A DNA stretch of 64,000 nt, taken from Tritrichomonas musculus. Taxonomy: Eukaryota; Parabasalia; Tritrichomonadida; Tritrichomonadidae. Positions 1 through 64,000 of this stretch are shown piece by piece (the stretch's first letter is position 1; the number at the start of each line of letters is the position of its first letter). The translations under genes and the position numbers were made by a program. The notes under the pieces are model-generated. The model saw nothing but the letters and a program-made list of their open reading frames with translations. It was not told the origin of the DNA and made no database searches. The DNA is taken from positions 806,001 to 870,000 of the forward strand of contig JAPFFF010000009.1 of assembly GCA_039105265.1 (NCBI GenBank), given 5' to 3'.

Positions 1-1630
1 ATACTCTTCCTTTTAGGCTTTCTATTGTTGTGTTCATTTCTTGGACATCATAGCTAATCACATCTACATTGTTAGTTACCATATTTAAATCACTTCTCAT
101 GGTTGTAATATTATCAGCAGTAATGATTTTAGAACTAGTAATATTGTAATCTGTATACAAGGTAGTTGCTGCATTAGGATTGGGATACACTTCATAAAAT
201 TGTTGTCTAATAATATATTCGAAGGGGTTAGTAGTAGGGTCCCAATTAACTTCATCTATCGGGTCAACATATTCATCAAACAAATAGATTTTAATATTTC
301 GTGAGTCATTAGGGGTTGATGAAACATAACAATATTCTACCTGTTCACATGAATCTAATAGGCCATGAATAAAATACCATTTCTTATCACTCTTGGGGTC
401 AAATATTTTTCCAGTTGGTCTCATTGAGAATCTGTTTGCCTTTATTTCTCCATCTAAAGTTATATCAAGATAGAATTCTTCTACAAGATTAATATCTAAA
501 TCACTTCCTGTACCATTTGTCTTATAGCATCTTATGGCTTCAATATCATATCCATAAATATTTATTCCCCCATTACTGGTTTGATAGCCTAATCCATATT
601 TGGAAAAGTCTTCTATCTCACCCGTCTTTAGTTTTAGTTTGTTCTCTACTTTACACTTTCCACCATGTATCATATAATGTAAGAGGTTATCTATAGAATA
701 GTCATCTGGTTTTTTAATTAACATAATATTTCTTTCACTTCTCTTGATTCTAATATATGTTCCATCTTCTCCATATTCATTCTCCTTATTCAAAGCATTT
801 TTCATTTTTCCATTAATGTTTCCTTGAATATTATCTCCTACCCATTTTGTTCCATTCCATGTTAAGAACCATTTATTACCAAAACAGTATTCATTAAATT
901 TAAACTCCAAGCCTGTAGGTATATTATAATTATCATCTATGTTCCATTGTAGTAGCCAATACTTTTTATCATCCATTTGGACTTCGCTAGTTAGAGTTGG
1001 TTTGTAAAGATACAATACATCACTCTTATGTAGTTTCAATGCATTATCAGCTTTGATGATGGAACACTTGACTGTCTTCAGTGTTTGCAGTGAATCAGTT
1101 ATGTACTCATTCATGATACTCAGCTCACCATTCATCCATAGAGTATATGGATTAAAATCAAGACCACTATCAAAGGCTATATTGATGTATCCCATATTTG
1201 TGCTATTATTTATAGAACATCCATTTGCACTCTTTGTTATCATAGGAGAGTATACTTGTCCATCTTTGGCATAAATAAAGAATTCCTTAACTAAATTTCC
1301 ATTTGTGTCATATATGATATTCTTTCTCAAAACCACTTTAAAGATATTGGTTTGTGCTGTTATTTCCTTCACTTTATTCATGAAATCCTCTGGTATGTTA
1401 ACAAACTTTAGGATATGATATTGTGTAGATGACTCATATTGTATATTATTATTTTTGATATTAAATTCTGGTATACCCTCTACTTCATTAAATAAATGCC
1501 CTGTCTGTACATATCCATCCAAATCACTCAGCGTTAATAATTCACTTGCTTTCCTAGTAGCATCTCCTACCTTAAATTGTATATCACCAATGAATTTTGT
1601 GGTAGTATCTTTCACTTGCTCTGAAGTCAT
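1..1630 (-). CDS. Fibre-like virion surface protein, C-terminal part outside window
   Basis: An open frame of 543 codons starts with ATG at 1630 and runs off the left edge with no stop. It is a paralogue of the gene immediately downstream in sequence (1660-6300): both share a block with TNIFKV-LRK, a -LSIM- block and the run TTLYTDYNITSSKIITADN just before the edge. The paralogous block is the C-terminal two thirds of the neighbour, so several hundred more residues are expected. Repeat-rich, beta/coil-like composition and position among capsid genes suggest a fibre or spike protein. Function is inferred; no enzyme motif is visible. Only 29 bp separate it from the next gene. Confidence 0.7.
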   Translation of the reverse strand, partial: MTSEQVKDTTTKFIGDIQFKVGDATRKASELLTLSDLDGYVQTGHLFNEVEGIPEFNIKNNNIQYESSTQYHILKFVNIPEDFMNKVKEITAQTNIFKVVLRKNIIYDTNGNLVKEFFIYAKDGQVYSPMITKSANGCSINNSTNMGYINIAFDSGLDFNPYTLWMNGELSIMNEYITDSLQTLKTVKCSIIKADNALKLHKSDVLYLYKPTLTSEVQMDDKKYWLLQWNIDDNYNIPTGLEFKFNEYCFGNKWFLTWNGTKWVGDNIQGNINGKMKNALNKENEYGEDGTYIRIKRSERNIMLIKKPDDYSIDNLLHYMIHGGKCKVENKLKLKTGEIEDFSKYGLGYQTSNGGINIYGYDIEAIRCYKTNGTGSDLDINLVEEFYLDITLDGEIKANRFSMRPTGKIFDPKSDKKWYFIHGLLDSCEQVEYCYVSSTPNDSRNIKIYLFDEYVDPIDEVNWDPTTNPFEYIIRQQFYEVYPNPNAATTLYTDYNITSSKIITADNITTMRSDLNMVTNNVDVISYDVQEMNTTIESLKGRV

Positions 1631-1659
1631 TTAAATCTCTAAAAAAATTATTCCCTAAT

Positions 1660-4600
1660 CTACTCTATATTTGCACACTTCTTTTCCAATGCAGCAATTC
1701 TATTTGCTAATGATTCAATTATGGCATCCTTCTGTTGTAGCATCTCCTTAACCTCTGCTTTAGTCACATAAGCAGTCATATCTATATCCTCGAGTGGATT
1801 CTTATTACTTAACTTCTCTTTAATTGATTTTATTTCATGAGCTAATATGCCAATCGGTAGTTTCATCGAGTCTCTCATCCTATTGCAAATATCAATAGTA
1901 GCTGATAATGATAATACAGCTTTGTCTGGATTAATCCAGTTGTCTTTAAATTTTGTTGGGTCATCTAGTCTTTGATAATCTTTTTCACACCACTCAATGA
2001 CATTTGTTATTAAATCTGGTTCAGTTGTGGTACTTCTTGCTACTCTACTTGTTGGTAAATCTTTGGCTCGCATTAGTACTTTTAGCCAATCAGGCATTTC
2101 AGCCAAAGGGAATTCTGCGTGAATAATTTCTTCTAAATCAACAATTTGTTGAAATATATAATCACTCATAGCAATATTGCCATCTGCCATATCTAAATCA
2201 AATAATAAATCTCTCCATTGTAACCAATATTCATTTAATCTAAGGTTAGCATTACTGATTGATGGAACAACCCTCTGAATACTTCCTCCACTCTCCAATC
2301 TTATTGCATCCTCTGCAACACTCCCATAATCAACTGTAAAATCATCTAAAGAAGCATAATGAGAAACATCATTACCATTATAAATCGCTCGTGTACCAAA
2401 ATTAATTCCCATATTATCAACAATTACTCCTCCAACACCAACAATAAAACCAACTAGACTGAACAATAAGCTAATTTCCTGTCCTACTATAAGTGCATGA
2501 ACTTGGGATGATAAGTGCTTTGTTATCATCTGTTGTGCAAGCATTTCTATTTGGAGCTTATTAACATCTATTCTCAAGATATTAAAATCATATGACAAGA
2601 CATCAAAATTATTTGTCAAGACATTTACATCACTTCTCATCGTTGTAATATTGTCTGCAGTAATTATTTTTGATGATGTAATATTGTAATCAGTATAAAG
2701 TGTTGTTGCAGCATCAGGTCTTGGCGTAATTTCATAAAACTGAGATTGGATTATATAGTCAAATGGATTGGTATTTCCATTCCATTTTATCTCTTCTATG
2801 GATTCTGTCATGGCTTTCCTCAGGTATAGTTCAATATCCCTAGTTTCTGTATTTATTTTGTCTTTCCTCCAATTTATATTTAGCTTCTCAATGGTATCTT
2901 TTTCACCAATAATATCGATATAAGTGTAATCATATGCTATATAATGTCTTATTTTATAGTCTGGGTCTAATTTAAATGTTAGTCTAGTTGCAATATTAGA
3001 ATTAGGAATATACAAGTCCCAATAAAACCTTGATATTGAATGTAAATAAATAGCATTATCTAGATATTTGTTCCATTTAAGATAGACTTTTAAAGTGTCA
3101 TAGCCATCATATTTAAACTCATTTTCACAACTATGTATCTCAAAACTAACCTCAACATCTTTACCATTTTTTAGACTGCCATCTTTATATGAAATATATG
3201 TTTCAGTGCGGTCAAGATTCGCCAAACTATACATTAATCCATGTTCATTAGCTGGTATTATATCTGTGTTATTGTCATCTTTCTTTATCATAACATAACA
3301 TCCAACTGAGTTTAATTTATTCTTAGGACAGCGTTTGTTTAATTTATTAATGACTTTCTCTTTTACATGGCCACTACAATTGTACCCTTCCCATTGACCA
3401 TTCGTTGCATTCCAGATTAATGACCAATCGTTAGAAAAGGAGTAATCCTTAAAAGTAAAGTTTAATCCATCAGGTATAGTGTATGTGTTAGGTATTTTAT
3501 ATACCATTTTGTAGTAATCATGACCATCCAATGTTTCATCAGATATATTACTAGGCCTGTATAAATAAATAATATCGGATTCATGTAATTTCATCACATT
3601 TTTAGCATCGATTATATCACATTTTATTGTAGGCTCAACAGCAACCAATGAATCTTGAGGTAATAAATACATTATACTTAGCTCTCCTTTGATATATAAA
3701 TTATATGGGTCCAAATTAACCCTTTCCTCATAAGCAATAAATATTTTATTTGTGGCCTCATGAAAATAACTCAAACGAGTTTCATCATGTTCTGTATTAT
3801 GCATGAGAATTGGATTGTATATTTTTCCATCATGAACATAAATATAGAACTCATTTATAATATCTCCTTCGGCATTCTTTATTATTGTCTTTCGTAATAT
3901 TACTTTAAATATATTAGTTCGTTCTGTTGTATTGGAGATTTTTTTCTGTATATCATCAGTATTACCTATCACTAACATCTTGAAGTCACGGTCAAATAAT
4001 TGGAATGTATCTATACTGAGTTTATCATTGGTGAGAGTATAAACAGGATATCCAGGTTCATGAGAGAAATCAGTAGTAACAATACCTCCACTTGGTACAG
4101 AATCACAAAGAATTTTACCATTGACTTCTAGATCTCCTTTAATAATATATTTACCAAGTACTGGTTTAGTTTCATCTAATGTTGGAATATCATCACAGAT
4201 ATCAACACCATAACATTCCAATACTTTTTCAAATGAAAGTGCATTATTGACAAAATCTGGTAAAGCAATTGATGTTCCAGTAGATTTATCGTTTGAAAAC
4301 AGTGCTAATGGTGAAGCTGGATTATTTTCATTCTCTAGAATTGGCTTCCATATCCATTGTTTTCTTTCTTCATTCCACTCTATTTTTCCAAAGAGATGTA
4401 ATAATGAATTTCTTATTTCAACGATATCTATCATTTCACGGCTATGTATTGTACGCCATCCATCAACTCCATCAAAATGTTGCGTCATTATCACCCATTC
4501 TTCATGTTCAACATCCCATATGAAATTGTCTGGTGGGTTTAAAATGGAATCTGTTCTCCAATTATCTAGAAAATCTTGGCCATGTTCTTGCCATTGTGTA

Positions 4601-6300
4601 TCCATGATATTCCATGCAAACAATGGACCAAAGGCTTCTTGATTATTTCTAATCCTATTTGGTATATAAATCGATTCATTCTCTGTATAGTGATCATAAT
4701 ATGAATACCATTGCCACTCTTGATATCTGTCGCTCCATCGTAAATAACCATTTTCATCATTCTCATATATCTTCAGAAGATTATACGCAATGTATTCACT
4801 ATCCATTTCATATCTCCATGTTGGTGAAATATTATCATGAACATTATCAATCATCACCCATTCTCCATGCACTAAATCCCAAATATAATTTATTGGAACA
4901 CTAGCTTGTCTGTTTTCTCTCCATCCTTCAGGTCTATCAAACTCATCTATTATTTCTTCCCATTCTTTCCATAACACATTCCATACGTAATTATCATCAT
5001 GATGTTTTCCACGGTCCGAACTTCTATCTTGTACATCAACTTTTTGTTTCTCTTTATCTTGTTCAAGGACCTGTTTTGCTATTTCTGGTATTGCATCTCG
5101 ATATAAAATCGTTTGAGTAAATACATCTTGAGTAGACTCAACTGCTCTGTCTACGAAGAGACGATTTTGATTGTTTTGTAAATCTCGGATATGATTTTCT
5201 AAGTGATCTCTCATCTGTAGTATGCGATTTATATCTTCTCCTCCAGCGCCTTGATTGCATTTACAGGATTTAATTTTGAGGACATAATCATGTAAATCAT
5301 TATGAGCTTGCGTTAAATTGTTTAAGCTTGAGTACACATTATTTAAGTATTCTCCAAGTGTGATAGTTTCAGATGTACCGTCATCTTCAACAATAGTTAT
5401 TCGTAAACTATCAGCATCTTTTCTGGTTTTAATATAGTTGACTCCTTTCTTTATCATTACTTCAACCAAGTATTGTGCTAGGAAAGCACCCATAAATAGT
5501 TTAATATTTGCATAATTATCTTTTTGGTTTTGCATGTATATATCAATAAACTCACCAGGGCTGCTTACCTCCACTAACTGGTCTGCTTTAACTTCAACAT
5601 TACTATTTTTATATCTGTATCCTATTGTCTTGAGCGTATTGTCCTGAAGATTATAATGATATTGTTTTGTCCCATTTATAAACTTTATCCAGTTTGTTTT
5701 GTTAAATGTATCATATAATAATCTTGTGGTATTTTGATTATTCTTTTCATTCTTAATGATATTCTTCAATATACTAGCTAGATTATGAAACGGAAGGTGT
5801 TGGAATTCATCTGTTGGAGTTTGAACATACTTTATAACATCACATTGCCCTTTATCTTCATCTAATACTACTTGCTCATAACCATCTGCTGCACACATCA
5901 ATTCATTATACATTTCATGAATGGCCTCACAAGTTTTTGATTCCCCTTCGATAATGTCATTAAATGTATTAACACAAAATTCTTCTTTGATCAGCTCTCT
6001 GTTGGATTCCTCTAATATACTTTTCTTCATTGGGGCTCGATATTCAAGTATTTGTGTAGATTTTTCAGTTATTGGAATGTCACCGAATCCTTCAAGACTG
6101 CCTCCATTTTCTATGTAACCGTTAACTACTCGGGCGTCTACTTCACTCTTATTATACAGACAATTGAACTTTGGATATACATTAGGTTTATCTTCTTGAA
6201 TGATATTTATTTTTTCATCTTCTCCTACACCTATTTCGAAACCATTTGCTTTAAGTTTTGTTGCCACCTTGCTCTTTGCTGAATATAGTGTCAAAGACAT
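1660..6300 (-). CDS. Giant fibre/spike-like protein, 1546 aa
   Basis: No catalytic motif is visible. The protein is modular. Around residues 437-605 a Trp-rich motif of the form aromatic-x-W-[DN]-x(5)-[EQ]-W-x recurs four times. A middle beta-rich part (about 690-1230) is shared with the partial gene at 1-1630. A hydrophobic, Gly-rich stretch lies near residues 1265-1300. The C-terminus has a segment resembling an intramolecular-chaperone tail (LPIGILAHEIKSIKEKL) and ends in a short coiled coil closing with Cys. Tandem paralogues, large size and place in a Maverick suggest a capsid fibre or host-attachment protein (inference). It is divergently transcribed from the 6320 gene with only 19 bp between the two start codons. 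Confidence 0.72.
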   Translation of the reverse strand: MSLTLYSAKSKVATKLKANGFEIGVGEDEKINIIQEDKPNVYPKFNCLYNKSEVDARVVNGYIENGGSLEGFGDIPITEKSTQILEYRAPMKKSILEESNRELIKEEFCVNTFNDIIEGESKTCEAIHEMYNELMCAADGYEQVVLDEDKGQCDVIKYVQTPTDEFQHLPFHNLASILKNIIKNEKNNQNTTRLLYDTFNKTNWIKFINGTKQYHYNLQDNTLKTIGYRYKNSNVEVKADQLVEVSSPGEFIDIYMQNQKDNYANIKLFMGAFLAQYLVEVMIKKGVNYIKTRKDADSLRITIVEDDGTSETITLGEYLNNVYSSLNNLTQAHNDLHDYVLKIKSCKCNQGAGGEDINRILQMRDHLENHIRDLQNNQNRLFVDRAVESTQDVFTQTILYRDAIPEIAKQVLEQDKEKQKVDVQDRSSDRGKHHDDNYVWNVLWKEWEEIIDEFDRPEGWRENRQASVPINYIWDLVHGEWVMIDNVHDNISPTWRYEMDSEYIAYNLLKIYENDENGYLRWSDRYQEWQWYSYYDHYTENESIYIPNRIRNNQEAFGPLFAWNIMDTQWQEHGQDFLDNWRTDSILNPPDNFIWDVEHEEWVIMTQHFDGVDGWRTIHSREMIDIVEIRNSLLHLFGKIEWNEERKQWIWKPILENENNPASPLALFSNDKSTGTSIALPDFVNNALSFEKVLECYGVDICDDIPTLDETKPVLGKYIIKGDLEVNGKILCDSVPSGGIVTTDFSHEPGYPVYTLTNDKLSIDTFQLFDRDFKMLVIGNTDDIQKKISNTTERTNIFKVILRKTIIKNAEGDIINEFYIYVHDGKIYNPILMHNTEHDETRLSYFHEATNKIFIAYEERVNLDPYNLYIKGELSIMYLLPQDSLVAVEPTIKCDIIDAKNVMKLHESDIIYLYRPSNISDETLDGHDYYKMVYKIPNTYTIPDGLNFTFKDYSFSNDWSLIWNATNGQWEGYNCSGHVKEKVINKLNKRCPKNKLNSVGCYVMIKKDDNNTDIIPANEHGLMYSLANLDRTETYISYKDGSLKNGKDVEVSFEIHSCENEFKYDGYDTLKVYLKWNKYLDNAIYLHSISRFYWDLYIPNSNIATRLTFKLDPDYKIRHYIAYDYTYIDIIGEKDTIEKLNINWRKDKINTETRDIELYLRKAMTESIEEIKWNGNTNPFDYIIQSQFYEITPRPDAATTLYTDYNITSSKIITADNITTMRSDVNVLTNNFDVLSYDFNILRIDVNKLQIEMLAQQMITKHLSSQVHALIVGQEISLLFSLVGFIVGVGGVIVDNMGINFGTRAIYNGNDVSHYASLDDFTVDYGSVAEDAIRLESGGSIQRVVPSISNANLRLNEYWLQWRDLLFDLDMADGNIAMSDYIFQQIVDLEEIIHAEFPLAEMPDWLKVLMRAKDLPTSRVARSTTTEPDLITNVIEWCEKDYQRLDDPTKFKDNWINPDKAVLSLSATIDICNRMRDSMKLPIGILAHEIKSIKEKLSNKNPLEDIDMTAYVTKAEVKEMLQQKDAIIESLANRIAALEKKCANIE

Positions 6301-6319
6301 TTTTCTTTGAAAATAAATT

Positions 6320-7054
6320 ATGTTGTATTCGGTTCAGAGCCAACCAGGTAATTACAATACTGTAAGACTTAATATTGATATACCATGGAAATGCCCATAC
6401 GTGAAGTATTATGTTTCATCTATTAACACCAAGGCAAACATATTAATGACAACGGATGATGATTATTTAATATTTGAGTCATCACTCGGAGAAGTAAAAA
6501 TAGAATTTGATGAAATGTATGCTTACTCCTTTAACTACTTAGTCAAATGCCTAAATGCAAATCAGACTGTAATCGAGTTCAAGAATATCAATAATAGAAC
6601 CATTTCACTAAAACCAGTCCAAAATGTAACTTTCAAGGAAGGTAGTCATAGAGCGAAATTGATTACTGGTTTGTTCAATACTAAACCAGGGCATATATTT
6701 CCAAATGGAGTTGAGTGCGAGGTACCTGATCTACCTATACTTGATTTTGCCAATAAGTTGTATTTAGTTTCATTGCAGGGGGTAGCAACTCATTCATCAA
6801 TTGGAGACCAAGAATATACCCCAAGCATCCTTGCAAACATTGACACATTGATAATGGATCAAGAGGCAATGATAGTTAACTATGACATGACTAAGCCAAT
6901 AAAAATAAAAGTTAATACGGATTCATTAAAATATTTGGAAATGAGATTAGTCGATTTCATGTTTCAACCAGTAATATTAAAATCTCCTCTCTTCATTACC
7001 TTAAAAATAAAACCAAGCCAAGAGGCTGATATATATGACATCCTTACTAAATGA
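6320..7054 (+). CDS. Putative minor capsid (penton-like, single jelly-roll) protein, 244 aa
   Basis: The protein is beta-strand rich and has no enzyme motif. Its end, from about residue 205, reads LKYLEMRLVDFMFQPV followed by a short strand; this resembles the last strands of Polinton minor capsid proteins, where a motif like (L)D-x-x-x-x-P/I-V precedes a final strand. It is transcribed away from the giant fibre gene, sharing a 19-bp divergent promoter region, and its stop overlaps the stop of the convergent 7370-7047 gene by 8 bp. The assignment rests on pattern and context only; an HHpred-type profile search would decide. The 18595-19947 gene is a second candidate for this role. Confidence 0.5.
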   Translation: MLYSVQSQPGNYNTVRLNIDIPWKCPYVKYYVSSINTKANILMTTDDDYLIFESSLGEVKIEFDEMYAYSFNYLVKCLNANQTVIEFKNINNRTISLKPVQNVTFKEGSHRAKLITGLFNTKPGHIFPNGVECEVPDLPILDFANKLYLVSLQGVATHSSIGDQEYTPSILANIDTLIMDQEAMIVNYDMTKPIKIKVNTDSLKYLEMRLVDFMFQPVILKSPLFITLKIKPSQEADIYDILTK

Positions 7055-7370
7055 TAGCTCTGGGACAATGATATTGGATATAAGTCCTAATAATATATAT
7101 CATTTCATTCACATTCCCAACAAAGTACTCATTTCCTATAAATGCTGTTCCATCTCTTGTTGTTGCTCTCTTATAATTTTCTTCAAATATTGTTATTAAT
7201 TCTTTTTCCACTTTTACTGAATCACTTACTGCTTCAATTATATATACTTCGCTGTCTTTTGGATATTGTCCCATTCTTGTTGCAATCTTATTTGTTCTAC
7301 CAATTTTGTATACAGGTTGATTAGAATAAGAAAATTCCCTTTCACGAATCAAATATATGTATTCTACCAT
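7047..7370 (-). CDS. T5orf172 / MUG113-type GIY-YIG-like nuclease domain protein, 107 aa
   Basis: The N-terminus reads YIYLIREREF, followed by VYKIGRTN and an Arg (residue about 32), then QYPKDSEVY, an Ala-Val-x-D-S-x-x-V-E-K-E-L block, and near the end GNEYFVG. This is the layout of the T5orf172/MUG113 branch of the GIY-YIG nuclease superfamily: YL-x-K/R, KIG-x-[ST]-x-x-x-x-R, a Glu in the following helix, and [G/N]-x-E-[WY]-F. The length fits a single-domain protein. Such genes are common as solitary genes in large DNA viruses. The exact role (endonuclease or recombination) is not known here. It is convergent with the preceding gene, with overlapping stops. Confidence 0.78.
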   Translation of the reverse strand: MVEYIYLIREREFSYSNQPVYKIGRTNKIATRMGQYPKDSEVYIIEAVSDSVKVEKELITIFEENYKRATTRDGTAFIGNEYFVGNVNEMIYIIRTYIQYHCPRAII

Positions 7371-7425
7371 TTTAGGGTTAATAAATATTTAGCGTGATAT
7401 TTTTTTATTTCTTATTTACACTTAA

Positions 7426-10400
7426 ATGACATACCTCTTTGATATATCAGTTGACCTCTATTCGACTGCAAGAACGGAAGCAAGAAAAGAGTATAAGCAA
7501 AGGGTGAAAGACGTAAGAGACAAACGAAAGTTCAAGAAATATTTGAAAGAATTCATGACCAAGGCTAAGAAAGAAATATCATTTGACATAGATATAGGTG
7601 ATGATGAAGATAAGAGACTTGCTTTCACTGAAACATTAAGACAATTACACAAAGAGAATAAGAAGAATATAGTAGTAAAAAGCGAATCATTAGGTGGTGA
7701 GGAATACAAATGGTTTACACTTTCCAAGGCACGAAGATTAGATTCAACAATAGGACATATATCAGGGACAATAGACTTGAATGATGACTGTTCAGACAAT
7801 AATCCTTGGGTTGGCAATGTATTCATCCCTGCAAAATACCAGTTGCTCTTCATTAAAAATAGAAAGAGAGGCAAGCAAACATCATTCACTATTAATAAAG
7901 AAGATAATAAAGGTAAGTTGTATGAAGAAGAAGTTGAAGTCGACGAAGATTATCGCGATAATCCAGAAGGTGGATTCTTCCCTTATATTAATCTTTCTGA
8001 TTTAGACTTATCACAGTACCAAATATTCAAGACAGTTGATAAGAAGAACTATAAAGACAATTGTTTGGTATATGCTTGCATTCAGTCTGGAGTATTCACT
8101 GATGAGGAAATTAATTATTTACGCTTTATGGTCAAGACTAGGTTAATCCCCAATAACTTGATATACGATATAGCCAAGCAGTTTAAATGCCATTTTGTTG
8201 TAAGAAGGATTAATGAGGGAAAAGATGTAGTAAACCAACAAGAAATAAAAATAGATACAAGAAAGAGACCATGGGCCAAAGAGTTTGACCGAATTGTTGA
8301 CTTATTACTGTACAAGAACCATTACATGATATATAAACCCCTAAATGGTGTTAAACCTATGGCAATATTTCGCAAGCTATTTAAAGAAGGAAAGTTCAGA
8401 GAAATAAAGTCCTGTGAAATGAATATCTTAGCAACGAATGAATACAACTCTCACTTAGCGGATTATACAGACCTTGAATATGATCCTGAATTGTGCTGTA
8501 AACTAATAGATTCATCAGAGACGAAAAAGGAGAGAGAGTGGAGTAGGATTTATTATTCTGATTTTGAAACTAATACCACTGTATCACCCCATATGCCTTA
8601 TCTAAATATTACTGTGTACAGGACCAAAGAGTTAATTCATAAAATGATATTTGATGGAACCAATATCGCTGACAGATTACTAAAGTCATTGGAGAACAAT
8701 TCTCTCATTTACTTCCATAACCTTAAATATGATGCTTGTTTCTTTATAAATACTCCTGGATGGGATGTACAAATAACAGAGAGAAGTGGAACGATTCTGC
8801 AAATAGTCATGACAAAGTATAAACCTAACAAGAGATTAACTTTCCGCAATAGCTACTCTATCATCCCTGCTGCATTAGCTTCATTTGGTAAGATGTTTCA
8901 GTTACCAGTTCATAAAGAGGTAATGGCATATAAAATATATACTGAAAGGAACATAAATAGGAAAACTGTCTCTGCGCTTGAATTTCAACTACAGTATTAC
9001 ATGGAGAACCAAGACAAGAAACCATTGACACAGATAAAACAAGACTGGAAGCAATTAATAGATAATGCAAAAGCTTGTGGTGCATATGTTGGAGGAGCTA
9101 TTGATATTATGAAGTATGCTATCTATTATTGCAAACTGGATTGTATAGTATTAATGAAGGGAGTAGAGAAATTTAATAGAGATCTGGTAGAAGTATTTAA
9201 GCAGACGAAGACAAAGATGCTTGATGTCCATAACTTTATATCCATTAGCTCTATTGGCTACTATTATGCATATAAATTTGGTTGCTTTGATGGGTGTTAT
9301 CAACTTAGTGGTAAACCACAAAACTTCATTCAGAGATGCGTTAGTGGAGGTAGAACAATGACAGCTAATAATGAAAAGCAATATATAGAGGAAAGGATAC
9401 AAGATTTTGATGCAGTCAGTTTATATCCTAGTGCAATGAGTATTATGTCTGGTGTACCTAAAGGAGTGCCAGAAGTAATTCGCCTGGAGGCCTCAGGTAC
9501 TAATCGTGCGGGCCCATCGGATATGTTTACGAAAGAATTATTAGATTTTGATCAGTTCTTCATTGAAATCAATATCAAGAAGATCAAGTGCAAGGCTGAC
9601 AAACCATATAAATTTGGTCAAATATTTAGTAGGAATGATCAAGGGTCAAAAATATTTAACAACAATCCTATCAACAATTATTACATAGACAAGAGAGCTT
9701 TTATGGACTTGATGGAGTTTTATGATTTCGATTATGAGTTTATTAGAGGATATTACTTTGACAAAGGATTCAACAACAAGATTAATGTATTTATAGAGAA
9801 ATTGTTCAATCTAAGAAGGAGATACCAAGATGCTAACAATCCATTGCAACAAACCATTAAACTACTTCTTAATTCCATTTACGGAAAATCTATCCTAAAG
9901 GCAACAACAACTGAAACTAAATGCATACCAAAAGATAAAGCCATTAAATATATATGGAAGAACTATAATTACATAACAGAGGTGATAGAGAACAAGTCAA
10001 TTGATAATGTATATGTTAAGAAGGTTAAACCAATAAACAGTCATTTTAATTTACCTCATTTTGGTGCTAGTGTCTTGTCATGGAGCAAACATTTAATGAA
10101 TAGGGTAATGAGTACAGCTGAGCAAAATGGAATAGACATCTACTATACTGATACAGATAGTGTACACGTTAGAGAAATAGATGTACCAAGGATAGCTGAG
10201 GTGTTCAAGAAAAAATATGGGAAGGAGTTGATTGGTAAGAAGATGACACAGTTTCATTGTGACTTTGATTCGTTTAATGGTGCTGTTGGTAGTGTTCATT
10301 CAAGGAAATTAATAGCATTAGGAAAGAAAAGTTACTTAGATATTCTAGTTGATGAAAAAGGTAATGAAGGCTATCACATTAGATTAAAAGGCTTGCCCAG

Positions 10401-10578
10401 ACAATGTATATTAAACAAGTGTAAACGAATGGGTATTACAGTAGAGGAGTTATATGAAAGGATGTATCACGGGGAGGAAATAACATTTAATTTATTAGAT
10501 GGTGCTAACTGTTTTAGGAAATCATCTTCTTACCAACAAATTAATATTCCTGTATTTGAACGAAGAATCAAATTCTAA
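7426..10578 (+). CDS. polB: Protein-primed family B DNA polymerase (MavA PolB), 1050 aa
   Basis: This enzyme replicates the element. Visible motifs: Exo I DFET near residue 380, Exo II FHNLKYDA near 432, Exo III YCKLDC near 569, polymerase motif A DAVSLYPSAM near 662, motif B LLLNSIYGKS near 815 and motif C YTDTDS near 908; all catalytic acids are present. The N-terminal 370 residues contain FFPY...DLSQYQIF, then NCLVYA near 212 and a later YKNHYM. This Cys/His pair looks like an OTU/papain-type cysteine-protease-like module and is shared with the mini-Maverick gene at 22719. The ATG at 7426 follows a T-rich tract. The gene is convergent with 10970-10689, with a hairpin between them. Confidence 0.95.
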   Translation: MTYLFDISVDLYSTARTEARKEYKQRVKDVRDKRKFKKYLKEFMTKAKKEISFDIDIGDDEDKRLAFTETLRQLHKENKKNIVVKSESLGGEEYKWFTLSKARRLDSTIGHISGTIDLNDDCSDNNPWVGNVFIPAKYQLLFIKNRKRGKQTSFTINKEDNKGKLYEEEVEVDEDYRDNPEGGFFPYINLSDLDLSQYQIFKTVDKKNYKDNCLVYACIQSGVFTDEEINYLRFMVKTRLIPNNLIYDIAKQFKCHFVVRRINEGKDVVNQQEIKIDTRKRPWAKEFDRIVDLLLYKNHYMIYKPLNGVKPMAIFRKLFKEGKFREIKSCEMNILATNEYNSHLADYTDLEYDPELCCKLIDSSETKKEREWSRIYYSDFETNTTVSPHMPYLNITVYRTKELIHKMIFDGTNIADRLLKSLENNSLIYFHNLKYDACFFINTPGWDVQITERSGTILQIVMTKYKPNKRLTFRNSYSIIPAALASFGKMFQLPVHKEVMAYKIYTERNINRKTVSALEFQLQYYMENQDKKPLTQIKQDWKQLIDNAKACGAYVGGAIDIMKYAIYYCKLDCIVLMKGVEKFNRDLVEVFKQTKTKMLDVHNFISISSIGYYYAYKFGCFDGCYQLSGKPQNFIQRCVSGGRTMTANNEKQYIEERIQDFDAVSLYPSAMSIMSGVPKGVPEVIRLEASGTNRAGPSDMFTKELLDFDQFFIEINIKKIKCKADKPYKFGQIFSRNDQGSKIFNNNPINNYYIDKRAFMDLMEFYDFDYEFIRGYYFDKGFNNKINVFIEKLFNLRRRYQDANNPLQQTIKLLLNSIYGKSILKATTTETKCIPKDKAIKYIWKNYNYITEVIENKSIDNVYVKKVKPINSHFNLPHFGASVLSWSKHLMNRVMSTAEQNGIDIYYTDTDSVHVREIDVPRIAEVFKKKYGKELIGKKMTQFHCDFDSFNGAVGSVHSRKLIALGKKSYLDILVDEKGNEGYHIRLKGLPRQCILNKCKRMGITVEELYERMYHGEEITFNLLDGANCFRKSSSYQQINIPVFERRIKF

Positions 10579-10684
10579 AAATCTTCATCTTATATTTTTG
10601 TTTATCAGATGGATGTGAATGGTTAGAAAAATAGGGTTAGATCTAACCTGTTCACCCAAACCAAAAATAAGATGAAGGTTTTTT
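10579..10684. terminator. Nested hairpin between convergent PolB and basic-protein genes
   Basis: The outer arms are CTTCATCTTATATTTTTG at 10583-10600 and its near-perfect complement CAAAAATAAGATGAAG ending near 10678. Inside lies GGTTAGAAAAATAGGGTTAG, running into the 14-bp palindrome GGTTAGATCTAACC. The block fills the whole gap between two converging genes, which suggests a bidirectional 3'-end or termination signal (inference). The inner part recurs in reverse orientation several times at 56.4-58.7 kb in MavC. Confidence 0.5.
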
Positions 10685-10688
10685 GTTT

Positions 10689-10970
10689 TCATGCTTCTTT
10701 CTTCTCAGCAGTAACCATTTGAGCTTCGCGAGTGCTCGCAGCGAATTGAGCAATTTTCTTCAATTCCTCTAACTCTTGCTTCTTTCTTTGTCTATATTCT
10801 TTTTGTTGTTGTCGTCTGGCTTCAAGTCTTTCTTCAGGGGTATTATATTTACTCTTCCTGCCTCTTTTCGGAGTATCCATTGACGTCAGATTCTCACTTG
10901 ACTTCGATTTGGACAATTTCTTTATTACTTCTGTTTTCTTGAATTGGTTTAGATCTATTTTACTCGTCAT
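10689..10970 (-). CDS. Small basic putative DNA-binding protein, 93 aa
   Basis: Residues 34-70 read KRGRKSKYNTPEERLEARRQ followed by a QQKEYRQRKKQELEELKK stretch: an AT-hook-like GRK core, then a highly basic helix resembling the basic region of bZIP factors. The pattern K-R-G-R-x-x-K-Y-x-T-x-E-E-R-x-E-A-R-R is frequent in small proteins of Mavericks and large DNA viruses. There is no clear leucine zipper, so true bZIP status is unlikely. The N-terminus is Lys/Ser rich. Likely role: DNA condensation or transcription regulation (inference). The start ATG is directly preceded by TTTTATCAAA, matching a trichomonad-type TCA initiator. Confidence 0.6.
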   Translation of the reverse strand: MTSKIDLNQFKKTEVIKKLSKSKSSENLTSMDTPKRGRKSKYNTPEERLEARRQQQKEYRQRKKQELEELKKIAQFAASTREAQMVTAEKKEA

Positions 10971-10999
10971 TTTGATAAAAATAAAAAAACAAATAATAA

Positions 11000-11605
11000 T
11001 TACAGATCATATAATAATTTAAATTTTGTTATACAAACATTAACTCTTTTGTTATTAGTATCATACATTAATACGTATTTAGTTCCGCATTCCATTTCAT
11101 TGATGTAAAGTCGTTTGTATGACTCGTCAGTTATTTTTAAATAAAATTCATCTTCATTAGTTTCTTCATTATGATAATAATAATAATGATTAGGTCTTAA
11201 TTGATGCTTATTATATTTATTTATTACGGTTGATGCACTTGGTAATTTATCAACAAACTTGTATATTATATTTGAATTCTTTGTTGAGATTGATCTGTTT
11301 GTATTATTTTCTATATGAGATGTCCATCGTAAGTTTTCTAGTCTATTATCAGCTCTGTCATGATTGATATGATCAACACAAGTTAGATTATCAGGGTTAG
11401 GTAGAAACTGCTTGGCTATAATTCTATGTTTAATAAATGTTTTTGAATTCAACTTTAATAAAACATACCCTTTGTTATATACACTTTCTTTAACAATATA
11501 TTTATTGTCTTTCCGCCTAACAGTATAAGGGTATTGGTTTAATATTTCATACTTATCTTCGAAATCAGTTAATGGAACAAAATCAATAACCTGATCAGTT
11601 GTCAT
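11000..11605 (-). CDS. NUMOD4-HNH homing-type endonuclease, 201 aa
   Basis: The N-terminal 45 residues resemble NUMOD4 (a tryptophan-poor FEDKYEILNQYPYTVRRKD block). The HNH core is HRIIAKQFLPNPDNLTCVDH, with INHDRADNRLENLRW following and an Asn-rich stretch after it. The first His of the VDHINHDRADN motif, the central Asn (NRLENLRW) and the trailing segment fit HNH_3 enzymes of phages and giant viruses. The C-terminal domain from about residue 125 is shared with the paralogues at 13147, 44494 and 50754. Freestanding homing endonucleases spread between element copies; whether this one cuts DNA is not shown. Confidence 0.82.
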   Translation of the reverse strand: MTTDQVIDFVPLTDFEDKYEILNQYPYTVRRKDNKYIVKESVYNKGYVLLKLNSKTFIKHRIIAKQFLPNPDNLTCVDHINHDRADNRLENLRWTSHIENNTNRSISTKNSNIIYKFVDKLPSASTVINKYNKHQLRPNHYYYYHNEETNEDEFYLKITDESYKRLYINEMECGTKYVLMYDTNNKRVNVCITKFKLLYDL

Positions 11606-11636
11606 TTCAGTAGAGGTAAAAAAATATTATTATATT

Positions 11637-12164
11637 TTACATGTTGATACTGTATTTGAGACACAGATGATATTTGTTAACCAGTTCATTGTACTGAGGA
11701 TTAAAGTATGTTTTGAAATCAGTACATACTTCTCCATTATCATTTACTATCTTAATGGAATCTATCTTACGTATCGGATTAGCTTTCCCTGCACAACAAC
11801 CTACATCCTCATCAAGACTTATTTCTACCACCTCCGCCTTAATAATTGTTTTAATTATATTAGATAAGGCAGTAACAGGGACAATTATACAATTCTTTGA
11901 TATTAAGTTGGATAATAATGCCTTGTCCTGGTCTAACAATATTTTTGCATACGTTTCAAGTATCACGTACTTAACATCCTTTGTTTCTTCTTCTTGATTC
12001 TCTTCTAATTCAACATTACGAGTGATAACAATTTCTTCTTTTCCATCATCCCTTTTGTTTATAATAATATTATTATTTATATTGCTTGTTGACTGAGCTG
12101 CTGCTTGAGGTTCTAATGAAACGTTCGCCTGCACACCATTCGCTTGAGTTCTCTTCTTTATCAT
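11637..12164 (-). CDS. Maverick protein of unknown function, homologue in MavB, 175 aa
   Basis: The N-terminal half is low complexity (Ala/Gln/Asn/Glu rich). The C-terminal half has two helices (ETYAKILLDQDKALLSNLI, then VTALSNIIKTIIKAEVVEI) and a closing domain with a GCCAG cysteine cluster and YNELVNKYHLCLKYSI. The same C-terminal architecture (ADKVELIV-DD-CSCNGC ... YNSIYTELIRHNISLK) is seen in the MavB gene at 51412-51981, so this is a conserved Maverick gene despite low overall identity. No known domain is recognised. The cysteine cluster may bind metal (inference). Confidence 0.62.
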   Translation of the reverse strand: MIKKRTQANGVQANVSLEPQAAAQSTSNINNNIIINKRDDGKEEIVITRNVELEENQEEETKDVKYVILETYAKILLDQDKALLSNLISKNCIIVPVTALSNIIKTIIKAEVVEISLDEDVGCCAGKANPIRKIDSIKIVNDNGEVCTDFKTYFNPQYNELVNKYHLCLKYSINM

Positions 12165-12192
12165 TTCCTTTCGAAAAAAAGTTGATAATCAA

Positions 12193-12621
12193 TCAGTAAT
12201 GAATATTAGCTTGCTTAACATTAATTGGTTTAAAGTATCCAATCCTTCCTTTATTTCTTTCATCCGCTCTACCTTGTATTTCTCCTAATTTCTCTGGTTT
12301 CTTTAAGTATGGAGGAAGAATAGGAGCTTTAGGAGCTTTATCTTTCTTTAAATAATACCCTCCATCTGTAATACTAACAGGTGGTTCGTGTAATGGTTTT
12401 GTTTTATGTTGATTACTCTTTGGTGGTTTGACTGGTTTGTTTTCCATATACTTTGTTGGTGGTCTATTAATTCTTGGGTTAAACGTAACTGCGTAAGTAT
12501 TGTCATTAGAAAATATGCCAAAGTGATTAAACTCTATTGTCTTCTCAGTCTTAGTTCCTTCATTAAACATTGTCCCCTCTGCTCCAACTGTAGTAGAATT
12601 TGGATTTCTGTACTTATTCAT
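12193..12621 (-). CDS. Proline/lysine-rich hypothetical protein, 142 aa
   Basis: I do not recognise this protein. The first 50 residues look structured (TIEFNHFGIFSNDNTYAVTF). The rest is Pro/Lys-rich and probably disordered (PVKPPKSNQHKTKPLHEPP, then LKKDKAPKAPILPPYLKKP), ending in a short conserved-looking block. It is part of a co-oriented minus-strand run of genes from 19947 down to 10689, with gaps of about 30-60 bp. The ATG is preceded by a run of T and GAAAAAGAA. It could be a core or minor virion protein, but that is only a guess from composition. Confidence 0.5.
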   Translation of the reverse strand: MNKYRNPNSTTVGAEGTMFNEGTKTEKTIEFNHFGIFSNDNTYAVTFNPRINRPPTKYMENKPVKPPKSNQHKTKPLHEPPVSITDGGYYLKKDKAPKAPILPPYLKKPEKLGEIQGRADERNKGRIGYFKPINVKQANIHY

Positions 12622-12660
12622 TTCTTTTTCAAAAAAAAATTGGTCAGTCGAGATTCCGAC

Positions 12661-13110
12661 TTACAGAACTAGCTCTTGATGGAGACCGATAAATAGTTCA
12701 GGTGTATTTAATTCATATTTCTTACGCAATTCTTCTATCATTGTTTTAGTCTTTTTGGATGCTAATTCTATTGAATAATTGTAGTAACTGTATTCCCCAT
12801 ATTCTTTTTCCTTATTTGAACCATTAACAAAGAATTCATTCATTTTATAATTAATTTTCCTTCTTGAGTTAGTATTTAATACTATGTGTTCTATATCATA
12901 TTCTTTAATCTTGTCCGGATATATCCTCCATACATTCTTGTCCGCCTTAATTGATATGTAGATGACTTTTGCTAAATATTTATTTTTTGAAAGTTGAATT
13001 GGATATCGATCACAAAGGATAGCGAAATTACTTTCCTTAAAATCTTCTGGGTTATCAGCGAGGGAAATAACATTATTGACGTAATCATATACCTTGAATT
13101 GTTGCTCCAT
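12661..13110 (-). CDS. Conserved Maverick protein, homologue of the 53060 gene, 149 aa
   Basis: It aligns along its whole length with the MavB protein at 53060-53518: KVYDYVN at the start, ILCDRYPI near residue 32, AKVIYISIK, RRKI/RRRI, EFF-x-GSN-E, a YYNYSI block, and KYELNTPELFIGLHQ near the end. Conservation between two otherwise divergent elements shows a real, selected gene. No family is recognised. There is no Cys-His-Asp triad, so it is not obviously the adenain-like protease that Mavericks usually carry. In MavB its homologue is the last gene before the right TIR. Confidence 0.65.
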   Translation of the reverse strand: MEQQFKVYDYVNNVISLADNPEDFKESNFAILCDRYPIQLSKNKYLAKVIYISIKADKNVWRIYPDKIKEYDIEHIVLNTNSRRKINYKMNEFFVNGSNKEKEYGEYSYYNYSIELASKKTKTMIEELRKKYELNTPELFIGLHQELVL

Positions 13111-13146
13111 TTTGTATGGAAATAAAAAAATATAAATAAAATTTTT

Positions 13147-13758
13147 TTAGTCTAATCCGTATTGTTGTTTGAAAGTATGGATGTAGAATGTTGTTTGCTT
13201 ATTATTTATATCTCTTGTCGCAATGAATTTTCTACCACTTTTAAATGTATTAATATGCATGATTCGATAAACATCATCAGTTATCCTTTGGTAAAAGATA
13301 TCTTCTTCAGTCTCTTCATCATAATAGTAATAATATTTATTTTCATCAAATACTCTTCTTTCATTCTTTAGGTCATAGTGAGTAATAACAATTGCATCAT
13401 TTGGTATGTCATCTATAAACTCATATGCAACCCCGTGTCTTCCTGAAGCATTTCTGTTATTTTCACTGGCAGAACACCAACGAAGATTGCTCAAATGATA
13501 ATCCGTTCTATCTCTATTAAGATGATCTATGAAAGGAAGGTTATCTGGATTAGGGAGGAACTGCTTCGCTATAACCCTATGCTTCTTAGCATGTTTTCTA
13601 TTTAAATTTACACGAACATATCCAGTACTTTTATCAATATATTCCTTTACTTCATAATGATTATCTTTTCGTCTAATAGTGAATGGATACTGGTTAAGTA
13701 TTTCATAATCAGGATACTCATTTATTGTAACAAATTCGATTGCTTGTTCTTCTGTCAT
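13147..13758 (-). CDS. NUMOD4-HNH homing-type endonuclease, second MavA copy, 203 aa
   Basis: This is a paralogue of the 11000 gene: the N-terminal block ends in EILNQYPFTIRRKDNHY, the HNH core contains HRVIAKQFLPNPDNLPFIDH, and LNRDRTDYHLSNLRWCSASE follows. The C-terminal domain has the DEETEEDIFYQRITDDVYRI block seen in all four copies. The start at 13758 is preceded by TTTTTTTATTATCACTATAC, a T tract plus a TCA initiator-like motif. Its placement between two conserved structural or unknown genes is typical of a mobile endonuclease inserted in an intergenic gap. Confidence 0.82.
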   Translation of the reverse strand: MTEEQAIEFVTINEYPDYEILNQYPFTIRRKDNHYEVKEYIDKSTGYVRVNLNRKHAKKHRVIAKQFLPNPDNLPFIDHLNRDRTDYHLSNLRWCSASENNRNASGRHGVAYEFIDDIPNDAIVITHYDLKNERRVFDENKYYYYYDEETEEDIFYQRITDDVYRIMHINTFKSGRKFIATRDINNKQTTFYIHTFKQQYGLD

Positions 13759-13827
13759 TTTGGTATTTATGTATAGTGATAATAAAAAAATAAAATTAAA
13801 TTAGAAAGACGCAATTATTTTTGTTAC

Positions 13828-15474
13828 TTAATCCCTTGAGGTCAAGTCATAGTTCCCTAAGCGAACTAAAGGTGGCATGCCATTCGGTTGAACTAAGATA
13901 GATATAGATGAATCAAATAAGAGACATATTAAAGGTGGAGTTTGAGTAGCTTTTGCATATGTATTGTCACCTGTTTCTTGTGTTACATTTATTTCAAAAT
14001 TAATAGGTGACAAAGAGGTTAATCCTTGTTGATATGTATTATCAGTTTCTGTAGGTAATCCGATAAAGAAACTACTCTTGTCATTTGGATGAATTCCCTT
14101 TGTATACATAAATTTAGGTTTATTAGTAGCCGTATCTCTATCACAATATGTTAAACTGTTTACTACTTCCTTATTAAAACCACTTTGTCCTCCATTCACG
14201 TTCATTGCGTTCTGACAATATTCTAAGAACTCTGGGTATTCATCTGTCGTGCCAAAAGGTTTAGCAGGAATGTTACCGTAACCTCCACAGTTTAATTGGA
14301 AGGACTTAAAGTTAGGATTCTTAAAGTATGTATGATGAGTATGCTTTATAGGGAATAATAGGTATATCGAATCAACAAAGCGAGGAGTGATTGTGCAAGT
14401 AGTCTTATCATTCGGATTATTTAACGGGGTAGTAGTAGTGTAAACAGAAAGTGTTTGAGTAGGAAATGTTAGTGGATGAGTCGGATCAGCATATCGTTGA
14501 ACTAGACTAGAGTAAATATTATCCTCTATACCAAAGCAAGGGATAATAGATGAACACTCAGTTATACGGTATTCAACTACTTGAAATGTTTTCGAACTTG
14601 TATTCAGTTTAGTAAAGCTTATATTAACAGCTGCTGATGTTGTTCCTCTATTAACAGTTTCTACCTCTGTTCCTGTGTACATAGTGATTAGTTCGCCAAT
14701 TGGTCTAAATTCATTAGTAATAGGTTCTAATTTATATTTTGAATTGACACTATAATCATGTTCGAACTCTTTTCCTGGACCCATTGGACAACATACCATA
14801 CCTGCACATGAAAAGAATAATCGGAGTTCAATTTTGCCTGCAAATGCTGGAAGGTATTTAATATTGGATAATGGTAAGAACCTTCTTAAATCAATCTTTA
14901 GGTGAATTTTATATTTTTTGTCTTTCCATCCTTCGGCCCAATCAACAATAAATCCTGTTCTGCTGCCTGATTTACCATTCCATATATCTTTATGTCTAGC
15001 CTTTGAATATACATCTGCTCTCTTTGTTATTTCATTGGCGCAACATGCAGTTAGAAATGATTCTTCGCAACCAAAGTTCTGGGTATATATCGTTATTCCG
15101 TTAGCTACTATTTCATATTTCTCAACAGCATCTCTAGCATCCTTGAAACCAAACCATACTTTATTAAATTGGTATCCATCACCTGTTACTGCAGTTATCT
15201 TACTGTCAGCAACTTCTTTTATTTTTACTTCCATATCTGCTCTAATAAATCCATTATATATATCTGCAGTATTATTCGTATTAGGTGATATAATTGCACT
15301 TGTATATGAGCCTTGAGTTATTGGAGGCGATGGAGAATATGATGTTTGTGGACTAATTGTGTATTGCTTGTTGGTATCTGATAAGGCTATACAATTATCA
15401 ACAATATCAAAATAGCTAGCAATTTGGGTACATGTTTCAGCTGACGTCCTTAGTTCAATTTCTGGATTTAACAT
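13828..15474 (-). CDS. Major capsid protein (double jelly-roll type), 548 aa
   Basis: The ATG at 15474 is chosen over an upstream TTG because TTTTTCTCAAAAGAAAAT, an initiator-like context, lies just before it. Beta-rich protein with FNKVWFGFKDARDAVEKYEI near residue 110, a D-W-A-E-G-W segment, and KIELRLFFSCAGMVCC near 220. This last block aligns with the MavB capsid gene (GDLSIRFQVSPAGLV) at 33180. Length and place beside ATPase and integrase genes match the Polinton major capsid proteins, which fold as two jelly rolls. The fold itself is inferred. The intact reading frame here contrasts with the interrupted MavB homologue. Confidence 0.72.
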   Translation of the reverse strand: MLNPEIELRTSAETCTQIASYFDIVDNCIALSDTNKQYTISPQTSYSPSPPITQGSYTSAIISPNTNNTADIYNGFIRADMEVKIKEVADSKITAVTGDGYQFNKVWFGFKDARDAVEKYEIVANGITIYTQNFGCEESFLTACCANEITKRADVYSKARHKDIWNGKSGSRTGFIVDWAEGWKDKKYKIHLKIDLRRFLPLSNIKYLPAFAGKIELRLFFSCAGMVCCPMGPGKEFEHDYSVNSKYKLEPITNEFRPIGELITMYTGTEVETVNRGTTSAAVNISFTKLNTSSKTFQVVEYRITECSSIIPCFGIEDNIYSSLVQRYADPTHPLTFPTQTLSVYTTTTPLNNPNDKTTCTITPRFVDSIYLLFPIKHTHHTYFKNPNFKSFQLNCGGYGNIPAKPFGTTDEYPEFLEYCQNAMNVNGGQSGFNKEVVNSLTYCDRDTATNKPKFMYTKGIHPNDKSSFFIGLPTETDNTYQQGLTSLSPINFEINVTQETGDNTYAKATQTPPLICLLFDSSISILVQPNGMPPLVRLGNYDLTSRD

Positions 15475-15505
15475 ATTTTCTTTTGAGAAAAATAATAAAA
15501 GCAAA

Positions 15506-16060
15506 TTAAATCATATCAGAGAAAATATTATTTCGCCTTCTACGAATAGGTTGAGGTGGGATTACTGGTATTGGTTCCTCTTCTTCTATTTCATTTGGTT
15601 CTTGGACTTCTTGGCTCAAGGCGTTTATGTATTGTGGCTGAGTATACTGTGGATAATATGGTTTTCTCATTTGTTTTTGTATTACATCTTTTATCATTTT
15701 CTTCTGTTCTTTCTTTGCCTTTTCGTTTTTAAACTCTTCACCTAATAGCTTTAATTGGTTTAGTATTTCTATATTTATTGTTGGATCATATACTTGTTTT
15801 GGTTGTTCTTCTATTATTGGTTTTTTGGGTTTTGGTATTTCCTCAGGTGGGTCGGAATTCTGACCAACAACTTTTTCTTCAATCGTTTCTGTTTTAGTTA
15901 ATGGTTCAGGTGGTGGTTTTGTTAATGGTTGCTCTCTTCTTTTTACTATATATTTGTTTTCTTTTTTGGTAGGAAGCACATCCCAATCAGGGTCCTCACG
16001 ACCATTAAGCCAGTTCTGTATTACTTGTAATCTTTTTGATCCTGTCAAATGCTTAGACAT
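15506..16060 (-). CDS. Charged proline-rich virion-type protein, 184 aa
   Basis: The first 35 residues carry SKRLQVIQNWLNGREDPDWD, then a Pro/Glu/Lys linker, a basic helix (FKNEKAKKEQKKMIKDVIQK) and a C-terminus with an acidic patch followed by PIRRRRNNIFSDMI. The tail (acidic patch, then R/K-R-R-N-x-[IV]-F-[SA]-D-M-I) and the K-K-x-K-K-[ML]-I-K helix recur in the 65-residue protein at 59748-59945 in MavC, which links the two elements. No known domain. Possibly a core or scaffold protein (inference). Confidence 0.55.
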   Translation of the reverse strand: MSKHLTGSKRLQVIQNWLNGREDPDWDVLPTKKENKYIVKRREQPLTKPPPEPLTKTETIEEKVVGQNSDPPEEIPKPKKPIIEEQPKQVYDPTINIEILNQLKLLGEEFKNEKAKKEQKKMIKDVIQKQMRKPYYPQYTQPQYINALSQEVQEPNEIEEEEPIPVIPPQPIRRRRNNIFSDMI

Positions 16061-16092
16061 TTAATTGATAAAAAAAATCATTTTATTGAGTT

Positions 16093-16626
16093 TTATTGAG
16101 TTTTCTTTGTTTTTTTTGATTTCTTTCTCTTTCTTTTATTCAATTTCGCTATATGTGCTTCTGCTTCGTCCACATATTTACTTCTGTTCTGATATATTTT
16201 ATAAGCAGCTGGCTTCCTTCCATAATAAATGCGTGGGAAATATGATTGAGCTACATTACTGCCTAACGGATTAGGTTGTCTTTCTGCTATATTCTTTTCT
16301 AATGCTGCCTTTACTTCTCCTTCTCTTATTCCACTTGCTATTGTCGTCAATCCTTTACCTATACCTATTGCTGCTGGATTACCCGTTATTGTTCCCAAAG
16401 CTTGTGTTGCTCCCCCTACTGTATTTAATATTGGTGCCTTATTTTTCCAAGCCCATTTACCAGCTTTACCAACTGCACTATCACCAATGAATTTGCCTAC
16501 TTTACCAACACCAGATTTTACCGAATTCCATGCATTATTTATAAACTTACCCAAAAATCCACCACCAGAATTTTGCGATGTCGTTTGTTCAATTTTATCT
16601 GTTTCAGAACCTTCATTCATTGTCAT
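16093..16626 (-). CDS. Amphipathic Gly/Lys-rich virion-type protein, 177 aa
   Basis: Residues 20-70 are an amphipathic Gly/Lys/Trp segment (GGGFLGKFINNAWNSVKSGV and following). A hydrophobic Gly/Ala/Thr-rich helix covers about 70-100, and the C-terminus is strongly basic (KLNKRKRKKSKKTKKTQ). This amphipathic plus hydrophobic plus basic plan is seen in membrane-active or core proteins of adenovirus-like and Polinton virions, and the MavB gene at 32218 has the same plan in short form. Function is inferred from composition. It lies 6 bp from the packaging ATPase stop. Confidence 0.55.
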   Translation of the reverse strand: MTMNEGSETDKIEQTTSQNSGGGFLGKFINNAWNSVKSGVGKVGKFIGDSAVGKAGKWAWKNKAPILNTVGGATQALGTITGNPAAIGIGKGLTTIASGIREGEVKAALEKNIAERQPNPLGSNVAQSYFPRIYYGRKPAAYKIYQNRSKYVDEAEAHIAKLNKRKRKKSKKTKKTQ

Positions 16627-16632
16627 TTAATA

Positions 16633-17487
16633 TCAGTCAAAGTAATATTTATTGGCGGTTATGTTCATAATAAATTTTGAATGAAGATCTCTATGCTGTA
16701 AATATTCTTTTACCGTCTTCTTGATATTAAGGTTGTTATTTGTTTGTTGAAGCAAGGAAGTAAAATCTTCTTCTGAGTATCCACTATAGCATATGATATC
16801 CGTGGCCAATCTTTTTGCATTTATGTGTACGAATCTGATTGTCTGAATAGCCATGATGCAGGTAATATTATAATGTCTTGTCTTGGTTAATAGTCTAAGG
16901 AATTCAGTATTATTATGTGTTAACAAATCGCTTCCTGCACAGTCATCCAATATTATTAGTGTGTTATATGGGTAAGAAGAGGTTTGGTATTTTACTAACT
17001 TATTGGCTATATATACTATTCTATCATCTATTTCTTGGAGGGAGTGCTTGTTTATAAGTCTTTGCATTTCTTCATTTGTTTCCTTCATTTTTGATAATAC
17101 ATGTTTAACCATTGCATAATATTTTATTTTTCTTTTGAGGTGTTTCTTTAGGTAATCCATCAATTGGGATTCATTAAGATATACTATTGGTGTCTTTACT
17201 TCTTTACTCATTGCCTCAGCCGTTTTGTCCATTTTGCCACTTGTTGAACAGAATATTATTTTTTGATAGTACGGGTGCTTAAATAGACGTTCAGTAATGA
17301 GTATGTGAGACCACAACCAATAACTTTTTCCAGCACCAGGACGTCCAATAAGAAAATAAATTCCATTCGTACTAAAAGGATAGGAAGGATGGAGAGGTTT
17401 CATCAGTGCTGCCTCTATCTCTTTCTGGTTCTTCTTCATTGTCTTTTGGATTAAGGATTCCACTTCTTTCATTATTTGTTTAGACAT
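16633..17487 (-). CDS. FtsK/HerA-type genome-packaging ATPase (A32-like), 284 aa
   Basis: Expected to pump element DNA into the capsid. Walker A GRPGAGKS lies near residues 44-51, preceded by the strand IYFLI. Walker B is TLIILDDC near 175, followed by a sensor-like stretch (TKTRHYNITCIMAIQT) near 205. This is the usual A32-like packaging ATPase order, and about 280 residues is the usual size. The gene lies between virion-protein and integrase genes, as often in Mavericks, and is oriented with the minus-strand run. The homologue in MavB is 52149-53063. Confidence 0.9.
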   Translation of the reverse strand: MSKQIMKEVESLIQKTMKKNQKEIEAALMKPLHPSYPFSTNGIYFLIGRPGAGKSYWLWSHILITERLFKHPYYQKIIFCSTSGKMDKTAEAMSKEVKTPIVYLNESQLMDYLKKHLKRKIKYYAMVKHVLSKMKETNEEMQRLINKHSLQEIDDRIVYIANKLVKYQTSSYPYNTLIILDDCAGSDLLTHNNTEFLRLLTKTRHYNITCIMAIQTIRFVHINAKRLATDIICYSGYSEEDFTSLLQQTNNNLNIKKTVKEYLQHRDLHSKFIMNITANKYYFD

Positions 17488-17497
17488 TTAATATTCG

Positions 17498-18583
17498 TTA
17501 AATCCACTTTTTTATTCCATTGGGTATATTTTTCTTCTTTGACCAGTAATCTACTTCAAGATTAGATAGCTTTGTTGGAGCACCTTCTCGTAAATTTTTA
17601 GCCGGTATGATGTCTTCTGTACCTTCGCTGTATTTAATTTTATATTTGTTCTTTGTTGTATCATAAGAAATAATCTTCTCCACAATACCTCTCTTGCCTC
17701 CCTTAAGTGTCTCAGCAATATTTTTGTTTTGTGTCTTGATTAACCTATAACCAGGGAGTTTGTCTATTGACTCATCTTTGGACTTAATTATAAATTGGTT
17801 CCCGGCCTTTGAATCAACTATATATGCTTCCTTGCTTACCTTGTTCCTGCGCTTCGAAAATGGCTCCTTGGCTTGAATAATTCTAACTCTATCATTTGGT
17901 TTAAAGTCATATGGATTGTTTTGCGACTTGGTTTTTACATATTCTTTTTCATCTTTCTCTGTCATCTCGTTTGGTATCTTATAGTCCAATGACCTGTGGG
18001 GAGAATTGTTGTATGAATCTATTAAACTATCCATTTCTTTCTCATTGATGAACCTGTTCTCGCCTACCATGTCTCTAATCGTTCTCATGAACCTATTTAT
18101 GATACCTAGTACATTATGATTATTATCCTCGGTAGTAGTGTAAACAATATTTTTGGTCTTCATCAACTGTAATACATCATTGGACAAGTAAGCAGTATCC
18201 TGGTCTGATGTTATCGAATAGACATCTGGCTCGTCCTCAAAAAATTTATTTAATGCCTGGGCTACCTCTTTAGCACCTTTCCCCTTCATTGGATAACAAT
18301 ATGCTTTTCTTGTGTTAATATTAATTAGCATCAAATAGTTGAGACCATCCTTTGTCTTATCATTGATGAATGTGTCCATTTGATATCCTCCAGAGTGTTT
18401 AGAATAGATATTCATAAACTTTGCCTTTGGTACCTTTACATCATGTACTATCTTCCTTAAATAATCTAATGCGGCTTCTTCTGTGAATCCATATCGTTTT
18501 GCGAGTGGAACAAATTTAGAGGCAGATCTCCAAGGAAAAAAAGAATGAAGCTCATTAATTGTCTTAAAATGCTTTTTGTTCAT
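17498..18583 (-). CDS. DDE integrase (retroviral-type, Maverick INT), 361 aa
   Basis: Inserts element ends into target DNA. The core starts at GGYQMDTF (Asp near residue 69); the second Asp is in ITSDQDTAY near 125. Thirty-five residues further, where retroviral-type integrases have Glu (Asp in some), the motif reads HNVLGIINRFMRTIRD with Asn. A basic segment and a C-terminal SH3/chromo-like domain (GIVEKIISYDTTKNKYKIKY near 300-330) follow. No N-terminal zinc finger is obvious. The Asn substitution may impair catalysis or may be the norm in this lineage. It is 10 bp from the ATPase gene start. Confidence 0.88.
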   Translation of the reverse strand: MNKKHFKTINELHSFFPWRSASKFVPLAKRYGFTEEAALDYLRKIVHDVKVPKAKFMNIYSKHSGGYQMDTFINDKTKDGLNYLMLININTRKAYCYPMKGKGAKEVAQALNKFFEDEPDVYSITSDQDTAYLSNDVLQLMKTKNIVYTTTEDNNHNVLGIINRFMRTIRDMVGENRFINEKEMDSLIDSYNNSPHRSLDYKIPNEMTEKDEKEYVKTKSQNNPYDFKPNDRVRIIQAKEPFSKRRNKVSKEAYIVDSKAGNQFIIKSKDESIDKLPGYRLIKTQNKNIAETLKGGKRGIVEKIISYDTTKNKYKIKYSEGTEDIIPAKNLREGAPTKLSNLEVDYWSKKKNIPNGIKKWI

Positions 18584-18594
18584 TTAAATTAGTC

Positions 18595-19947
18595 TTAAAT
18601 GTAAAGCATCTTCTTAAATGGTAAGAATTGCATTTCAATGACAAATGATTCATTGTTTGGTACCAGAACAGGAATATTATTATGACGCCCTGAATATAAT
18701 TCTATCCAAAATCGTTGATCAGTTGAGTTCAGTTTGAAGTACTTGATAGGACTGAAGTATATTTGACTATTACCTAAATAATATTTATTTGATTGCTCAG
18801 CTATTGATGAATATACTTTACACGAATGTCTATCCCAAATATTTTTAAAATCTAATCTTCTGCACCATTTATCATTAAATTTATATGGATTATTTTGATA
18901 TGGTTTATCTCCTATATTAAATAAATCAGCAAAATCAGTATTCTTATAGTTAGAATCTGTTCTATCACTTTCTCTAAAATTAATCTTGAAATCAACATAG
19001 TATAGACCTAATTCGACAAAATCATTTTCCCCTGGTATTGGTTTTGGTGTAGGTGTTGGTGTAGGTGTTGGTGTAGGTGTTGGTGTTGGTGTAGGTTCAT
19101 AATCGGTTATCTCTGGTGCCATATATATAAATGATGGTTTGGAAATTGTATTCTTTTCTAAGTTCTGTGGTGAAAAAATGGTTTCGACAAATGCCTTCTT
19201 TTCATAATCATAATATCCATCCATTTGAAAATCGCTTCGGCTTCTATCAATCTTATCTTGGTGAAAGAGGGGAATAATCTTTTCTTTATGCTCTTTAAAC
19301 CAATTATCGATTTTTGTTTGATATTCTTGATACTTTTCTCGGGCATTAAATAGAAATGTTAACACATCTTTCACAAAATAAAAACGTCCAAATAATGGAT
19401 TGATATATTCTTTAGTGATAGCTTTATATTGTTCATATATTGTTTTTAGGTCATCAGTTGTTATTTTATATTCATTTTTATTAATTTCATTAAATTCCTC
19501 AAATTTTTTATCTAATTGGTTATTTATATCATCAAATATTTTTCTCATATCATTATCCGTCGATAACCAAGATATAACATGGATTGTTAATTCTATTTTT
19601 GATTTTTTTGGTAATTTGTCATATATTTCGTCATTATTTATTTCTTTATCTTTATCCTCTGCCTTTTCTTCCTTTGCCTTTTCTTCTTTTGCCTTTAGTT
19701 CATCAAAGTCCTTCCTCAAATATTTTCGAATGCTAAAATCAAATTCTAATTTTCTTCTTCGAGCCATTAAATAAATACTTCTCACGCCTACAATTGATTC
19801 CCCTCTATTCGAAGTACACCATTCTTGAGGAAAATTAAAGTAATATCGATTAGGTTTGCTTGGGTCTTGTTCTCCATCTTCTAAAAAGTAAGCATATTCA
19901 ATTGGTATAGGAGTTTGTTCTTCTGTCGGATTAAGTGTTGGATACAT
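18595..19947 (-). CDS. Putative minor capsid protein with coiled-coil insert and Pro-Thr tract, 450 aa
   Basis: The ATG at 19947 is chosen because the longer frame has only a TTG start. The N-terminus has NRYYFNFPQEW, then SIVGVRSIYLMARRRKLEFD. The end has YFKLNSTDQRFWIELYSGRH and ESFVIEMQFLPF. Both flanks resemble strands of one jelly-roll domain, and the small MavB protein at 35745 shares the plan. Between them lie a Lys/Glu coiled coil (about 80-220) and a Pro-Thr repeat encoded by a GGTGTA/GGTGTT microsatellite. Penton-like role is an inference. It is the first gene of the minus-strand run, next to the non-coding right arm. Confidence 0.5.
   Translation of the reverse strand: MYPTLNPTEEQTPIPIEYAYFLEDGEQDPSKPNRYYFNFPQEWCTSNRGESIVGVRSIYLMARRRKLEFDFSIRKYLRKDFDELKAKEEKAKEEKAEDKDKEINNDEIYDKLPKKSKIELTIHVISWLSTDNDMRKIFDDINNQLDKKFEEFNEINKNEYKITTDDLKTIYEQYKAITKEYINPLFGRFYFVKDVLTFLFNAREKYQEYQTKIDNWFKEHKEKIIPLFHQDKIDRSRSDFQMDGYYDYEKKAFVETIFSPQNLEKNTISKPSFIYMAPEITDYEPTPTPTPTPTPTPTPTPKPIPGENDFVELGLYYVDFKINFRESDRTDSNYKNTDFADLFNIGDKPYQNNPYKFNDKWCRRLDFKNIWDRHSCKVYSSIAEQSNKYYLGNSQIYFSPIKYFKLNSTDQRFWIELYSGRHNNIPVLVPNNESFVIEMQFLPFKKMLYI
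19043..19096. repeat. GGTGTA/GGTGTT microsatellite inside a coding region
   Basis: About nine 6-bp units in the minor-capsid-like gene; read on the minus strand they give alternating Thr-Pro dipeptides. The unit is a multiple of three, so copy-number changes keep the reading frame. It probably acts as a flexible linker between the insert and the last part of the jelly-roll-like domain. Confidence 0.85.
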
Positions 19948-20233
19948 TTTTATAAAAATATTAAAATATAAAAACAAAAGTGCAAAAACCAACCCTGAGA
20001 GGCCTTTTTCTGAATTACTTATAAAAGAGATCTACTCCAAATGAAATCCTTATTGAAAGGAGCCGTCCGTTAACTAGGGGAAGTTAATGGCCTCGATCAG
20101 GAAGATGGAAACTTAACTCAATAAGTTTTTTGTTTGCGGAATAATTGTTAACGAACAACTCACAACTTAGCCACAAATCCAAGTTTTCACAGATTTCACT
20201 CAAAGTCCACTCTTTCTCATAACTCAGAAAAAA

Positions 20234-20298
20234 TGCGTTCCGGATATATGTCGAACCTAGGATGTTAGGTAGGGAGTTTAACCATTACGACACACGCA
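20234..20298 (-). other. tRNA-like relic with A- and B-box-like words
   Basis: On the minus strand the 65 nt begin TGCGT and end ACGCA, which pair like an acceptor stem. An A-box-like CGTAATGGTTA and a B-box-like AGGTTCGACA lie at suitable spacing. The anticodon arm does not fold convincingly and the stems are incomplete, so this is not a functional tRNA gene. It could be a tRNA-derived fragment or a Pol III-type promoter relic. Confidence 0.3.
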
Positions 20299-20428
20299 TA
20301 GACAAAGATGGAAACTCGATTTTGAATAAATATAAAACCAAATAAATATTGAAATATATTGTAATAACTCAAATAATATATTCAGAATTTAGTTTTAAAA
20401 ATAAACCATCCAAAAATATTCTTGTATG

Positions 20429-20494
20429 GGGTCTTAGCTCAATGGAAATATTTGGTGGAAAGTTACATGGTTCGAAAAATAGAAAGTCCGACAT
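20429..20494 (+). other. Second tRNA-like relic
   Basis: The sequence GGGGTCTTAGCTCAATGG looks like the 5' part of a tRNA (acceptor strand plus A box TAGCTCAATGG). A B-box-like GGTTCGAA follows about 40 nt later. The 3' acceptor strand does not complement the 5' one, and no clear anticodon stem forms. Probably a decayed tRNA-derived sequence. Confidence 0.3.
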
Positions 20495-21141
20495 TTTTTA
20501 TAAAAATTAATTTTAATAAATTATAACCATAAACTTGTAAAAATAATAAAAAATTTTATCTATCAATTTATTAATAAAATTTTCTTTCACAAATATTATA
20601 ATTTTAAAGGAAAAAATTTTATTTATCAAATTTGGATGAAAATTTTAGGATTGACTTGCGTTTGACATAAGGTTGACAAACGTTTGACATGCGCAAGAGT
20701 TGCGAAAGGCTTGCGCAATACAAAAATTTATATTCAAAAAGTGGAACAAAAATTTTGAAAAATTAATTAAAATCCATAATAAAATAATCAAAATTTAAAT
20801 TCAAAAAGTGAAAAAATAATATTAAAATATCTTAGTGTCTAGTTAACTTTTTAAGAATATTTTTATAAAATCTTTTCAAAATATTTGAGAGAAAAAAATA
20901 TACTTATGGCATAAAAATATTTGAGAGAAAATATTAACTCAATTTCTACTCAATATTTCAGGGTCGTGCCTATACAAGAAATACCGTATTTTCGGGTGTA
21001 GAATTCAAAAAACACCATTAGAAATCTCAAAAACTACTCCATACCTTGGAAATGACATTGGTGGAATAGTGAAAGTAGAGAGTGTGTACTTACGATAGGT
21101 TTTCAGAGGATATTTGGCAAACAAAATAATACTAACACTTT

Positions 21142-21444
21142 TTACTCAAATATCTTATGGTGCTCATCAAACTTCCTATATCGTGGTGCATCTTTTTCTC
21201 TTTCCCTATCATAATCATTATTGTATTTCAAAACAGCTGCACGTCTAAACTTAGCATATCTAAAACCACTAAATTTGTTTCTTTCGTCCAAAACCTCAAT
21301 TATAACATATCCATTAGAATCACATGTCCTGATGTCTTTAAAGGAATCATAAACTTGTTGGGTTTCACGAGAAGTATAAATAGGATTTCTTAGAGTAAAC
21401 TGTTTATATTGGGTCATAATCTTTAAATCTGATGGTGTGGTCAT
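21142..21444 (-). CDS. Hypothetical protein near MavA right terminus, 100 aa
   Basis: I do not recognise this protein. The ATG at 21444 is taken because the longer frame depends on a TTG; the ATG is preceded by TTTTTTATACAACACTATAC. The protein is polar and basic, with SFKDIRTCDSNGYVIIEVLD and GFRYAKFRRAAVLKYNNDYD, and a charged end. It lies only about 220 bp from the terminus and reads inward, like the TIR genes of MavB and the mini-Maverick. It may be an early gene driven by an end-proximal promoter (inference). Confidence 0.45.
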   Translation of the reverse strand: MTTPSDLKIMTQYKQFTLRNPIYTSRETQQVYDSFKDIRTCDSNGYVIIEVLDERNKFSGFRYAKFRRAAVLKYNNDYDREREKDAPRYRKFDEHHKIFE

Positions 21445-21539
21445 TTGTATAGTGTTGTATAAAAAATTAATAGAAATATTGAAAAACGGCAATGTACTTG
21501 AACTTGAGGGACGGGGGTGGGAAGTTAGCTAATGTAGAT

Positions 21540-21664
21540 AGGGTATACTTACGATAGGTTTTTCAGTAGGTATTTGGCCGGAAGCTGAGGCCCAAGCGAG
21601 GGTGTACCTGAGCTTGGTGGCGAAGCGTGTAGACGGTGGTGAAGTATGAGACACCGCCTATACT
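21540..21664 (-). repeat. Right terminal inverted repeat region of MavA
   Basis: Read inward from 21664, the first 33 nt (AGTATAGGCGGTGTCTCATA and on to CACCACCG) match the MavC left end at 30096 with about four mismatches. Further in, both contain a GGCCAAATACCT / GACCAAATATTT word followed by a TATAC-containing word, so homology is patchy over about 130 bp. Terminal AG agrees with Mavericks. The inner limit is uncertain. Confidence 0.65.
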
Positions 21665-21667
21665 TAA

Positions 21668-21787
21668 CTACTGTTTCAGATCTTTGTTTTGATAAACAAT
21701 TGTTGCTGCTTTCATGTCAACATCTTCAATTGCTCTGATTTCGGCCTGATATAAAATGTGCTTAGGTATATAATTTTCGGTGCTCAT
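21668..21787 (-). pseudogene. 5' part of a host gene abutting the MavA terminus
   Basis: A short frame starts at ATG 21787 (MSTENYIPKHILYQAEIRAI at the beginning) and stops at TAG 21668-21670, four bases outside the element end. A coding-looking helical composition that ends exactly at the transposon border suggests a gene cut by the MavA insertion. A compatible 3' part lies on the same strand next to the MavC terminus (29795-30090). Family unknown. Confidence 0.35.
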
Positions 21788-22467
21788 ATGAAGCAATAAT
21801 CTTTTTAGGATGTGAAGTTAAAATGATTTTTTTATTCAAAAAAACGTATAAAATTTGGCGCTTAACGTATAAAATTTTGCGCTTTTTCGGAAAAACGTAC
21901 ATTTTTTGCGCATTTTTGGAAATACGTTATAAGATTTTTATTCACAAATTGGAGATATGAAATAAGTATTAACGGATTTGGTAACTGAACTTTTTAAATT
22001 AAAATACAAATTTCGTAAAAGACATCGCCACTTTTTCATTAAAAAAAAAGAAAGACATTATATTTTTAGCATTAACTTTTATAAAATAGTAAATAGGAAA
22101 GAATTAAAATAGTAATTTATTTTTAGAACAAGAAAGTAGTACATATGGAAATTCAAAAGTCAAGAGTTTACACTGGAATCTTTGCTTTTGATTTACAAAT
22201 CTGCGACTGTAGTTCGTTAACAAGTTGATTTCTATTTGTAAATAGGTATCTTATATTGCATTTCAGATTGTTTTTTGTATATAAAAGGCTACGTTTTGTA
22301 AATTTGTTTAATGAATGATAATCTATGGCTCGGGCTTTTAATTTGATGACTAGAGTTCATTAATTTGTGGTTGAAAATAGCTGATCTACATTATATACTC
22401 GCATGCAGCTGTATTTCGAGATTGCATAATTTGATTAATAAATATGTAGTTGGAAACCAGTAGTAGG
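21788..22467. other. Intergenic host DNA left of the mini-Maverick
   Basis: No gene is seen. At 21840-21930 there is a short degenerate tandem array in which ACGTATAAAATTTGGCGC-type words recur three to four times (AACGTATAAAATTTTGCGC, AAACGTACATTTTTTGCGC). The rest is AT-rich. The last five bases, 22463-22467 (GTAGG), are the left copy of the mini-Maverick target duplication. Confidence 0.6.
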
Positions 22468-22722
22468 AGCTAGCTATATAATGTGAGTTAGTTTACGTCA
22501 CCTTAAAAATGATACGAAAATGGTCGTTTTGTGGGTTTGGAAATATATAATGACTTCTGGAACTGAAGATTAAGAACAGATTTGAAGATCCGGAGTTGAT
22601 TTATAAGTTGAAGCTCAAGAGAGTTCTTAAATGATTCGGAAATGAATCACGAGGAAATTTAAAAAATATACATTAATGATGACGTAGTGAAATAATTTTT
22701 TAATTTACACGAAAGGTGATGG
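22468..22722 (+). repeat. Left TIR of the mini-Maverick, carrying a promoter and start codon
   Basis: It is the reverse complement of 25544-25798 over 255 bp; the two arms diverge right after GATGG. The inner end holds TTTACACGAAAGGTGATGG, and the ATG (22719) is inside the repeat, so this arm supplies promoter, 5' leader and start codon to the gene that runs inward. Function as a promoter is inferred from position. Confidence 0.9.
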
Positions 22723-24635
22723 ATACATTTAAAGTACCATTAGAGGACAAAACAACGGACGAGTTAGTGGACCTTTTTAATTTGCTAAAAGGTTTTCATG
22801 AATCGACTGAAGAGTATTTAGATTATATCTCATCAGAAGAAGAATTAAGAGAACTATTGATTTATGATATAGCAGATGATTTGTTAGATAAAAATTATGA
22901 TGGAGACAACGATTATACAGTAATGTATTGGTATGCGAAAGGTTTGAAGAATTATGAAGAAGCTATCAATGACTTGATGAACATAGGCTATCAGGATGAG
23001 ATTAAGCATATGAAGATTCCTCATGTTCCAAAACATATGAAACCATTGCAAAGATATGTCGATAGCGATGAATATAAACGTAGACAGATGAAGAAAGAAG
23101 ATGATAAATTCTTTAAGAAATTCGATAGAGATAATTAAAAAGTGTATAAAGATACAGATAAGAGTGATCGTAAGCTAAGGTTTGATAGAGAATTACACAA
23201 GCGTCCATTAGAGTTTACGAAAGGGGTAAAGGATTTGCATAAACAGTTCACGGATTTCAATAAGAGTATCGTTAATAAACAGTTAGAAGCAAACGAATTT
23301 GTTTCAGATTTGAATCCAAGAGAGTTGAATCGTGAAAGGCTGATATCGTTTGAGGAATGGAAATCATATAATAATAATGATAAGCAAGATGAATTGATTG
23401 AGGAAATCATTGAAAGAATTGAGTTATCTCCTACCAATTGGGAGATTAATTTCGAAAAATTAAATGAATATGGAAGGAAGAAGTCAACACCTTTTTTGAT
23501 TGATTCATTGGAGAACACAGTGGGTAGATCATTGAATGCAAGTAAGAAATATGATTTTAGATATACAGTTATCACTAGAAATAATAAGAACGATGGTGAA
23601 GTTAGAGATTATCGTACGATACCATTAAAAGGGAACACGTTTCATGATCTCATTGAACGATTAAGGAGTGGTGGTTTATCATTTGATCTTGATGGAGAGA
23701 AATCAGCTGTTGAACTCTTCTATTCATCGAATGAAGTTGAAATGTTACAATGGTCAATGTTCACGTCAGTATCATTGAGTGAACTTAAAGGTGCAACTGG
23801 TAAGTGTTATCATGATCGAGGCGGTAAGTTCTTTCCATATTGGAATACAACATATATTGATTTAAGTGAATACCAGATATTCTCACCAAACGATAGTTTT
23901 TTTGAGAGACGACAATCAGTTGAAGTTCCATGTGTGTTATGGGCATTGAAAGGTTTGATATCAGATGTCGACTTACATAAAGTACAATTGAGATTGATGA
24001 ATGAGAATCCACGTACTAGAACACAATCAATAATATCCAATTACCATAACTCTAAAGATCTCGACTACCTATATAACGAATTTCATATTCATTGCAGGTT
24101 ACATTACTATGATGAATATACAACGAGACCTCAGTTCAGAATCATTGAGCGTGGAGTCAAAGAAGAAGATGCTGAGTATAACATTGAACTAGCTATCTAT
24201 AGAGAACACTATTTCAAATACAAAATGACTGATTACACTAGATATTTCATTAAGAATTACAATGATTTGAAGTTCGTTGATGATGGTAATAGAGTGGTCG
24301 GTAAACGAAAATCAGGAACATGGCAAAGAGATAAACGAGTAACATATTATTTGAACTCATTAGAATTGGTCATTGAGATGATGAATAATGGTATGTTCAG
24401 TGAAATGAATTATCAAGATCTATATTGTTTAACTATAGACATAGATGACGACACACCAATATGCAATATACCTTTATACTTTGATGATGAAGATGAAAGA
24501 GACTTTAGAATTAGTTCCAACCAAATTCAATCACAAAACGAAGAGCACGTAATGTTCATGAATGAAGATGAACTTGAAGACATAAATACTGATTCAGAGA
24601 ATTTTCTAAGTGGAACAGATTCAGAAAGTGATTAA
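22719..24635 (+). pseudogene. Solo N-terminal PolB module gene with one in-frame TAA
   Basis: One reading frame of 639 codons, interrupted by a single TAA at 23136-23138. The first part (139 aa, acidic) and the second continue in the same frame with no ATG near the restart. The second part aligns with the N-terminal 380 residues of the MavA PolB: FFPYWNTTYIDLSEYQIF, then VPCVLWALKG, FHIH, IYREHYFKYK and, near the end, YCLTIDIDDDTPICNIPLYF at the place of the Exo I DFET motif. It then ends in an acidic Ser/Asp tail, with no exonuclease or polymerase domain. The conserved Cys and His suggest an OTU-like module. Whether the stop is read through or makes two proteins is unknown. Confidence 0.75.
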
Positions 24636-24676
24636 TAAAAATATATCATTTCATATATACCGAAAAGTGATTAATC

Positions 24677-25084
24677 TTATTTTTCATTTAAAGTTGTCCG
24701 TTCCGAATGCAAATTGATTACATCTATTATTTGACACTCTTTGCTTGGTCCGTTCTGCTTGGAATTTGTTGTTTCATTTGTTGTGTAAAGTTTGCTCCCC
24801 TGGTTGAATTCCCCTTTTTGCTTAGAACATTTACAAGTAATGAATTGCATCTTACCATCACGCTTAACGAATTTATGTCCATCAGCTGGTATATCTTCAT
24901 TCAATTCTCGTGTATTCAAAGTATTACATTCCTTGTTCCTTCTAATGAATTTCCGAACTTCTCCATAATCACCATTATTAATTAACTCTCTTAATATATT
25001 CTTCAAGTTATTCGTGCTTGTTTCTTTATAATCTACCCTATTGTCTAATTCATCTGAATCTGTATAGAATCCATCCATTTGCAT
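24677..25084 (-). CDS. Small CN-x-x-NT-x-ELN family protein, 135 aa
   Basis: The family signature is visible at residues 23-80: two helices (NNLKNILRELINNGDYGEVR), RKFIRRNKECNTLNTRELNE, then GHKFVKRDGKMQFITCKCSK. It is shared with the adjacent broken gene at 25282-25547 and with the MavC gene at 59442-59714. The C-terminal 50 residues are polar and unique. No known domain; possible Cys-based metal site (C-K-C). It is convergent with the PolB-module gene, 41 bp from its stop. Occurrence in two different elements suggests a useful function in Maverick biology, which I cannot name. Confidence 0.6.
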   Translation of the reverse strand: MQMDGFYTDSDELDNRVDYKETSTNNLKNILRELINNGDYGEVRKFIRRNKECNTLNTRELNEDIPADGHKFVKRDGKMQFITCKCSKQKGEFNQGSKLYTTNETTNSKQNGPSKECQIIDVINLHSERTTLNEK

Positions 25085-25281
25085 TCACGTTAAAAATATA
25101 TATTAATGATTCACGATTGATTCATTCATGAAACATCAACGAATACATTATGTATTTACTTTCAATCCATCCATATATATTAATGATTACACTCTGTTTT
25201 TGCATAATTTATCAGCCATTTCTGATAATTCTTAATTAGTTTCATTAATAATTAACTCAAATCAATCATCATTGATCACAT

Positions 25282-25547
25282 TCAATTCAAAAGCATTTGA
25301 TATTCTCGTTTAACTGGTTTATAATAGTACTTCTCAAACACAATGTTATCATGTCTTCTCATGAATTTATAACCATCTTCATTAACTCCAAATTATTATT
25401 CAACGCTCTCGCATTCAATCTATGGCATAGTTCATTATACTTCAACAGCTTCCTCAACATCTTATAATCTCTTTCTCTCAACAAATCATCTATAACATTC
25501 ATCAATGCATCAATATCATCTATCTCATAAAGTCTCTCAGCAGCCAT
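25282..25547 (-). pseudogene. Second small CN-x-x-NT-x-ELN family gene, frameshifted
   Basis: The ATG at 25547 lies inside the right TIR. The frame gives the N-terminal half of the family (DIDALMNVIDDLLRERDY, then LRKLLKYNELCHRLNARALN) and then stops at 25359. The typical continuation (GYKFMRRHDNIVFE and a basic tail, stop at 25282) is found in another frame, starting near 25385. A one-base loss around 25381-25392 explains it. It is the mirror of the left gene: same TIR promoter and leader, different coding sequence behind it. Confidence 0.65.
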
Positions 25548-25798
25548 CACCTTTCGTGTAAATTAAAAAATTATTTCACTACGTCATCATTAATGTATAT
25601 TTTTTAAATTTCCTCGTGATTCATTTCCGAATCATTTAAGAACTCTCTTGAGCTTCAACTTATAAATCAACTCCGGATCTTCAAATCTGTTCTTAATCTT
25701 CAGTTCCAGAAGTCATTATATATTTCCAAACCCACAAAACGACCATTTTCGTATCATTTTTAAGGTGACGTAAACTAACTCACATTATATAGCTAGCT
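25544..25798 (-). repeat. Right TIR of the mini-Maverick
   Basis: Exact counterpart of 22468-22722 in inverted orientation. It ends ...TATATAGCTAGCT at 25798 and is followed directly by the GTAGG target duplication. It contains the start codon of the 25547 gene at its inner end. Confidence 0.9.
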
Positions 25799-25803
25799 GT
25801 AGG

Positions 25804-26909
25804 TGATCACAATTTGCCAGAAAGTAGGTGATATCAATGAATTGTTGTGTTTTTCTTGCCAGGCTTTGACAATTCATTCCTTGGCGATAAAAAAAAATTT
25901 AAATCATTCACAAATAAACTGATTTTTATTAAAAAAGTTTACTTATCAAAATGCTCTTTTTTCAAAATGCTGTTTTATCAAATATTTGAATATAGTTTGT
26001 TGATCATATCACCAACAAACTTTGCTATTTTATATTTCTCTATTTGCACAATTATTTATTTTAAGAAATCCAAAAACAGAACTCCACTTTTCAGTTTTAT
26101 AGAAGCTTAAGAAGCTTCTTTAACTTGTTTTGTGAGATTAGCAATACAAGACTCCTGTTTCTGGATTTCTAAATTTAGAATAGATATTTGATTTAACATT
26201 TGCGCATTTTATTCAATGATTTGCAGCTTTTCGTTTTTTTATATTCTTAACTATGGTTTTCAAATGCTTATTTAATGATAATTGTTCATTAAGATCTGAA
26301 TTGATTTTTCTATCTGCTGGAGTAATTGAGCATTACTACTTTTGAGCGTATCATTGTCTTTTTGAGCTCAAAAAGAATTGAATGCACTGCAAGGTAAACT
26401 ATTTACTCAACTTTTTTGGTAGAATTTTTGGGTAAATAGTGTTTTGAGTGAATGACCAGTATTAAAAAATTTTGATGACCACTATTCAAAAAGTTTATCA
26501 AATTGATAAGAACTCGTTATAAATTATCATCCAAAATGACCAGTATTAACATAGATGCCACATTACTTTTAGTGAAAAAGTTTGATTGACAAATAACATA
26601 CAAATACCACTCCGACCATTTAAAGCCCAGTTCAAAATTCACTTTTCCATTGGAAAAGTTCGACTTTTTCTGGGAAAAAGTGAATCTTAAAATTCCCTAT
26701 ATAAAACCTAAATCAATAATATTAAAATATATTTTATAATATATAATTTTTATTTATATCATAATAATTATATATAACTATTTACAAGAAAAGATATTTA
26801 AATTTAATGATCTTAAAAAATTGATAGCCACTTGTCCCTTAAATTTTTTATAATTTGTCTACTTTATTAATTCAATAAATTTTCAATTTTTGAGAAGGAT
26901 TTTATATCA
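25804..26909. other. Host intergenic region with a decayed coiled-coil gene
   Basis: AT-rich host DNA. Besides the relic at 26107-26380, I see only short frames without support. Repeated words such as AAAAAGTTTATCAAATTGATAA and a purine-rich AACTTTTT/AAAAAGTT pairing near 26470-26670 occur. The 26880s contain TTCAATTTTTGAG, a possible initiator region for the next gene. Confidence 0.5.
26107..26380 (-). pseudogene. Decayed coiled-coil protein gene fragment
   Basis: Three successive frames on the minus strand give heptad-like peptides: NAQLLQQIEKSIQ, then SDLNEQLSLNKHLKTIVKNI, then QMLNQISILNLEIQKQESCI and ANLTKQVKEAS before a TAA at 26107-26109. At least two frameshifts separate them. The pattern is that of the long coiled-coil proteins abundant in trichomonads. 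No product is expected. Confidence 0.4.
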
Positions 26910-27611
26910 ATGAATGCATCACAAGAAATTGATCCTGTCACGTTTATATTTATTGTTATTTCATCTGTTGGTTTTCTGCTTGGATTTATAACAATTCTAT
27001 TTTTTATGACTGATGCTTTTTATAATTTTAATTGCTTTTTTTTTAGCATTTCTTTGATTAGCCAAATTTTATGCTTATTTATGTATTACCAAAATTCAAA
27101 TCAGCATTCAACCCGCCCAATTAATTTTAATCCTTATTTTCATAATGCTATTTCATTTTTTACGTTCACAATAACGAGTACAACATCAATTTTATACATA
27201 TTAGATACAGCTCTGTTACACTTATCAACATTAGTCCAATTTTTACCTAATTGCAATTTCAAAAATATAATAGATAAATTTTGCAAGTCTAAATCAACAT
27301 TAAACTTATCAGCAATGATTGAATTATCAGTTTTACCAGAACTTCTTCTATGGTTATTGATAAAACATAAATTGGGAATTTTAGCTACAATCATAATGTA
27401 TATTTTTAACATTTTAATGTTTGGATATGTATGCTTTGATCCTTTAACAAACCACTTTCAAAATATATATAAATTTATTAGAAAGCAGTATCGAAACTCA
27501 GACGAAGCTAGTAAATCATTTTGGGGACTTCTTATAAATATTGGTGATTCTCTGAGCAGTCTATCAAAGCAAATATACAATATGTCCGTGCAAACATTTA
27601 TGTCACGCTAG
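26910..27611 (+). CDS. Multi-pass membrane protein, 233 aa, possibly TMEM33/Pom33-like
   Basis: There are four or five hydrophobic segments: about residues 10-35, 40-62, 80-105, 132-152 and 155-178. After the last one follows a cytosolic-looking basic stretch (FQNIYKFIRKQYRNSDEASK). The layout, with an ILYILDTALLHLSTLVQFLP segment before a short polar loop and a late pair of helices followed by an aromatic/basic tail, faintly recalls TMEM33/Pom33 ER-shaping proteins, but I cannot confirm this. The ATG follows GAAGGATTTTATATCA, with TCA directly before it. It is the only apparently intact host gene between the two large elements. Confidence 0.6.
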   Translation: MNASQEIDPVTFIFIVISSVGFLLGFITILFFMTDAFYNFNCFFFSISLISQILCLFMYYQNSNQHSTRPINFNPYFHNAISFFTFTITSTTSILYILDTALLHLSTLVQFLPNCNFKNIIDKFCKSKSTLNLSAMIELSVLPELLLWLLIKHKLGILATIIMYIFNILMFGYVCFDPLTNHFQNIYKFIRKQYRNSDEASKSFWGLLINIGDSLSSLSKQIYNMSVQTFMSR

Positions 27612-28939
27612 TTTTTTTAATTCATACAATCTTAAATTTATATTTATTTATTTTATATTTTAATAAAAAATAATAATCTTGACAAGACTATCTTGTACAA
27701 TAACCGTTTTAATTATATAAATTCTATCTTGATGTATTTTATGATATTCTATACCAATATGATTCTATATCAGTAAATAAAAAATCAAATTTTGGTGAAT
27801 GCTCATTGTCATTTCTTACTTTTTGAAACTAATCTAAATTCAATTGTTTTCATGATTTATTACATGCCCTTCATGCATTTTCAATTAATATCCAACATAT
27901 TAAGATCTTTCATTTAATTTTCAATAAATTTTTTTTTTTTTGTTTCAAATCTTCGGAAAATATAATTTGTAAATAATTTAAAATTTGATAAGGCCCTGAT
28001 TTAACATCTTGTGATTTCCAAAAGTTGAGCTCAATAAATCAAATTATATTTAACAAATATATTTTAAATAAAGAGATATTTTAAAAAAAGATATCATTAA
28101 GACTTTGCTCTTTCATATAATAGAATCTATTGATTGTATATTTTTTTAAATTTTTTTTTAATATGATTGCAATGAACAAGATTTATTTTGCTTTTTTCAT
28201 TTCCCAAAAATAGCTTTATTTAAGTTTGGAATGCAACTTTTGAAGATTAGCTCAAAAAGTTGCTCCCAAAATTTTTAAATTATAGAAGATACTAATAGAC
28301 CTTGAAAGCGGTACCTACCCGACTCCTTTTGGCAGGTCCTTCTTGGAGAGGGTCATTTTTTACCTGGGTAGGAAAATATCATATTACCTAAAGGTAAAAT
28401 TTACCCGGCCATTTATAAAGATGGTAAATTTTTACTAGACCATTTCTTTAATGATATTATTATTAATCTTGTCATATATTCTATTGATAATATTTGAGAT
28501 GCAATTTGCTTCGATATCAAATGCTTGGATGATATCAATTTAAACTGGAACCAAAAACTCAGTACCACCAAAGTTCTCAAAAAAGTGAAAATTCAAAAGA
28601 AATGAAGAGAAAATAAAATAAAATTGCTTCAAAAAGTGAAAATAATTGGTACTGAGATTTTGGCCGCTTCAAAAAGTTTATAAAAATAAAAAACATATAT
28701 CTTAAATGGGACTATTTAATTTTTTAAACTTTTTTCACATCACAAGTGAGTTTTTTTAAAAAAATTTTTTGAAGGTGAGTTTTTTTTTAAAAAAAAAAAA
28801 AATTCCAAGGTGAGTTTGAGCCATCGTTATTTTCCGCCACACTTTTTCAGAAGGAAACTTTTTGAATAGTAAAATTTAAACTTTTTGATTCAATTCAATG
28901 TATTCATTGAAATTTAAGGTCTTTTTTATTATATTTAAT
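27612..28939. other. Host intergenic region without genes
   Basis: No coding or RNA gene is recognised. Notable parts: GGTAAAATTTACC-type palindromic words at 28390-28440, TTCAAAAAGTGAAAAT words near 28570-28690, and two imperfect direct repeats of GGTGAGTTTTTTTAAAAAA near 28745-28815. Confidence 0.55.
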
Positions 28940-29106
28940 ACGAGTTGCTGAATAATGCGATATACGAACTAATACGATATACGAACTAATGAGAATTACA
29001 GAATAACACGAATTACAGACTAAAGCGATATGCAAACTAATGAGAGTTACAGAATAACACGAATTACAGAATAAAGCGATATGCAAACTAATACAAGTTT
29101 CAGAAT
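28940..29106. repeat. Degenerate tandem repeat, about 50-bp unit
   Basis: Words of the type GCGATATGCAAACTAATGAG and AGTTACAGAATAACACGAAT recur three times with changes. No reading frame is maintained. The array directly precedes the regular 60-bp array. Confidence 0.7.
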
Positions 29107-29141
29107 TATAAGATTTTTACATATTAATAAAATCTACGACA

Positions 29142-29450
29142 TTCTTATTTGTGCCCTTTTTTGCACACAAATAAATCTCGTTGATATTCTCTTTCCTCAA
29201 TTTCTTATTTGTGCCCTTTTTTGCACACAAATAAATCTCGTTGATATTCTCTTTCCTCAATTTCTTATTCGTGCCCTTTTTTGCACACAAATAAATCTCG
29301 TTGATATTCTCTTTCCTCAATTTCTTATTTGTGCCCTTTTTTGCACACAAATAAATCTCGTTGATATTCTCTTTCCTCAATTTCTTATTCGTGCCCTTTT
29401 TTGCACACAAATAAATCTCGTTGATATTCTCTTTCCTCAATTTCTTATTC
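29142..29450. repeat. 60-bp minisatellite, 5.15 copies
   Basis: A 60-bp unit beginning TTCTTATTTGTGCCCTTTTT is repeated five times with almost no change (T/C variation in TTATT[T/C]GTG). Because 60 is a multiple of three and the unit has no stop, both strands show open frames made of 20-residue repeats. I regard these as by-products of the repeat, not genes, because neither has supporting flanks. Confidence 0.92.
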
Positions 29451-29794
29451 ATGCTATTTGTTTTAATGATAATTTTTTAAAATGATAATATTATTTGAAG
29501 ATAGTATTATTATTATTGATTAAATCTAGTTATTCATTCTTGTATTCTTTGTGTTATTGTTTAATATTTATTTTTTGATTTTATTTTAATTAATCAATAT
29601 TTAGATAAAATACTGTTTTGTTACAATTACATTAAATCTTTCATAAATATCTTTTTATTATTAATACCAAATACATATTATAAAAATATTACTTAAGGAT
29701 TTGTTTAATCTTAAAAAAATATGAATGAAGGCTGAAATTAATATTTTCAAATGATTCATTATTATCATTATTATGGTACCAAATTAGAAAACTT
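29451..29794. other. AT-rich host spacer
   Basis: No gene is recognised. The stretch is about 80% A+T with simple ATTATT runs. It separates the minisatellite from the broken minus-strand gene next to the MavC terminus. Confidence 0.5.
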
Positions 29795-30090
29795 TCATGT
29801 TAATGCTTTGCAATTTTTGGTTGTTCGTTTTGATGCTTTGTGGTCAACATTTTTCCTTGGATTCTTGTTCTTAGGACCTGAAATTGGTAGACTACTTGGC
29901 GGACGTAGATCTGAACTACTCTCTGTTTCAACTTCAATTGATGTTAAATCTGATAACATATTTCTCAAAACGGATCGAATTTAAGGCGACCTGTTTGCAA
30001 GTGAGAAGAATTTTCCAAAAATCCCAACTAATGATGAATACGACCAGTCAATATCATCATTATCAATAACTTGTCTTTGAACAATTTGGT
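29795..30090 (-). pseudogene. 3' part of a host gene abutting the MavC terminus, with in-frame TAA
   Basis: Reading leftward from the element border, one frame gives QIVQRQVIDNDDIDWSYSSL and on to FSLANRSP. It is then interrupted by TAA at 29981-29983, continues in the same frame with a Ser/Pro/Lys-rich tail (SSSDLRPPSSLPISGPKNKN and on) and stops at 29795-29797. The beginning is missing and would lie beyond the element insertion. It might be the 3' half of the gene whose 5' part sits at 21668-21787. Family unknown. Confidence 0.42.
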
Positions 30091-30095
30091 AGTGT

Positions 30096-30369
30096 AGTAT
30101 AGGCGGTGTTTCGTACCTCACCACCGCCAATACCCTGTGTCAATTGGTCACGCTATGACACAATTTCCACAGGCTTCTATACTAGGCGTCAGATTTTGTC
30201 TCAGTAACTTGACCAAATATTTACCTTCATAAGTATAATACAATTAAGAACCTAGTAAACATACAAACATCTACTTATCATAGCAAACACAACACCCTCA
30301 TAAGCACAAATACACATCCAATTAAATACACATCATTTGTTTTCTTTTTTTGTTTTTATTCTTGTCCAA
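30096..30369 (+). repeat. Left terminal region of MavC and helicase leader
   Basis: The first 33 nt match the inward-read MavA right end. GACCAAATATTTACC near 30215 corresponds to GGCCAAATACCTAC in MavA. The rest up to the ATG at 30370 has no gene. It ends in a T-rich tract (CATTTGTTTTCTTTTTTTGT), a typical leader in these elements. Confidence 0.6.
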
Positions 30370-30910
30370 ATGACAACCAAGCAATATGTTGACTGGAATG
30401 TGTTTGAGAGCCTTCCCGTTAAATCATATGAGATAACTTATACTAAAAGTGCGGAAGAAGAGATAACCATAGAGAAAGCCATAAAGAAGTTCATCTGCCA
30501 AGCGCCTATTGGTTCAGGTAAATCAACAGCAATAAGGAAATGGATCTATAACACAGTACCTGATAACAAGTTCATACTCATCGTACCTACCATTAACATC
30601 GCTGCGGAGTTCTACTCTAAGTTGTATGTAGCATTAAACAACAATCACCCCGAGAACATAGATGAAATGATAAAGTTATGTGTCAAGGAAGGGGCGTTTA
30701 AAGAGTTTAAGGAAGCCATCAAGTACTTTATACCTGTTGTTATAACTACATTCTCTACCGCATCTAAGTGTCTTGGAGGAATCATAGAGCATTTCTATCA
30801 CCACCAAATAGATTTCAACAGTGAATACACACTCCTTATTGATGAAGCACACCTACTACTAGAACACATATCGTTAATAGAGATCTGTAGAGAGTTTAAT
30901 AAAGTAGGCT
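30370..30910 (+). pseudogene. SF2 DEAH helicase, N-terminal half, cut by MavB
   Basis: The ATG at 30370 is used because the longer frame needs a TTG. Walker A APIGSGKST lies near residue 46-54, motif Ia-like FILIVPTINIAAEF near 75, a motif Ib-like VVITTFSTAS and DEAH box LLIDEAHLLL near 155-164. Coding continues to 30910 and then meets TAG at the first bases of MavB. The other half begins at 53967 in the compatible phase after subtracting one 6-bp TAGGCT copy. Style and size recall origin-binding UL9-like helicases of large DNA viruses (inference). A helicase right after the TIR suggests a role in element replication. Confidence 0.88.
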
Positions 30911-31325
30911 AGAGAGAGTACTATAGACCAGCTGAACGGGCAGATAATTGTAACCCTTTTTGTACCCCCTGATGTTTTAAGTTGACGGTCGCCACTTGAA
31001 CTTGACCAAAAATAACAACAACGAAAAATAGAACTTTCAAAAATTTTTTATTTTTTTATCAGCAATTTATAATGTCAAACCAAGCCGAACAATTAAGCAC
31101 CCTCATTAATAGAATCAACAAAAAGCTAAAAGGTTGGAGACCTGCATTAAAATACATCTATGATAATGATGATGTTGTTGACGGAGTACTAAAAGAGATA
31201 AATCACTTTATTGAACAACTAAAGAAATTCAACGGAGGACCTATTGAATTAATTGCTGAACTTGAAGAACTCATTTATTAGACAATTCATTTAATTCATT
31301 CTCAAGCTGATGAACTTTATTTTTG
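30911..31325 (+). repeat. Left TIR of MavB (415 bp)
   Basis: It starts AGAGAGAGTACTATAG and is complementary to 53549-53961. The first about 160 bp are non-coding. Then comes a T tract with TTTTTTTATCAGC, then a 69-codon gene wholly inside the repeat. Its inner end also covers the last 18 codons of the convergent 31498-31271 gene. Confidence 0.95.
31072..31281 (+). CDS. TIR-encoded 69-aa helical protein, left copy
   Basis: I do not recognise the family. Helical and charged: QAEQLSTLINRINKKLKGWR, a DNDDVVDG turn, and LKEINHFIEQLKKFNGGPIE followed by ELEELIY. It is duplicated at 53593-53802 with a single residue difference (Ile/Leu) because it lies in the inverted repeat. The ATG follows TTTTTTTATCAGCAATTTATA; TTTTTTATCAGC also precedes the KilA-N gene start at 44340, suggesting a common promoter word. 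A gene placed in both TIRs and read inward could act early or at the ends (inference). Confidence 0.6.
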   Translation: MSNQAEQLSTLINRINKKLKGWRPALKYIYDNDDVVDGVLKEINHFIEQLKKFNGGPIELIAELEELIY

Positions 31326-31498
31326 AGGCTGTTGATGTCTTCGATAAGAGACTCACGAACGGCAAGACCATCAGAGCCCAACATTCCTGATTTGATATTG
31401 TTGAGACATTGTTTGTAATCATAACACTTTTCTTTCAATCCTCGTTTGATACGTTTTAATTCTGGTATTTCTTTCTTGTATTCTGTTAGTTCACTCAT
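31271..31498 (-). CDS. Small coiled-coil protein, 75 aa
   Basis: Heptad-rich: LKRIKRGLKEKCYDYKQCLN, then VRESLIEDINSLKNKVHQLE, ending NELNELSNK. Its stop overlaps the stop of the TIR gene by 11 bp (convergent). The 3' end of this gene (KVHQLE to the stop) is part of the left TIR, and a copy of just this piece lies at 53549-53605 in the right TIR without its 5' part. Only 14 bp separate its start from the divergent 31513 gene. Confidence 0.6.
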   Translation of the reverse strand: MSELTEYKKEIPELKRIKRGLKEKCYDYKQCLNNIKSGMLGSDGLAVRESLIEDINSLKNKVHQLENELNELSNK

Positions 31499-31512
31499 TT
31501 AATAACAATTAA

Positions 31513-31746
31513 ATGTCTGCTATTAATCAAATGAGAACCGTTCATGATGATAAACACAAAAACTATTTTGATAGATTACAATTAAAGATGCAAAAGAAGA
31601 GAACAAAAATAAACTCAGCACCAACAGTGAAATGTTATAATGAAAAAGGTAATGTATTTCATGAACCTCCACCAAAAACGACTAAATCATTAAATCATCA
31701 TGATTCACTTAATCATTCGGTGGTTGTCAGGAGCAACAACATTTAA
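31513..31746 (+). CDS. Small basic hypothetical protein, 77 aa
   Basis: The first 40 residues are basic (YFDRLQLKMQKKRTKINSAP), followed by VKCYNEKGNVFHEPPPKTTK and a His/Asn/Val tail. No family is recognised. It starts 14 bp from the divergent 31498 gene, and its 3' end overlaps the convergent 31705 gene by 42 bp, so its last 14 codons may be less constrained. Confidence 0.5.
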   Translation: MSAINQMRTVHDDKHKNYFDRLQLKMQKKRTKINSAPTVKCYNEKGNVFHEPPPKTTKSLNHHDSLNHSVVVRSNNI

Positions 31747-32181
31747 TACATATTCATTAATGACTTTTGATTGCTGGTCAACAACATTTGAAAGCTTATT
31801 GATATGTTCTTCAAGTATTTTATTTTTGTTGTTTAATTGATTGATTTGTTCAGTGAATTCATTCAATGATTCCTTTATCAATGATATATCAGCTTTGATG
31901 TTGTCGTTTTCGAGTGTTTTAGTGATTGTGTTCCCAACTTTCTTCAAATAAATGTCGCCACCACATCGTTTACCGTCTGTACAATTTCGTTTAGTGATTT
32001 TGTATTCATTGCCGTCATTAGTGATGATTTTATAAATCTTGTTCAAATAGTTAGTCGTTTGTGATTTCATTTGCTCGATATTCTTTTGATAGAACAAATT
32101 GAACTCTTCAACTGATTTAAACACTTTTGATTCATTAATGATTTCGTTTATGACTTTAAGTTCATTGATGTTATCATTCAT
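31705..32181 (-). CDS. Coiled-coil protein with Cys-containing middle domain, 158 aa
   Basis: An N-terminal helix (residues 1-45) is followed by a compact middle (YKIITNDGNEYKITKRNCTD, then GKRCGGDIYLKK). A long coiled coil (DISLIKESLNEFTEQINQLN and KILEEHINKLSNVVDQQSKV) leads to a polar end. I do not recognise the family. Trimeric or dimeric coiled coils of this kind are common in virion attachment or scaffold proteins, which is only a suggestion. It is next to the amphipathic protein gene and the capsid gene. Confidence 0.55.
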   Translation of the reverse strand: MNDNINELKVINEIINESKVFKSVEEFNLFYQKNIEQMKSQTTNYLNKIYKIITNDGNEYKITKRNCTDGKRCGGDIYLKKVGNTITKTLENDNIKADISLIKESLNEFTEQINQLNNKNKILEEHINKLSNVVDQQSKVINEYVLNVVAPDNHRMIK

Positions 32182-32217
32182 TTATATTCATATTAAATCA
32201 TTATTTTTCATTGTTTT

Positions 32218-32472
32218 TCATTTGACATCATTCAGTATTGATTTACCAAATTTACCTACTTTGTCGACAGCATTTAAACCTGTATCAATTGCGTCAACCA
32301 CTTGACCAACACCAGGAATGAATTGTGTGATTGGTTTGACTCTGTCCATGATTTGCTTTCCAACATCAACAACTTTCGGAATTGCTTTAACTGCTTTCTG
32401 AGCGAATGATTTGACTTTGCCGCCAATTGATTTAAATGCGTTCTTGATTTTGTTGAATATGCCCACACCCAT
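32218..32472 (-). CDS. Amphipathic membrane-active-type virion protein, 84 aa
   Basis: Almost the whole chain is amphipathic helix with regular Lys: GIFNKIKNAFKSIGGKVKSF, AQKAVKAIPKVVDVGKQIMD, then a hydrophobic PITQFIPGVGQVVDAIDTGL and KVGKFGKSILNDVK. This is the plan of the MavA protein at 16093, in shorter form. Such proteins in adenovirus-like and Polinton particles are thought to act in membrane penetration or the core. It lies divergently from the capsid gene, with 49 bp between starts. Confidence 0.6.
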   Translation of the reverse strand: MGVGIFNKIKNAFKSIGGKVKSFAQKAVKAIPKVVDVGKQIMDRVKPITQFIPGVGQVVDAIDTGLNAVDKVGKFGKSILNDVK

Positions 32473-32521
32473 AATTTAATTAATGATAAAAGTGATTTAT
32501 TTCCTTTTTATTCAATCATAA

Positions 32522-34474
32522 ATGTTATATAGAAACGAGAGAGCTCATAATCTTCGCACTGAAACAGGAAACGTTCTTCATGCATTTGAAGAGATGCGCA
32601 ACATGATTAATGTCAATGACGGTACACGTTCATTTTCATTTAGGACAGTTGATTGTCATGACCAACCAGCTCCATTTCATCAAGGACAATATTCGCAAAT
32701 CAGTTTAACACATCCTGACCACTTCGTCAGTGATATTGATAAAGGTTTCTTAACATTTCACGTTAAATTAGATTTATCATTGAATACAGATATGAGTAAA
32801 TTAAATGAAATCAATGACCTCAACAACTTGTACAAACTGTTTGTTGGTTTCAAATCATCAAACCAGTTGTTTGACAGGTTAGAGATTCTTCATAATAATG
32901 TCAATGTCGGATACCAACAGAATGAATGCATTCGTGAGGGCTTCTTGTATTCTTCAGTTAAACCAGAAGCCGAGAAGAAACGCCGCAGATTCGTTCATTC
33001 ATTGTGGGAAAACATTAGCAACTATTCACAGACACATGCAGGAGCTTATGTTAACTTGAATTCATTTAAGAACACAGGAAGAAGTGAAGTTGAATTTGAT
33101 TTGAATGTTCCTTTTGATGATTTGCTCGCATTACAGGCATTCGACTTATTCCCTAATGGAATCATTGGTGATTTATCAATTCGTTTTCAAGTTAGTCCAG
33201 CTGGTCTTGTTTGAGCAGTATTAGACCCTTACACAGTTGCTGAAGCAAAAGTATTTCTTGAAGATAATGATTCAATATCGATGGAAGAATTAAACAGACT
33301 AAAGGAAATCAAAGCCCGTGGACACCTCAAACATCAATTCACACAAATTGGTAATCAAGCTGTCATCCCAGGACCTGGAGACAATCCAGACCCACCAACA
33401 CCTGAACCTACACCAACGAAATATCAATTGAAGTATGAATTGTTAGACCATTACATACCTGCTTCAACAAATATTCCTGTTACTGACGTTCTTGAAACAT
33501 TTACATTTATGTTCAGCTATACTGATGAAGAGTTTGCAGAGCTCGGAATTGAAAAGACAAATGATAACAAAGTAATTTGCAATAAACATTATCTGAAAGA
33601 ACATCCAAGTGGAATACCTTCATCAAAGCATCCAGCAGGTAATGTTTATATTAATTTTGTTTCTAAATCTGAAGCTAACAAGTTGATGAGCGCTCATTAT
33701 TTAAAACAAACTGCAACACTTACTGTTAATCGAATGACAATCATGTCTTGTAAATCTAACATGCAAGGCTTTGGTGTTTGTGAAGCTACAAGAAAAGGAA
33801 TTGAAGACATTTTGAGACAAGGTTTAATCATTCCTTCACAAAAAGTTGATTATCATGCTTTCCCAATCGCTCCAGCAGCAAACGGAATCAAGTCAACATT
33901 GAATATCCCATTAATCAATGTAACTAATTTATCAATCATGTTTCCAAAGCATCATAATGATTTAACTGTCTTTGAAAATCCAGTTTATCAAAACTGTTTC
34001 TTGAATATTGGTGGAAAGAACTTCCCAGACGAAAACGTTTCAACCATTGGTGCACGATTCTTTGAAAATCAATTAACGGCTGGTGATTTAGATGCAATCA
34101 CTCTTTCATGCACAAAGGAATTTGAAGACTCAATGACAATGCCAAAGAATGACCCGAATGGTAAGAGATACAACAACACAATCAGTGATGCAACATCATT
34201 TGTTTTCAATATTCAAACTGAACGAGCGAGTGCAGGATATTGTTATGACGGCTTGGATTCAGGTTTCGGAAACGTTCAGATACAAGTTAATGGGCAACCA
34301 ATATATACAGGAGATGATGACACATATTTCAATGTTGTTGAGCCAGATGGAACCATTCATCATCCATGCCCGACACAGTTGTTCATCACTCGCGACACCT
34401 ATTTCCATTTATCTCTTGACGGATTGGTTTACGTTGATGATGAAACGCCAAAAGGAAGCCAAGCAAATGAATAA
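32522..34474 (+). pseudogene. Major capsid protein gene with an in-frame TGA
   Basis: One frame of 651 codons, broken only by TGA at 33212-33214. The upstream part (230 codons) has LFDRLEILHNNVNVGYQQNE near 120 and GDLSIRFQVSPAGLV just before the stop. The downstream part (from the same frame; first ATG 33281) continues with beta-rich sequence to a normal stop. The block before the TGA aligns with KIELRLFFSCAGMVCC of the intact MavA capsid protein, and the stop falls at a position where MavA has Cys, so a single-base change is enough. Double jelly-roll assignment is by homology between the elements and context. Readthrough is possible but unproven. Confidence 0.72.
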
Positions 34475-34489
34475 AAATAATGATTTCAA

Positions 34490-34526
34490 TTGAAGGTTAA
34501 AATTACCCCTTTCTATATCCCTTTTT
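34490..34526 (+). promoter_or_regulatory. Repeated 3'-flank motif, copy 1
   Basis: The motif TTGAAGGTTAAAATTACCCC followed by TTT and a (G/C)ATATCCC word lies 15-50 bp after the capsid stop. The same 30-odd bases occur after the PolB stop (45185-45217) and at 43372-43404. Placement behind stops suggests a 3'-end or RNA-processing signal. Confidence 0.45.
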
Positions 34527-34627
34527 ATTTTTCGGTTCTTTGTATTGACTTTCATCAATGAAACAACATTTGAAGGCTTCATTTTAGTCTTTTATTATGA
34601 TTTCAAGCCATTCACGACCTGTCTTTA

Positions 34628-35755
34628 ATGTTTTCACAAATGAATGAATACATCGAAGACACAACGAGTACACGCAGCTACAAGGAATCAATTAATTATC
34701 CTTTCAAATCTAAATACAAATACATCAAAGACACAAACATTAAAACAGACCCCTATATACCAGATTATCAATTGAAAACAGTAAAGAAACTATCAAAACC
34801 TGACTTTTCATTTGAGCCTCACTGTTGGGAAATGGATATAATGTTTGCATTAAACAAAGCTTATCTCGTCCTAATCAATGTAAACACCAAATACTTAATT
34901 GTTGAACCAATTGATTACAAATCTGAGTTGTATGTAATCAAAGTAATTGATAAACTAGTCAATAAAAGGAATATCAGAATAGAAACAATCAAATGTGATG
35001 GTGAAAAGGCTTTCATATCAAATGCATTCAAAAGTTATTGCAACGGTGAAGAGCGATATCAATCAAACAAACCGTCAATTAAATTCAAAGCACCAAACAA
35101 AATAAAGTTAATCATTGATGATTCACCTTTCACAAATTCACATAAATGTGTTGATGCAGTAATCAGAACATTACGAAATGCTTTCGGGCAGTCACAACAA
35201 CGAATGACAAACAATGTATTGATACAACAAATGGTTGAATGGTACAATAACACGCCTCACTCATCTCTTCGTTTATTGAATCCTTTATACATATCATTTG
35301 ATGAAGAAACTGATTTATACCTTGACAAACGGCAATCAAAATACATTTATCTTACACCTCAACAGATGCAAGATGACCGCGACCTTGAATGGCAATACAT
35401 AAGAGCAAAATCAATGCAATTGAAAGAGATTCAACAAAAACAACAATTTAAAGGACTTCTGTCATACAAACCCAAAAATATAATACTCATTCACACCGAT
35501 TACGGAAAAACAGAAAAGAAACATGAAAAGCGAAGAAGAGTGTTCAATGAACTCGCTGAATTCATTTGCTATGAATCAGGAAACGTTAAATGTAAACTAT
35601 TAAATCCTTTACGTCAAACTAACAAAACACGAAAGAATAAAACAATAATAACTGTCCCAATCATGTACACAAAATATGTTTGTTCATCAATAGATGATTT
35701 GAATGATGATTATAAAGTATTCTTTTTGGCTTATAAAACGCAAAATGAAAGCTAA
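34628..35755 (+). CDS. DDE integrase (Maverick INT) of MavB, 375 aa
   Basis: The catalytic core begins at HCWEMDIMFALNKAYLVLIN (first Asp near residue 75), then IETIKCDGEKAF (second Asp near 121), and after a longer than usual spacer NSHKCVDAVIRTLRNAFG, where Asp near 173 takes the place of the third acidic residue. WYNNTPHSSL follows, as in retroviral-type integrases. The C-terminal part is basic. ATG 34628 and ATG 34640 are both possible; TTTTCACAA lies between them and may favour the second. Although homologous in plan to the MavA enzyme, it is very divergent. Confidence 0.88.
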   Translation: MFSQMNEYIEDTTSTRSYKESINYPFKSKYKYIKDTNIKTDPYIPDYQLKTVKKLSKPDFSFEPHCWEMDIMFALNKAYLVLINVNTKYLIVEPIDYKSELYVIKVIDKLVNKRNIRIETIKCDGEKAFISNAFKSYCNGEERYQSNKPSIKFKAPNKIKLIIDDSPFTNSHKCVDAVIRTLRNAFGQSQQRMTNNVLIQQMVEWYNNTPHSSLRLLNPLYISFDEETDLYLDKRQSKYIYLTPQQMQDDRDLEWQYIRAKSMQLKEIQQKQQFKGLLSYKPKNIILIHTDYGKTEKKHEKRRRVFNELAEFICYESGNVKCKLLNPLRQTNKTRKNKTIITVPIMYTKYVCSSIDDLNDDYKVFFLAYKTQNES

Positions 35756-36095
35756 ACAAAACACAACAAAAAGATACTATCACACACAATCAAAAGATTT
35801 TATTCTTCCTGATGATTTCGTTTATAGTCGCAACAAGAAGTACATTGTTGTTCAGTATTGTGGGGCTGTTGTCAATCAACATATTGTTGGTGATTTGATG
35901 GTTCATTCAGATATAGTTGAATTCATGCCTTTCTGCGACCATTTCATAATGCTTGCTAACAGAAGACAAACCAAATACAGAAAATATGAGTGTCTGAACA
36001 ACACAAAAAAAGAATATCATTTATGGTTCACAGACATGAAAGGAAACGTTATTGAACCTGAATCATTTATATTCAGTTGCTTATTAATTTATTGA
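35745..36095 (+). CDS. Putative minor capsid (single jelly-roll, penton-like) protein, 116 aa
   Basis: The ATG at 35745 overlaps the integrase stop by 11 bp. Strand-rich: SKDFILPDDFVYSRNKKYIV, VVQYCGAVV, SDIVEFMPFCDHFIMLANRR and, at the end, LWFTDMKGNVIEPESFIFSC. The end (D-x-x-G-N-x-I-x-x-x-[ST]-F) resembles the last strands of Polinton minor capsid proteins and of the MavA protein at 18595. The FxLPxDFxY start also matches. This is one of the more convincing penton candidates, but still without a profile search. Confidence 0.5.
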   Translation: MKAKQNTTKRYYHTQSKDFILPDDFVYSRNKKYIVVQYCGAVVNQHIVGDLMVHSDIVEFMPFCDHFIMLANRRQTKYRKYECLNNTKKEYHLWFTDMKGNVIEPESFIFSCLLIY

Positions 36096-36102
36096 ATTCA
36101 AA

Positions 36103-36633
36103 ATGAATAACAATCATTCACCTCCAGTGTTTGATGCTTTTTTTGGACCCCCATCATATAAACCACCTGAATACTATCCAAACACACCAAAATTCGTTAA
36201 CATCACTGAAGGACCACCACCAACATGTGATTATTATATTCCTCGCAAATTCAGAAACATAAGAAGCCCACCACCAACATTTAAACAACATCCTGCACTC
36301 GAAAGAAGAGTTCGAATAAGAGAAAAGTTGTTTGAGCAATTGCAAGATGACCCAATATTTGAAGTGTATGCCAAAGAAAAACAAAGACAAGTTGAATCAA
36401 TAAGAGCTAAACAACAAACCAACAGAATCAAATCATCATTCATTCAACAACCAAACCCTCCTTCACCGTCAATGATTTGGAATGATTCGAGGTATTGGAA
36501 TCAATTGAGAAACACCGATGAATCACTTGATAAAACTGAAATCACTCCGTTCGATGCTGATTTGAGTCCTACACGTAGACTCATCACATCCAAACATCGA
36601 AGACCAAAACGCAAAATGAGTGAACAAAAATAA
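36103..36633 (+). CDS. Proline-rich hypothetical protein, 176 aa
   Basis: The N-terminal 65 residues are Pro-rich (PPVFDAFFGPPSYKPPEYYP and RSPPPTFKQHP). A charged helix follows (RRVRIREKLFEQLQDDPIFE to RIK), then a Pro/Ser segment and a basic C-terminus (KHRRPKRKMSEQK). The PPSYKPPEYYP stretch contains PPxY-like motifs of the late-domain type, which in some viruses bind WW domains; here this is only a resemblance. It starts 8 bp after the preceding gene and belongs to a plus-strand run that begins with the capsid gene. Confidence 0.5.
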   Translation: MNNNHSPPVFDAFFGPPSYKPPEYYPNTPKFVNITEGPPPTCDYYIPRKFRNIRSPPPTFKQHPALERRVRIREKLFEQLQDDPIFEVYAKEKQRQVESIRAKQQTNRIKSSFIQQPNPPSPSMIWNDSRYWNQLRNTDESLDKTEITPFDADLSPTRRLITSKHRRPKRKMSEQK

Positions 36634-36686
36634 AAGTAATCAACATGATTCAATGAATATCATTTCATTTATTTTTATTCTCTGAT

Positions 36687-39248
36687 TCATGCTTCTTCTT
36701 GAAATATATCAATATCGTATCTGTTTGCCTTACTTAATTGGTCTTTCTTCTGTGCATATAATTTTTCCTTATATTCGAGGTAGCCACATTGTTGACCATA
36801 GATTTTATCAATCAAGTTATTGATTATTCGATTATATTCTTCTTTATTTTCTCTTATCTCTTCTGTTGGTATTTCAGCAGCTAATTGAGTCTTTTCAGCT
36901 AGTTTTTGGGGTCTCTGCTTGTCAGTCATACTGACATTTATTAAGTATGATAGTATCAATGATTCCATTGATTGAATGAAAGCGATTGTCATTCCTTCCC
37001 AAGCACTCCTATTAGAATTGAATTCACCGTTTTCAAAGTTGATGACCTTTGACAAATTATTGATGAATGTTGTCATTCGCTTGCCAATCATTTGATTGTA
37101 CTTTGATTTGTTGATTTTCTTCCATGCCAACCATTGAATGTAGTTCATTGGCTGTCCGCCTTTTTCAATCTCTTTCTTGACATTGTTATCAAAGTAAATA
37201 CAAAACAGTACATTTGAAACTGAAAGATATGAAATGATTCTTGTTAATGGTTTGAATTGTGGGAATAATTGCCAGAAGACTTTCCAAACCTTTGCGAAAT
37301 AACTTGACCAATATGATGAAGGACTTAATCGTTTGCTGACTTTTGGCTTACCAAAACCGAGCTCATTGTGATAGTATTCTGTATATTTCTGGATGGTTTC
37401 ATTTGGATTAATAATATATTCGCCTTTCTCCCAATCTACAGAATCCTTTGATTTATTGAATTGTTCATTGAGCCAAACATTGAACGGTTTAGCTTTCCTT
37501 TCTACAGCTGATTTGACAACTGTCTTCCATACTTTTTTATAAGGAGAAGCAAATACAAGTTTATAACCGTTTATGACTTGTGGCACTCCTTTCTTATCAA
37601 CTAATACAATATCATCAATCTTATCTCCGTTCAGGTCTGTTATAGCTTCACCATTTGGGTCCATACCGTTTGTAGGAAGTAAACGGTATTTTGGTTTTCC
37701 GTCTTGGTCTAGATGTGTATGACAGTAAATTGTTGCTTGGTCTCTGGTTGAGGCAGCAGGAATGTATTTGATTCTGTAATTACCATTAATGATTAAATCA
37801 AGGAAGCATTGTTTATAGTATGTTGAACTCTTGGCGGGTGATTGTATGTTAAGGTTTGTGAAATCTCTATCATTGTTTTCAAGAACGGTTGGAGCATCTC
37901 TGTCCTCACGCTTACCTCTTACTGTTGTGGCTTTAGCTTTTTTAATTAAAGCATTGATTTCGTCGTCGGTTATTTTTTGTGCAAATGGATTTCCAGGTTT
38001 AAATATTTTTTGATTAAATTCAACTTTATCACCATCATCAATGAACTTTCCATGCTTCTTTGGTTTATTTGCTTGTTTAGCGTAATCAGTAAATGTTTGA
38101 TTGAGGTCATCACCATCATCTCTATCGAAAACAAATGACTGCGAAAAATCGTCTGCGTCTGTCATGTCTCTTTTAGATGCTGAAAAATTATTAACAACAT
38201 CATTTGGTTTCACAAATGGTCCTGGTTTAATTGGTGGTGGTTTGATTGGTTGTATGACATCAGAGCCTTTGATAGGTTTTTTATTAATGATTGTGTCAAA
38301 CACTCTGAAGAATGATGATAAACCTGTAATTGATTTTCGTTCATTGGTGATATCAATGTTTCTCTTCATCTTGTCTCTGATAATTTCTAGTGTTTGATGT
38401 AATGCATCAACGTTTTCCTTTGCTTGTTCATCAAGTTTGTTTTGTGGTTTCTTTGATGCTTCATAACATCTTGGTAGTACATTGAGCCATGGTTGATTAT
38501 AGCCTAATTGCTTGAGCAATTCTATATCATCATCTACCAAATCATAAGGAGACAGCAACAAGGCTGATAGGTTATCTTCTTCTTCTTCTAATTCTGGGAA
38601 GTTAAATGATATTGATGGTAGTGAATCATCTTGCTCCAAAAAACTTGTATTCAGTAATTCATCAGAATCGGTAGGTGTTATGCGTTTTCTTCTTGGTGTT
38701 CTTCGTTTATTGCTGTCAGGTGTTGGTTCATGTATGCTTGCTCTCTTTCTTCTTCCTTTGGTGGTTTGTGGTGTTTGACTCTTTCTCGGTGGTTTGATGG
38801 GTGATGAACGAAAACCATCAGAACTATAATTTAAATCATCAATTACAACAATATTGAAGTAATTGATGATTGTATCAAGACTTTTTTTGTCTGTTGTGTA
38901 TTCTCTTAAACTAAGGAATTGATTGCCTTTACTTTTAATACCAGCATTGATTTTGTTCATCAATGAAACAAATCGGCGAAACTTGACTTTCATTTCACGA
39001 ATCTTTCCCACACTTCTTCCTGTATATTCATTGTTTTGTATTTGATACAACAAATTAATTAAATCATTGGTGTGTTCTAGTTTATATGTACTGAGAAACG
39101 TGTTCTTAAAATAATCTATTGGGTCCTCTAGTTCATAATCATCATCATCAGGTTTAGATACCTCACTGTCAAATACAGAATCATCATCAATATTACTTAA
39201 ATCTAATTCAAAGCTATCAGATGAATTATTTTTGTCTTGTTTTGACAT
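36687..39248 (-). CDS. Large virion-type protein of unknown function, 853 aa
   Basis: An acidic Ser/Asp-rich start gives way to a helical domain (about 45-125). A basic Ser/Thr/Pro segment near 150-195 (TTKGRRKRASIHEP, then RRTPRRKRI) could bind nucleic acid or carry a nuclear localisation signal. A middle acidic-disordered part follows, then a compact domain (about 445-600), and a C-terminal aromatic-rich helical domain (SPSSYWSSYFAKVWKVFWQL near 650). No catalytic motif is seen. No obvious MavA homologue. It is divergent from the fibre gene, with 22 bp between start codons. Confidence 0.6.
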   Translation of the reverse strand: MSKQDKNNSSDSFELDLSNIDDDSVFDSEVSKPDDDDYELEDPIDYFKNTFLSTYKLEHTNDLINLLYQIQNNEYTGRSVGKIREMKVKFRRFVSLMNKINAGIKSKGNQFLSLREYTTDKKSLDTIINYFNIVVIDDLNYSSDGFRSSPIKPPRKSQTPQTTKGRRKRASIHEPTPDSNKRRTPRRKRITPTDSDELLNTSFLEQDDSLPSISFNFPELEEEEDNLSALLLSPYDLVDDDIELLKQLGYNQPWLNVLPRCYEASKKPQNKLDEQAKENVDALHQTLEIIRDKMKRNIDITNERKSITGLSSFFRVFDTIINKKPIKGSDVIQPIKPPPIKPGPFVKPNDVVNNFSASKRDMTDADDFSQSFVFDRDDGDDLNQTFTDYAKQANKPKKHGKFIDDGDKVEFNQKIFKPGNPFAQKITDDEINALIKKAKATTVRGKREDRDAPTVLENNDRDFTNLNIQSPAKSSTYYKQCFLDLIINGNYRIKYIPAASTRDQATIYCHTHLDQDGKPKYRLLPTNGMDPNGEAITDLNGDKIDDIVLVDKKGVPQVINGYKLVFASPYKKVWKTVVKSAVERKAKPFNVWLNEQFNKSKDSVDWEKGEYIINPNETIQKYTEYYHNELGFGKPKVSKRLSPSSYWSSYFAKVWKVFWQLFPQFKPLTRIISYLSVSNVLFCIYFDNNVKKEIEKGGQPMNYIQWLAWKKINKSKYNQMIGKRMTTFINNLSKVINFENGEFNSNRSAWEGMTIAFIQSMESLILSYLINVSMTDKQRPQKLAEKTQLAAEIPTEEIRENKEEYNRIINNLIDKIYGQQCGYLEYKEKLYAQKKDQLSKANRYDIDIFQEEA

Positions 39249-39270
39249 TGTTTAGTTTCTAATAAATTGA

Positions 39271-42200
39271 ATGTTTACGATTGAGCAGAGCGGGCACATA
39301 ACAAAAACAAATACCATTGACGGATTAATTAACGAGTACATTAAAAGATATGTAGACAATTATGTTATCAAAGGCGATTCATCGAATGGGAACGTAGGAG
39401 GTTCAAACGGTCATGGAATCACTGAGGAACAATTGAATGAAGCTGTTAACGGATTGCGTGATTACGTCATCAACAATTACGCTTTATCAACTGATATACC
39501 TGATGACTTGATTAATGAGGAATCATTGACGACAAAAATAAATGAAGCATTAAATGTATATGCATTGAAGAGTGAAATACCAGAAGTACTCAAAAATAGT
39601 GAGTTGCAATTGAACCCAAAGGAACAATTACCAGAAGAAGTTTTCCAGAAATTGATGGCTGATGATGTTAAACCATTATCAGCTAAAGCATCAACGTGTT
39701 TAACAAGTATGGCGGCTAATGAAGGTCTTCAAGCGGCTTTGGATTCTTGTGCCAGACATTATGTTCCAAAAGATGATTTGAAGAATTACATCACGAGAGA
39801 TAATTTGAATGTATCAACTGAATACACAATTGAAACCAAGACATATATTCTTCCTAATATAGGTCCAATACCAGAAGAATATGAAGAAAACGGAATGGAT
39901 ACATCTCACGTTTTACCATTCAAAGAAGGAACACATTTGGTTGGTTATAAAGTAGACAATAGTGGTGATATATTCCATTTTGATATCAGATTTAAGACAA
40001 ATGAATTATATGCTGATGATGATTATAACGTTAAACAACATGAAGCTGAAGGATTTGATAGTGAAGGGGAGTATTTTGAATTAGTGTGGGATGAAGTTAG
40101 TGGAGCAATTTATGATAGATATCAATACCTTCCAATAACAATAACATTAGCAGAAACAGAAGATGAATTAGCATTGAAGAGTGATATCCCAGAACCTGTT
40201 GACTTGACACCATATTATACTAGTGCACAAGCTGATGAGAAGTTTGTTGATGAGGATGAATTGGCTTATGAATTAGATAAGTATGAAACGAAAACAGTCG
40301 CAGAAGGTAAGTATGCATTGAAAAGTGAGATTCCAGAAGTACTCAAAAATAATGAACTACAATTGAATCCGAATGAAGAACCAACAGAAGAAGTTCAACA
40401 GAAATTGATGAATGATGATAAACCGCTATCAGCACAAGCATCATATATATTATCATCCATGGCAGTAACTAAAGCAATGGATTTGATTAATCTTGATGAA
40501 TATGCAAATCTCACGAGTCTCCAGGATTATATGAAGAAAGAAGATATATTATCAAACGAATATATAACTCAAGAATTATCAATCGCTACAAAATTCATAA
40601 ACGGAACAACCAATGATGATGATAAACAAACTTATATCACAAATTTAGACGAAGATTTATGCAACATATTAAAGAAATCATCATTAATAGTTAAAGGTTC
40701 TTGTAATAATGAAGATATTTCAGGAGAATATTTATTTGATGGAGAAGAACTTGAATATTATCATTACAAGAAAGGTGAAAATACTTTTTCTATTTATTAT
40801 TTCTATTATGACGGAGTATTTAATTATAATGATACCTATGTTGTCGATTTAGAATCAGTAAGCTATTCATACAAGCCTGAAGTTTATGATGAATATTGTA
40901 TACCAAATATGAATCACATAACAAATAATTATGCATTGAAGAGTGATATTAAAGATGTTGATTTGACACTATATTATACTAGTGCACAAGCTGATGAGAA
41001 GTTTGTTGATGAGGATGAATTGGCTTATGAATTAGATAAGTATGCATTGAAAACAGAGATTCCAACAATTCCAACAGATTTGGTTAATGAATCTGCATTG
41101 AATACTGCATTATATGGCACTGAATTGAATATTGAATATTTACCCAATATAACGGATAGTCCCCGTATCACACCTAGGATGCCTGATGCCAGAGTTCATT
41201 TGATATTTGATGTTAATTGGGGTGATTCAAAAGTTGATAATATAATAGATGATGATATAATGCATATTGATGTAATATTTAAACCAAATGTTTCTACTAA
41301 CAATTTTGATAGCATGGAGAGGTATGATAATAATGGTAAATTAATTGATGTAATAAAATGGCGTCGTAGTGATGGGGAAATTACATATGCAACGACTAGT
41401 AGATCACATACACTTTATCCTATAGCATATAATTTCATTAGAGCTCAAATCGAATCGCCATTCATTAAAACTGAAAATGTTGCTGATGGAAATCCAGAAC
41501 AAATCGCAATTCAATGTACACAGAATGATAGTGGTTGTGTAATCCCAAATGATGATGTAAGAAAAGTGATAACAACCAAAAATATAATCGTCAAATTCAA
41601 ACGAAATGTTGATGATACATCATATGAAGAAGCTGAATACAAATATACTAGACGAAATAACGTGAATTTAATATATAAATCAACCAGTGGTGAGTCAAGT
41701 GAATTGATAGATATTCATGTAATTTCAGGTATTGTTTCATTGAGAGCCGCGGACGATACACTAACCAATATATATGATGCATCTATCACATTAATCAGCA
41801 ACCAACCTGTGAGCGATAATATGATTTCATCTGTGAAATATGTAAATGATAACTTTGCACTGAAGAGTTCATTAAATGAATTATTAACAAACAATGTTTA
41901 TACTTCAGCTGATTTAATAAATGATTCACCAAAAACTACTGATTTCGATAGATTTTATTATAATGAATTATATGGTATATTCGAAAAAAATGAGAAGCCA
42001 ATAACTAATCTAGCTTCATTAATATTATCTGGAGTTGTATTTAAATGTCAAATAAATGATTATTTAACTAAATCAGAATGTGATGCTAAATATGTAGCAA
42101 AAAATGATGATGGTTCATTATCAATTAATAGTACCGAAAGTAATATTGCAAGTTTATTTAGTTCTGTTGATTCTAATACTCTTGTTTTATTTAGATTTGG

Positions 42201-42819
42201 ATATGATTCTACATATAATTCTGTCTTTATGTATAGGTCTTCAAAAGCTGCTGATACTGGCGAAGTATTTATATATGTTGATGGTCATAGATTTCAATCA
42301 TTTCACATGTTTGGTTCTTCAAGAAATACAACAATTGATTCAAATTTACATGTTTCTGGCAAAATAACATCTAACGGTTCAAACACAATCACACATTACT
42401 CTCCGATTGAATCATCAATGAACTCTATTAATGATTTCGTTGTTGGTTCTCCAGTGTATATGACAGGTAAGGTTTACAAACATGTTGGTGATGAATGGAT
42501 ACCTTCAACAGCAGATGATACAACTGATTGTATTTGTAGTGTCAAGACATCAGGAACATGGAAAGAATATGTCGGTATATGTGTGAGAATCGATGAACAA
42601 AATAAATGTATCACATTCGCAAGTCATGGCGATTATCTTTTGAAAGTCAATGATTCATCATGTTATGGTATCGGGGATGAGGTGTTTATAGATAATGAAG
42701 ACAATAAGCTGAAAGTTCTTTCAGGTGAGACAGCGATAACATCAAAAATAAAACGAATGACTGTTGGAATCATCACAAGCATCATCGATGAAAGAACATT
42801 AGCTGTATTCAAAGAGTAA
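39271..42819 (+). CDS. Fibre/tail-spike-like protein with repeats, 1182 aa
   Basis: Built from short helical repeats with the word YALKSEIP / YALKTEIP, as in phage and giant-virus fibres. Two near-identical segments (YYTSAQADEKFVDEDELAYE, nt 40214-40285 and 40972-41044) and two copies of EIPEVLKN[SN]ELQLNP (nt 39570 and 40325) show internal duplication. Between them are beta-rich modules. The last 130 residues form a compact domain (SINDFVVGSPVYMTGKVYKH to the end) resembling a capsid-decoration or fibre-knob-like beta domain. Host attachment is the likely role (inference). It is the MavB counterpart of the MavA giant fibres but not closely related in sequence. Confidence 0.72.
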   Translation: MFTIEQSGHITKTNTIDGLINEYIKRYVDNYVIKGDSSNGNVGGSNGHGITEEQLNEAVNGLRDYVINNYALSTDIPDDLINEESLTTKINEALNVYALKSEIPEVLKNSELQLNPKEQLPEEVFQKLMADDVKPLSAKASTCLTSMAANEGLQAALDSCARHYVPKDDLKNYITRDNLNVSTEYTIETKTYILPNIGPIPEEYEENGMDTSHVLPFKEGTHLVGYKVDNSGDIFHFDIRFKTNELYADDDYNVKQHEAEGFDSEGEYFELVWDEVSGAIYDRYQYLPITITLAETEDELALKSDIPEPVDLTPYYTSAQADEKFVDEDELAYELDKYETKTVAEGKYALKSEIPEVLKNNELQLNPNEEPTEEVQQKLMNDDKPLSAQASYILSSMAVTKAMDLINLDEYANLTSLQDYMKKEDILSNEYITQELSIATKFINGTTNDDDKQTYITNLDEDLCNILKKSSLIVKGSCNNEDISGEYLFDGEELEYYHYKKGENTFSIYYFYYDGVFNYNDTYVVDLESVSYSYKPEVYDEYCIPNMNHITNNYALKSDIKDVDLTLYYTSAQADEKFVDEDELAYELDKYALKTEIPTIPTDLVNESALNTALYGTELNIEYLPNITDSPRITPRMPDARVHLIFDVNWGDSKVDNIIDDDIMHIDVIFKPNVSTNNFDSMERYDNNGKLIDVIKWRRSDGEITYATTSRSHTLYPIAYNFIRAQIESPFIKTENVADGNPEQIAIQCTQNDSGCVIPNDDVRKVITTKNIIVKFKRNVDDTSYEEAEYKYTRRNNVNLIYKSTSGESSELIDIHVISGIVSLRAADDTLTNIYDASITLISNQPVSDNMISSVKYVNDNFALKSSLNELLTNNVYTSADLINDSPKTTDFDRFYYNELYGIFEKNEKPITNLASLILSGVVFKCQINDYLTKSECDAKYVAKNDDGSLSINSTESNIASLFSSVDSNTLVLFRFGYDSTYNSVFMYRSSKAADTGEVFIYVDGHRFQSFHMFGSSRNTTIDSNLHVSGKITSNGSNTITHYSPIESSMNSINDFVVGSPVYMTGKVYKHVGDEWIPSTADDTTDCICSVKTSGTWKEYVGICVRIDEQNKCITFASHGDYLLKVNDSSCYGIGDEVFIDNEDNKLKVLSGETAITSKIKRMTVGIITSIIDERTLAVFKE

Positions 42820-42889
42820 ATCAATTGATTATCATTAATGAACAGCATTTGAAGCTGAGAGTTATGTTCAAGATGAAGAAGACAAGGAA

Positions 42890-43357
42890 ATGATGAGATG
42901 TGGGTGTTATACACCACCAGAAACATATGAGATTTGGTTGCTACGAATCGACCCGTCATTGATTCAAGACGTCATTGATAACATTATTCAATTGAATGGA
43001 AAGATAGCTGAATGCAATTCAAAATCAGTCAAAACATGTTCAAAATGTGAAGCCATTAAACGAAAATATGAGTATTGTGTTCGCGAGCTACAAGATATGA
43101 GAGATGATTTGAAAGAACAAACAAAAGCTGATGAAGAATACAAAGAACAACCAGCTGAGAACAAATATGATATTGATTCATTTATGACAAAGAACTACCC
43201 AACCATTGAAAGGTTTACATTGAGTGATGTTCAAAAGAAGTATAAAACAACATTTGGACTATTTGTGAAACAAGATGAATTGGCGTCAATGATTGAAAAA
43301 ACAGGTAGATTCAATATAACGTCGTCAAAGAACGTCAAATATGTTAATAGAAAGTGA
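42890..43357 (+). CDS. Cys-containing helical hypothetical protein, 155 aa
   Basis: It begins MMRCGCYTPPETYEIWLLRI. It continues with a helix, a VKTCSKCEAIKRKYEYCVRE segment (C-x-x-C plus a third Cys) and an acidic coil. The C-terminal domain reads RFTLSDVQKKYKTTFGLFVK, then MIEKTGRFNITSSKN and a basic end. The CxxC could bind metal. No family is recognised. The upstream frame has a stop 30 bp before the ATG, so the start is well fixed. Confidence 0.55.
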   Translation: MMRCGCYTPPETYEIWLLRIDPSLIQDVIDNIIQLNGKIAECNSKSVKTCSKCEAIKRKYEYCVRELQDMRDDLKEQTKADEEYKEQPAENKYDIDSFMTKNYPTIERFTLSDVQKKYKTTFGLFVKQDELASMIEKTGRFNITSSKNVKYVNRK

Positions 43358-43584
43358 TATGAAAAACGGGATATCAAAAGGGGTAATTTTAACCTTCAAT
43401 CGAAAACGAAATAATGACCTATATTTGAGGTATCAGTCATCAAAATCATTCAATGATTATATTTTTTGGTGTTTCAATCGAATGAAACCAATGAATGACC
43501 TGTATTTGATTGATTTGTGATTGATTTTCAATCAGTAGAGTACAAAAATAAAACCAAATCAATGCATCATTTATTTTTGTTCAC
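43358..43584. promoter_or_regulatory. Convergent intergenic gap with 3'-flank motif copy 2
   Basis: 227 bp between convergent genes. It contains GGGATATCAAAAGGGGTAAT continuing TTTAACCTTCAATCG at about 43378-43409, the reverse complement of the motif at 34490 and the same as at 45192. There are also several CATTGATTG-like words and AACCAATGAATGACC repeats. No gene. Confidence 0.45.
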
Positions 43585-44340
43585 TCATGATTGAAATTGA
43601 TTAAAATATTCATCGATGAGTGTGTGTAATTGGTCCAAATGTCTTATTTGAATTCTTATTGTGCACATATTAATATCATAATCATCAGCACCAAATGTTC
43701 GTTTAACAATATTTTTGATATCTTTGTTCGGACTCATCGCTATTGGTAGATTATCTTTGAAATACCATCTTTCTTCTTCATTTCGGTAATGATTAATGAT
43801 TTGCCGAAAGTTAGACTTATGACGACGGACTAAATGAAGAATAATATTATCATTATCGTTTGGTATTGTTTCTTTCCAAATCAAATACTTATAATCATGT
43901 TCCCTATTGACTGGAACCATTCGTGGTCGTTGCTCATTGATTGTTTCAGTTAAATGTTGTCTTTCACGTTCAAAATGAGAATCAAGAAGCTTCATGATAT
44001 TCCAAGCATATTTTGGTGATGCCCACATGGCAATATGATTGACAAGCAATCGGTGAACATAATAACCTCGTAATTGAACTGGCAATTCATCACGTTTTTC
44101 ATATAATTTTTCTAGGCTCGGAATTCCGAGGGTAGCATTTTCAAGGAATTCTTTGGTTGATTTGTTTTCGAACCAATGAAAAGCATTCTTTGTTGATTTA
44201 CAAGCTGTTATGATTGACTGCATTTGATACATATCATCTTGTTTTGAATGAATGATTCTTAAATGTTGGTTGTATTGAATGTATTCATAATCATTGTTGA
44301 TTGCTTGAACTGTTGCTGTTTGGTTGTTAGTTGCTGACAT
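43585..44340 (-). CDS. KilA-N domain protein, 251 aa
   Basis: Residues 30-115 show the KilA-N layout: MYQMQSIITACKSTKNAFHW near the start, a variable middle, then QLRGYYVHRLLVNHIAMWAS and PKYAWNIMKLLDSHF, matching the G-x-[YW]-[VI]-H-x-x-[LI]-x-x-x-[IV]-A-x-W-x-[ST] core. The C-terminal half (residues 145-245) has the KYLIWKE, IILHLVRRHKSNFRQI and NIVKRTFGADDYDIN segments found behind KilA-N in poxvirus-like and giant-virus proteins. It probably binds DNA and regulates gene activity. The leader carries TTTTTTATCAGC, the same word as in front of the TIR gene. Confidence 0.82.
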   Translation of the reverse strand: MSATNNQTATVQAINNDYEYIQYNQHLRIIHSKQDDMYQMQSIITACKSTKNAFHWFENKSTKEFLENATLGIPSLEKLYEKRDELPVQLRGYYVHRLLVNHIAMWASPKYAWNIMKLLDSHFERERQHLTETINEQRPRMVPVNREHDYKYLIWKETIPNDNDNIILHLVRRHKSNFRQIINHYRNEEERWYFKDNLPIAMSPNKDIKNIVKRTFGADDYDINMCTIRIQIRHLDQLHTLIDEYFNQFQS

Positions 44341-44493
44341 TGTAGCTGTTTGATTAGCTGATAAAAAATTGATTTAAAAATAAATCAATCAAAAAAATGT
44401 TTTTTTTTAAATGGCTTCTGGTTAGATGGAATTCTACCCGATGCATTTCATTGATGATTTTCAGGAGTGCAATATTGCATGCCTGCATTTCAT

Positions 44494-45135
44494 TTAAAGC
44501 AAATCATGTTGATGTTTAAATCGATTGATATATACACTGACTGTTTTATTTTCAACATCACGAAGTGATACATATTCATTACCTGATTTTGATATATTAT
44601 GGTGTAGTACTTTATAAATATTATCAGTAATCTTTGCATAAAACTTGTCTTCATTATTTGATTCATCAAAGTAATAATAATACTTGTTTTCTTCAAACTC
44701 TCTTCTTTCTGTCTTTGTTTCATAGAAATCAATAATCATTGCATCATCAGGTATATCATCAACAAACTCATATTTAACTCCTCTATGTGATGATTTGTTT
44801 CTACAATTATCAGATGATGAGACATAACGAAGATTTGACAAGTGGTAATCAGCTTTATCATGATTTATATGGTCAACTTGAGGTAAATTGTCAGGGTTTT
44901 CAATGAATTGTTTAGCCACAAGAACATGTTTCTGATATGTTTTCGCATTCAAACGAACTTGAACATATCAATGAATTTTATTTATATGTTCTTTGATGAT
45001 TCTATTATTTGCTTTCTTCATGATGACAAATGGAAATTCTTTTTGAATCTCATAATCATTTTCAAAGTCTTTCAACGGTTCAAACTCAGCTTCATCAATA
45101 GTTTCAATTTGTGCTTGTTCAGTTGGTTGACTCAT
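44494..45135 (-). pseudogene. NUMOD4-HNH endonuclease gene with an in-frame TGA
   Basis: The ATG at 45135 opens the frame with MSQPTEQAQIE, close to the start of the intact paralogue at 50754 (MSQPVEQANNE). A TGA at 44968-44970 interrupts it at codon 56, within the segment where the paralogue has Tyr-Gly-Tyr-Ile-Gln-Val, so Gly (GGA) to stop by one base is the simplest cause. Downstream, the HNH core HVLVAKQFIENPDNLPQVDH, INHDKADYHLSNLRYVSSSD and the C-terminal domain are intact. An internal ATG at 44952 could give a shortened protein lacking the NUMOD4-like part. Confidence 0.8.
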
Positions 45136-45177
45136 TTGTATTAAAAATAAAAAATCAAATTAAAAAATAAAAAGGGA

Positions 45178-45217
45178 TAAACAAAGGGATATCAAAAGGG
45201 GTAATTTTAACCTTCAA
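45178..45217 (-). promoter_or_regulatory. Repeated 3'-flank motif, copy 3
   Basis: On the minus strand, after the PolB stop, TTTCAATTGAAGGTTAAAAT continues with TACCCCTTTTGATATCCC. It matches the copy after the capsid gene in orientation and in distance to the stop (15-50 bp). It probably marks the 3' end of the PolB mRNA. Confidence 0.45.
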
Positions 45218-45231
45218 TTGAAATTAATTAT

Positions 45232-48200
45232 TTAATGGTTTTCAATGAAATAGCTTGATGCATTCATTCCGTAAATGTATGGACAACAACAATGATTCGA
45301 TAAAACAAGCATTTTGGTATGAGCTGCTGTTAATGCATTTTTGATAACAGTTATCTTACTCATCAGTTGTGCATTCATTTGAAGGTTTATGTTCTTTCCT
45401 TTCATTATTGTTTGTTTTTCAATAACTTCTTTATAATCACTTGATTTGATGTTGTTCTTCTTCAATGAAATACCTTTGAGCTTTAATGAAATTGTTCTAT
45501 CATCACTCCATATCGTATAACACTTAGCGCATAAAGCAACTTGATTTGCTCCGAACTTTTCTGCACAGAATCCGAGAATCTTTTTCTCATCATATACATC
45601 ATTGATTGCGGGATTTGGCATGAAGCTATAAATGTGTTTGTCATAAAATGTTTTGTCTTTGATGACGTAATCAAACAGCTGATTAATCGGTTTATTCATA
45701 TCACCAGCGATAGACATGTACAGACTATCTGTATCAACCGAGTTGAAATGAATCTTATTCATGTCAATGCATTTGTATAGAAAGTCATAAAGGAAAGTCA
45801 AATACCAGTATTTCGCATTGTCTAATGTCCAAAATGATTCTTGAAGACATGTATTACATTTGAATGAATGAGGTGGTGATTGTATCAAATAACAATCATT
45901 TGACAATTTACAACCATTGCGATAAGTATCGGAGGCTATCAATTGAAAGGCTTTATTTTTATCAACAATTCTGACTTTGTTAAAGTTCTCTGAATTCATT
46001 CCGTCATATCCGTAAGATCCGTTCATGCTAATCTTGTAAAACTTTTCATTTCCGTGTGCCTTTCCCGACAATATATCTTGACGCTTCTTCATAAACTCAC
46101 AAACAAATTGATTGAATCCGTCATGAGCTTCATATAAACTTAAGCTCTTAATGTCATCAACAATAAGTCCGTGGTCAATTAAAAACCATAAATAATAATT
46201 CGAGAACGTCATAAATATACCGCATGTATCAAGAAGCATTGTCAGCTTTCTTGTTTCTTTATCTGCTGAATTCAATTTATTGTCTTTCATATATTTGTAC
46301 ATATAACTCCCTATTGTTTGTTCATCATTCATTATATTGATGTTTCTAAACACAGGGGGAAAGTTAATCAAATCATTAATTTTATTCTTTGGACATCTCA
46401 ATTTGACTTCAGCTTTGAATATAAACTCAGGGTTTGCATCAAATCGCTTCTTTGATTGAATGATATTCATTGCAGCATTAAATACCTTTTCATTCTTGTT
46501 TCCATCTTCATCATAAACATCAAAGCGTTTTATAAATGAACCAGGCATGTACATGATTCCTCCGTGATAAGGATTAAATGAATGTTTTACTGAACTGAAT
46601 AATGAAGGATACAATGAATTGAAATTAATACCAGCAACGTGTGAAACTGTGTTTGAAGTGTCATAGCTAATGATTCTGTCATTAACGGCATCATATTTGA
46701 GTTTATTGATTAATGTTTGACCTCTGATGTTCACTCGATGAAGAACATTTGATAATCCTCCTGTTATATTCTCTCTCAAGTTGTAATATTCTTTTTCATC
46801 AGTTATGAGTGTGGGAAGGTGATGGAGCTTGCAGAATTTCTTCAATTGTATTTTGGTTCTTGTTATCTTGTCATCATCTCTTTGTCTCAAACGATTACAT
46901 TCAGCGCAAGCCAACAAACAGTTATCAATCTGATGTCCTTTGTTGTTATCTATTCGGTCAAGTGTCGGTTTGTTGATATGAGTAAAGTGTTCACCACACA
47001 AATGACATTTACCTGTTTCATTTGAATTGTACAATTTCATGAAAGTATCAAAATCCTTTTCACCAACACATTTTGATATATCACGTTGATTTTGGTTCAT
47101 CTTGTTATGTTTTTCATCTTGCTTTCTATAGTTATCACATTTATTTGACCACCATTTCATTATTGGTTTGAATGTGTTTGATTTGTTTATGATTTCATAG
47201 TCGTTCTTCGGATTGAAATCTTTGTAAGCGAGAGCATATTTGATACATGATGCGTTCTTTGACAATGAAAGATTGCTAATCAAATCAACTTTATATTCAG
47301 CATTCATTTGAATAAGATTATCAATCGGTTTAATCATCATTTCAACATCATTGTCATTGTATGATAACAAATAATCCCAAAGTGTTGCAAACCTCTTTGA
47401 ATCAATCAAATACTCTTCATAATCAGCTTTCGTTAATGGATTCTTTTGATTGAGATAACTGTAGAAGTCTTCATATTTGAATGGTTCACTCTTTGACAAC
47501 ACTTCATTATAATTATCACTGTTGATTGCTTCATAAGGAAATACACCTTTCGAACTGTTAGATATACCGCCAAAATCAATTCCAAACTGTTTGAGTGTTC
47601 CTCCAGCAACAAATGCTTGTGCGTCAATGAATCGTAATCGAATGGGATACTTTGATGATTTCAGTATGAATTGTTTCAGTGATGTAGCAGTTCCAATCAT
47701 TCCGCTATCGATAGACCAATGATTTTTAATCAATTGCTCTTTGAATAAGTTTGAATCAAATCGTGATGAATTAAAACCGAACACTGTTATTGTTTTCAAT
47801 GATGTATCTATTTTATTGAGTTCTTCTTCCGATTTATCTTTAATAAAGCTCTTCAAATGATTCAACTTATCAGCATACACATCACAGCCAACAACAAATA
47901 ACCATTCAATCCATTTGGCAATGAAGTTTGGCAATCTGATGTCAAAGTTCTTTGTTATCAAACCTTTATCAAGTTTCACACATGATGAAACACTCAAAGG
48001 AATCAATCGAGAATTGATAACTGATTTATCACTGACTTTCTTTTCAATCTTTTGCTCCATTGTTTCAAAATCATAAGTGATATAATGAATTGTTGGCTTC
48101 CATTCAAGTTCATAAGAAAGACAATACAAATAAACAGGATTGTTTAAAATGTGTGGACAATATGGTAAAGCTTCTCGTGAAGGAATGAAATCCTTTTTGA

Positions 48201-49797
48201 ATCTACCATCACATTTCTTGACATGTCTGTTGAATCTATCCATATGTTCATGTCCTTTGTGAATATATGAACCACAATGAGGGCATATATGAATATTTGT
48301 TAATGCTTCAGCGTTGATGATGTACATGATGTGAATTATCTTATCCTTTGAATACAACAGAGCTGAAAACGTTTTTGTTTCATCATCGACGTTATGCCAT
48401 TGGTCTTGAATATCATAAATATGTTTCTCTTTGTCATATTCATAGATGTTGACATTGATGTTATGCTTCTCCGCTGATTCTTTCATTTCTTCAATCGTGA
48501 TACCTTTGAATGAGTTGATGATTTGATTTGCTGCTTTTGTAGGTTTAGTTGAATAAGTTATTCCATGGTCTTCACATAATATTTTCTTTGCAGCTTTGGT
48601 TCTGTCGGATGTATTATATTTTGTTTTCTTTTCATCTTTGTTTTGATTGGTTAGTTCAGGTTTTGTACAACAAGCAAGAAATCTATACCAACACAAACAA
48701 TCATCAACGTTATCAATAATGATATATTTATTTTTAATGAACTCTTTTGGCAAGCCATCAATCTTACCTGTTATCTTAACAACTCGTGAGATTGTAAACG
48801 AAACAGACCAAACAATACACAATTTGATGTTTGAAGTAGTGGTTTCATATTCATGAATCTTTGATTCAATATACAGTTTAACTTTGTCAATATCTTTATT
48901 CTCTCTGACGATTATTGGAATTGATGATTTATAATTCTTCCATTTGATATCACTTGCTTCATACGTGTACCTTTTGTTTTCATTCTTGGGCGGTATCTCA
49001 AATATGCCTGTCAATTGAAAATATATTTTGAACGGTTTCACTTCTTGTTTAAACACTGTTTCAGTCAAATATTCATTGATGTCTTCAATTGATGATACAC
49101 CGTTTTTGTAATATATTTTGATTGGTTCTTTGCTGTCTTCATCTAATCGTTCAACCTTTTCACTATCGTTTGGGAACTGGTCAATAAAATGACTGCATGC
49201 TTCTACTACTTCATCAAAGTTCTCAGGTTCATTGATTATGAAATATGTATCATGTTTTGAATGAACACCTTTATAGCCAAACTTTTTGATGTATTCAATT
49301 AATTCAGCATTTTCATTGTTAAATCGAATGTCTTCATATCGTTGAGGCTGTTTGTTTGTCTTTGGCGGTAATGGTCTCAATAATATATTATCAGATTTAA
49401 TTAATTGAAGGGCTTTGTTTAGTGCATCATGAGCAATTTTAATATTGTCCTCGATTTGTTTTTGTTTTAGTTGTTGTTCATCATCTTGTTCTTCTTCATG
49501 TTCTTCCTCTTCTTCATGTTCTTCCTCTTCCTCCTCTTCTTCTTGTTCTTCTGCTTCTTTCTTCATTCTATTAACGAAATCTAATATTGATATGTCATCT
49601 ATTCTATTACCTTCATGTTCTCTAAAACCGTATGAATTCAGATAGTTTTCTAAGATTGATTTGAAGTGTTTAACATCATAATCACTAGGTTTAGATGTTG
49701 ATAAGCGAGGTTTTAATTGAAGTTCATTATTGATATACCTGATTTGTTCAATAACAAATGATTTGGTATCTTTTTGATAGTAATAACGAGAACTCAT
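45232..49797 (-). CDS. polB: Protein-primed family B DNA polymerase (MavB PolB) with HNH insert, 1521 aa
   Basis: N-terminus with a long Glu run (about 78-115). Then DDCLCWYRFLACC near 368 and a zinc-finger-like CPHCG-x-H-x-H-RFNRHVKKC near 508-535. Exo I YDFETME near 571, Exo II-like FNSSRFDSNLF near 680. An HNH nuclease-like insert near 925-975 (CHLCGEHF, LDRIDNNKGHQIDNCLLACA, ECNRLR). Motif A reads GINFNSLYPSL near 1052, motif B KISMNGSYG near 1256, motif C VDTDSLY near 1352. In motif A, Asn replaces the metal-binding Asp expected three positions before SLYP (MavA has Asp), which should impair synthesis. It is about 470 residues longer than MavA PolB. Confidence 0.93.
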   Translation of the reverse strand: MSSRYYYQKDTKSFVIEQIRYINNELQLKPRLSTSKPSDYDVKHFKSILENYLNSYGFREHEGNRIDDISILDFVNRMKKEAEEQEEEEEEEEHEEEEEHEEEQDDEQQLKQKQIEDNIKIAHDALNKALQLIKSDNILLRPLPPKTNKQPQRYEDIRFNNENAELIEYIKKFGYKGVHSKHDTYFIINEPENFDEVVEACSHFIDQFPNDSEKVERLDEDSKEPIKIYYKNGVSSIEDINEYLTETVFKQEVKPFKIYFQLTGIFEIPPKNENKRYTYEASDIKWKNYKSSIPIIVRENKDIDKVKLYIESKIHEYETTTSNIKLCIVWSVSFTISRVVKITGKIDGLPKEFIKNKYIIIDNVDDCLCWYRFLACCTKPELTNQNKDEKKTKYNTSDRTKAAKKILCEDHGITYSTKPTKAANQIINSFKGITIEEMKESAEKHNINVNIYEYDKEKHIYDIQDQWHNVDDETKTFSALLYSKDKIIHIMYIINAEALTNIHICPHCGSYIHKGHEHMDRFNRHVKKCDGRFKKDFIPSREALPYCPHILNNPVYLYCLSYELEWKPTIHYITYDFETMEQKIEKKVSDKSVINSRLIPLSVSSCVKLDKGLITKNFDIRLPNFIAKWIEWLFVVGCDVYADKLNHLKSFIKDKSEEELNKIDTSLKTITVFGFNSSRFDSNLFKEQLIKNHWSIDSGMIGTATSLKQFILKSSKYPIRLRFIDAQAFVAGGTLKQFGIDFGGISNSSKGVFPYEAINSDNYNEVLSKSEPFKYEDFYSYLNQKNPLTKADYEEYLIDSKRFATLWDYLLSYNDNDVEMMIKPIDNLIQMNAEYKVDLISNLSLSKNASCIKYALAYKDFNPKNDYEIINKSNTFKPIMKWWSNKCDNYRKQDEKHNKMNQNQRDISKCVGEKDFDTFMKLYNSNETGKCHLCGEHFTHINKPTLDRIDNNKGHQIDNCLLACAECNRLRQRDDDKITRTKIQLKKFCKLHHLPTLITDEKEYYNLRENITGGLSNVLHRVNIRGQTLINKLKYDAVNDRIISYDTSNTVSHVAGINFNSLYPSLFSSVKHSFNPYHGGIMYMPGSFIKRFDVYDEDGNKNEKVFNAAMNIIQSKKRFDANPEFIFKAEVKLRCPKNKINDLINFPPVFRNINIMNDEQTIGSYMYKYMKDNKLNSADKETRKLTMLLDTCGIFMTFSNYYLWFLIDHGLIVDDIKSLSLYEAHDGFNQFVCEFMKKRQDILSGKAHGNEKFYKISMNGSYGYDGMNSENFNKVRIVDKNKAFQLIASDTYRNGCKLSNDCYLIQSPPHSFKCNTCLQESFWTLDNAKYWYLTFLYDFLYKCIDMNKIHFNSVDTDSLYMSIAGDMNKPINQLFDYVIKDKTFYDKHIYSFMPNPAINDVYDEKKILGFCAEKFGANQVALCAKCYTIWSDDRTISLKLKGISLKKNNIKSSDYKEVIEKQTIMKGKNINLQMNAQLMSKITVIKNALTAAHTKMLVLSNHCCCPYIYGMNASSYFIENH

Positions 49798-49888
49798 TTA
49801 TGATATAATTAAAAAATCAAATTATTTGAAATTTGAAAAATGTTAAATCAAAAAAATAAAAATAATTCAGGTTTTTTATTTCATTGAA

Positions 49889-50395
49889 ATGACAGAATTA
49901 ATAGAGATATTGAAACATGTTGATGCAATCCGTCATTTGTTAACGATATTGATTGCTAAATCAGATGATAATGAAGTTTTCAGGAACCTTGTGAATAACG
50001 TTTCATTTGACAATGACAATAATGATTCATCATCAGATGATGAAAATCTACCCCATTTCTCTGAACAAAATAGTTTATTGAATGATATAACACCAAAAAG
50101 TGATAAACCAAAGCGCTCCATATTCAATTCATCAAAGTTCTTAAACGCTCATGACCGTGAATTAGTCATGCAGTTCCTTGATAATGAAAAAATGAATGAA
50201 ATTAATAAGTTGCCAGCACATAAACAAGCATCATACAGTAAACTATTAATCAAAAAGCATTTAAACATAAATATATCAACGTACATGGTTAACAAGATTC
50301 TCACATTGAAAAGGCAGCAGGCTCATAACAATGATGATGATGAAGACAATGATAACAATAACAATAACAATCAAAGAAGACCACAATTGATTTGA
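49889..50395 (+). CDS. Hypothetical protein with acidic linker and helical DNA-binding-like domain, 168 aa
   Basis: A helical N-terminus (MTELIEILKHVDAIRHLLTI) is followed by an Asp/Ser-rich linker. Residues 85-145 form a helical domain (FLNAHDRELVMQFLDNEKMN, then KLLIKKHLNINISTYMVNKI) that reads like a helix-turn-helix module. The tail is Asn/Asp-rich. Not recognised; the HTH idea is pattern-based. The ATG follows TTTTTTATTTCATTGAA, an initiator-like context. Divergent from PolB, with 91 bp between starts. Confidence 0.52.
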   Translation: MTELIEILKHVDAIRHLLTILIAKSDDNEVFRNLVNNVSFDNDNNDSSSDDENLPHFSEQNSLLNDITPKSDKPKRSIFNSSKFLNAHDRELVMQFLDNEKMNEINKLPAHKQASYSKLLIKKHLNINISTYMVNKILTLKRQQAHNNDDDEDNDNNNNNNQRRPQLI

Positions 50396-50433
50396 ATTCA
50401 TTGAATCATTTGAAGTTTTATTTTTGGTTTAAA

Positions 50434-50679
50434 ATGAATAGTGCAATTAATGGTTTGAGTTGTGATACATCATCTTTACACGCTCAGTTTAGAAGGGTAA
50501 AGGATAAGATATTCAATGAATGTATGAATTCTGAAGATGACGCATTAAACGGAAAGTTTGAAAAGATGATTCACATATTGTCAATATATAAACAACTATT
50601 TAATGATATTGAATCGATTAAGATACAATTGAGAGCTATTGATGAACGTATTAAATCAGCAGAACAAATGACTTTGTAA
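50434..50679 (+). CDS. Small coiled-coil protein, 81 aa
   Basis: The ATG at 50434 is preferred over an in-frame upstream start because TTTTTGGTTTAAA lies directly before it and the upstream residues are unlike the rest. Helical: SSLHAQFRRVKDKIFNECMN, then MIHILSIYKQLFNDIESIKI and a closing helix. No family is recognised. It is in a plus-strand run from 49889 to 53063. Confidence 0.5.
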   Translation: MNSAINGLSCDTSSLHAQFRRVKDKIFNECMNSEDDALNGKFEKMIHILSIYKQLFNDIESIKIQLRAIDERIKSAEQMTL

Positions 50680-50753
50680 ATGATTCATTGAATGACTCAT
50701 CATTAATATTGTTTTATTTTTGATTTTGATTTTTTTATTTTATTTTCATTAAA

Positions 50754-51356
50754 ATGAGTCAACCAGTTGAACAAGCTAACAATGAAAACACTAATGATGA
50801 AGCTGAATTTGAACCGTTAAAAGGATTTGAAAATGATTATGAAATTCAAACAACTTATCCATATAACATAAGGAAGAAGAAAACAGGAAGGATATTAAAA
50901 AAAAGTAGTAGAGGATATGGTTATATTCAAGTTCATTTGAATTTAATATCATATAGCAAACATATATTAATCGCAAAACAATTCTTACCAAATCCTGATA
51001 ATCTACCTGAAGTAGACCACATTAATCACGATAGAAGTGATTATCATTTATCAAATCTTCGATGGTGCACTCATATCGAAAATACCAGAAATAAGGCTTT
51101 TCATAATCATATTCCAATTGAATACATTGATTCAATATCAGATGATGCAACGGTTATTGATGAATACAATAATCATGAATTCACTGATTATTATTTTGAT
51201 GATGATAACTTTTATTATTATATTGGTATGAAATATAAGAAGCTCAGAATAAATGAAAGTAAATATGGTAGTAAATATGTTATTATGATATCAAATGAAC
51301 ACAAATTTGTTCGAATTTATATATCAATATTTAAACGTTCATATGGTTTGATGTAG
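50754..51356 (+). CDS. NUMOD4-HNH homing-type endonuclease, intact MavB copy, 200 aa
   Basis: The N-terminus MSQPVEQANNENTNDEAEFE leads to the FENDYEIQTTYPYNIRKKKT block (NUMOD4-like). The HNH core has HILIAKQFLPNPDNLPEVDH and INHDRSDYHLSNLRWCTHIE with the key His-Asn-His-type residues. The C-terminal domain is as in the other three copies. It is the full-length paralogue of the interrupted gene at 44494; the N-termini of the two are almost the same, so they arose by duplication within the MavB lineage. The leader TTTTATTTTCATTAAA is initiator-like. Confidence 0.85.
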   Translation: MSQPVEQANNENTNDEAEFEPLKGFENDYEIQTTYPYNIRKKKTGRILKKSSRGYGYIQVHLNLISYSKHILIAKQFLPNPDNLPEVDHINHDRSDYHLSNLRWCTHIENTRNKAFHNHIPIEYIDSISDDATVIDEYNNHEFTDYYFDDDNFYYYIGMKYKKLRINESKYGSKYVIMISNEHKFVRIYISIFKRSYGLM

Positions 51357-51411
51357 TTAATGAATCATTAATGTATTGGTTTTATTTTTACCTAAAACGA
51401 ATAACTTTAAT

Positions 51412-51981
51412 ATGAATAAAGCACGTATACTATCGTCAGAAAATGATGCATCAGTTAAGCAGGAACAATCAACCAGTATTAATATAAACATCAAACCAAA
51501 GCAACCACAACCAGTTGAATATCCATCGGTTCAACCATTACCACAATCATCTCAAGCCACAAATTTTACTATGCCTCAGATGAGTGGAGTATATCAATCA
51601 CAGCATCCAACAAACAACGTTTCCCTAGAAAGAGGTATAAGTGATATTGGAACTGATATAACAGAACTTGAAACCAAAAACAAATTTCTTGAGATATTGT
51701 TGTCAATCTATGAAACAAATCCGATAAAAGTCAATGATTTATTGATTTGTCATTCAAATACATTAATGGAACTCATCAAATTACTAACACAAGCTGATAA
51801 AGTTGAATTGATTGTCAATGATGATTGTTCGTGTAATGGTTGTGTTTCTCGTTCCAAATATCTTTTAATTGATAGGATATTGGTGTACAAAAATAATGAA
51901 TCAAATGACTTGAAATACAAATACAATAGCATTTATACAGAACTCATTAGACACAACATTTCATTGAAAACATGTATTTAA
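51412..51981 (+). CDS. Conserved Maverick protein, homologue of the 11637 gene, 189 aa
   Basis: The ATG at 51412 is chosen over a TTG 36 bp upstream. The first 100 residues are Gln/Pro/Ser rich and likely disordered. The C-terminal 90 residues match the MavA gene: KFLEILLSIYETNPIKVNDL, LIKLLTQADKVELIVNDDCS, a CSCNGC cluster, KYLLIDRILVYKN and YNSIYTELIRHNISLKTCI. The Cys cluster is shared, supporting a small metal-binding or disulfide site. Function unknown. Confidence 0.62.
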   Translation: MNKARILSSENDASVKQEQSTSININIKPKQPQPVEYPSVQPLPQSSQATNFTMPQMSGVYQSQHPTNNVSLERGISDIGTDITELETKNKFLEILLSIYETNPIKVNDLLICHSNTLMELIKLLTQADKVELIVNDDCSCNGCVSRSKYLLIDRILVYKNNESNDLKYKYNSIYTELIRHNISLKTCI

Positions 51982-51991
51982 AAACTAATAA

Positions 51992-52123
51992 ATGATATAT
52001 GAAATATTAGTTGTTTCATTATTGACAGGTTTATTTTTAGTGAAGATTGTTGAAGTATCATTAATGATGCCAGACAAAGAACCAGAACTCAGTGAAGAGA
52101 TAAGAACAAAAATGTATTCATGA
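51992..52123 (+). CDS. Small single-pass membrane protein, 43 aa
   Basis: The frame from ATG 51992 to TGA 52123 encodes an N-terminal hydrophobic helix (EILVVSLLTGLFLVKIVEVS) and a polar acidic/basic tail ending EEIRTKMYS. It sits 11 bp behind the previous stop and 25 bp before the ATPase gene, a place that would otherwise be an unusually long gap in this tight run. Small membrane proteins are common in virus-like elements. Support is modest because of the short length. Confidence 0.42.
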   Translation: MIYEILVVSLLTGLFLVKIVEVSLMMPDKEPELSEEIRTKMYS

Positions 52124-52148
52124 AGAGCTTTAACGAAAACTAAAAGAA

Positions 52149-53063
52149 ATGAAACGTTTCATGAAACCCACACAGTTTAATTATAATGAGATTTTATTCT
52201 CTAGTGGCTCTGATTATGATGATGACCAAATGAGCTTCGCATTTGAATATGAATCATTCAGACCAACAGTTAATGAAAAGACATTTAACATTGATGATGA
52301 AATGAATAAAGCCTATCAACGCAATGAATCAAAAATAAAGAATGAATCAATCAGACCGATCGCAAACGGCATCTATGCACATTACAATTCATTGAACATA
52401 CTTGTCGGAAATCAAGGAAGAGGAAAGAGCCATGTCGTTTTAAGAGATATCATTCAAATGTCAAGATTAAAGAACGCTAACTTTCATTTAATCGTTTATA
52501 TATCTAAGAGCGGTACAATCAATGATGCAACATTTATTGCTCAACGTGAATTGATACAACTACCAATCAAAGTCATTAGTGATTCAAACGCTGAAGAATA
52601 TCTTAAACAACTTGATTTATATAAAGAGCTATATGATAAATATTGTTCGACCCCAAAAATAGTAATCAATGAAAAGAAGTTAAATGATATGTTTGAGTTT
52701 CTTCATATCAATAAGTTAGGGCAACCAAATGAACCATTAAACACAATCATTCTTTGTGAAGATGCGAGCCGTTCATTAATTTTAAAAACTGATTACTTTA
52801 CAAATTATGTTTCACAGCTCAGACATAAACATTCAATCGTTTACATTAATATTCAGTTCTTCAAAGCAATCAAAACTGATTATAAGAATAACGCAACATC
52901 ATTCTTTATCTTCAGTGGTTATTCAAGGCAAAAGTTGAGTTATGTATATCATCAAGTTCCAATGCCAATTGAGTTTGAACATTTATGGCAAAAATATAAA
53001 GACTTATCAGGTCATCAATTCGTGTTAGTCAATACGAGAACAAATACAATTGAAATTCATTAA
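52149..53063 (+). CDS. FtsK/HerA-type genome-packaging ATPase of MavB, 304 aa
   Basis: Expected to drive DNA into capsids. Walker A is GNQGRGKS near residues 86-93 after NSLNILV. Walker B is NTIILCEDAS near 198-207, in which Cys-Glu-Asp replaces the usual LDD, so one acid is retained. A C-terminal block SFFIFSGYSRQKLSYVYHQV follows. The length is normal. An extra acidic N-terminal segment of about 40 residues precedes the core compared with MavA. It lies next to the conserved 53060 gene, with stops overlapping by 4 bp (convergent). Confidence 0.88.
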   Translation: MKRFMKPTQFNYNEILFSSGSDYDDDQMSFAFEYESFRPTVNEKTFNIDDEMNKAYQRNESKIKNESIRPIANGIYAHYNSLNILVGNQGRGKSHVVLRDIIQMSRLKNANFHLIVYISKSGTINDATFIAQRELIQLPIKVISDSNAEEYLKQLDLYKELYDKYCSTPKIVINEKKLNDMFEFLHINKLGQPNEPLNTIILCEDASRSLILKTDYFTNYVSQLRHKHSIVYINIQFFKAIKTDYKNNATSFFIFSGYSRQKLSYVYHQVPMPIEFEHLWQKYKDLSGHQFVLVNTRTNTIEIH

Positions 53064-53518
53064 TCTAATATGAGCTGTTGTTGAACACCTACAAATAGTT
53101 GAGGTGTATTGATATTATATTTTTGTCTCATCTGTTCGATGAGTTCCTTTGTTTTCTTATCATTAACTTTCCTGATACTGTAATTATAATACTTGTAATC
53201 TTTAAATGATTGTTCTTCATTTGAGCCTTCAGCGAAGAACTCAATAGATGTTGTTGATATTCTTCTTCTAACATTTGATGTTAATGTTATATATTCGAGC
53301 CCGAGTTCAACAATCTTATCATAATATAATCGTTTGAATTCATTATCTTTGTTCTTCAATGATATGTATATCACTTTAGCTTTATATGTAGCCTTTCCAC
53401 TTGGTATTGGATACCTATCACACAGAATTGAGAAATCACATTGTTTAAACTTCTCTGATTCATCTAACATATCAATCAACGAATTGACATAATCATAAAC
53501 CTTTGGTGTACTTGACAT
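53060..53518 (-). CDS. Conserved Maverick protein, homologue of the 12661 gene, 152 aa
   Basis: Matches the MavA protein along its whole length (KVYDYVNSLIDMLDESEKFK, ILCDRYPI, KAKVIYISLK, RRRI, EFFAEGSN, YKYYNYSIRK, KYNINTPQLFVGVQQQL). The conserved ILCDRYPI and K/R-Y-x-[IL]-NTP-x-LF are its best diagnostics. No family is recognised. It is the last gene before the right TIR; the leader carries TTTCATGATAAAG, a TCA initiator-like word. Confidence 0.66.
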   Translation of the reverse strand: MSSTPKVYDYVNSLIDMLDESEKFKQCDFSILCDRYPIPSGKATYKAKVIYISLKNKDNEFKRLYYDKIVELGLEYITLTSNVRRRISTTSIEFFAEGSNEEQSFKDYKYYNYSIRKVNDKKTKELIEQMRQKYNINTPQLFVGVQQQLILD

Positions 53519-53548
53519 ATCTTTATCATGAAATTAAAAATCAAAAAA

Positions 53549-53961
53549 CAAAAATAAAGTTCATCAGCTTGAGAATGAATTAAATGAATTGTCTAATAAA
53601 TGAGTTCTTCAAGTTCAGCAATTAATTCAATAGGTCCTCCGTTGAATTTCTTTAGTTGTTCAATAAAGTGATTTATCTCTTTTAGTACTCCGTCAACAAC
53701 ATCATCATTATCATAGAGGTATTTTAATGCAGGTCTCCAACCTTTTAGCTTTTTGTTGATTCTATTAATGAGGGTGCTTAATTGTTCGGCTTGGTTTGAC
53801 ATTATAAATTGCTGAAAAAAAAATAAAAAATTTTTGAAAGTTCTATTTTTCGTTGTTGTTATTTTTGGTCAAGTTCAAGTGGCGACCGTCAACTTAAAAC
53901 ATCAGGGGGTACAAAAAGGGTTACAATTATCTGCCCGTTCAGCTGGTCTATAGTACTCTAT
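53549..53961 (-). repeat. Right TIR of MavB (413 bp)
   Basis: Inverted copy of 30911-31325 with two fewer bases at the tip and about two substitutions (one gives Ile/Leu in the encoded protein). Its inner end contains a copy of the 3' end of the 31271 gene but not the rest of that gene. The flanking TAGGCT follows at 53962. Confidence 0.95.
53593..53802 (-). CDS. TIR-encoded 69-aa helical protein, right copy
   Basis: Same as 31072-31281 except for one residue (KYLYDND instead of KYIYDND), as it lies in the inverted repeat. It reads inward with its own copy of the T tract and TCAGC leader (TTTTTTTTTCAGC here). Two nearly identical copies may result from end homogenisation rather than from selection. 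Confidence 0.6.
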   Translation of the reverse strand: MSNQAEQLSTLINRINKKLKGWRPALKYLYDNDDVVDGVLKEINHFIEQLKKFNGGPIELIAELEELIY

Positions 53962-53966
53962 TAGGC

Positions 53967-54824
53967 TTGATTACTGCTACAGCATCTGACATTTCTTGCC
54001 TATCAGTCTTTGAAGAATACGAAAAGATAAACCCATTAGCCGACATCAAATACCACAGAACGATATATCTATACAAGCTGAGAAGCAATATGCAAGAGCA
54101 AAGAGAGATTATAGCTAAGCAAGTACTAGAAGAGATAAAGAGGTATGATAAGATATTAATTAAGATAGAAGACAAGAATGAATGTGAACGATTAAAGGAG
54201 TGTATCGACAATGAACTTAATAAAGCATTGTACAACTCTGATAAGAAGGAAGTAGAGATAAGTGATGAAGGCAAGTTTGTTAGCACGGAGGACGTTGATA
54301 TAGTTATTGCTACTTCATGTATCCAATCAGGTCAGTCACTGAAGGAAAATCTATTGTCTATATTCATTCAGACCCCATTAGATACCGTATCATCAGTTGA
54401 ACAGTTCGTAGGAAGAAACAGGAACGAGAATTCAACAGCTTATCTATACATGAGGCAAGTAAAGGTACCAGAAGAGAAGTTTACATACAAGGTAGCCAAG
54501 AACAGATATAAGACAAGATTAAACCAATTGAGAGCTAATGTATGGCAATCAATGGACAAAGATTCATGGATAAGATACATGAGCATGATTGGAGAAGTTA
54601 TTGTTGAAGAGACAAACGCTTCGCTCGAGGAAGAAACAAATAAGGATACAATAATGATAAACGAAAATGATTTGAACAGAGAGTTTAATGGCAAGAAACA
54701 GTTATATCAGCACTTTGGGTTTAAAAACGAGAAGGAAGTGCCTGAGGGATATGAAATAAGAAGTAGATATAACAGAGAGAAAGGTAAAATGCAAAGAGTA
54801 TATAATTTAGTTAAGATAGAGTAA
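53967..54824 (+). pseudogene. SF2 DEAH helicase, C-terminal half, cut by MavB
   Basis: This continues the frame of 30370-30910 once MavB and one TAGGCT copy are taken out. It begins at motif III (ITATAS). Then come a YKLRSNMQEQREIIAKQVLE region, motif V (VDIVIATSCIQSGQSLKENL near 54290-54350) and motif VI (EQFVGRNRNE near 54398-54425), followed by a basic C-terminal domain. It has no own start. Motif VI Arg residues are intact, so the gene was probably functional before the insertion. Confidence 0.88.
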
Positions 54825-56120
54825 ACCATTCGATTATCTATTTTTATTTTATGAAGCAATCAACAACATCAACATCTATCAACATTATTAGCATCAACAA
54901 CAACATCAGCATTTATCATTTATCATCAGCATCAGCATCAACAACATTAACCAACAGGCATCATCTATCAACATTATTAATATCAACAACAACAACAACA
55001 ACAACAGCATCTATCAACATTATTTAGCATCAACAACAACATTAATTATTAATATTATCAACAACATTAATCATCAACAACATCTATCATTAACCAACAG
55101 CATCATCCATCACCATTTATCATCAGAATCATCACCATTTATCATTTACTATCAACATTATTTAGCATCAACAACAACATTTATTATTAATATCATCAAC
55201 AACATTAATCATCGACAACAACATTAATATCATCAACATTAATATTAACATTATTTAGCATCAACAACAACATTTATTATTAATATCATCATCATTTACT
55301 ATCAACAACAGAAATAACATCATTTATCAACAACAACAGCAGCAGTATTAACATTATTTAGCATCAACCAAGAGCATCTATCAACCAACATTATTAATAT
55401 CATCATCAACCAACAGCATCATTTACTATCAACAACATTAACCAACAGCATCTATCATTAACAACAATATTAACATTATTTAACATCAACCAACACCATC
55501 ATCTATCAACACCATCACATATCATCAACATCAGTATTAACATTATTAATATCATTCATCAACAACAGCACCAACATCAACTATCAACAGCATCAACAAC
55601 AACTATCAACTATCAACAACAACAACAGCATCTATCATTAACATTATTAATATTATTTAGTATTATCAACAACAACATTAACCAACAACAACACCATCTA
55701 TTAACATCTATCAACAACAGCATTTATCATTATCAACAGTATTAACATCACCATCTATCAACAGCATTTACTATTAACATCTATCATTAACAGCATCTAT
55801 CGACAACATCAACATCAACACCATCTATTAACATTATTAATATCAACAATAACATTATTAATATTATCATCAACAACGGCATTAATAACATCAGTATTAA
55901 CATTATTTAGCATCATTATCAACGGCATCATTATCAACGGCATCATATATCAACAACAACAACAGCATCATCTATCAACATCAATAACAACAGCATCAAC
56001 CAACAACATCAATAACAACAGTAGTATTAACAACAACATCAACGACGGCATCTCTTATTAATATTATTAATATCAACAACAGTATCATTTATCATTTATC
56101 AACAACAGCCAAAAACAATG
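54825..56120. repeat. CAACAT/ATCAAC low-complexity tract of MavC
   Basis: About 1.3 kb of irregular trinucleotide repeats (CAACAACATCAACATC, ATTATTTAGCATCAACAACA and variants). There is no fixed period, no long open frame and strong strand asymmetry (C but very little G on the plus strand). It directly follows the helicase stop. No gene is seen. Confidence 0.85.
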
Positions 56121-59100
56121 TTAAAGTTTAGTTCTCAACACCAATCTATTCGTTCAAATGCAAAAGTAACAATTAATATTTAAATCAAGAAAGTTCAAAA
56201 GTGACAAATCAACATTCCAGTCAATCAGTAATTAGTAATCAACAACAATCGAATCATTAACAACATCCACGTATTTTTCATTTAAAGGTGAAGAGGTGAA
56301 TTGTCACCCGATAAACACCACCTTCTTGTTTTCATTCCCTTCAATTACAACATTAAATAATATTCACAACAAGGTCGTTTCAATCAATTCATTCTATTCA
56401 TTCATTCATTTCTAAATAAGAGGCCAATTTATGTCAATTGCATTAAGGTTAACGGGTTAGATCTAACCCAATTTTTCTAACCTTATTCCAGTCAATTCAT
56501 TTATTCATTCCAGTCAATTCGTTTCATTCAATACCAATAATTAGATTCAATTCACAACAAGAAAGAGTGGGACAATTCATTCTATTCGTTCAATTCATTT
56601 ATTCAATTCATTCTATTCGTTCAATTCATTCATTAAATTCATTCTATTCGTTCAATTCATTCATTAAATTCATTCATTCAATTCGTCCAATAATATTAAA
56701 CCCAGCAATATTGTTCATTCAATAACATCATTCAATCCGTTCACTCGTTTCATTTCGTTCATTCTATTCGTTCACTCAATTCGTTTCATTCATTCGTTCA
56801 AAACCAGCACTCAATTTATATCAATTGCATTAAGGTGAAGAGCACGATGGTTAAATCTAACTCTATTTTTCTAACCTTATTGCTTTCAATTCATTTATTC
56901 ATTTCAGTCAATTCATTTAATTTCTAAATAATCAAATAAGAGGCCAAATGCATTAACTAGAAATATCGATAATTAGGTTCAATACTATCATTCAATTCGT
57001 TCAATAACACTTGCAATAGCATTCACAAAAAGGTCAATTCGTTTACTCAATTCGTTTCATTCAATACCAATAATTAGATTCAATTCACAACAAGAAAGAA
57101 TGGGACATTTCATTTATTCATTTAATTCGTTCACTCGTTTCACTCGTTTCATTCAATTTGTTCAATCCGTTCACTCGTTTCATTCAATTCCATTTCTAAA
57201 TACTAAGGTGAATTGTATTAAAGGTGAACAGGCCTCGCAGCGAGTGCTCGGCACGAGGGTGAATTGTCACTATATTTTTGTCACCTCTGCTTTCATTTAA
57301 ACAACCACTATATGCTCCTAGAAAATGGAGTGAACAGATGACCAATTCAAACAATTTCTAAATAATCAAATAAGAGGCCAATGAGAAATAACATTATTCA
57401 TTCATTCAATAGCAATTGCAATAGCATTCAATTCATTTCTAAATAATCAAATTCTAAGGCCAAATAAGAGGTCAAATGCATTCGTTCGTTTAATTCGTTC
57501 TATTCAATCTATTCGTTCGTTCAAAACCAGCACTCAATTTATGTAAAATGCATTAAGGTTAACAGGTTAGATCTAACCTTATTTTTCTAACCTTTATTGC
57601 TTCCGGTAAATTCATTTATATATTCTCAATAAGGTCATTTCAGTTCGTTTAATAGTGTAGTTAATTTACTTAATACTATCATTCATTCAATTCATTATAT
57701 ACTATCATTCAATTCGTTCAATTCCATTCAATTCGTTTAATAGTATAGTTAATTCGTTCAATATATTCGACATTATTCATTCATTCAAATAAGAGGTCAA
57801 ATGCATTCGTTCGGTCGTTCAATTCAGTTCATTCATTCACAACATGAAACAGAAAATGGAGTGAACAGATTCATTTCGTTCAATTCACAACAGTCAATAC
57901 TATCATTCAATTCGTTTAATAACGCTTACAATAATATTCACAACAAGGTCACTCGTTTCATTCAATAACATCATTCTATTCGTTCAATAACACTTATAAT
58001 AATATCACAAAAAGGTCAATTCGTTCTATTCATTTCAAACAATTCTATTCGTTCGTTCATTCAATTCATTTCACACAACATTCCATTCAATTTGTTCAAT
58101 TCATTCAATAACATTATTCATTTATTCATTTCAAACAACATTTCATTCGTTCGTTTAATTTATTCAACTCTCAACAGCAACATTCGTTCGTTTAATTCAT
58201 TCAATTTGTTCAATAACACTTATAACAATATCACAACAAGGCAGTTTCAATACTATCGTTCCATTCGTTTCATTCGTTCAATCTATTCAGTACTATCATT
58301 CAATTCATTCCATTCAATTTGTTCAATAAGGTCATTTCAGTTCATTAATTTGCTTAATACTATCATTCGTTCGTTCAAAACAAGCACTCAATTTATGTAA
58401 AATGCATTAACGAGAAATAACATTATTCATTCATTCCAGTCAATTCGATTCTATTCATTTCAAACATCATTCGTTCATTTGTTAGTATAGTTAATTCCAT
58501 TCATTCAATTCATTCGTTCAATCTATTCAATACTATCATTCAATTCGTTCAATCTATTTGTTCGTTCAAAACCAGCACTCAATTTATGTAAAATGCATTA
58601 AAGGTTAGCAGGTTAGATTTAACCCTATTTTTCTAACCTTATTGCTTCCAGCCAATTCAGTTCGTTTAATAGTGTAGTTAATTTGTTCAATAACACTTAC
58701 AATAATATCACAACAAGAAAGAGTGGGACAATTCAACATCATTTATTCAATTCCATTTCTAAATACTAAGGTGAATTGTATTAAAGGTGAGCAGGTGAAT
58801 TGTCACTATATTTTTGTCACCTCTACTTTCGATCAACAGCAACAACATGAAACAGAGAAATATAGACCAATCAATTCCATTCAATTCATTCACTCAATTT
58901 ATTCATTCAATTCCAGTCAATTCATTCAATTTGTTCAATAAGGTCATTTCAGTTCATTAATTTGCTTAATACTATCATTCAATTCGATTCTATTCAATTT
59001 GTTTATTCGTTTCATTCGTTCAATTCATTCGATTTGTTCAATAACACTTATAATAATTCATGTCAAATACAGGTGACGAAAATCGGGTGAGAATTCACCT

Positions 59101-59441
59101 CTTCACCCTGACTATATTTTTCAAATAAGAGGCCAATTCATTCAACATTATCATTCATTTCATTCATTCGTTCAAGTACTAAGGTTAATTCACGTTCAAA
59201 CCGAGACCTTAATAATCAATAATGCTTCTGTTCCTTGTTCTTAGATAATGTAATGAACAGGTCAAATACAGGCCAAATGAGAGACCAATTAACTACAACA
59301 AGAAAGATGCAATAATGTTCCTTGTTCCTAGATGTTCCCGGATAAATCGTTTCCTAAAAAATGGAGCGGACAGATGACAGATGACAGAACATAAACATCT
59401 TTTTTTAATATTATTCCAGCGAAGACAAAAATAATATATTA
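56121..59441. repeat. ATTCATTCAATTCGTTCA low-complexity arm with dispersed palindromes
   Basis: About 3.3 kb of TTCATTCAATTCGTT-type repeats on the plus strand. Interspersed are recurring blocks: AAACCAGCACTCAATTTATG, TCTAAATAAGAGGCCAA, ACAACAAGAAAGAGTGGGAC and two hairpin types. Type 1 (GGTTA-A-C-[AG]-GGTTAGATCTAACC...TTTTTCTAACC) occurs at 56447, 57556 and 58604, with a variant near 56850. Type 2 (GGTGAATTGT...GGTGAATTGTCAC...TTTTTGTCACC) occurs at 57206 and 58769, with relatives at 56285 and 59071. No credible gene. Confidence 0.8.
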
Positions 59442-59714
59442 TTAGATCAACTCATTCATAACTTCATTTAATACACCAAGGCACTTATCATTAACTGAAT
59501 CCTTCTTGTCTACGATTAATATTAAATTACCATTCCTTTTAGTAAACTTGTATCCAGTTATCTTAATCTGATTATTAAGTTCCTTAGTATTAAATTGATT
59601 ACAGTAAGAATTATTCTTTATAAGCTTCCTTAATGGTTTAATCTCATCTCTCTTAGCTAGCTCACTTATGAAGTTAAACAAAATTTCTTTTTCACTAATA
59701 TCATAAATATTCAT
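59442..59714 (-). CDS. Small CN-x-x-NT-x-ELN family protein of MavC, 90 aa
   Basis: ILFNFISELAKRDEIKPLRK, then LIKNNSYCNQFNTKELNNQI, then GYKFTKRNGNLILIV: the same order of two helices, the Cys-Asn/NT-EL signature and the G-x-KF-x-[KR]-R-x-G-x strand pair as the mini-Maverick genes at 24677 and 25282. The C-terminal helix is unique. Function unknown. It links the mini-Maverick with MavC by gene content. The ATG follows a T-rich tract. Confidence 0.62.
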   Translation of the reverse strand: MNIYDISEKEILFNFISELAKRDEIKPLRKLIKNNSYCNQFNTKELNNQIKITGYKFTKRNGNLILIVDKKDSVNDKCLGVLNEVMNELI

Positions 59715-59747
59715 TTAAATATAAACAAAAATAATAACAAAGATTGT

Positions 59748-59945
59748 TTACTTATTAATCATATCAGCAAAGACTTTATTTCTCCTCATCATCTTAGGCA
59801 TCGGTTCGTAATAAACTATATCAACATCATCGCTCGAGTCTTCTTCTTTATTCTGTTTAATTACCTCGTTTATTAATTCTTTAATAAGTTTCTTGTGCTC
59901 CTTTCGTTCTCTTTCTTTCTTTAAGTACTCATTTATATTTTGCAT
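59748..59945 (-). CDS. Short protein resembling the C-terminus of the MavA 15506 protein, 65 aa
   Basis: A basic helix (LKKERERKEHKKLIKELINE) is followed by an acidic patch (KEEDSSDDVDIVYYEPMPKM) and MRRNKVFADMINK. MavA has the same order in its last 75 residues, ending RRRRNNIFSDMI. It may be a shortened homologue or a truncated gene; an ATG and a T tract are present at the start, so it could be expressed. It is the last Maverick gene seen in MavC. Confidence 0.5.
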   Translation of the reverse strand: MQNINEYLKKERERKEHKKLIKELINEVIKQNKEEDSSDDVDIVYYEPMPKMMRRNKVFADMINK

Positions 59946-60152
59946 TTTTTTTTTTTTTTTTTTGGATAAATAATCATAATAGGAAAACTTAACATTAATT
60001 ATGCTATTTGTTGGGTTTAGAATAAAGTAATAAATGTAATATTATAATATTATAAAAAATTGAAATTGAATTTATTTCAGCTTTTTCAGAGGAAAATTTT
60101 CCTTAAAGTTTGAATCAGATATTGAAAATTAATCAAGAAATCAAAATTTTTA

Positions 60153-60488
60153 ATGCAAAAAATTACCAGTTTGTGGAACCTACTTTTTGAGCTTCGCTCA
60201 AAAAGTAGGTTCGACAAACTGGAATTCTTTTCAAATTCACTTTTTGATTGTTATCCTTTCCATATCTGTAGTTTATGGAGCTACTGTTCAAAAGAAGCTG
60301 ATATATGCTTAATGAACTTCGGTGTTAATCACGCGACATCATCAGAAGCAACACAAATTGATTTTTTTGGTATTTTAGTAAACAATATTTTTCTAATTTT
60401 TTTTTTGTCCTTTTCATTTTTTATTTTTTCTCAAAAAGTAGAGGCCATAAACTACAAGAAAATGGAAAGAATAATTGAAAAAAATTAA
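60153..60488 (+). CDS. Doubtful short protein with one C-terminal membrane helix, 111 aa
   Basis: The first 25 codons lie within the hairpin sequence and are therefore suspicious. The second half has a polar Cys-containing segment (WSYCSKEADICLMNFGVNHA) followed by a strong hydrophobic helix (ILVNNIFLIFFLSFSFFIFS) and a basic tail, which looks like the C-terminus of a membrane protein. It may be a gene remnant to which the hairpin repeat was added. No family is recognised. Confidence 0.25.
   Translation: MQKITSLWNLLFELRSKSRFDKLEFFSNSLFDCYPFHICSLWSYCSKEADICLMNFGVNHATSSEATQIDFFGILVNNIFLIFFLSFSFFIFSQKVEAINYKKMERIIEKN
60166..60222. repeat. 57-nt near-perfect inverted repeat (hairpin)
   Basis: The arms CCAGTTTGT..AACCTACTTTTTGAGC and GCTCAAAAAGTAGGTT..ACAAACTGG pair with a 3-nt TTC loop and a single internal mismatch pair (GG versus CG). 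No Maverick-type ends. It could be a foldback repeat or a structured transcript region. Confidence 0.75.
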
Positions 60489-61110
60489 TATTTATTATTA
60501 TAAATTAAATAAATAATTAAAGAAAAATAATCAGGTAATACATAAACACTTCACTTGAATGGTGGGTAATTACACTACCAGAAAAAAACGGGTCGGGACC
60601 ATTTTTTTATGTTCTCGCTGCACTCGTTATTCGAATAACCTAATATAAAAAGTTGGTTTCAATCGCTTTTTTTTACATTATTTGAACTCATATTATTATC
60701 AATTTATTTATTTTAGTTTTATTTGCTTTAAATCATTCAATATATTATGATTGGGTTTTTCAAATATTTAAATTCTCAAAAAATTGAAATGAAGTAGGAT
60801 TATAATTGAAATTTGAGGACAACTGTTTTTTTATAAGAAATTTTATTTTGAATTTTGAATTGATAATTGAAAATTCATAATTTATATAAGATTTTCAAAG
60901 ATATTCAAATTTCCTAATAATTTATCATGGGAAAATCAAAATAATGTGTTTAAATTTATTATTATTATTTTATAATATTAATAATAAAAATATATAATGA
61001 ATATTATACCGAATCCAACTAAATTTATCAATATAAGTTAATATTTTTATAACTCGGAACTTTTTTATTATTATTCAAAAAATATCTTATTTCAATTTGA
61101 TTGAATATAT

Positions 61111-61117
61111 TCATTTT
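61111..61117 (+). promoter_or_regulatory. Initiator (Inr)-like motif of the TBC gene
   Basis: TCATTTT, matching the trichomonad initiator TCA-Py-T-W, lies 20 bp upstream of the ATG at 61131. It lies downstream of the only longer start (a TTG at 61101), so a transcript starting here can only use the ATG. Confidence 0.55.
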
Positions 61118-61130
61118 AAAGTTTTGTAAA

Positions 61131-62969
61131 ATGACATTCAAACATGGTTTTGGACATAATATTAATAACCCCAAACATCGTTTATCATCTAGTATAGATC
61201 TTGATCCTGATCCTGATCCTGAATTCAACCAAACCAATTTTAATAATTCCCCCTTTTCAACAGCTAATTGCAATTTTCATACGTACTCAGTGCCTCTATC
61301 TTCAAATAAAAATCAAGCCAAGGGAACGAGGAAAAGAAGTAACAGCAAAATTATTTGTAAAAATAAACCTCATCAAGAAGTAAACGTTAAATTACAGTCA
61401 TTTAATACATCATTCTCATTACCAGATGAAAACGATTTATTAGACGACCAAAGTTCTGATTCAGATTTTCAGAGAGAAGAATTTAATCTGAATGGCGATC
61501 ATAATAGTGAAACAACTAAAAACAACCCAACTCTGGACAAAGGAAAAAAATTAGATGAGCAAATAGATAACAATGGTGCTTTAAATGATTCAGCTTGCCA
61601 AAAAAAATGGAAAAAGATTTTTTCAAAAATGTTTTTTTATGACAATAAAGAAAGTAACATAAAAAAATTAGATTATAATAAAACAGAAAACCATGGTGCT
61701 GATGATTTCCATAATCCAAAAGAATTATATGTTTTAATGAACAAAAAAGAAACAAAAAAATTGATGAAAATGAGAAGCAATTCAAAATATCATAAACGTG
61801 ATACATTAAGTGTCTTAGCAAGCACAAAAGGAAATATTGTTAAAAAATTCAAAAATAATGTTTTTCACGGGGTCCCTGATTCACTTCGTGGAACTGTTTG
61901 GCAAACAATTATCGATCCTTTTCACTCATTTTGCATCAAATTGAAGCCCGAAGTAGCATCGTTAATAAACTCTCAGCTCAATATTAATTCAATAGAAAAC
62001 ACATCTTCTAACACAGCTGAAAAAAAGATTGATCGAAATGGGGAATTTAGTTGTCAAATAAATGATTTCTCTGTAAATGAAGATAAAAATGGTAGGTCTT
62101 TTGAAAATAATATTGAATCAATAGATAACAGCAATTCAAATACATTACAATCAACTTTTAAACAGAATCCACATCAAAATTTAGATAGTAATACTAATGA
62201 CAGTTCTCGCTCAATTGAGTATGTTAAAGTTAACTTACATACAAATCAAAATCTCGTTCATTTTTTTGCTAGCCGTGCTAAACCAAATATTATTAAATCG
62301 ATTGAAGGTGATGTTGGCAGAACTCTTGTTCAATTCAAGAAAATGCGAAATCCACTTACACAACTCTCATTGAAAAACTGTCTTGCTGCTTATTCTGTTG
62401 TTGATTGCGAACTTGGATATACCCAAGGGATGGGCTTTATTGCAGCGATTCTTCTGTTATATATGGATGAAAATTCATCATTTAATTGCTTTTGCAATTT
62501 AATGCTTTCAAAGCGTTTTGGCTTTCGTAGTTTATTTGTTAATGGATTCCCTCGCATCCAAATGATGAATAAAGTATGGTGTGTTGCACTACAAAGTTAT
62601 TTTCCTCATATCGAAAGAAAGCTTGCTCAATCTAATATTGAACCAATTGTTTACACTTTTGGCTGGTGGATTGCGAATTTTCTGAATTTTCCTCTACCAG
62701 ATGATATCCTTCTTTTACTATTTGATAGATACCTTCTTTTCGGATCGATGAGTCTAATTTCTTTTGGCTTGACCATTTTTGGCGTCTGTAAAGAATATCT
62801 TGAAAAATCCTCTATAGATGAAATGATTTCATTGCTCCAGATGCCAAGCAATTTCCCAAAGATGCTTGACTCTAAAGAAGTGATCTTTCAATGGAACAAC
62901 AATTTTTGGATCTCTAAGAAAAATTATGCAAAATTGTTGAAAAAGGCTAATGTTTCTTTTTTACCTTAG
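61131..62969 (+). CDS. TBC-domain Rab GTPase-activating protein, 612 aa
   Basis: Accelerates GTP hydrolysis by Rab GTPases in membrane traffic. The N-terminal 230 residues are Asn/Ser/Lys-rich and disordered. The TBC domain starts near 243 (VFHGVPDSLRGTVWQTIIDP). It contains the Arg-finger motif IEGDVGRT (I-x-x-D-x-x-R, Arg near 390) and the Gln-finger motif YTQGMGF (near 428), then VYTFGWWIANFLNFPLPDDI near 506 and a final helix block. Both catalytic fingers are intact. A roughly 100-residue Asn/Ser-rich insert separates the first TBC helix from the Arg finger. It is an intronless host gene. Confidence 0.92.
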   Translation: MTFKHGFGHNINNPKHRLSSSIDLDPDPDPEFNQTNFNNSPFSTANCNFHTYSVPLSSNKNQAKGTRKRSNSKIICKNKPHQEVNVKLQSFNTSFSLPDENDLLDDQSSDSDFQREEFNLNGDHNSETTKNNPTLDKGKKLDEQIDNNGALNDSACQKKWKKIFSKMFFYDNKESNIKKLDYNKTENHGADDFHNPKELYVLMNKKETKKLMKMRSNSKYHKRDTLSVLASTKGNIVKKFKNNVFHGVPDSLRGTVWQTIIDPFHSFCIKLKPEVASLINSQLNINSIENTSSNTAEKKIDRNGEFSCQINDFSVNEDKNGRSFENNIESIDNSNSNTLQSTFKQNPHQNLDSNTNDSSRSIEYVKVNLHTNQNLVHFFASRAKPNIIKSIEGDVGRTLVQFKKMRNPLTQLSLKNCLAAYSVVDCELGYTQGMGFIAAILLLYMDENSSFNCFCNLMLSKRFGFRSLFVNGFPRIQMMNKVWCVALQSYFPHIERKLAQSNIEPIVYTFGWWIANFLNFPLPDDILLLLFDRYLLFGSMSLISFGLTIFGVCKEYLEKSSIDEMISLLQMPSNFPKMLDSKEVIFQWNNNFWISKKNYAKLLKKANVSFLP

Positions 62970-63124
62970 TTTTTGTGTTTATATTATATGTATTTAATAA
63001 ACATCTATCCTATCATTAGATTAACTTCTAGCATTCAATTTCTTTTCATTTAAGATCGTGAAAATAAATAAGATCTATTCATAAGATGAAGTGTGAAAAA
63101 TCTTTAAATGAAAAAGAATACATA

Positions 63125-63198
63125 GCCTTCGTAGCTCAACCGGCTAGAGCATAAGACTCTTAATCTTGGGGTTGCGGGTTCGAGTCCCGCCGGAGGCT
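63125..63198 (+). tRNA. tRNA-Lys (CUU)
   Basis: A complete cloverleaf: acceptor GCCTTCG/CGGAGGC (one G-U pair), D arm GCTC...GAGC, anticodon stem TAAGA/TCTTG with loop CTCTTAA (anticodon CTT), five-base variable loop, T arm GCGGG-TTCGAGT-CCCGC. The A box (TAGCTCAACCGG) and B box (GGTTCGAGTCC) are canonical, and a T run for Pol III termination follows from 63203. Residue 73 would be U, which is unusual. No intron, and CCA is not encoded. Confidence 0.95.
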
Positions 63199-63202
63199 AA
63201 TG

Positions 63203-63215
63203 TTTTTTTTTTTTT
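63203..63215 (+). terminator. Pol III terminator T run behind tRNA-Lys
   Basis: An uninterrupted run of 13 T begins five bases after the tRNA 3' end, the standard Pol III stop signal. It ends only 16 bp before the start of the next protein gene. Confidence 0.8.
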
Positions 63216-63230
63216 ATAGTATTTTCAAGA

Positions 63231-64000
63231 ATGATAAAATGTAATTCAAGGAAAAAAAAGATTTTTTCAATTTTGATTACAATTTTACTTTTCGCTTTTG
63301 TTTTGTCACTAATTTTTGTTGGGATATTTAATCCATCATCAATTGAAAATACCAAAAAAAGATATAATCATCATGTTCAAAAATTAAAGGCACCAAAACA
63401 GCTAAGCAATTCTCTAAACACAACTTCAAAAATTAAAGAGTATGATATAGAGCCTCTTACAATTATTTGTTTACCATATCCAGTTATGACAAATCGACTT
63501 CGTGATCGTTATTTGATTTCAATGAGCTCATGGCTTCTTACATCAAATACAACCAAAATTATGATATTAATGCCCCCATATGAATTTGATCCGAATTTAA
63601 TTTTACTTCCATTGCTTGAATCACTATTTGGTAAAAATCGTATTCTTTTTGGTCCATCATTAGAAACCGATGAAGATGGTGTTCCTTATATTGATGAATG
63701 GTTTATTAAAGGGCTTGATTCTGTAACAGCGTCATCATCTTCCTCGTCAGAACTTTTATGCTGGATCAATGCAGATATCATCACTCCAAATGGTTGGCTT
63801 CAACGTGTTTCTTATTTATATGATTATTTTATCAAAAAGCGAAATCGTCAAATATCAGTTATTTCAAGACGCTGTGATTTTGATATTTCTGATGATGCCA
63901 CAACAGAATTTTTCAACGAAGTGGATACATATGCAAAGACAAAATCAAATAACATTTGGCCTCCAGACTTTGATAAGATTGCAGGAAACAGAAAACTTCA
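63231..64000 (+). CDS. Type II membrane, glycosyltransferase-like protein, 3' end outside window
   Basis: 256 codons are visible without a stop. A short basic start (MIKCNSRKKKIFS) is followed by a signal-anchor helix near residues 12-32 (ILITILLFAFVLSLIFVGIF), then a stem. The lumenal domain has ITIICLPYPVMTNRLRDRYL, YLISMSSWLLTSNTTKIMIL, and ELLCWINADIITPNGW near residue 180. The strand-then-N-A-D motif resembles the metal-binding D-x-D-type motif of glycosyltransferases that use nucleotide sugars. Golgi or ER location and transferase activity are inferred. The ATG follows TATTTTCAAGA, an initiator-like TCA context. Confidence 0.62.
   Translation, partial: MIKCNSRKKKIFSILITILLFAFVLSLIFVGIFNPSSIENTKKRYNHHVQKLKAPKQLSNSLNTTSKIKEYDIEPLTIICLPYPVMTNRLRDRYLISMSSWLLTSNTTKIMILMPPYEFDPNLILLPLLESLFGKNRILFGPSLETDEDGVPYIDEWFIKGLDSVTASSSSSSELLCWINADIITPNGWLQRVSYLYDYFIKKRNRQISVISRRCDFDISDDATTEFFNEVDTYAKTKSNNIWPPDFDKIAGNRKL

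Follow-up and report, generated by a model that had tools for sequence, protein, structure and literature searches.

How does a short mobile element spread when no transposase, integrase or polymerase domain is detected in it, and why would it keep the N-terminal part of a Maverick DNA polymerase as a gene of its own? These questions are raised by a 3331-bp element at positions 22468-25798 of the window, the 64,000-nt stretch of DNA analysed here (contig C9:806001-870000) from Tritrichomonas musculus, a mouse-gut commensal. The genome searched for its relatives comprises 193.4 Mb in 746 contigs.

The original prediction described a 3.3-kb element with 255-bp TIRs and a 5-bp duplication, and the boundaries are as it stated (Table 1). 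The two TIRs are identical at 255 of 255 positions (100% complementary), and GTAGG is present on both sides, whereas random pairs of 5-mers from the window agree in 0.22% of draws. When the flanks are joined without the element and with one copy of the duplication, 25 matches are found, two of which are the window's own flanks. Judged by their ranges, 19 of the 25 cross the junction (query position 145) well. L073, the one repeat copy that was read, runs straight through the site, GTAGG being replaced there by a single GCAGG; it is an empty site of the kind that the prediction had proposed to look for. This read-through, together with the joined-flank matches, indicates that the element inserted in a dispersed host repeat, of which L073 is an empty copy; the match ranges suggest that the remaining junction-crossing copies are also empty. 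A chance inverted repeat is rejected in view of the TIR identity, the duplication and the empty site.

The outer genes start at the last bases of the TIRs, with the same first codon and different bodies, again as predicted. The ATG of the left gene occupies 22719-22721 and the left TIR ends at 22722; the ATG of the right gene occupies 25547-25545 and the right TIR has its edge at 25544. Because of these positions, the two genes share ATGG and diverge thereafter. The shared sequence leads us to infer a common promoter for both. The content was said to be a solo PolB N-terminal module and two small genes. One polymerase-N-terminal gene (ORF A) and two small genes (ORF B and ORF C) are indeed present, and the module can be refined to a terminal protein (TP) plus an OTU protease. 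Inside the element, there is no other ATG frame of more than 100 codons.

Table 1. Coordinates of the element in the window and of two sister families (window positions unless a contig is named)
Feature	Location	Strand	Remarks
Target-site duplication GTAGG, left copy	22463..22467	.	Joined flanks match element-free copies of the host repeat
Left TIR, 255 bp; begins AGCTAGCTATATAATGTGAGT, terminates with the ORF A start codon	22468..22722	+	10 genome matches
ORF A, first part, 139 codons; ends at in-frame TAA 23136-23138	22719..23138	+	Maverick pPolB N-terminal region, mostly helical in the model
ORF A, second part, same frame; first ATG 23742, stop 24633-24635	23139..24635	+	Predicted TP and OTU domains, acidic tail, without polymerase
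Predicted TP domain, residues 205-360; candidate DNA-linking Tyr335 at 23721-23723	23331..23798	+	Topology b-a-b-b-a-b, Tyr/Ser at 335
Predicted viral-OTU-like cysteine protease, about residues 370-575; Cys405 at 23931-23933, His497 at 24207-24209	23826..24443	+	Structure matches to OTU proteases, Cys/His kept
ORF B, 135 codons (154 in C11 and C50)	24677..25084	-	Paralogue of ORF C
ORF C, 62 codons (88 in C11 and C50)	25359..25547	-	Start codon falls within the final 4 bases of the right TIR
Right TIR, 255 bp	25544..25798	-	Identical to the left TIR
Target-site duplication GTAGG, right copy	25799..25803	.	
Family 3 element, L070	C2:1536100-1539300		3063 bp, TIR about 204 bp, duplication TTAAT
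Family 2 element, L067	C94		3744 bp with a 284-bp TIR and without duplication; its ATG lies 113 bp inside the TIR

In the window copy, ORF A is broken by an in-frame TAA and then stays open up to 24632; in the copies on contigs C11 and C50 it is an open frame of 638 codons. The annotated 580-aa protein of the element, M9Y10_044534, omits the stretch that holds the stop codon, which we read as an intron introduced by the gene predictor. The alignment of ORF A to Maverick pPolBs spans the terminal-protein and OTU regions at their N-terminal side, and the protein stops short of the exonuclease motif. The pattern for this motif is found in none of 8 alignment rows of solo (polymerase-less) proteins, as against 27 of 30 polymerase rows. 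The predicted catalytic residues, Cys405 and His497, are kept in all 38 rows. In 8 of 8 solo rows another residue takes the place of the Asp that lies two positions ahead of the Cys. In the predicted structure, the TP domain has four strands and two helices, and position 335, between helix 2 and strand 4, is Tyr or Ser in 8/8 solo and 28/30 polymerase rows. The OTU region matches OTU proteases in structure comparison; no solved terminal protein is among the matches of the TP domain.

Polinton polymerases have been dissected into an N-terminal terminal protein followed by a viral OTU, and the former has been likened to the LF/PAD domain found in Y-family polymerases (PMC11071308, available portion). 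ORF A shares with that region the order of the two domains, the catalytic Cys and His, and the Ser/Tyr between helix 2 and strand 4. It differs in being a separate gene without exonuclease or polymerase, in its acidic tail, and in the replaced Asp. Homology to the polymerases described in this portion of PMC11071308 strongly suggests that ORF A is a stand-alone terminal protein with an OTU-type protease; the OTU fold and the catalytic Cys and His predict a putative protease. In IMG/VR, neither a single solo protein nor a six-protein alignment retrieved a relative. That ORF A is a host gene is rejected, as it travels with TIRs in the copies seen. In the element's genes, Pfam found no transposase, integrase, polymerase domain, ATPase or capsid, all listed matches being below curated cut-offs. 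TIRs of an unrelated transposon with a transposase of its own, the finding that would have spoken against the original prediction, are accordingly rejected.

The window element is not alone. In a search of the whole genome with its TIR, all 10 scored candidates match, at 7 loci, which disposes of the concern that the TIR might be single-copy. Both ends are present on C9, C11 and C50, and one end on C47, C10, C1 and C8. The C11 copy (3398 bp) is flanked by a duplication of AGAAA and the C50 copy (3392 bp) by AATAA; other copies are truncated or interrupted. The coding capacity said to be retained has decayed in the window copy (TAA in ORF A; ORF C of 62 rather than 88 codons) but is kept in C11 and C50, whose frames are open. 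The two TIRs of a copy differ at 0 (window), 0 (C11) and 1 (C50) positions, and TIRs of different copies at 2-8. They appear to be homogenised within each copy, since otherwise the differences within a copy should be at least as many as those between copies. In protein-primed linear replicons, one end templates the other, and the homogenisation is in keeping with replication of this kind. Gene conversion is a possible alternative source of the identity.

Sister families show the same plan with different TIRs. In family 3, the TIR is unrelated to that of the window family apart from an end motif, and two genes begin with ATGGAACA within the TIR, a small one of 103 aa and a TP-OTU gene of 497 aa. 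Start codons at the TIR edge thus recur in a second family. The boundaries of a family 3 relative on C14 (L069) must take in an additional 271 and 78 bp before a duplication (AATTT) is seen; at the two other boundaries tried there is none. The TIR pair of family 2 is also found at C8:2087165/2091420, 4.3 kb apart, with a small gene near one end and a TP-OTU gene running from the other. The mini-elements are 3.1-4.3 kb in size. Outside the window family, the solo frames are about 490-650 codons long and 38-53% identical to the first sequence. Of six insertions examined, five are accompanied by 5-bp duplications; in one of these, the duplication depends on composite boundaries.

One link to Mavericks is through the ends. 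The first bases of the minis read AGCTAGCTATATAATGTGAGT in the window family, AGTAGTATACTAAAGTGAGT in family 2 and AGTAGTATAGAATTGTGAGT in family 3. The mini copy on C10 is interrupted by a 37.6-kb insert, which opens with AGTAGTATAGGATAGTGGGT and produced a 5-bp duplication; 17 of its first 20 bp agree with the family-3 end. Near its far end the insert encodes a relative of the gene at window 18598-19947 (39.5% over 129 aa, E 7e-32), and for this reason it is taken for a Maverick. The gene at 18598-19947 adjoins the integrase-like gene (rve 1.6e-5, below cut-off) of the window's first Maverick, which also has an A32-type ATPase next to the integrase-like gene and a PF03175 polymerase at 7426-10578. 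When ends are compared with that of the insert, the alignment score is reached by 1 of 5000 shuffles for family 3, 0 for family 2, 28 for the window family and 278 for a copy on C13. With the end of the window's second Maverick, 100-375 of 5000 shuffles reach the score for the three families, and the ends are not clearly alike. Allowing at most one mismatch, a 20-base end pattern occurs at 26 places and its reversed control at 9.

The TIR of the 37.6-kb insert matches at least 40 places among those scored, of 148 candidates. Read at their ends alone, these include inverted pairs 19-28.5 kb apart (C11:478970/498097, C9:717771/746271 and C17:1721339/1748362), one pair 44 kb apart on C1, and short pairs of 3.6, 3.8, 5.9 and 7.9 kb. 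A further match, C4:1547781, is about 10 kb from a polymerase frame of 1709 codons. Judging by these distances, ends of this type are spaced as in Mavericks at some places and as in minis at others. An inverted pair with a sister-family TIR, known likewise from its ends, is 28.7 kb apart (C8:760908/789571). A full-length Maverick with the exact 255-bp TIR, which the original prediction had proposed to look for, was not found in the genome search: that TIR is on no confirmed full-length element. The assignment as a Maverick derivative therefore stands on the terminal motif shared with the 37.6-kb insert, the 5-bp duplication and the polymerase homology, and not on the TIR as a whole.

Internally deleted transposons are ordinary, and the element could be an internally deleted Maverick in which the 5' part of the polymerase gene was kept by chance, its frames being relics without a role. 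The decay of the window copy, the truncated or interrupted state of other copies and the short pairs (3.6-7.9 kb) with a Maverick-type TIR fit such a history. The phylogeny of the module speaks against it. In an unrooted tree built on residues 205-575, with solo copies of broken frame left out, a branch with support of 100 separates the 8 solo rows from the full polymerases (38 rows). The split persists at 100/100 when the longest branch is removed (37 rows, rough bootstrap). The eight rows represent six lineages, because P0001, C11 and C50 are near-identical. A single origin is the simplest reading; it is not proven, because the tree does not give the position of the root. The dN/dS ratio is 0.45 for C11 against C50, 0.22 for C2 against C14 (just four differences), and 0.16-0.36 between families, the last values being rough because synonymous sites are near saturation. 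The window copy, which is decayed, gives 0.49 and 0.93. Ratios below 1, the length and divergence of the solo frames, the invariant Cys and His, a protein end that precedes the exonuclease motif, and the recurrent two-gene architecture make chance retention unlikely. We take the solo TP-OTU proteins to be an old lineage under selection. The open frames in C11 and C50, with dN/dS below 1, also set the family apart from MITEs defined by absence of coding capacity.

What is observed, then, is a small TIR family with 5-bp duplications, a free-standing N-terminal part of a Maverick pPolB, small paralogous proteins, and one gene starting in each TIR. These elements are probably a satellite family of Mavericks that brings its own replication primer and borrows polymerase and integrase. 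The polymerase of a helper Maverick would prime once, after which its own terminal protein would be cut off. The free terminal protein of the satellite, released by the OTU protease, could then recharge the spent polymerase core, which would copy the satellite from its TIR ends, and the helper integrase would insert the copy. The satellite would keep a TP because that of the Maverick polymerase, joined to it in cis, is lost after priming if the OTU cuts as proposed in the available portion of PMC11071308. Pairing of the two ends during replication would keep both TIRs identical. The TIR could extend inward up to the start codons, as more extension would overwrite one gene; growth halted there would account for the common promoter region, leader and first codon of both genes. 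More tentatively, the elements may define a eukaryotic satellite class by a free TP with its own OTU that recharges spent Maverick polymerases, in which replication specificity lies with the parasite and catalysis with the virus-like host element, and which may check Mavericks as virophages do giant viruses.

Alternatively, the element could be Maverick-derived and interfering, the free TP/OTU acting as a decoy against Maverick replication or altering host ubiquitin signalling, and being kept as a protection for host or element. The OTU catalytic pair is kept although there is no polymerase to be freed from, and many polymerase-bearing frames are present in the same genome. However, the elements multiply and their TIRs are homogenised, which points to replication rather than to interference alone, and this alternative seems improbable.

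The satellite reading can be set beside known systems. With the autonomous Maverick/Polinton elements (polintoviruses) of parabasalids, the minis share long TIRs of hundreds of bp with AG-type ends, a duplication in the 5-6 bp class (here 5 bp), and the pPolB N-terminal module. Their domain content differs from that of the window's neighbouring Maverick, which has polymerase, integrase core (below cut-off) and A32-type ATPase; in the minis, Pfam detects no polymerase domain, integrase, ATPase or capsid. They are also far shorter than the 15-30 kb given for protist elements in the accessible part of PMC10120064. The terminal proteins of adenovirus and PRD1 are likewise encoded apart from the polymerase, but the adenoviral OTU is inactive and lies in the polymerase (PMC11071308, available portion). 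In the minis, which have no polymerase, the OTU and the terminal protein remain joined.

Among protein-primed linear replicons with TIRs are also the yeast cytoplasmic linear plasmids, autonomous and dependent, some of which depend on others. The dependent ones keep their own full polymerase, and in adenovirus and PRD1 the polymerase is encoded in the same genome as the terminal protein. The mini-element, in contrast, keeps the primer part only and is chromosomal. Like MITEs and other non-autonomous DNA transposons, it is short, TIR-bounded and apparently mobilised in trans; unlike them, it retains coding genes under selection, and the TIRs supply both start codons. Protein priming is the presumed way in which Mavericks copy themselves; to our knowledge, the priming reaction is yet to be demonstrated for them. 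The retention of primer protein and protease alone, by several families and under selection, argues on evolutionary grounds that this is the module an element has to supply itself in order to be replicated. The minis also offer a small system in which to test protein-primed transposition in a eukaryote.

A literature search with most subscription papers outside its coverage found no element in which a separate gene, under selection, encodes the priming protein and its protease alone, and the accessible parts of PMC10120064, PMC11978803 and PMC6431247 do not mention one. On this partial coverage, we regard the TP-OTU minis as a new variant among non-autonomous Mavericks. According to the T. musculus genome paper, the genome has 193.49 Mbp, of which 42.67% was masked as repeats; Maverick, polinton, transposon and transposable do not occur in its accessible main text (PMC11978803). 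In T. vaginalis, virus-like transposons account for about one third of the genome, and in T. foetus for 34% (PMC10120064, accessible part). If the satellite reading is true, there is a satellite layer upon the virus-like transposons that fill much of trichomonad genomes.

The small genes belong to one protein family, which includes ORF B, ORF C, the 103-aa gene of family 3 and a gene at window 59454-59714 (BLAST E 7e-10 to 1e-19). The family is very large, with at least 150 matches scored of 426 candidates in the genome, and its members often stand as inverted pairs. A self-sufficient transposon, with ORF A and/or the small proteins as a recombinase of a novel kind and the polymerase likeness due to domain reuse, would accommodate the size and pairing of this family and the spread of the element though Pfam sees no known transposase, but it is very unlikely, as ORF A matches pPolB across both regions, has no Pfam nuclease domain, and is borne by an element whose insertion signature and end sequence are like those of the Maverick-type insert. 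Our guess is that the small proteins bind DNA or the origin. ORF C has one protein-database candidate, 95% identical and without a name. ORF B, the middle small gene of the element, has 64 gap positions when aligned with its C11 counterpart, and likewise with that of C50.

The TIR of the 37.6-kb Maverick-type insert, which lies in the C10 copy of the mini-element, also bounds four short inverted pairs of 3.6-7.9 kb among the matches listed in the genome search. None of the scored matches of a separate genome search with ORF A, the TP-OTU gene of the mini-elements, fell in these pairs. The four pairs are putative other mini-Mavericks. A much wider pair, with a spacing of 28.7 kb, carries the TIR of mini-element family 3 at both ends (99% over 198 bp), and the small gene is represented at each by its first 29 codons. 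This may be a Maverick that bears a mini-element TIR; alternatively, it may be a mini-element into which a large insert is nested.

Within the window there is also an element of Maverick size, with two 411-bp TIRs of 100% identity and a short frame inside the TIR. Both of its ends begin AGAGTACTATAG, with TAGGCT immediately outside each.

Two mini copies are composite or interrupted. On C14, a family-3 element is flanked on both sides by a 271-bp sequence beginning AGTAGTGAAC, the two copies lying inverted to each other; on the right side, 78 bp of the family-3 TIR end lie outside this sequence, and an AATTT duplication surrounds the entire composite. The 271-bp sequence is also present at the ends of a 5.28-kb pair on C64. 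The C8 mini copy is interrupted by an insert bearing a 995-codon frame, which has a match to the hAT C-terminal dimerisation domain (PF05699, E 1.4e-4, just above the Pfam cut-off).

The small ORF B/C gene family extends beyond the recognised mini-elements. One member in the window, not within any recognised mini-element, adjoins a long run of short AT-rich direct repeats. Among the matches listed in the genome search with the small gene, divergent pairs are common, with starts ~1-1.2 kb apart, and convergent pairs are also seen. Such paired genes are perhaps further TIR-type elements built around the small gene.

Coordinates of the features in the window and on other contigs (C) or extracted loci (L) of the T. 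musculus genome
Feature	Sequence	Position
Short pair, 37.6-kb-insert TIR	C9	4330163-4333791
Short pair, 37.6-kb-insert TIR	C10	5036372-5040217
Short pair, 37.6-kb-insert TIR	C7	1164176-1170028
Short pair, 37.6-kb-insert TIR	C9	1215660-1223548
Pair with family-3 TIR	C8	760908-789571
Maverick-size element	window	30915-53959
Frame within its TIR	window	ATG 31072 to TAG 31280
Composite	L069 (C14)	116-3837
Pair with 271-bp ends	C64	375791/381070
Insert with 995-codon frame	L013 (C8)	3244-6228
ORF B/C-family gene	window	59454-59714 (-)
AT-rich direct repeats	window	about 55000-59170
Divergent pair, example	C8	350440/352122
Divergent pair, example	C2	6160383/6162062
Divergent pair, example	C16	958663/960350
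Convergent pair, example	C8	2597788/2599536
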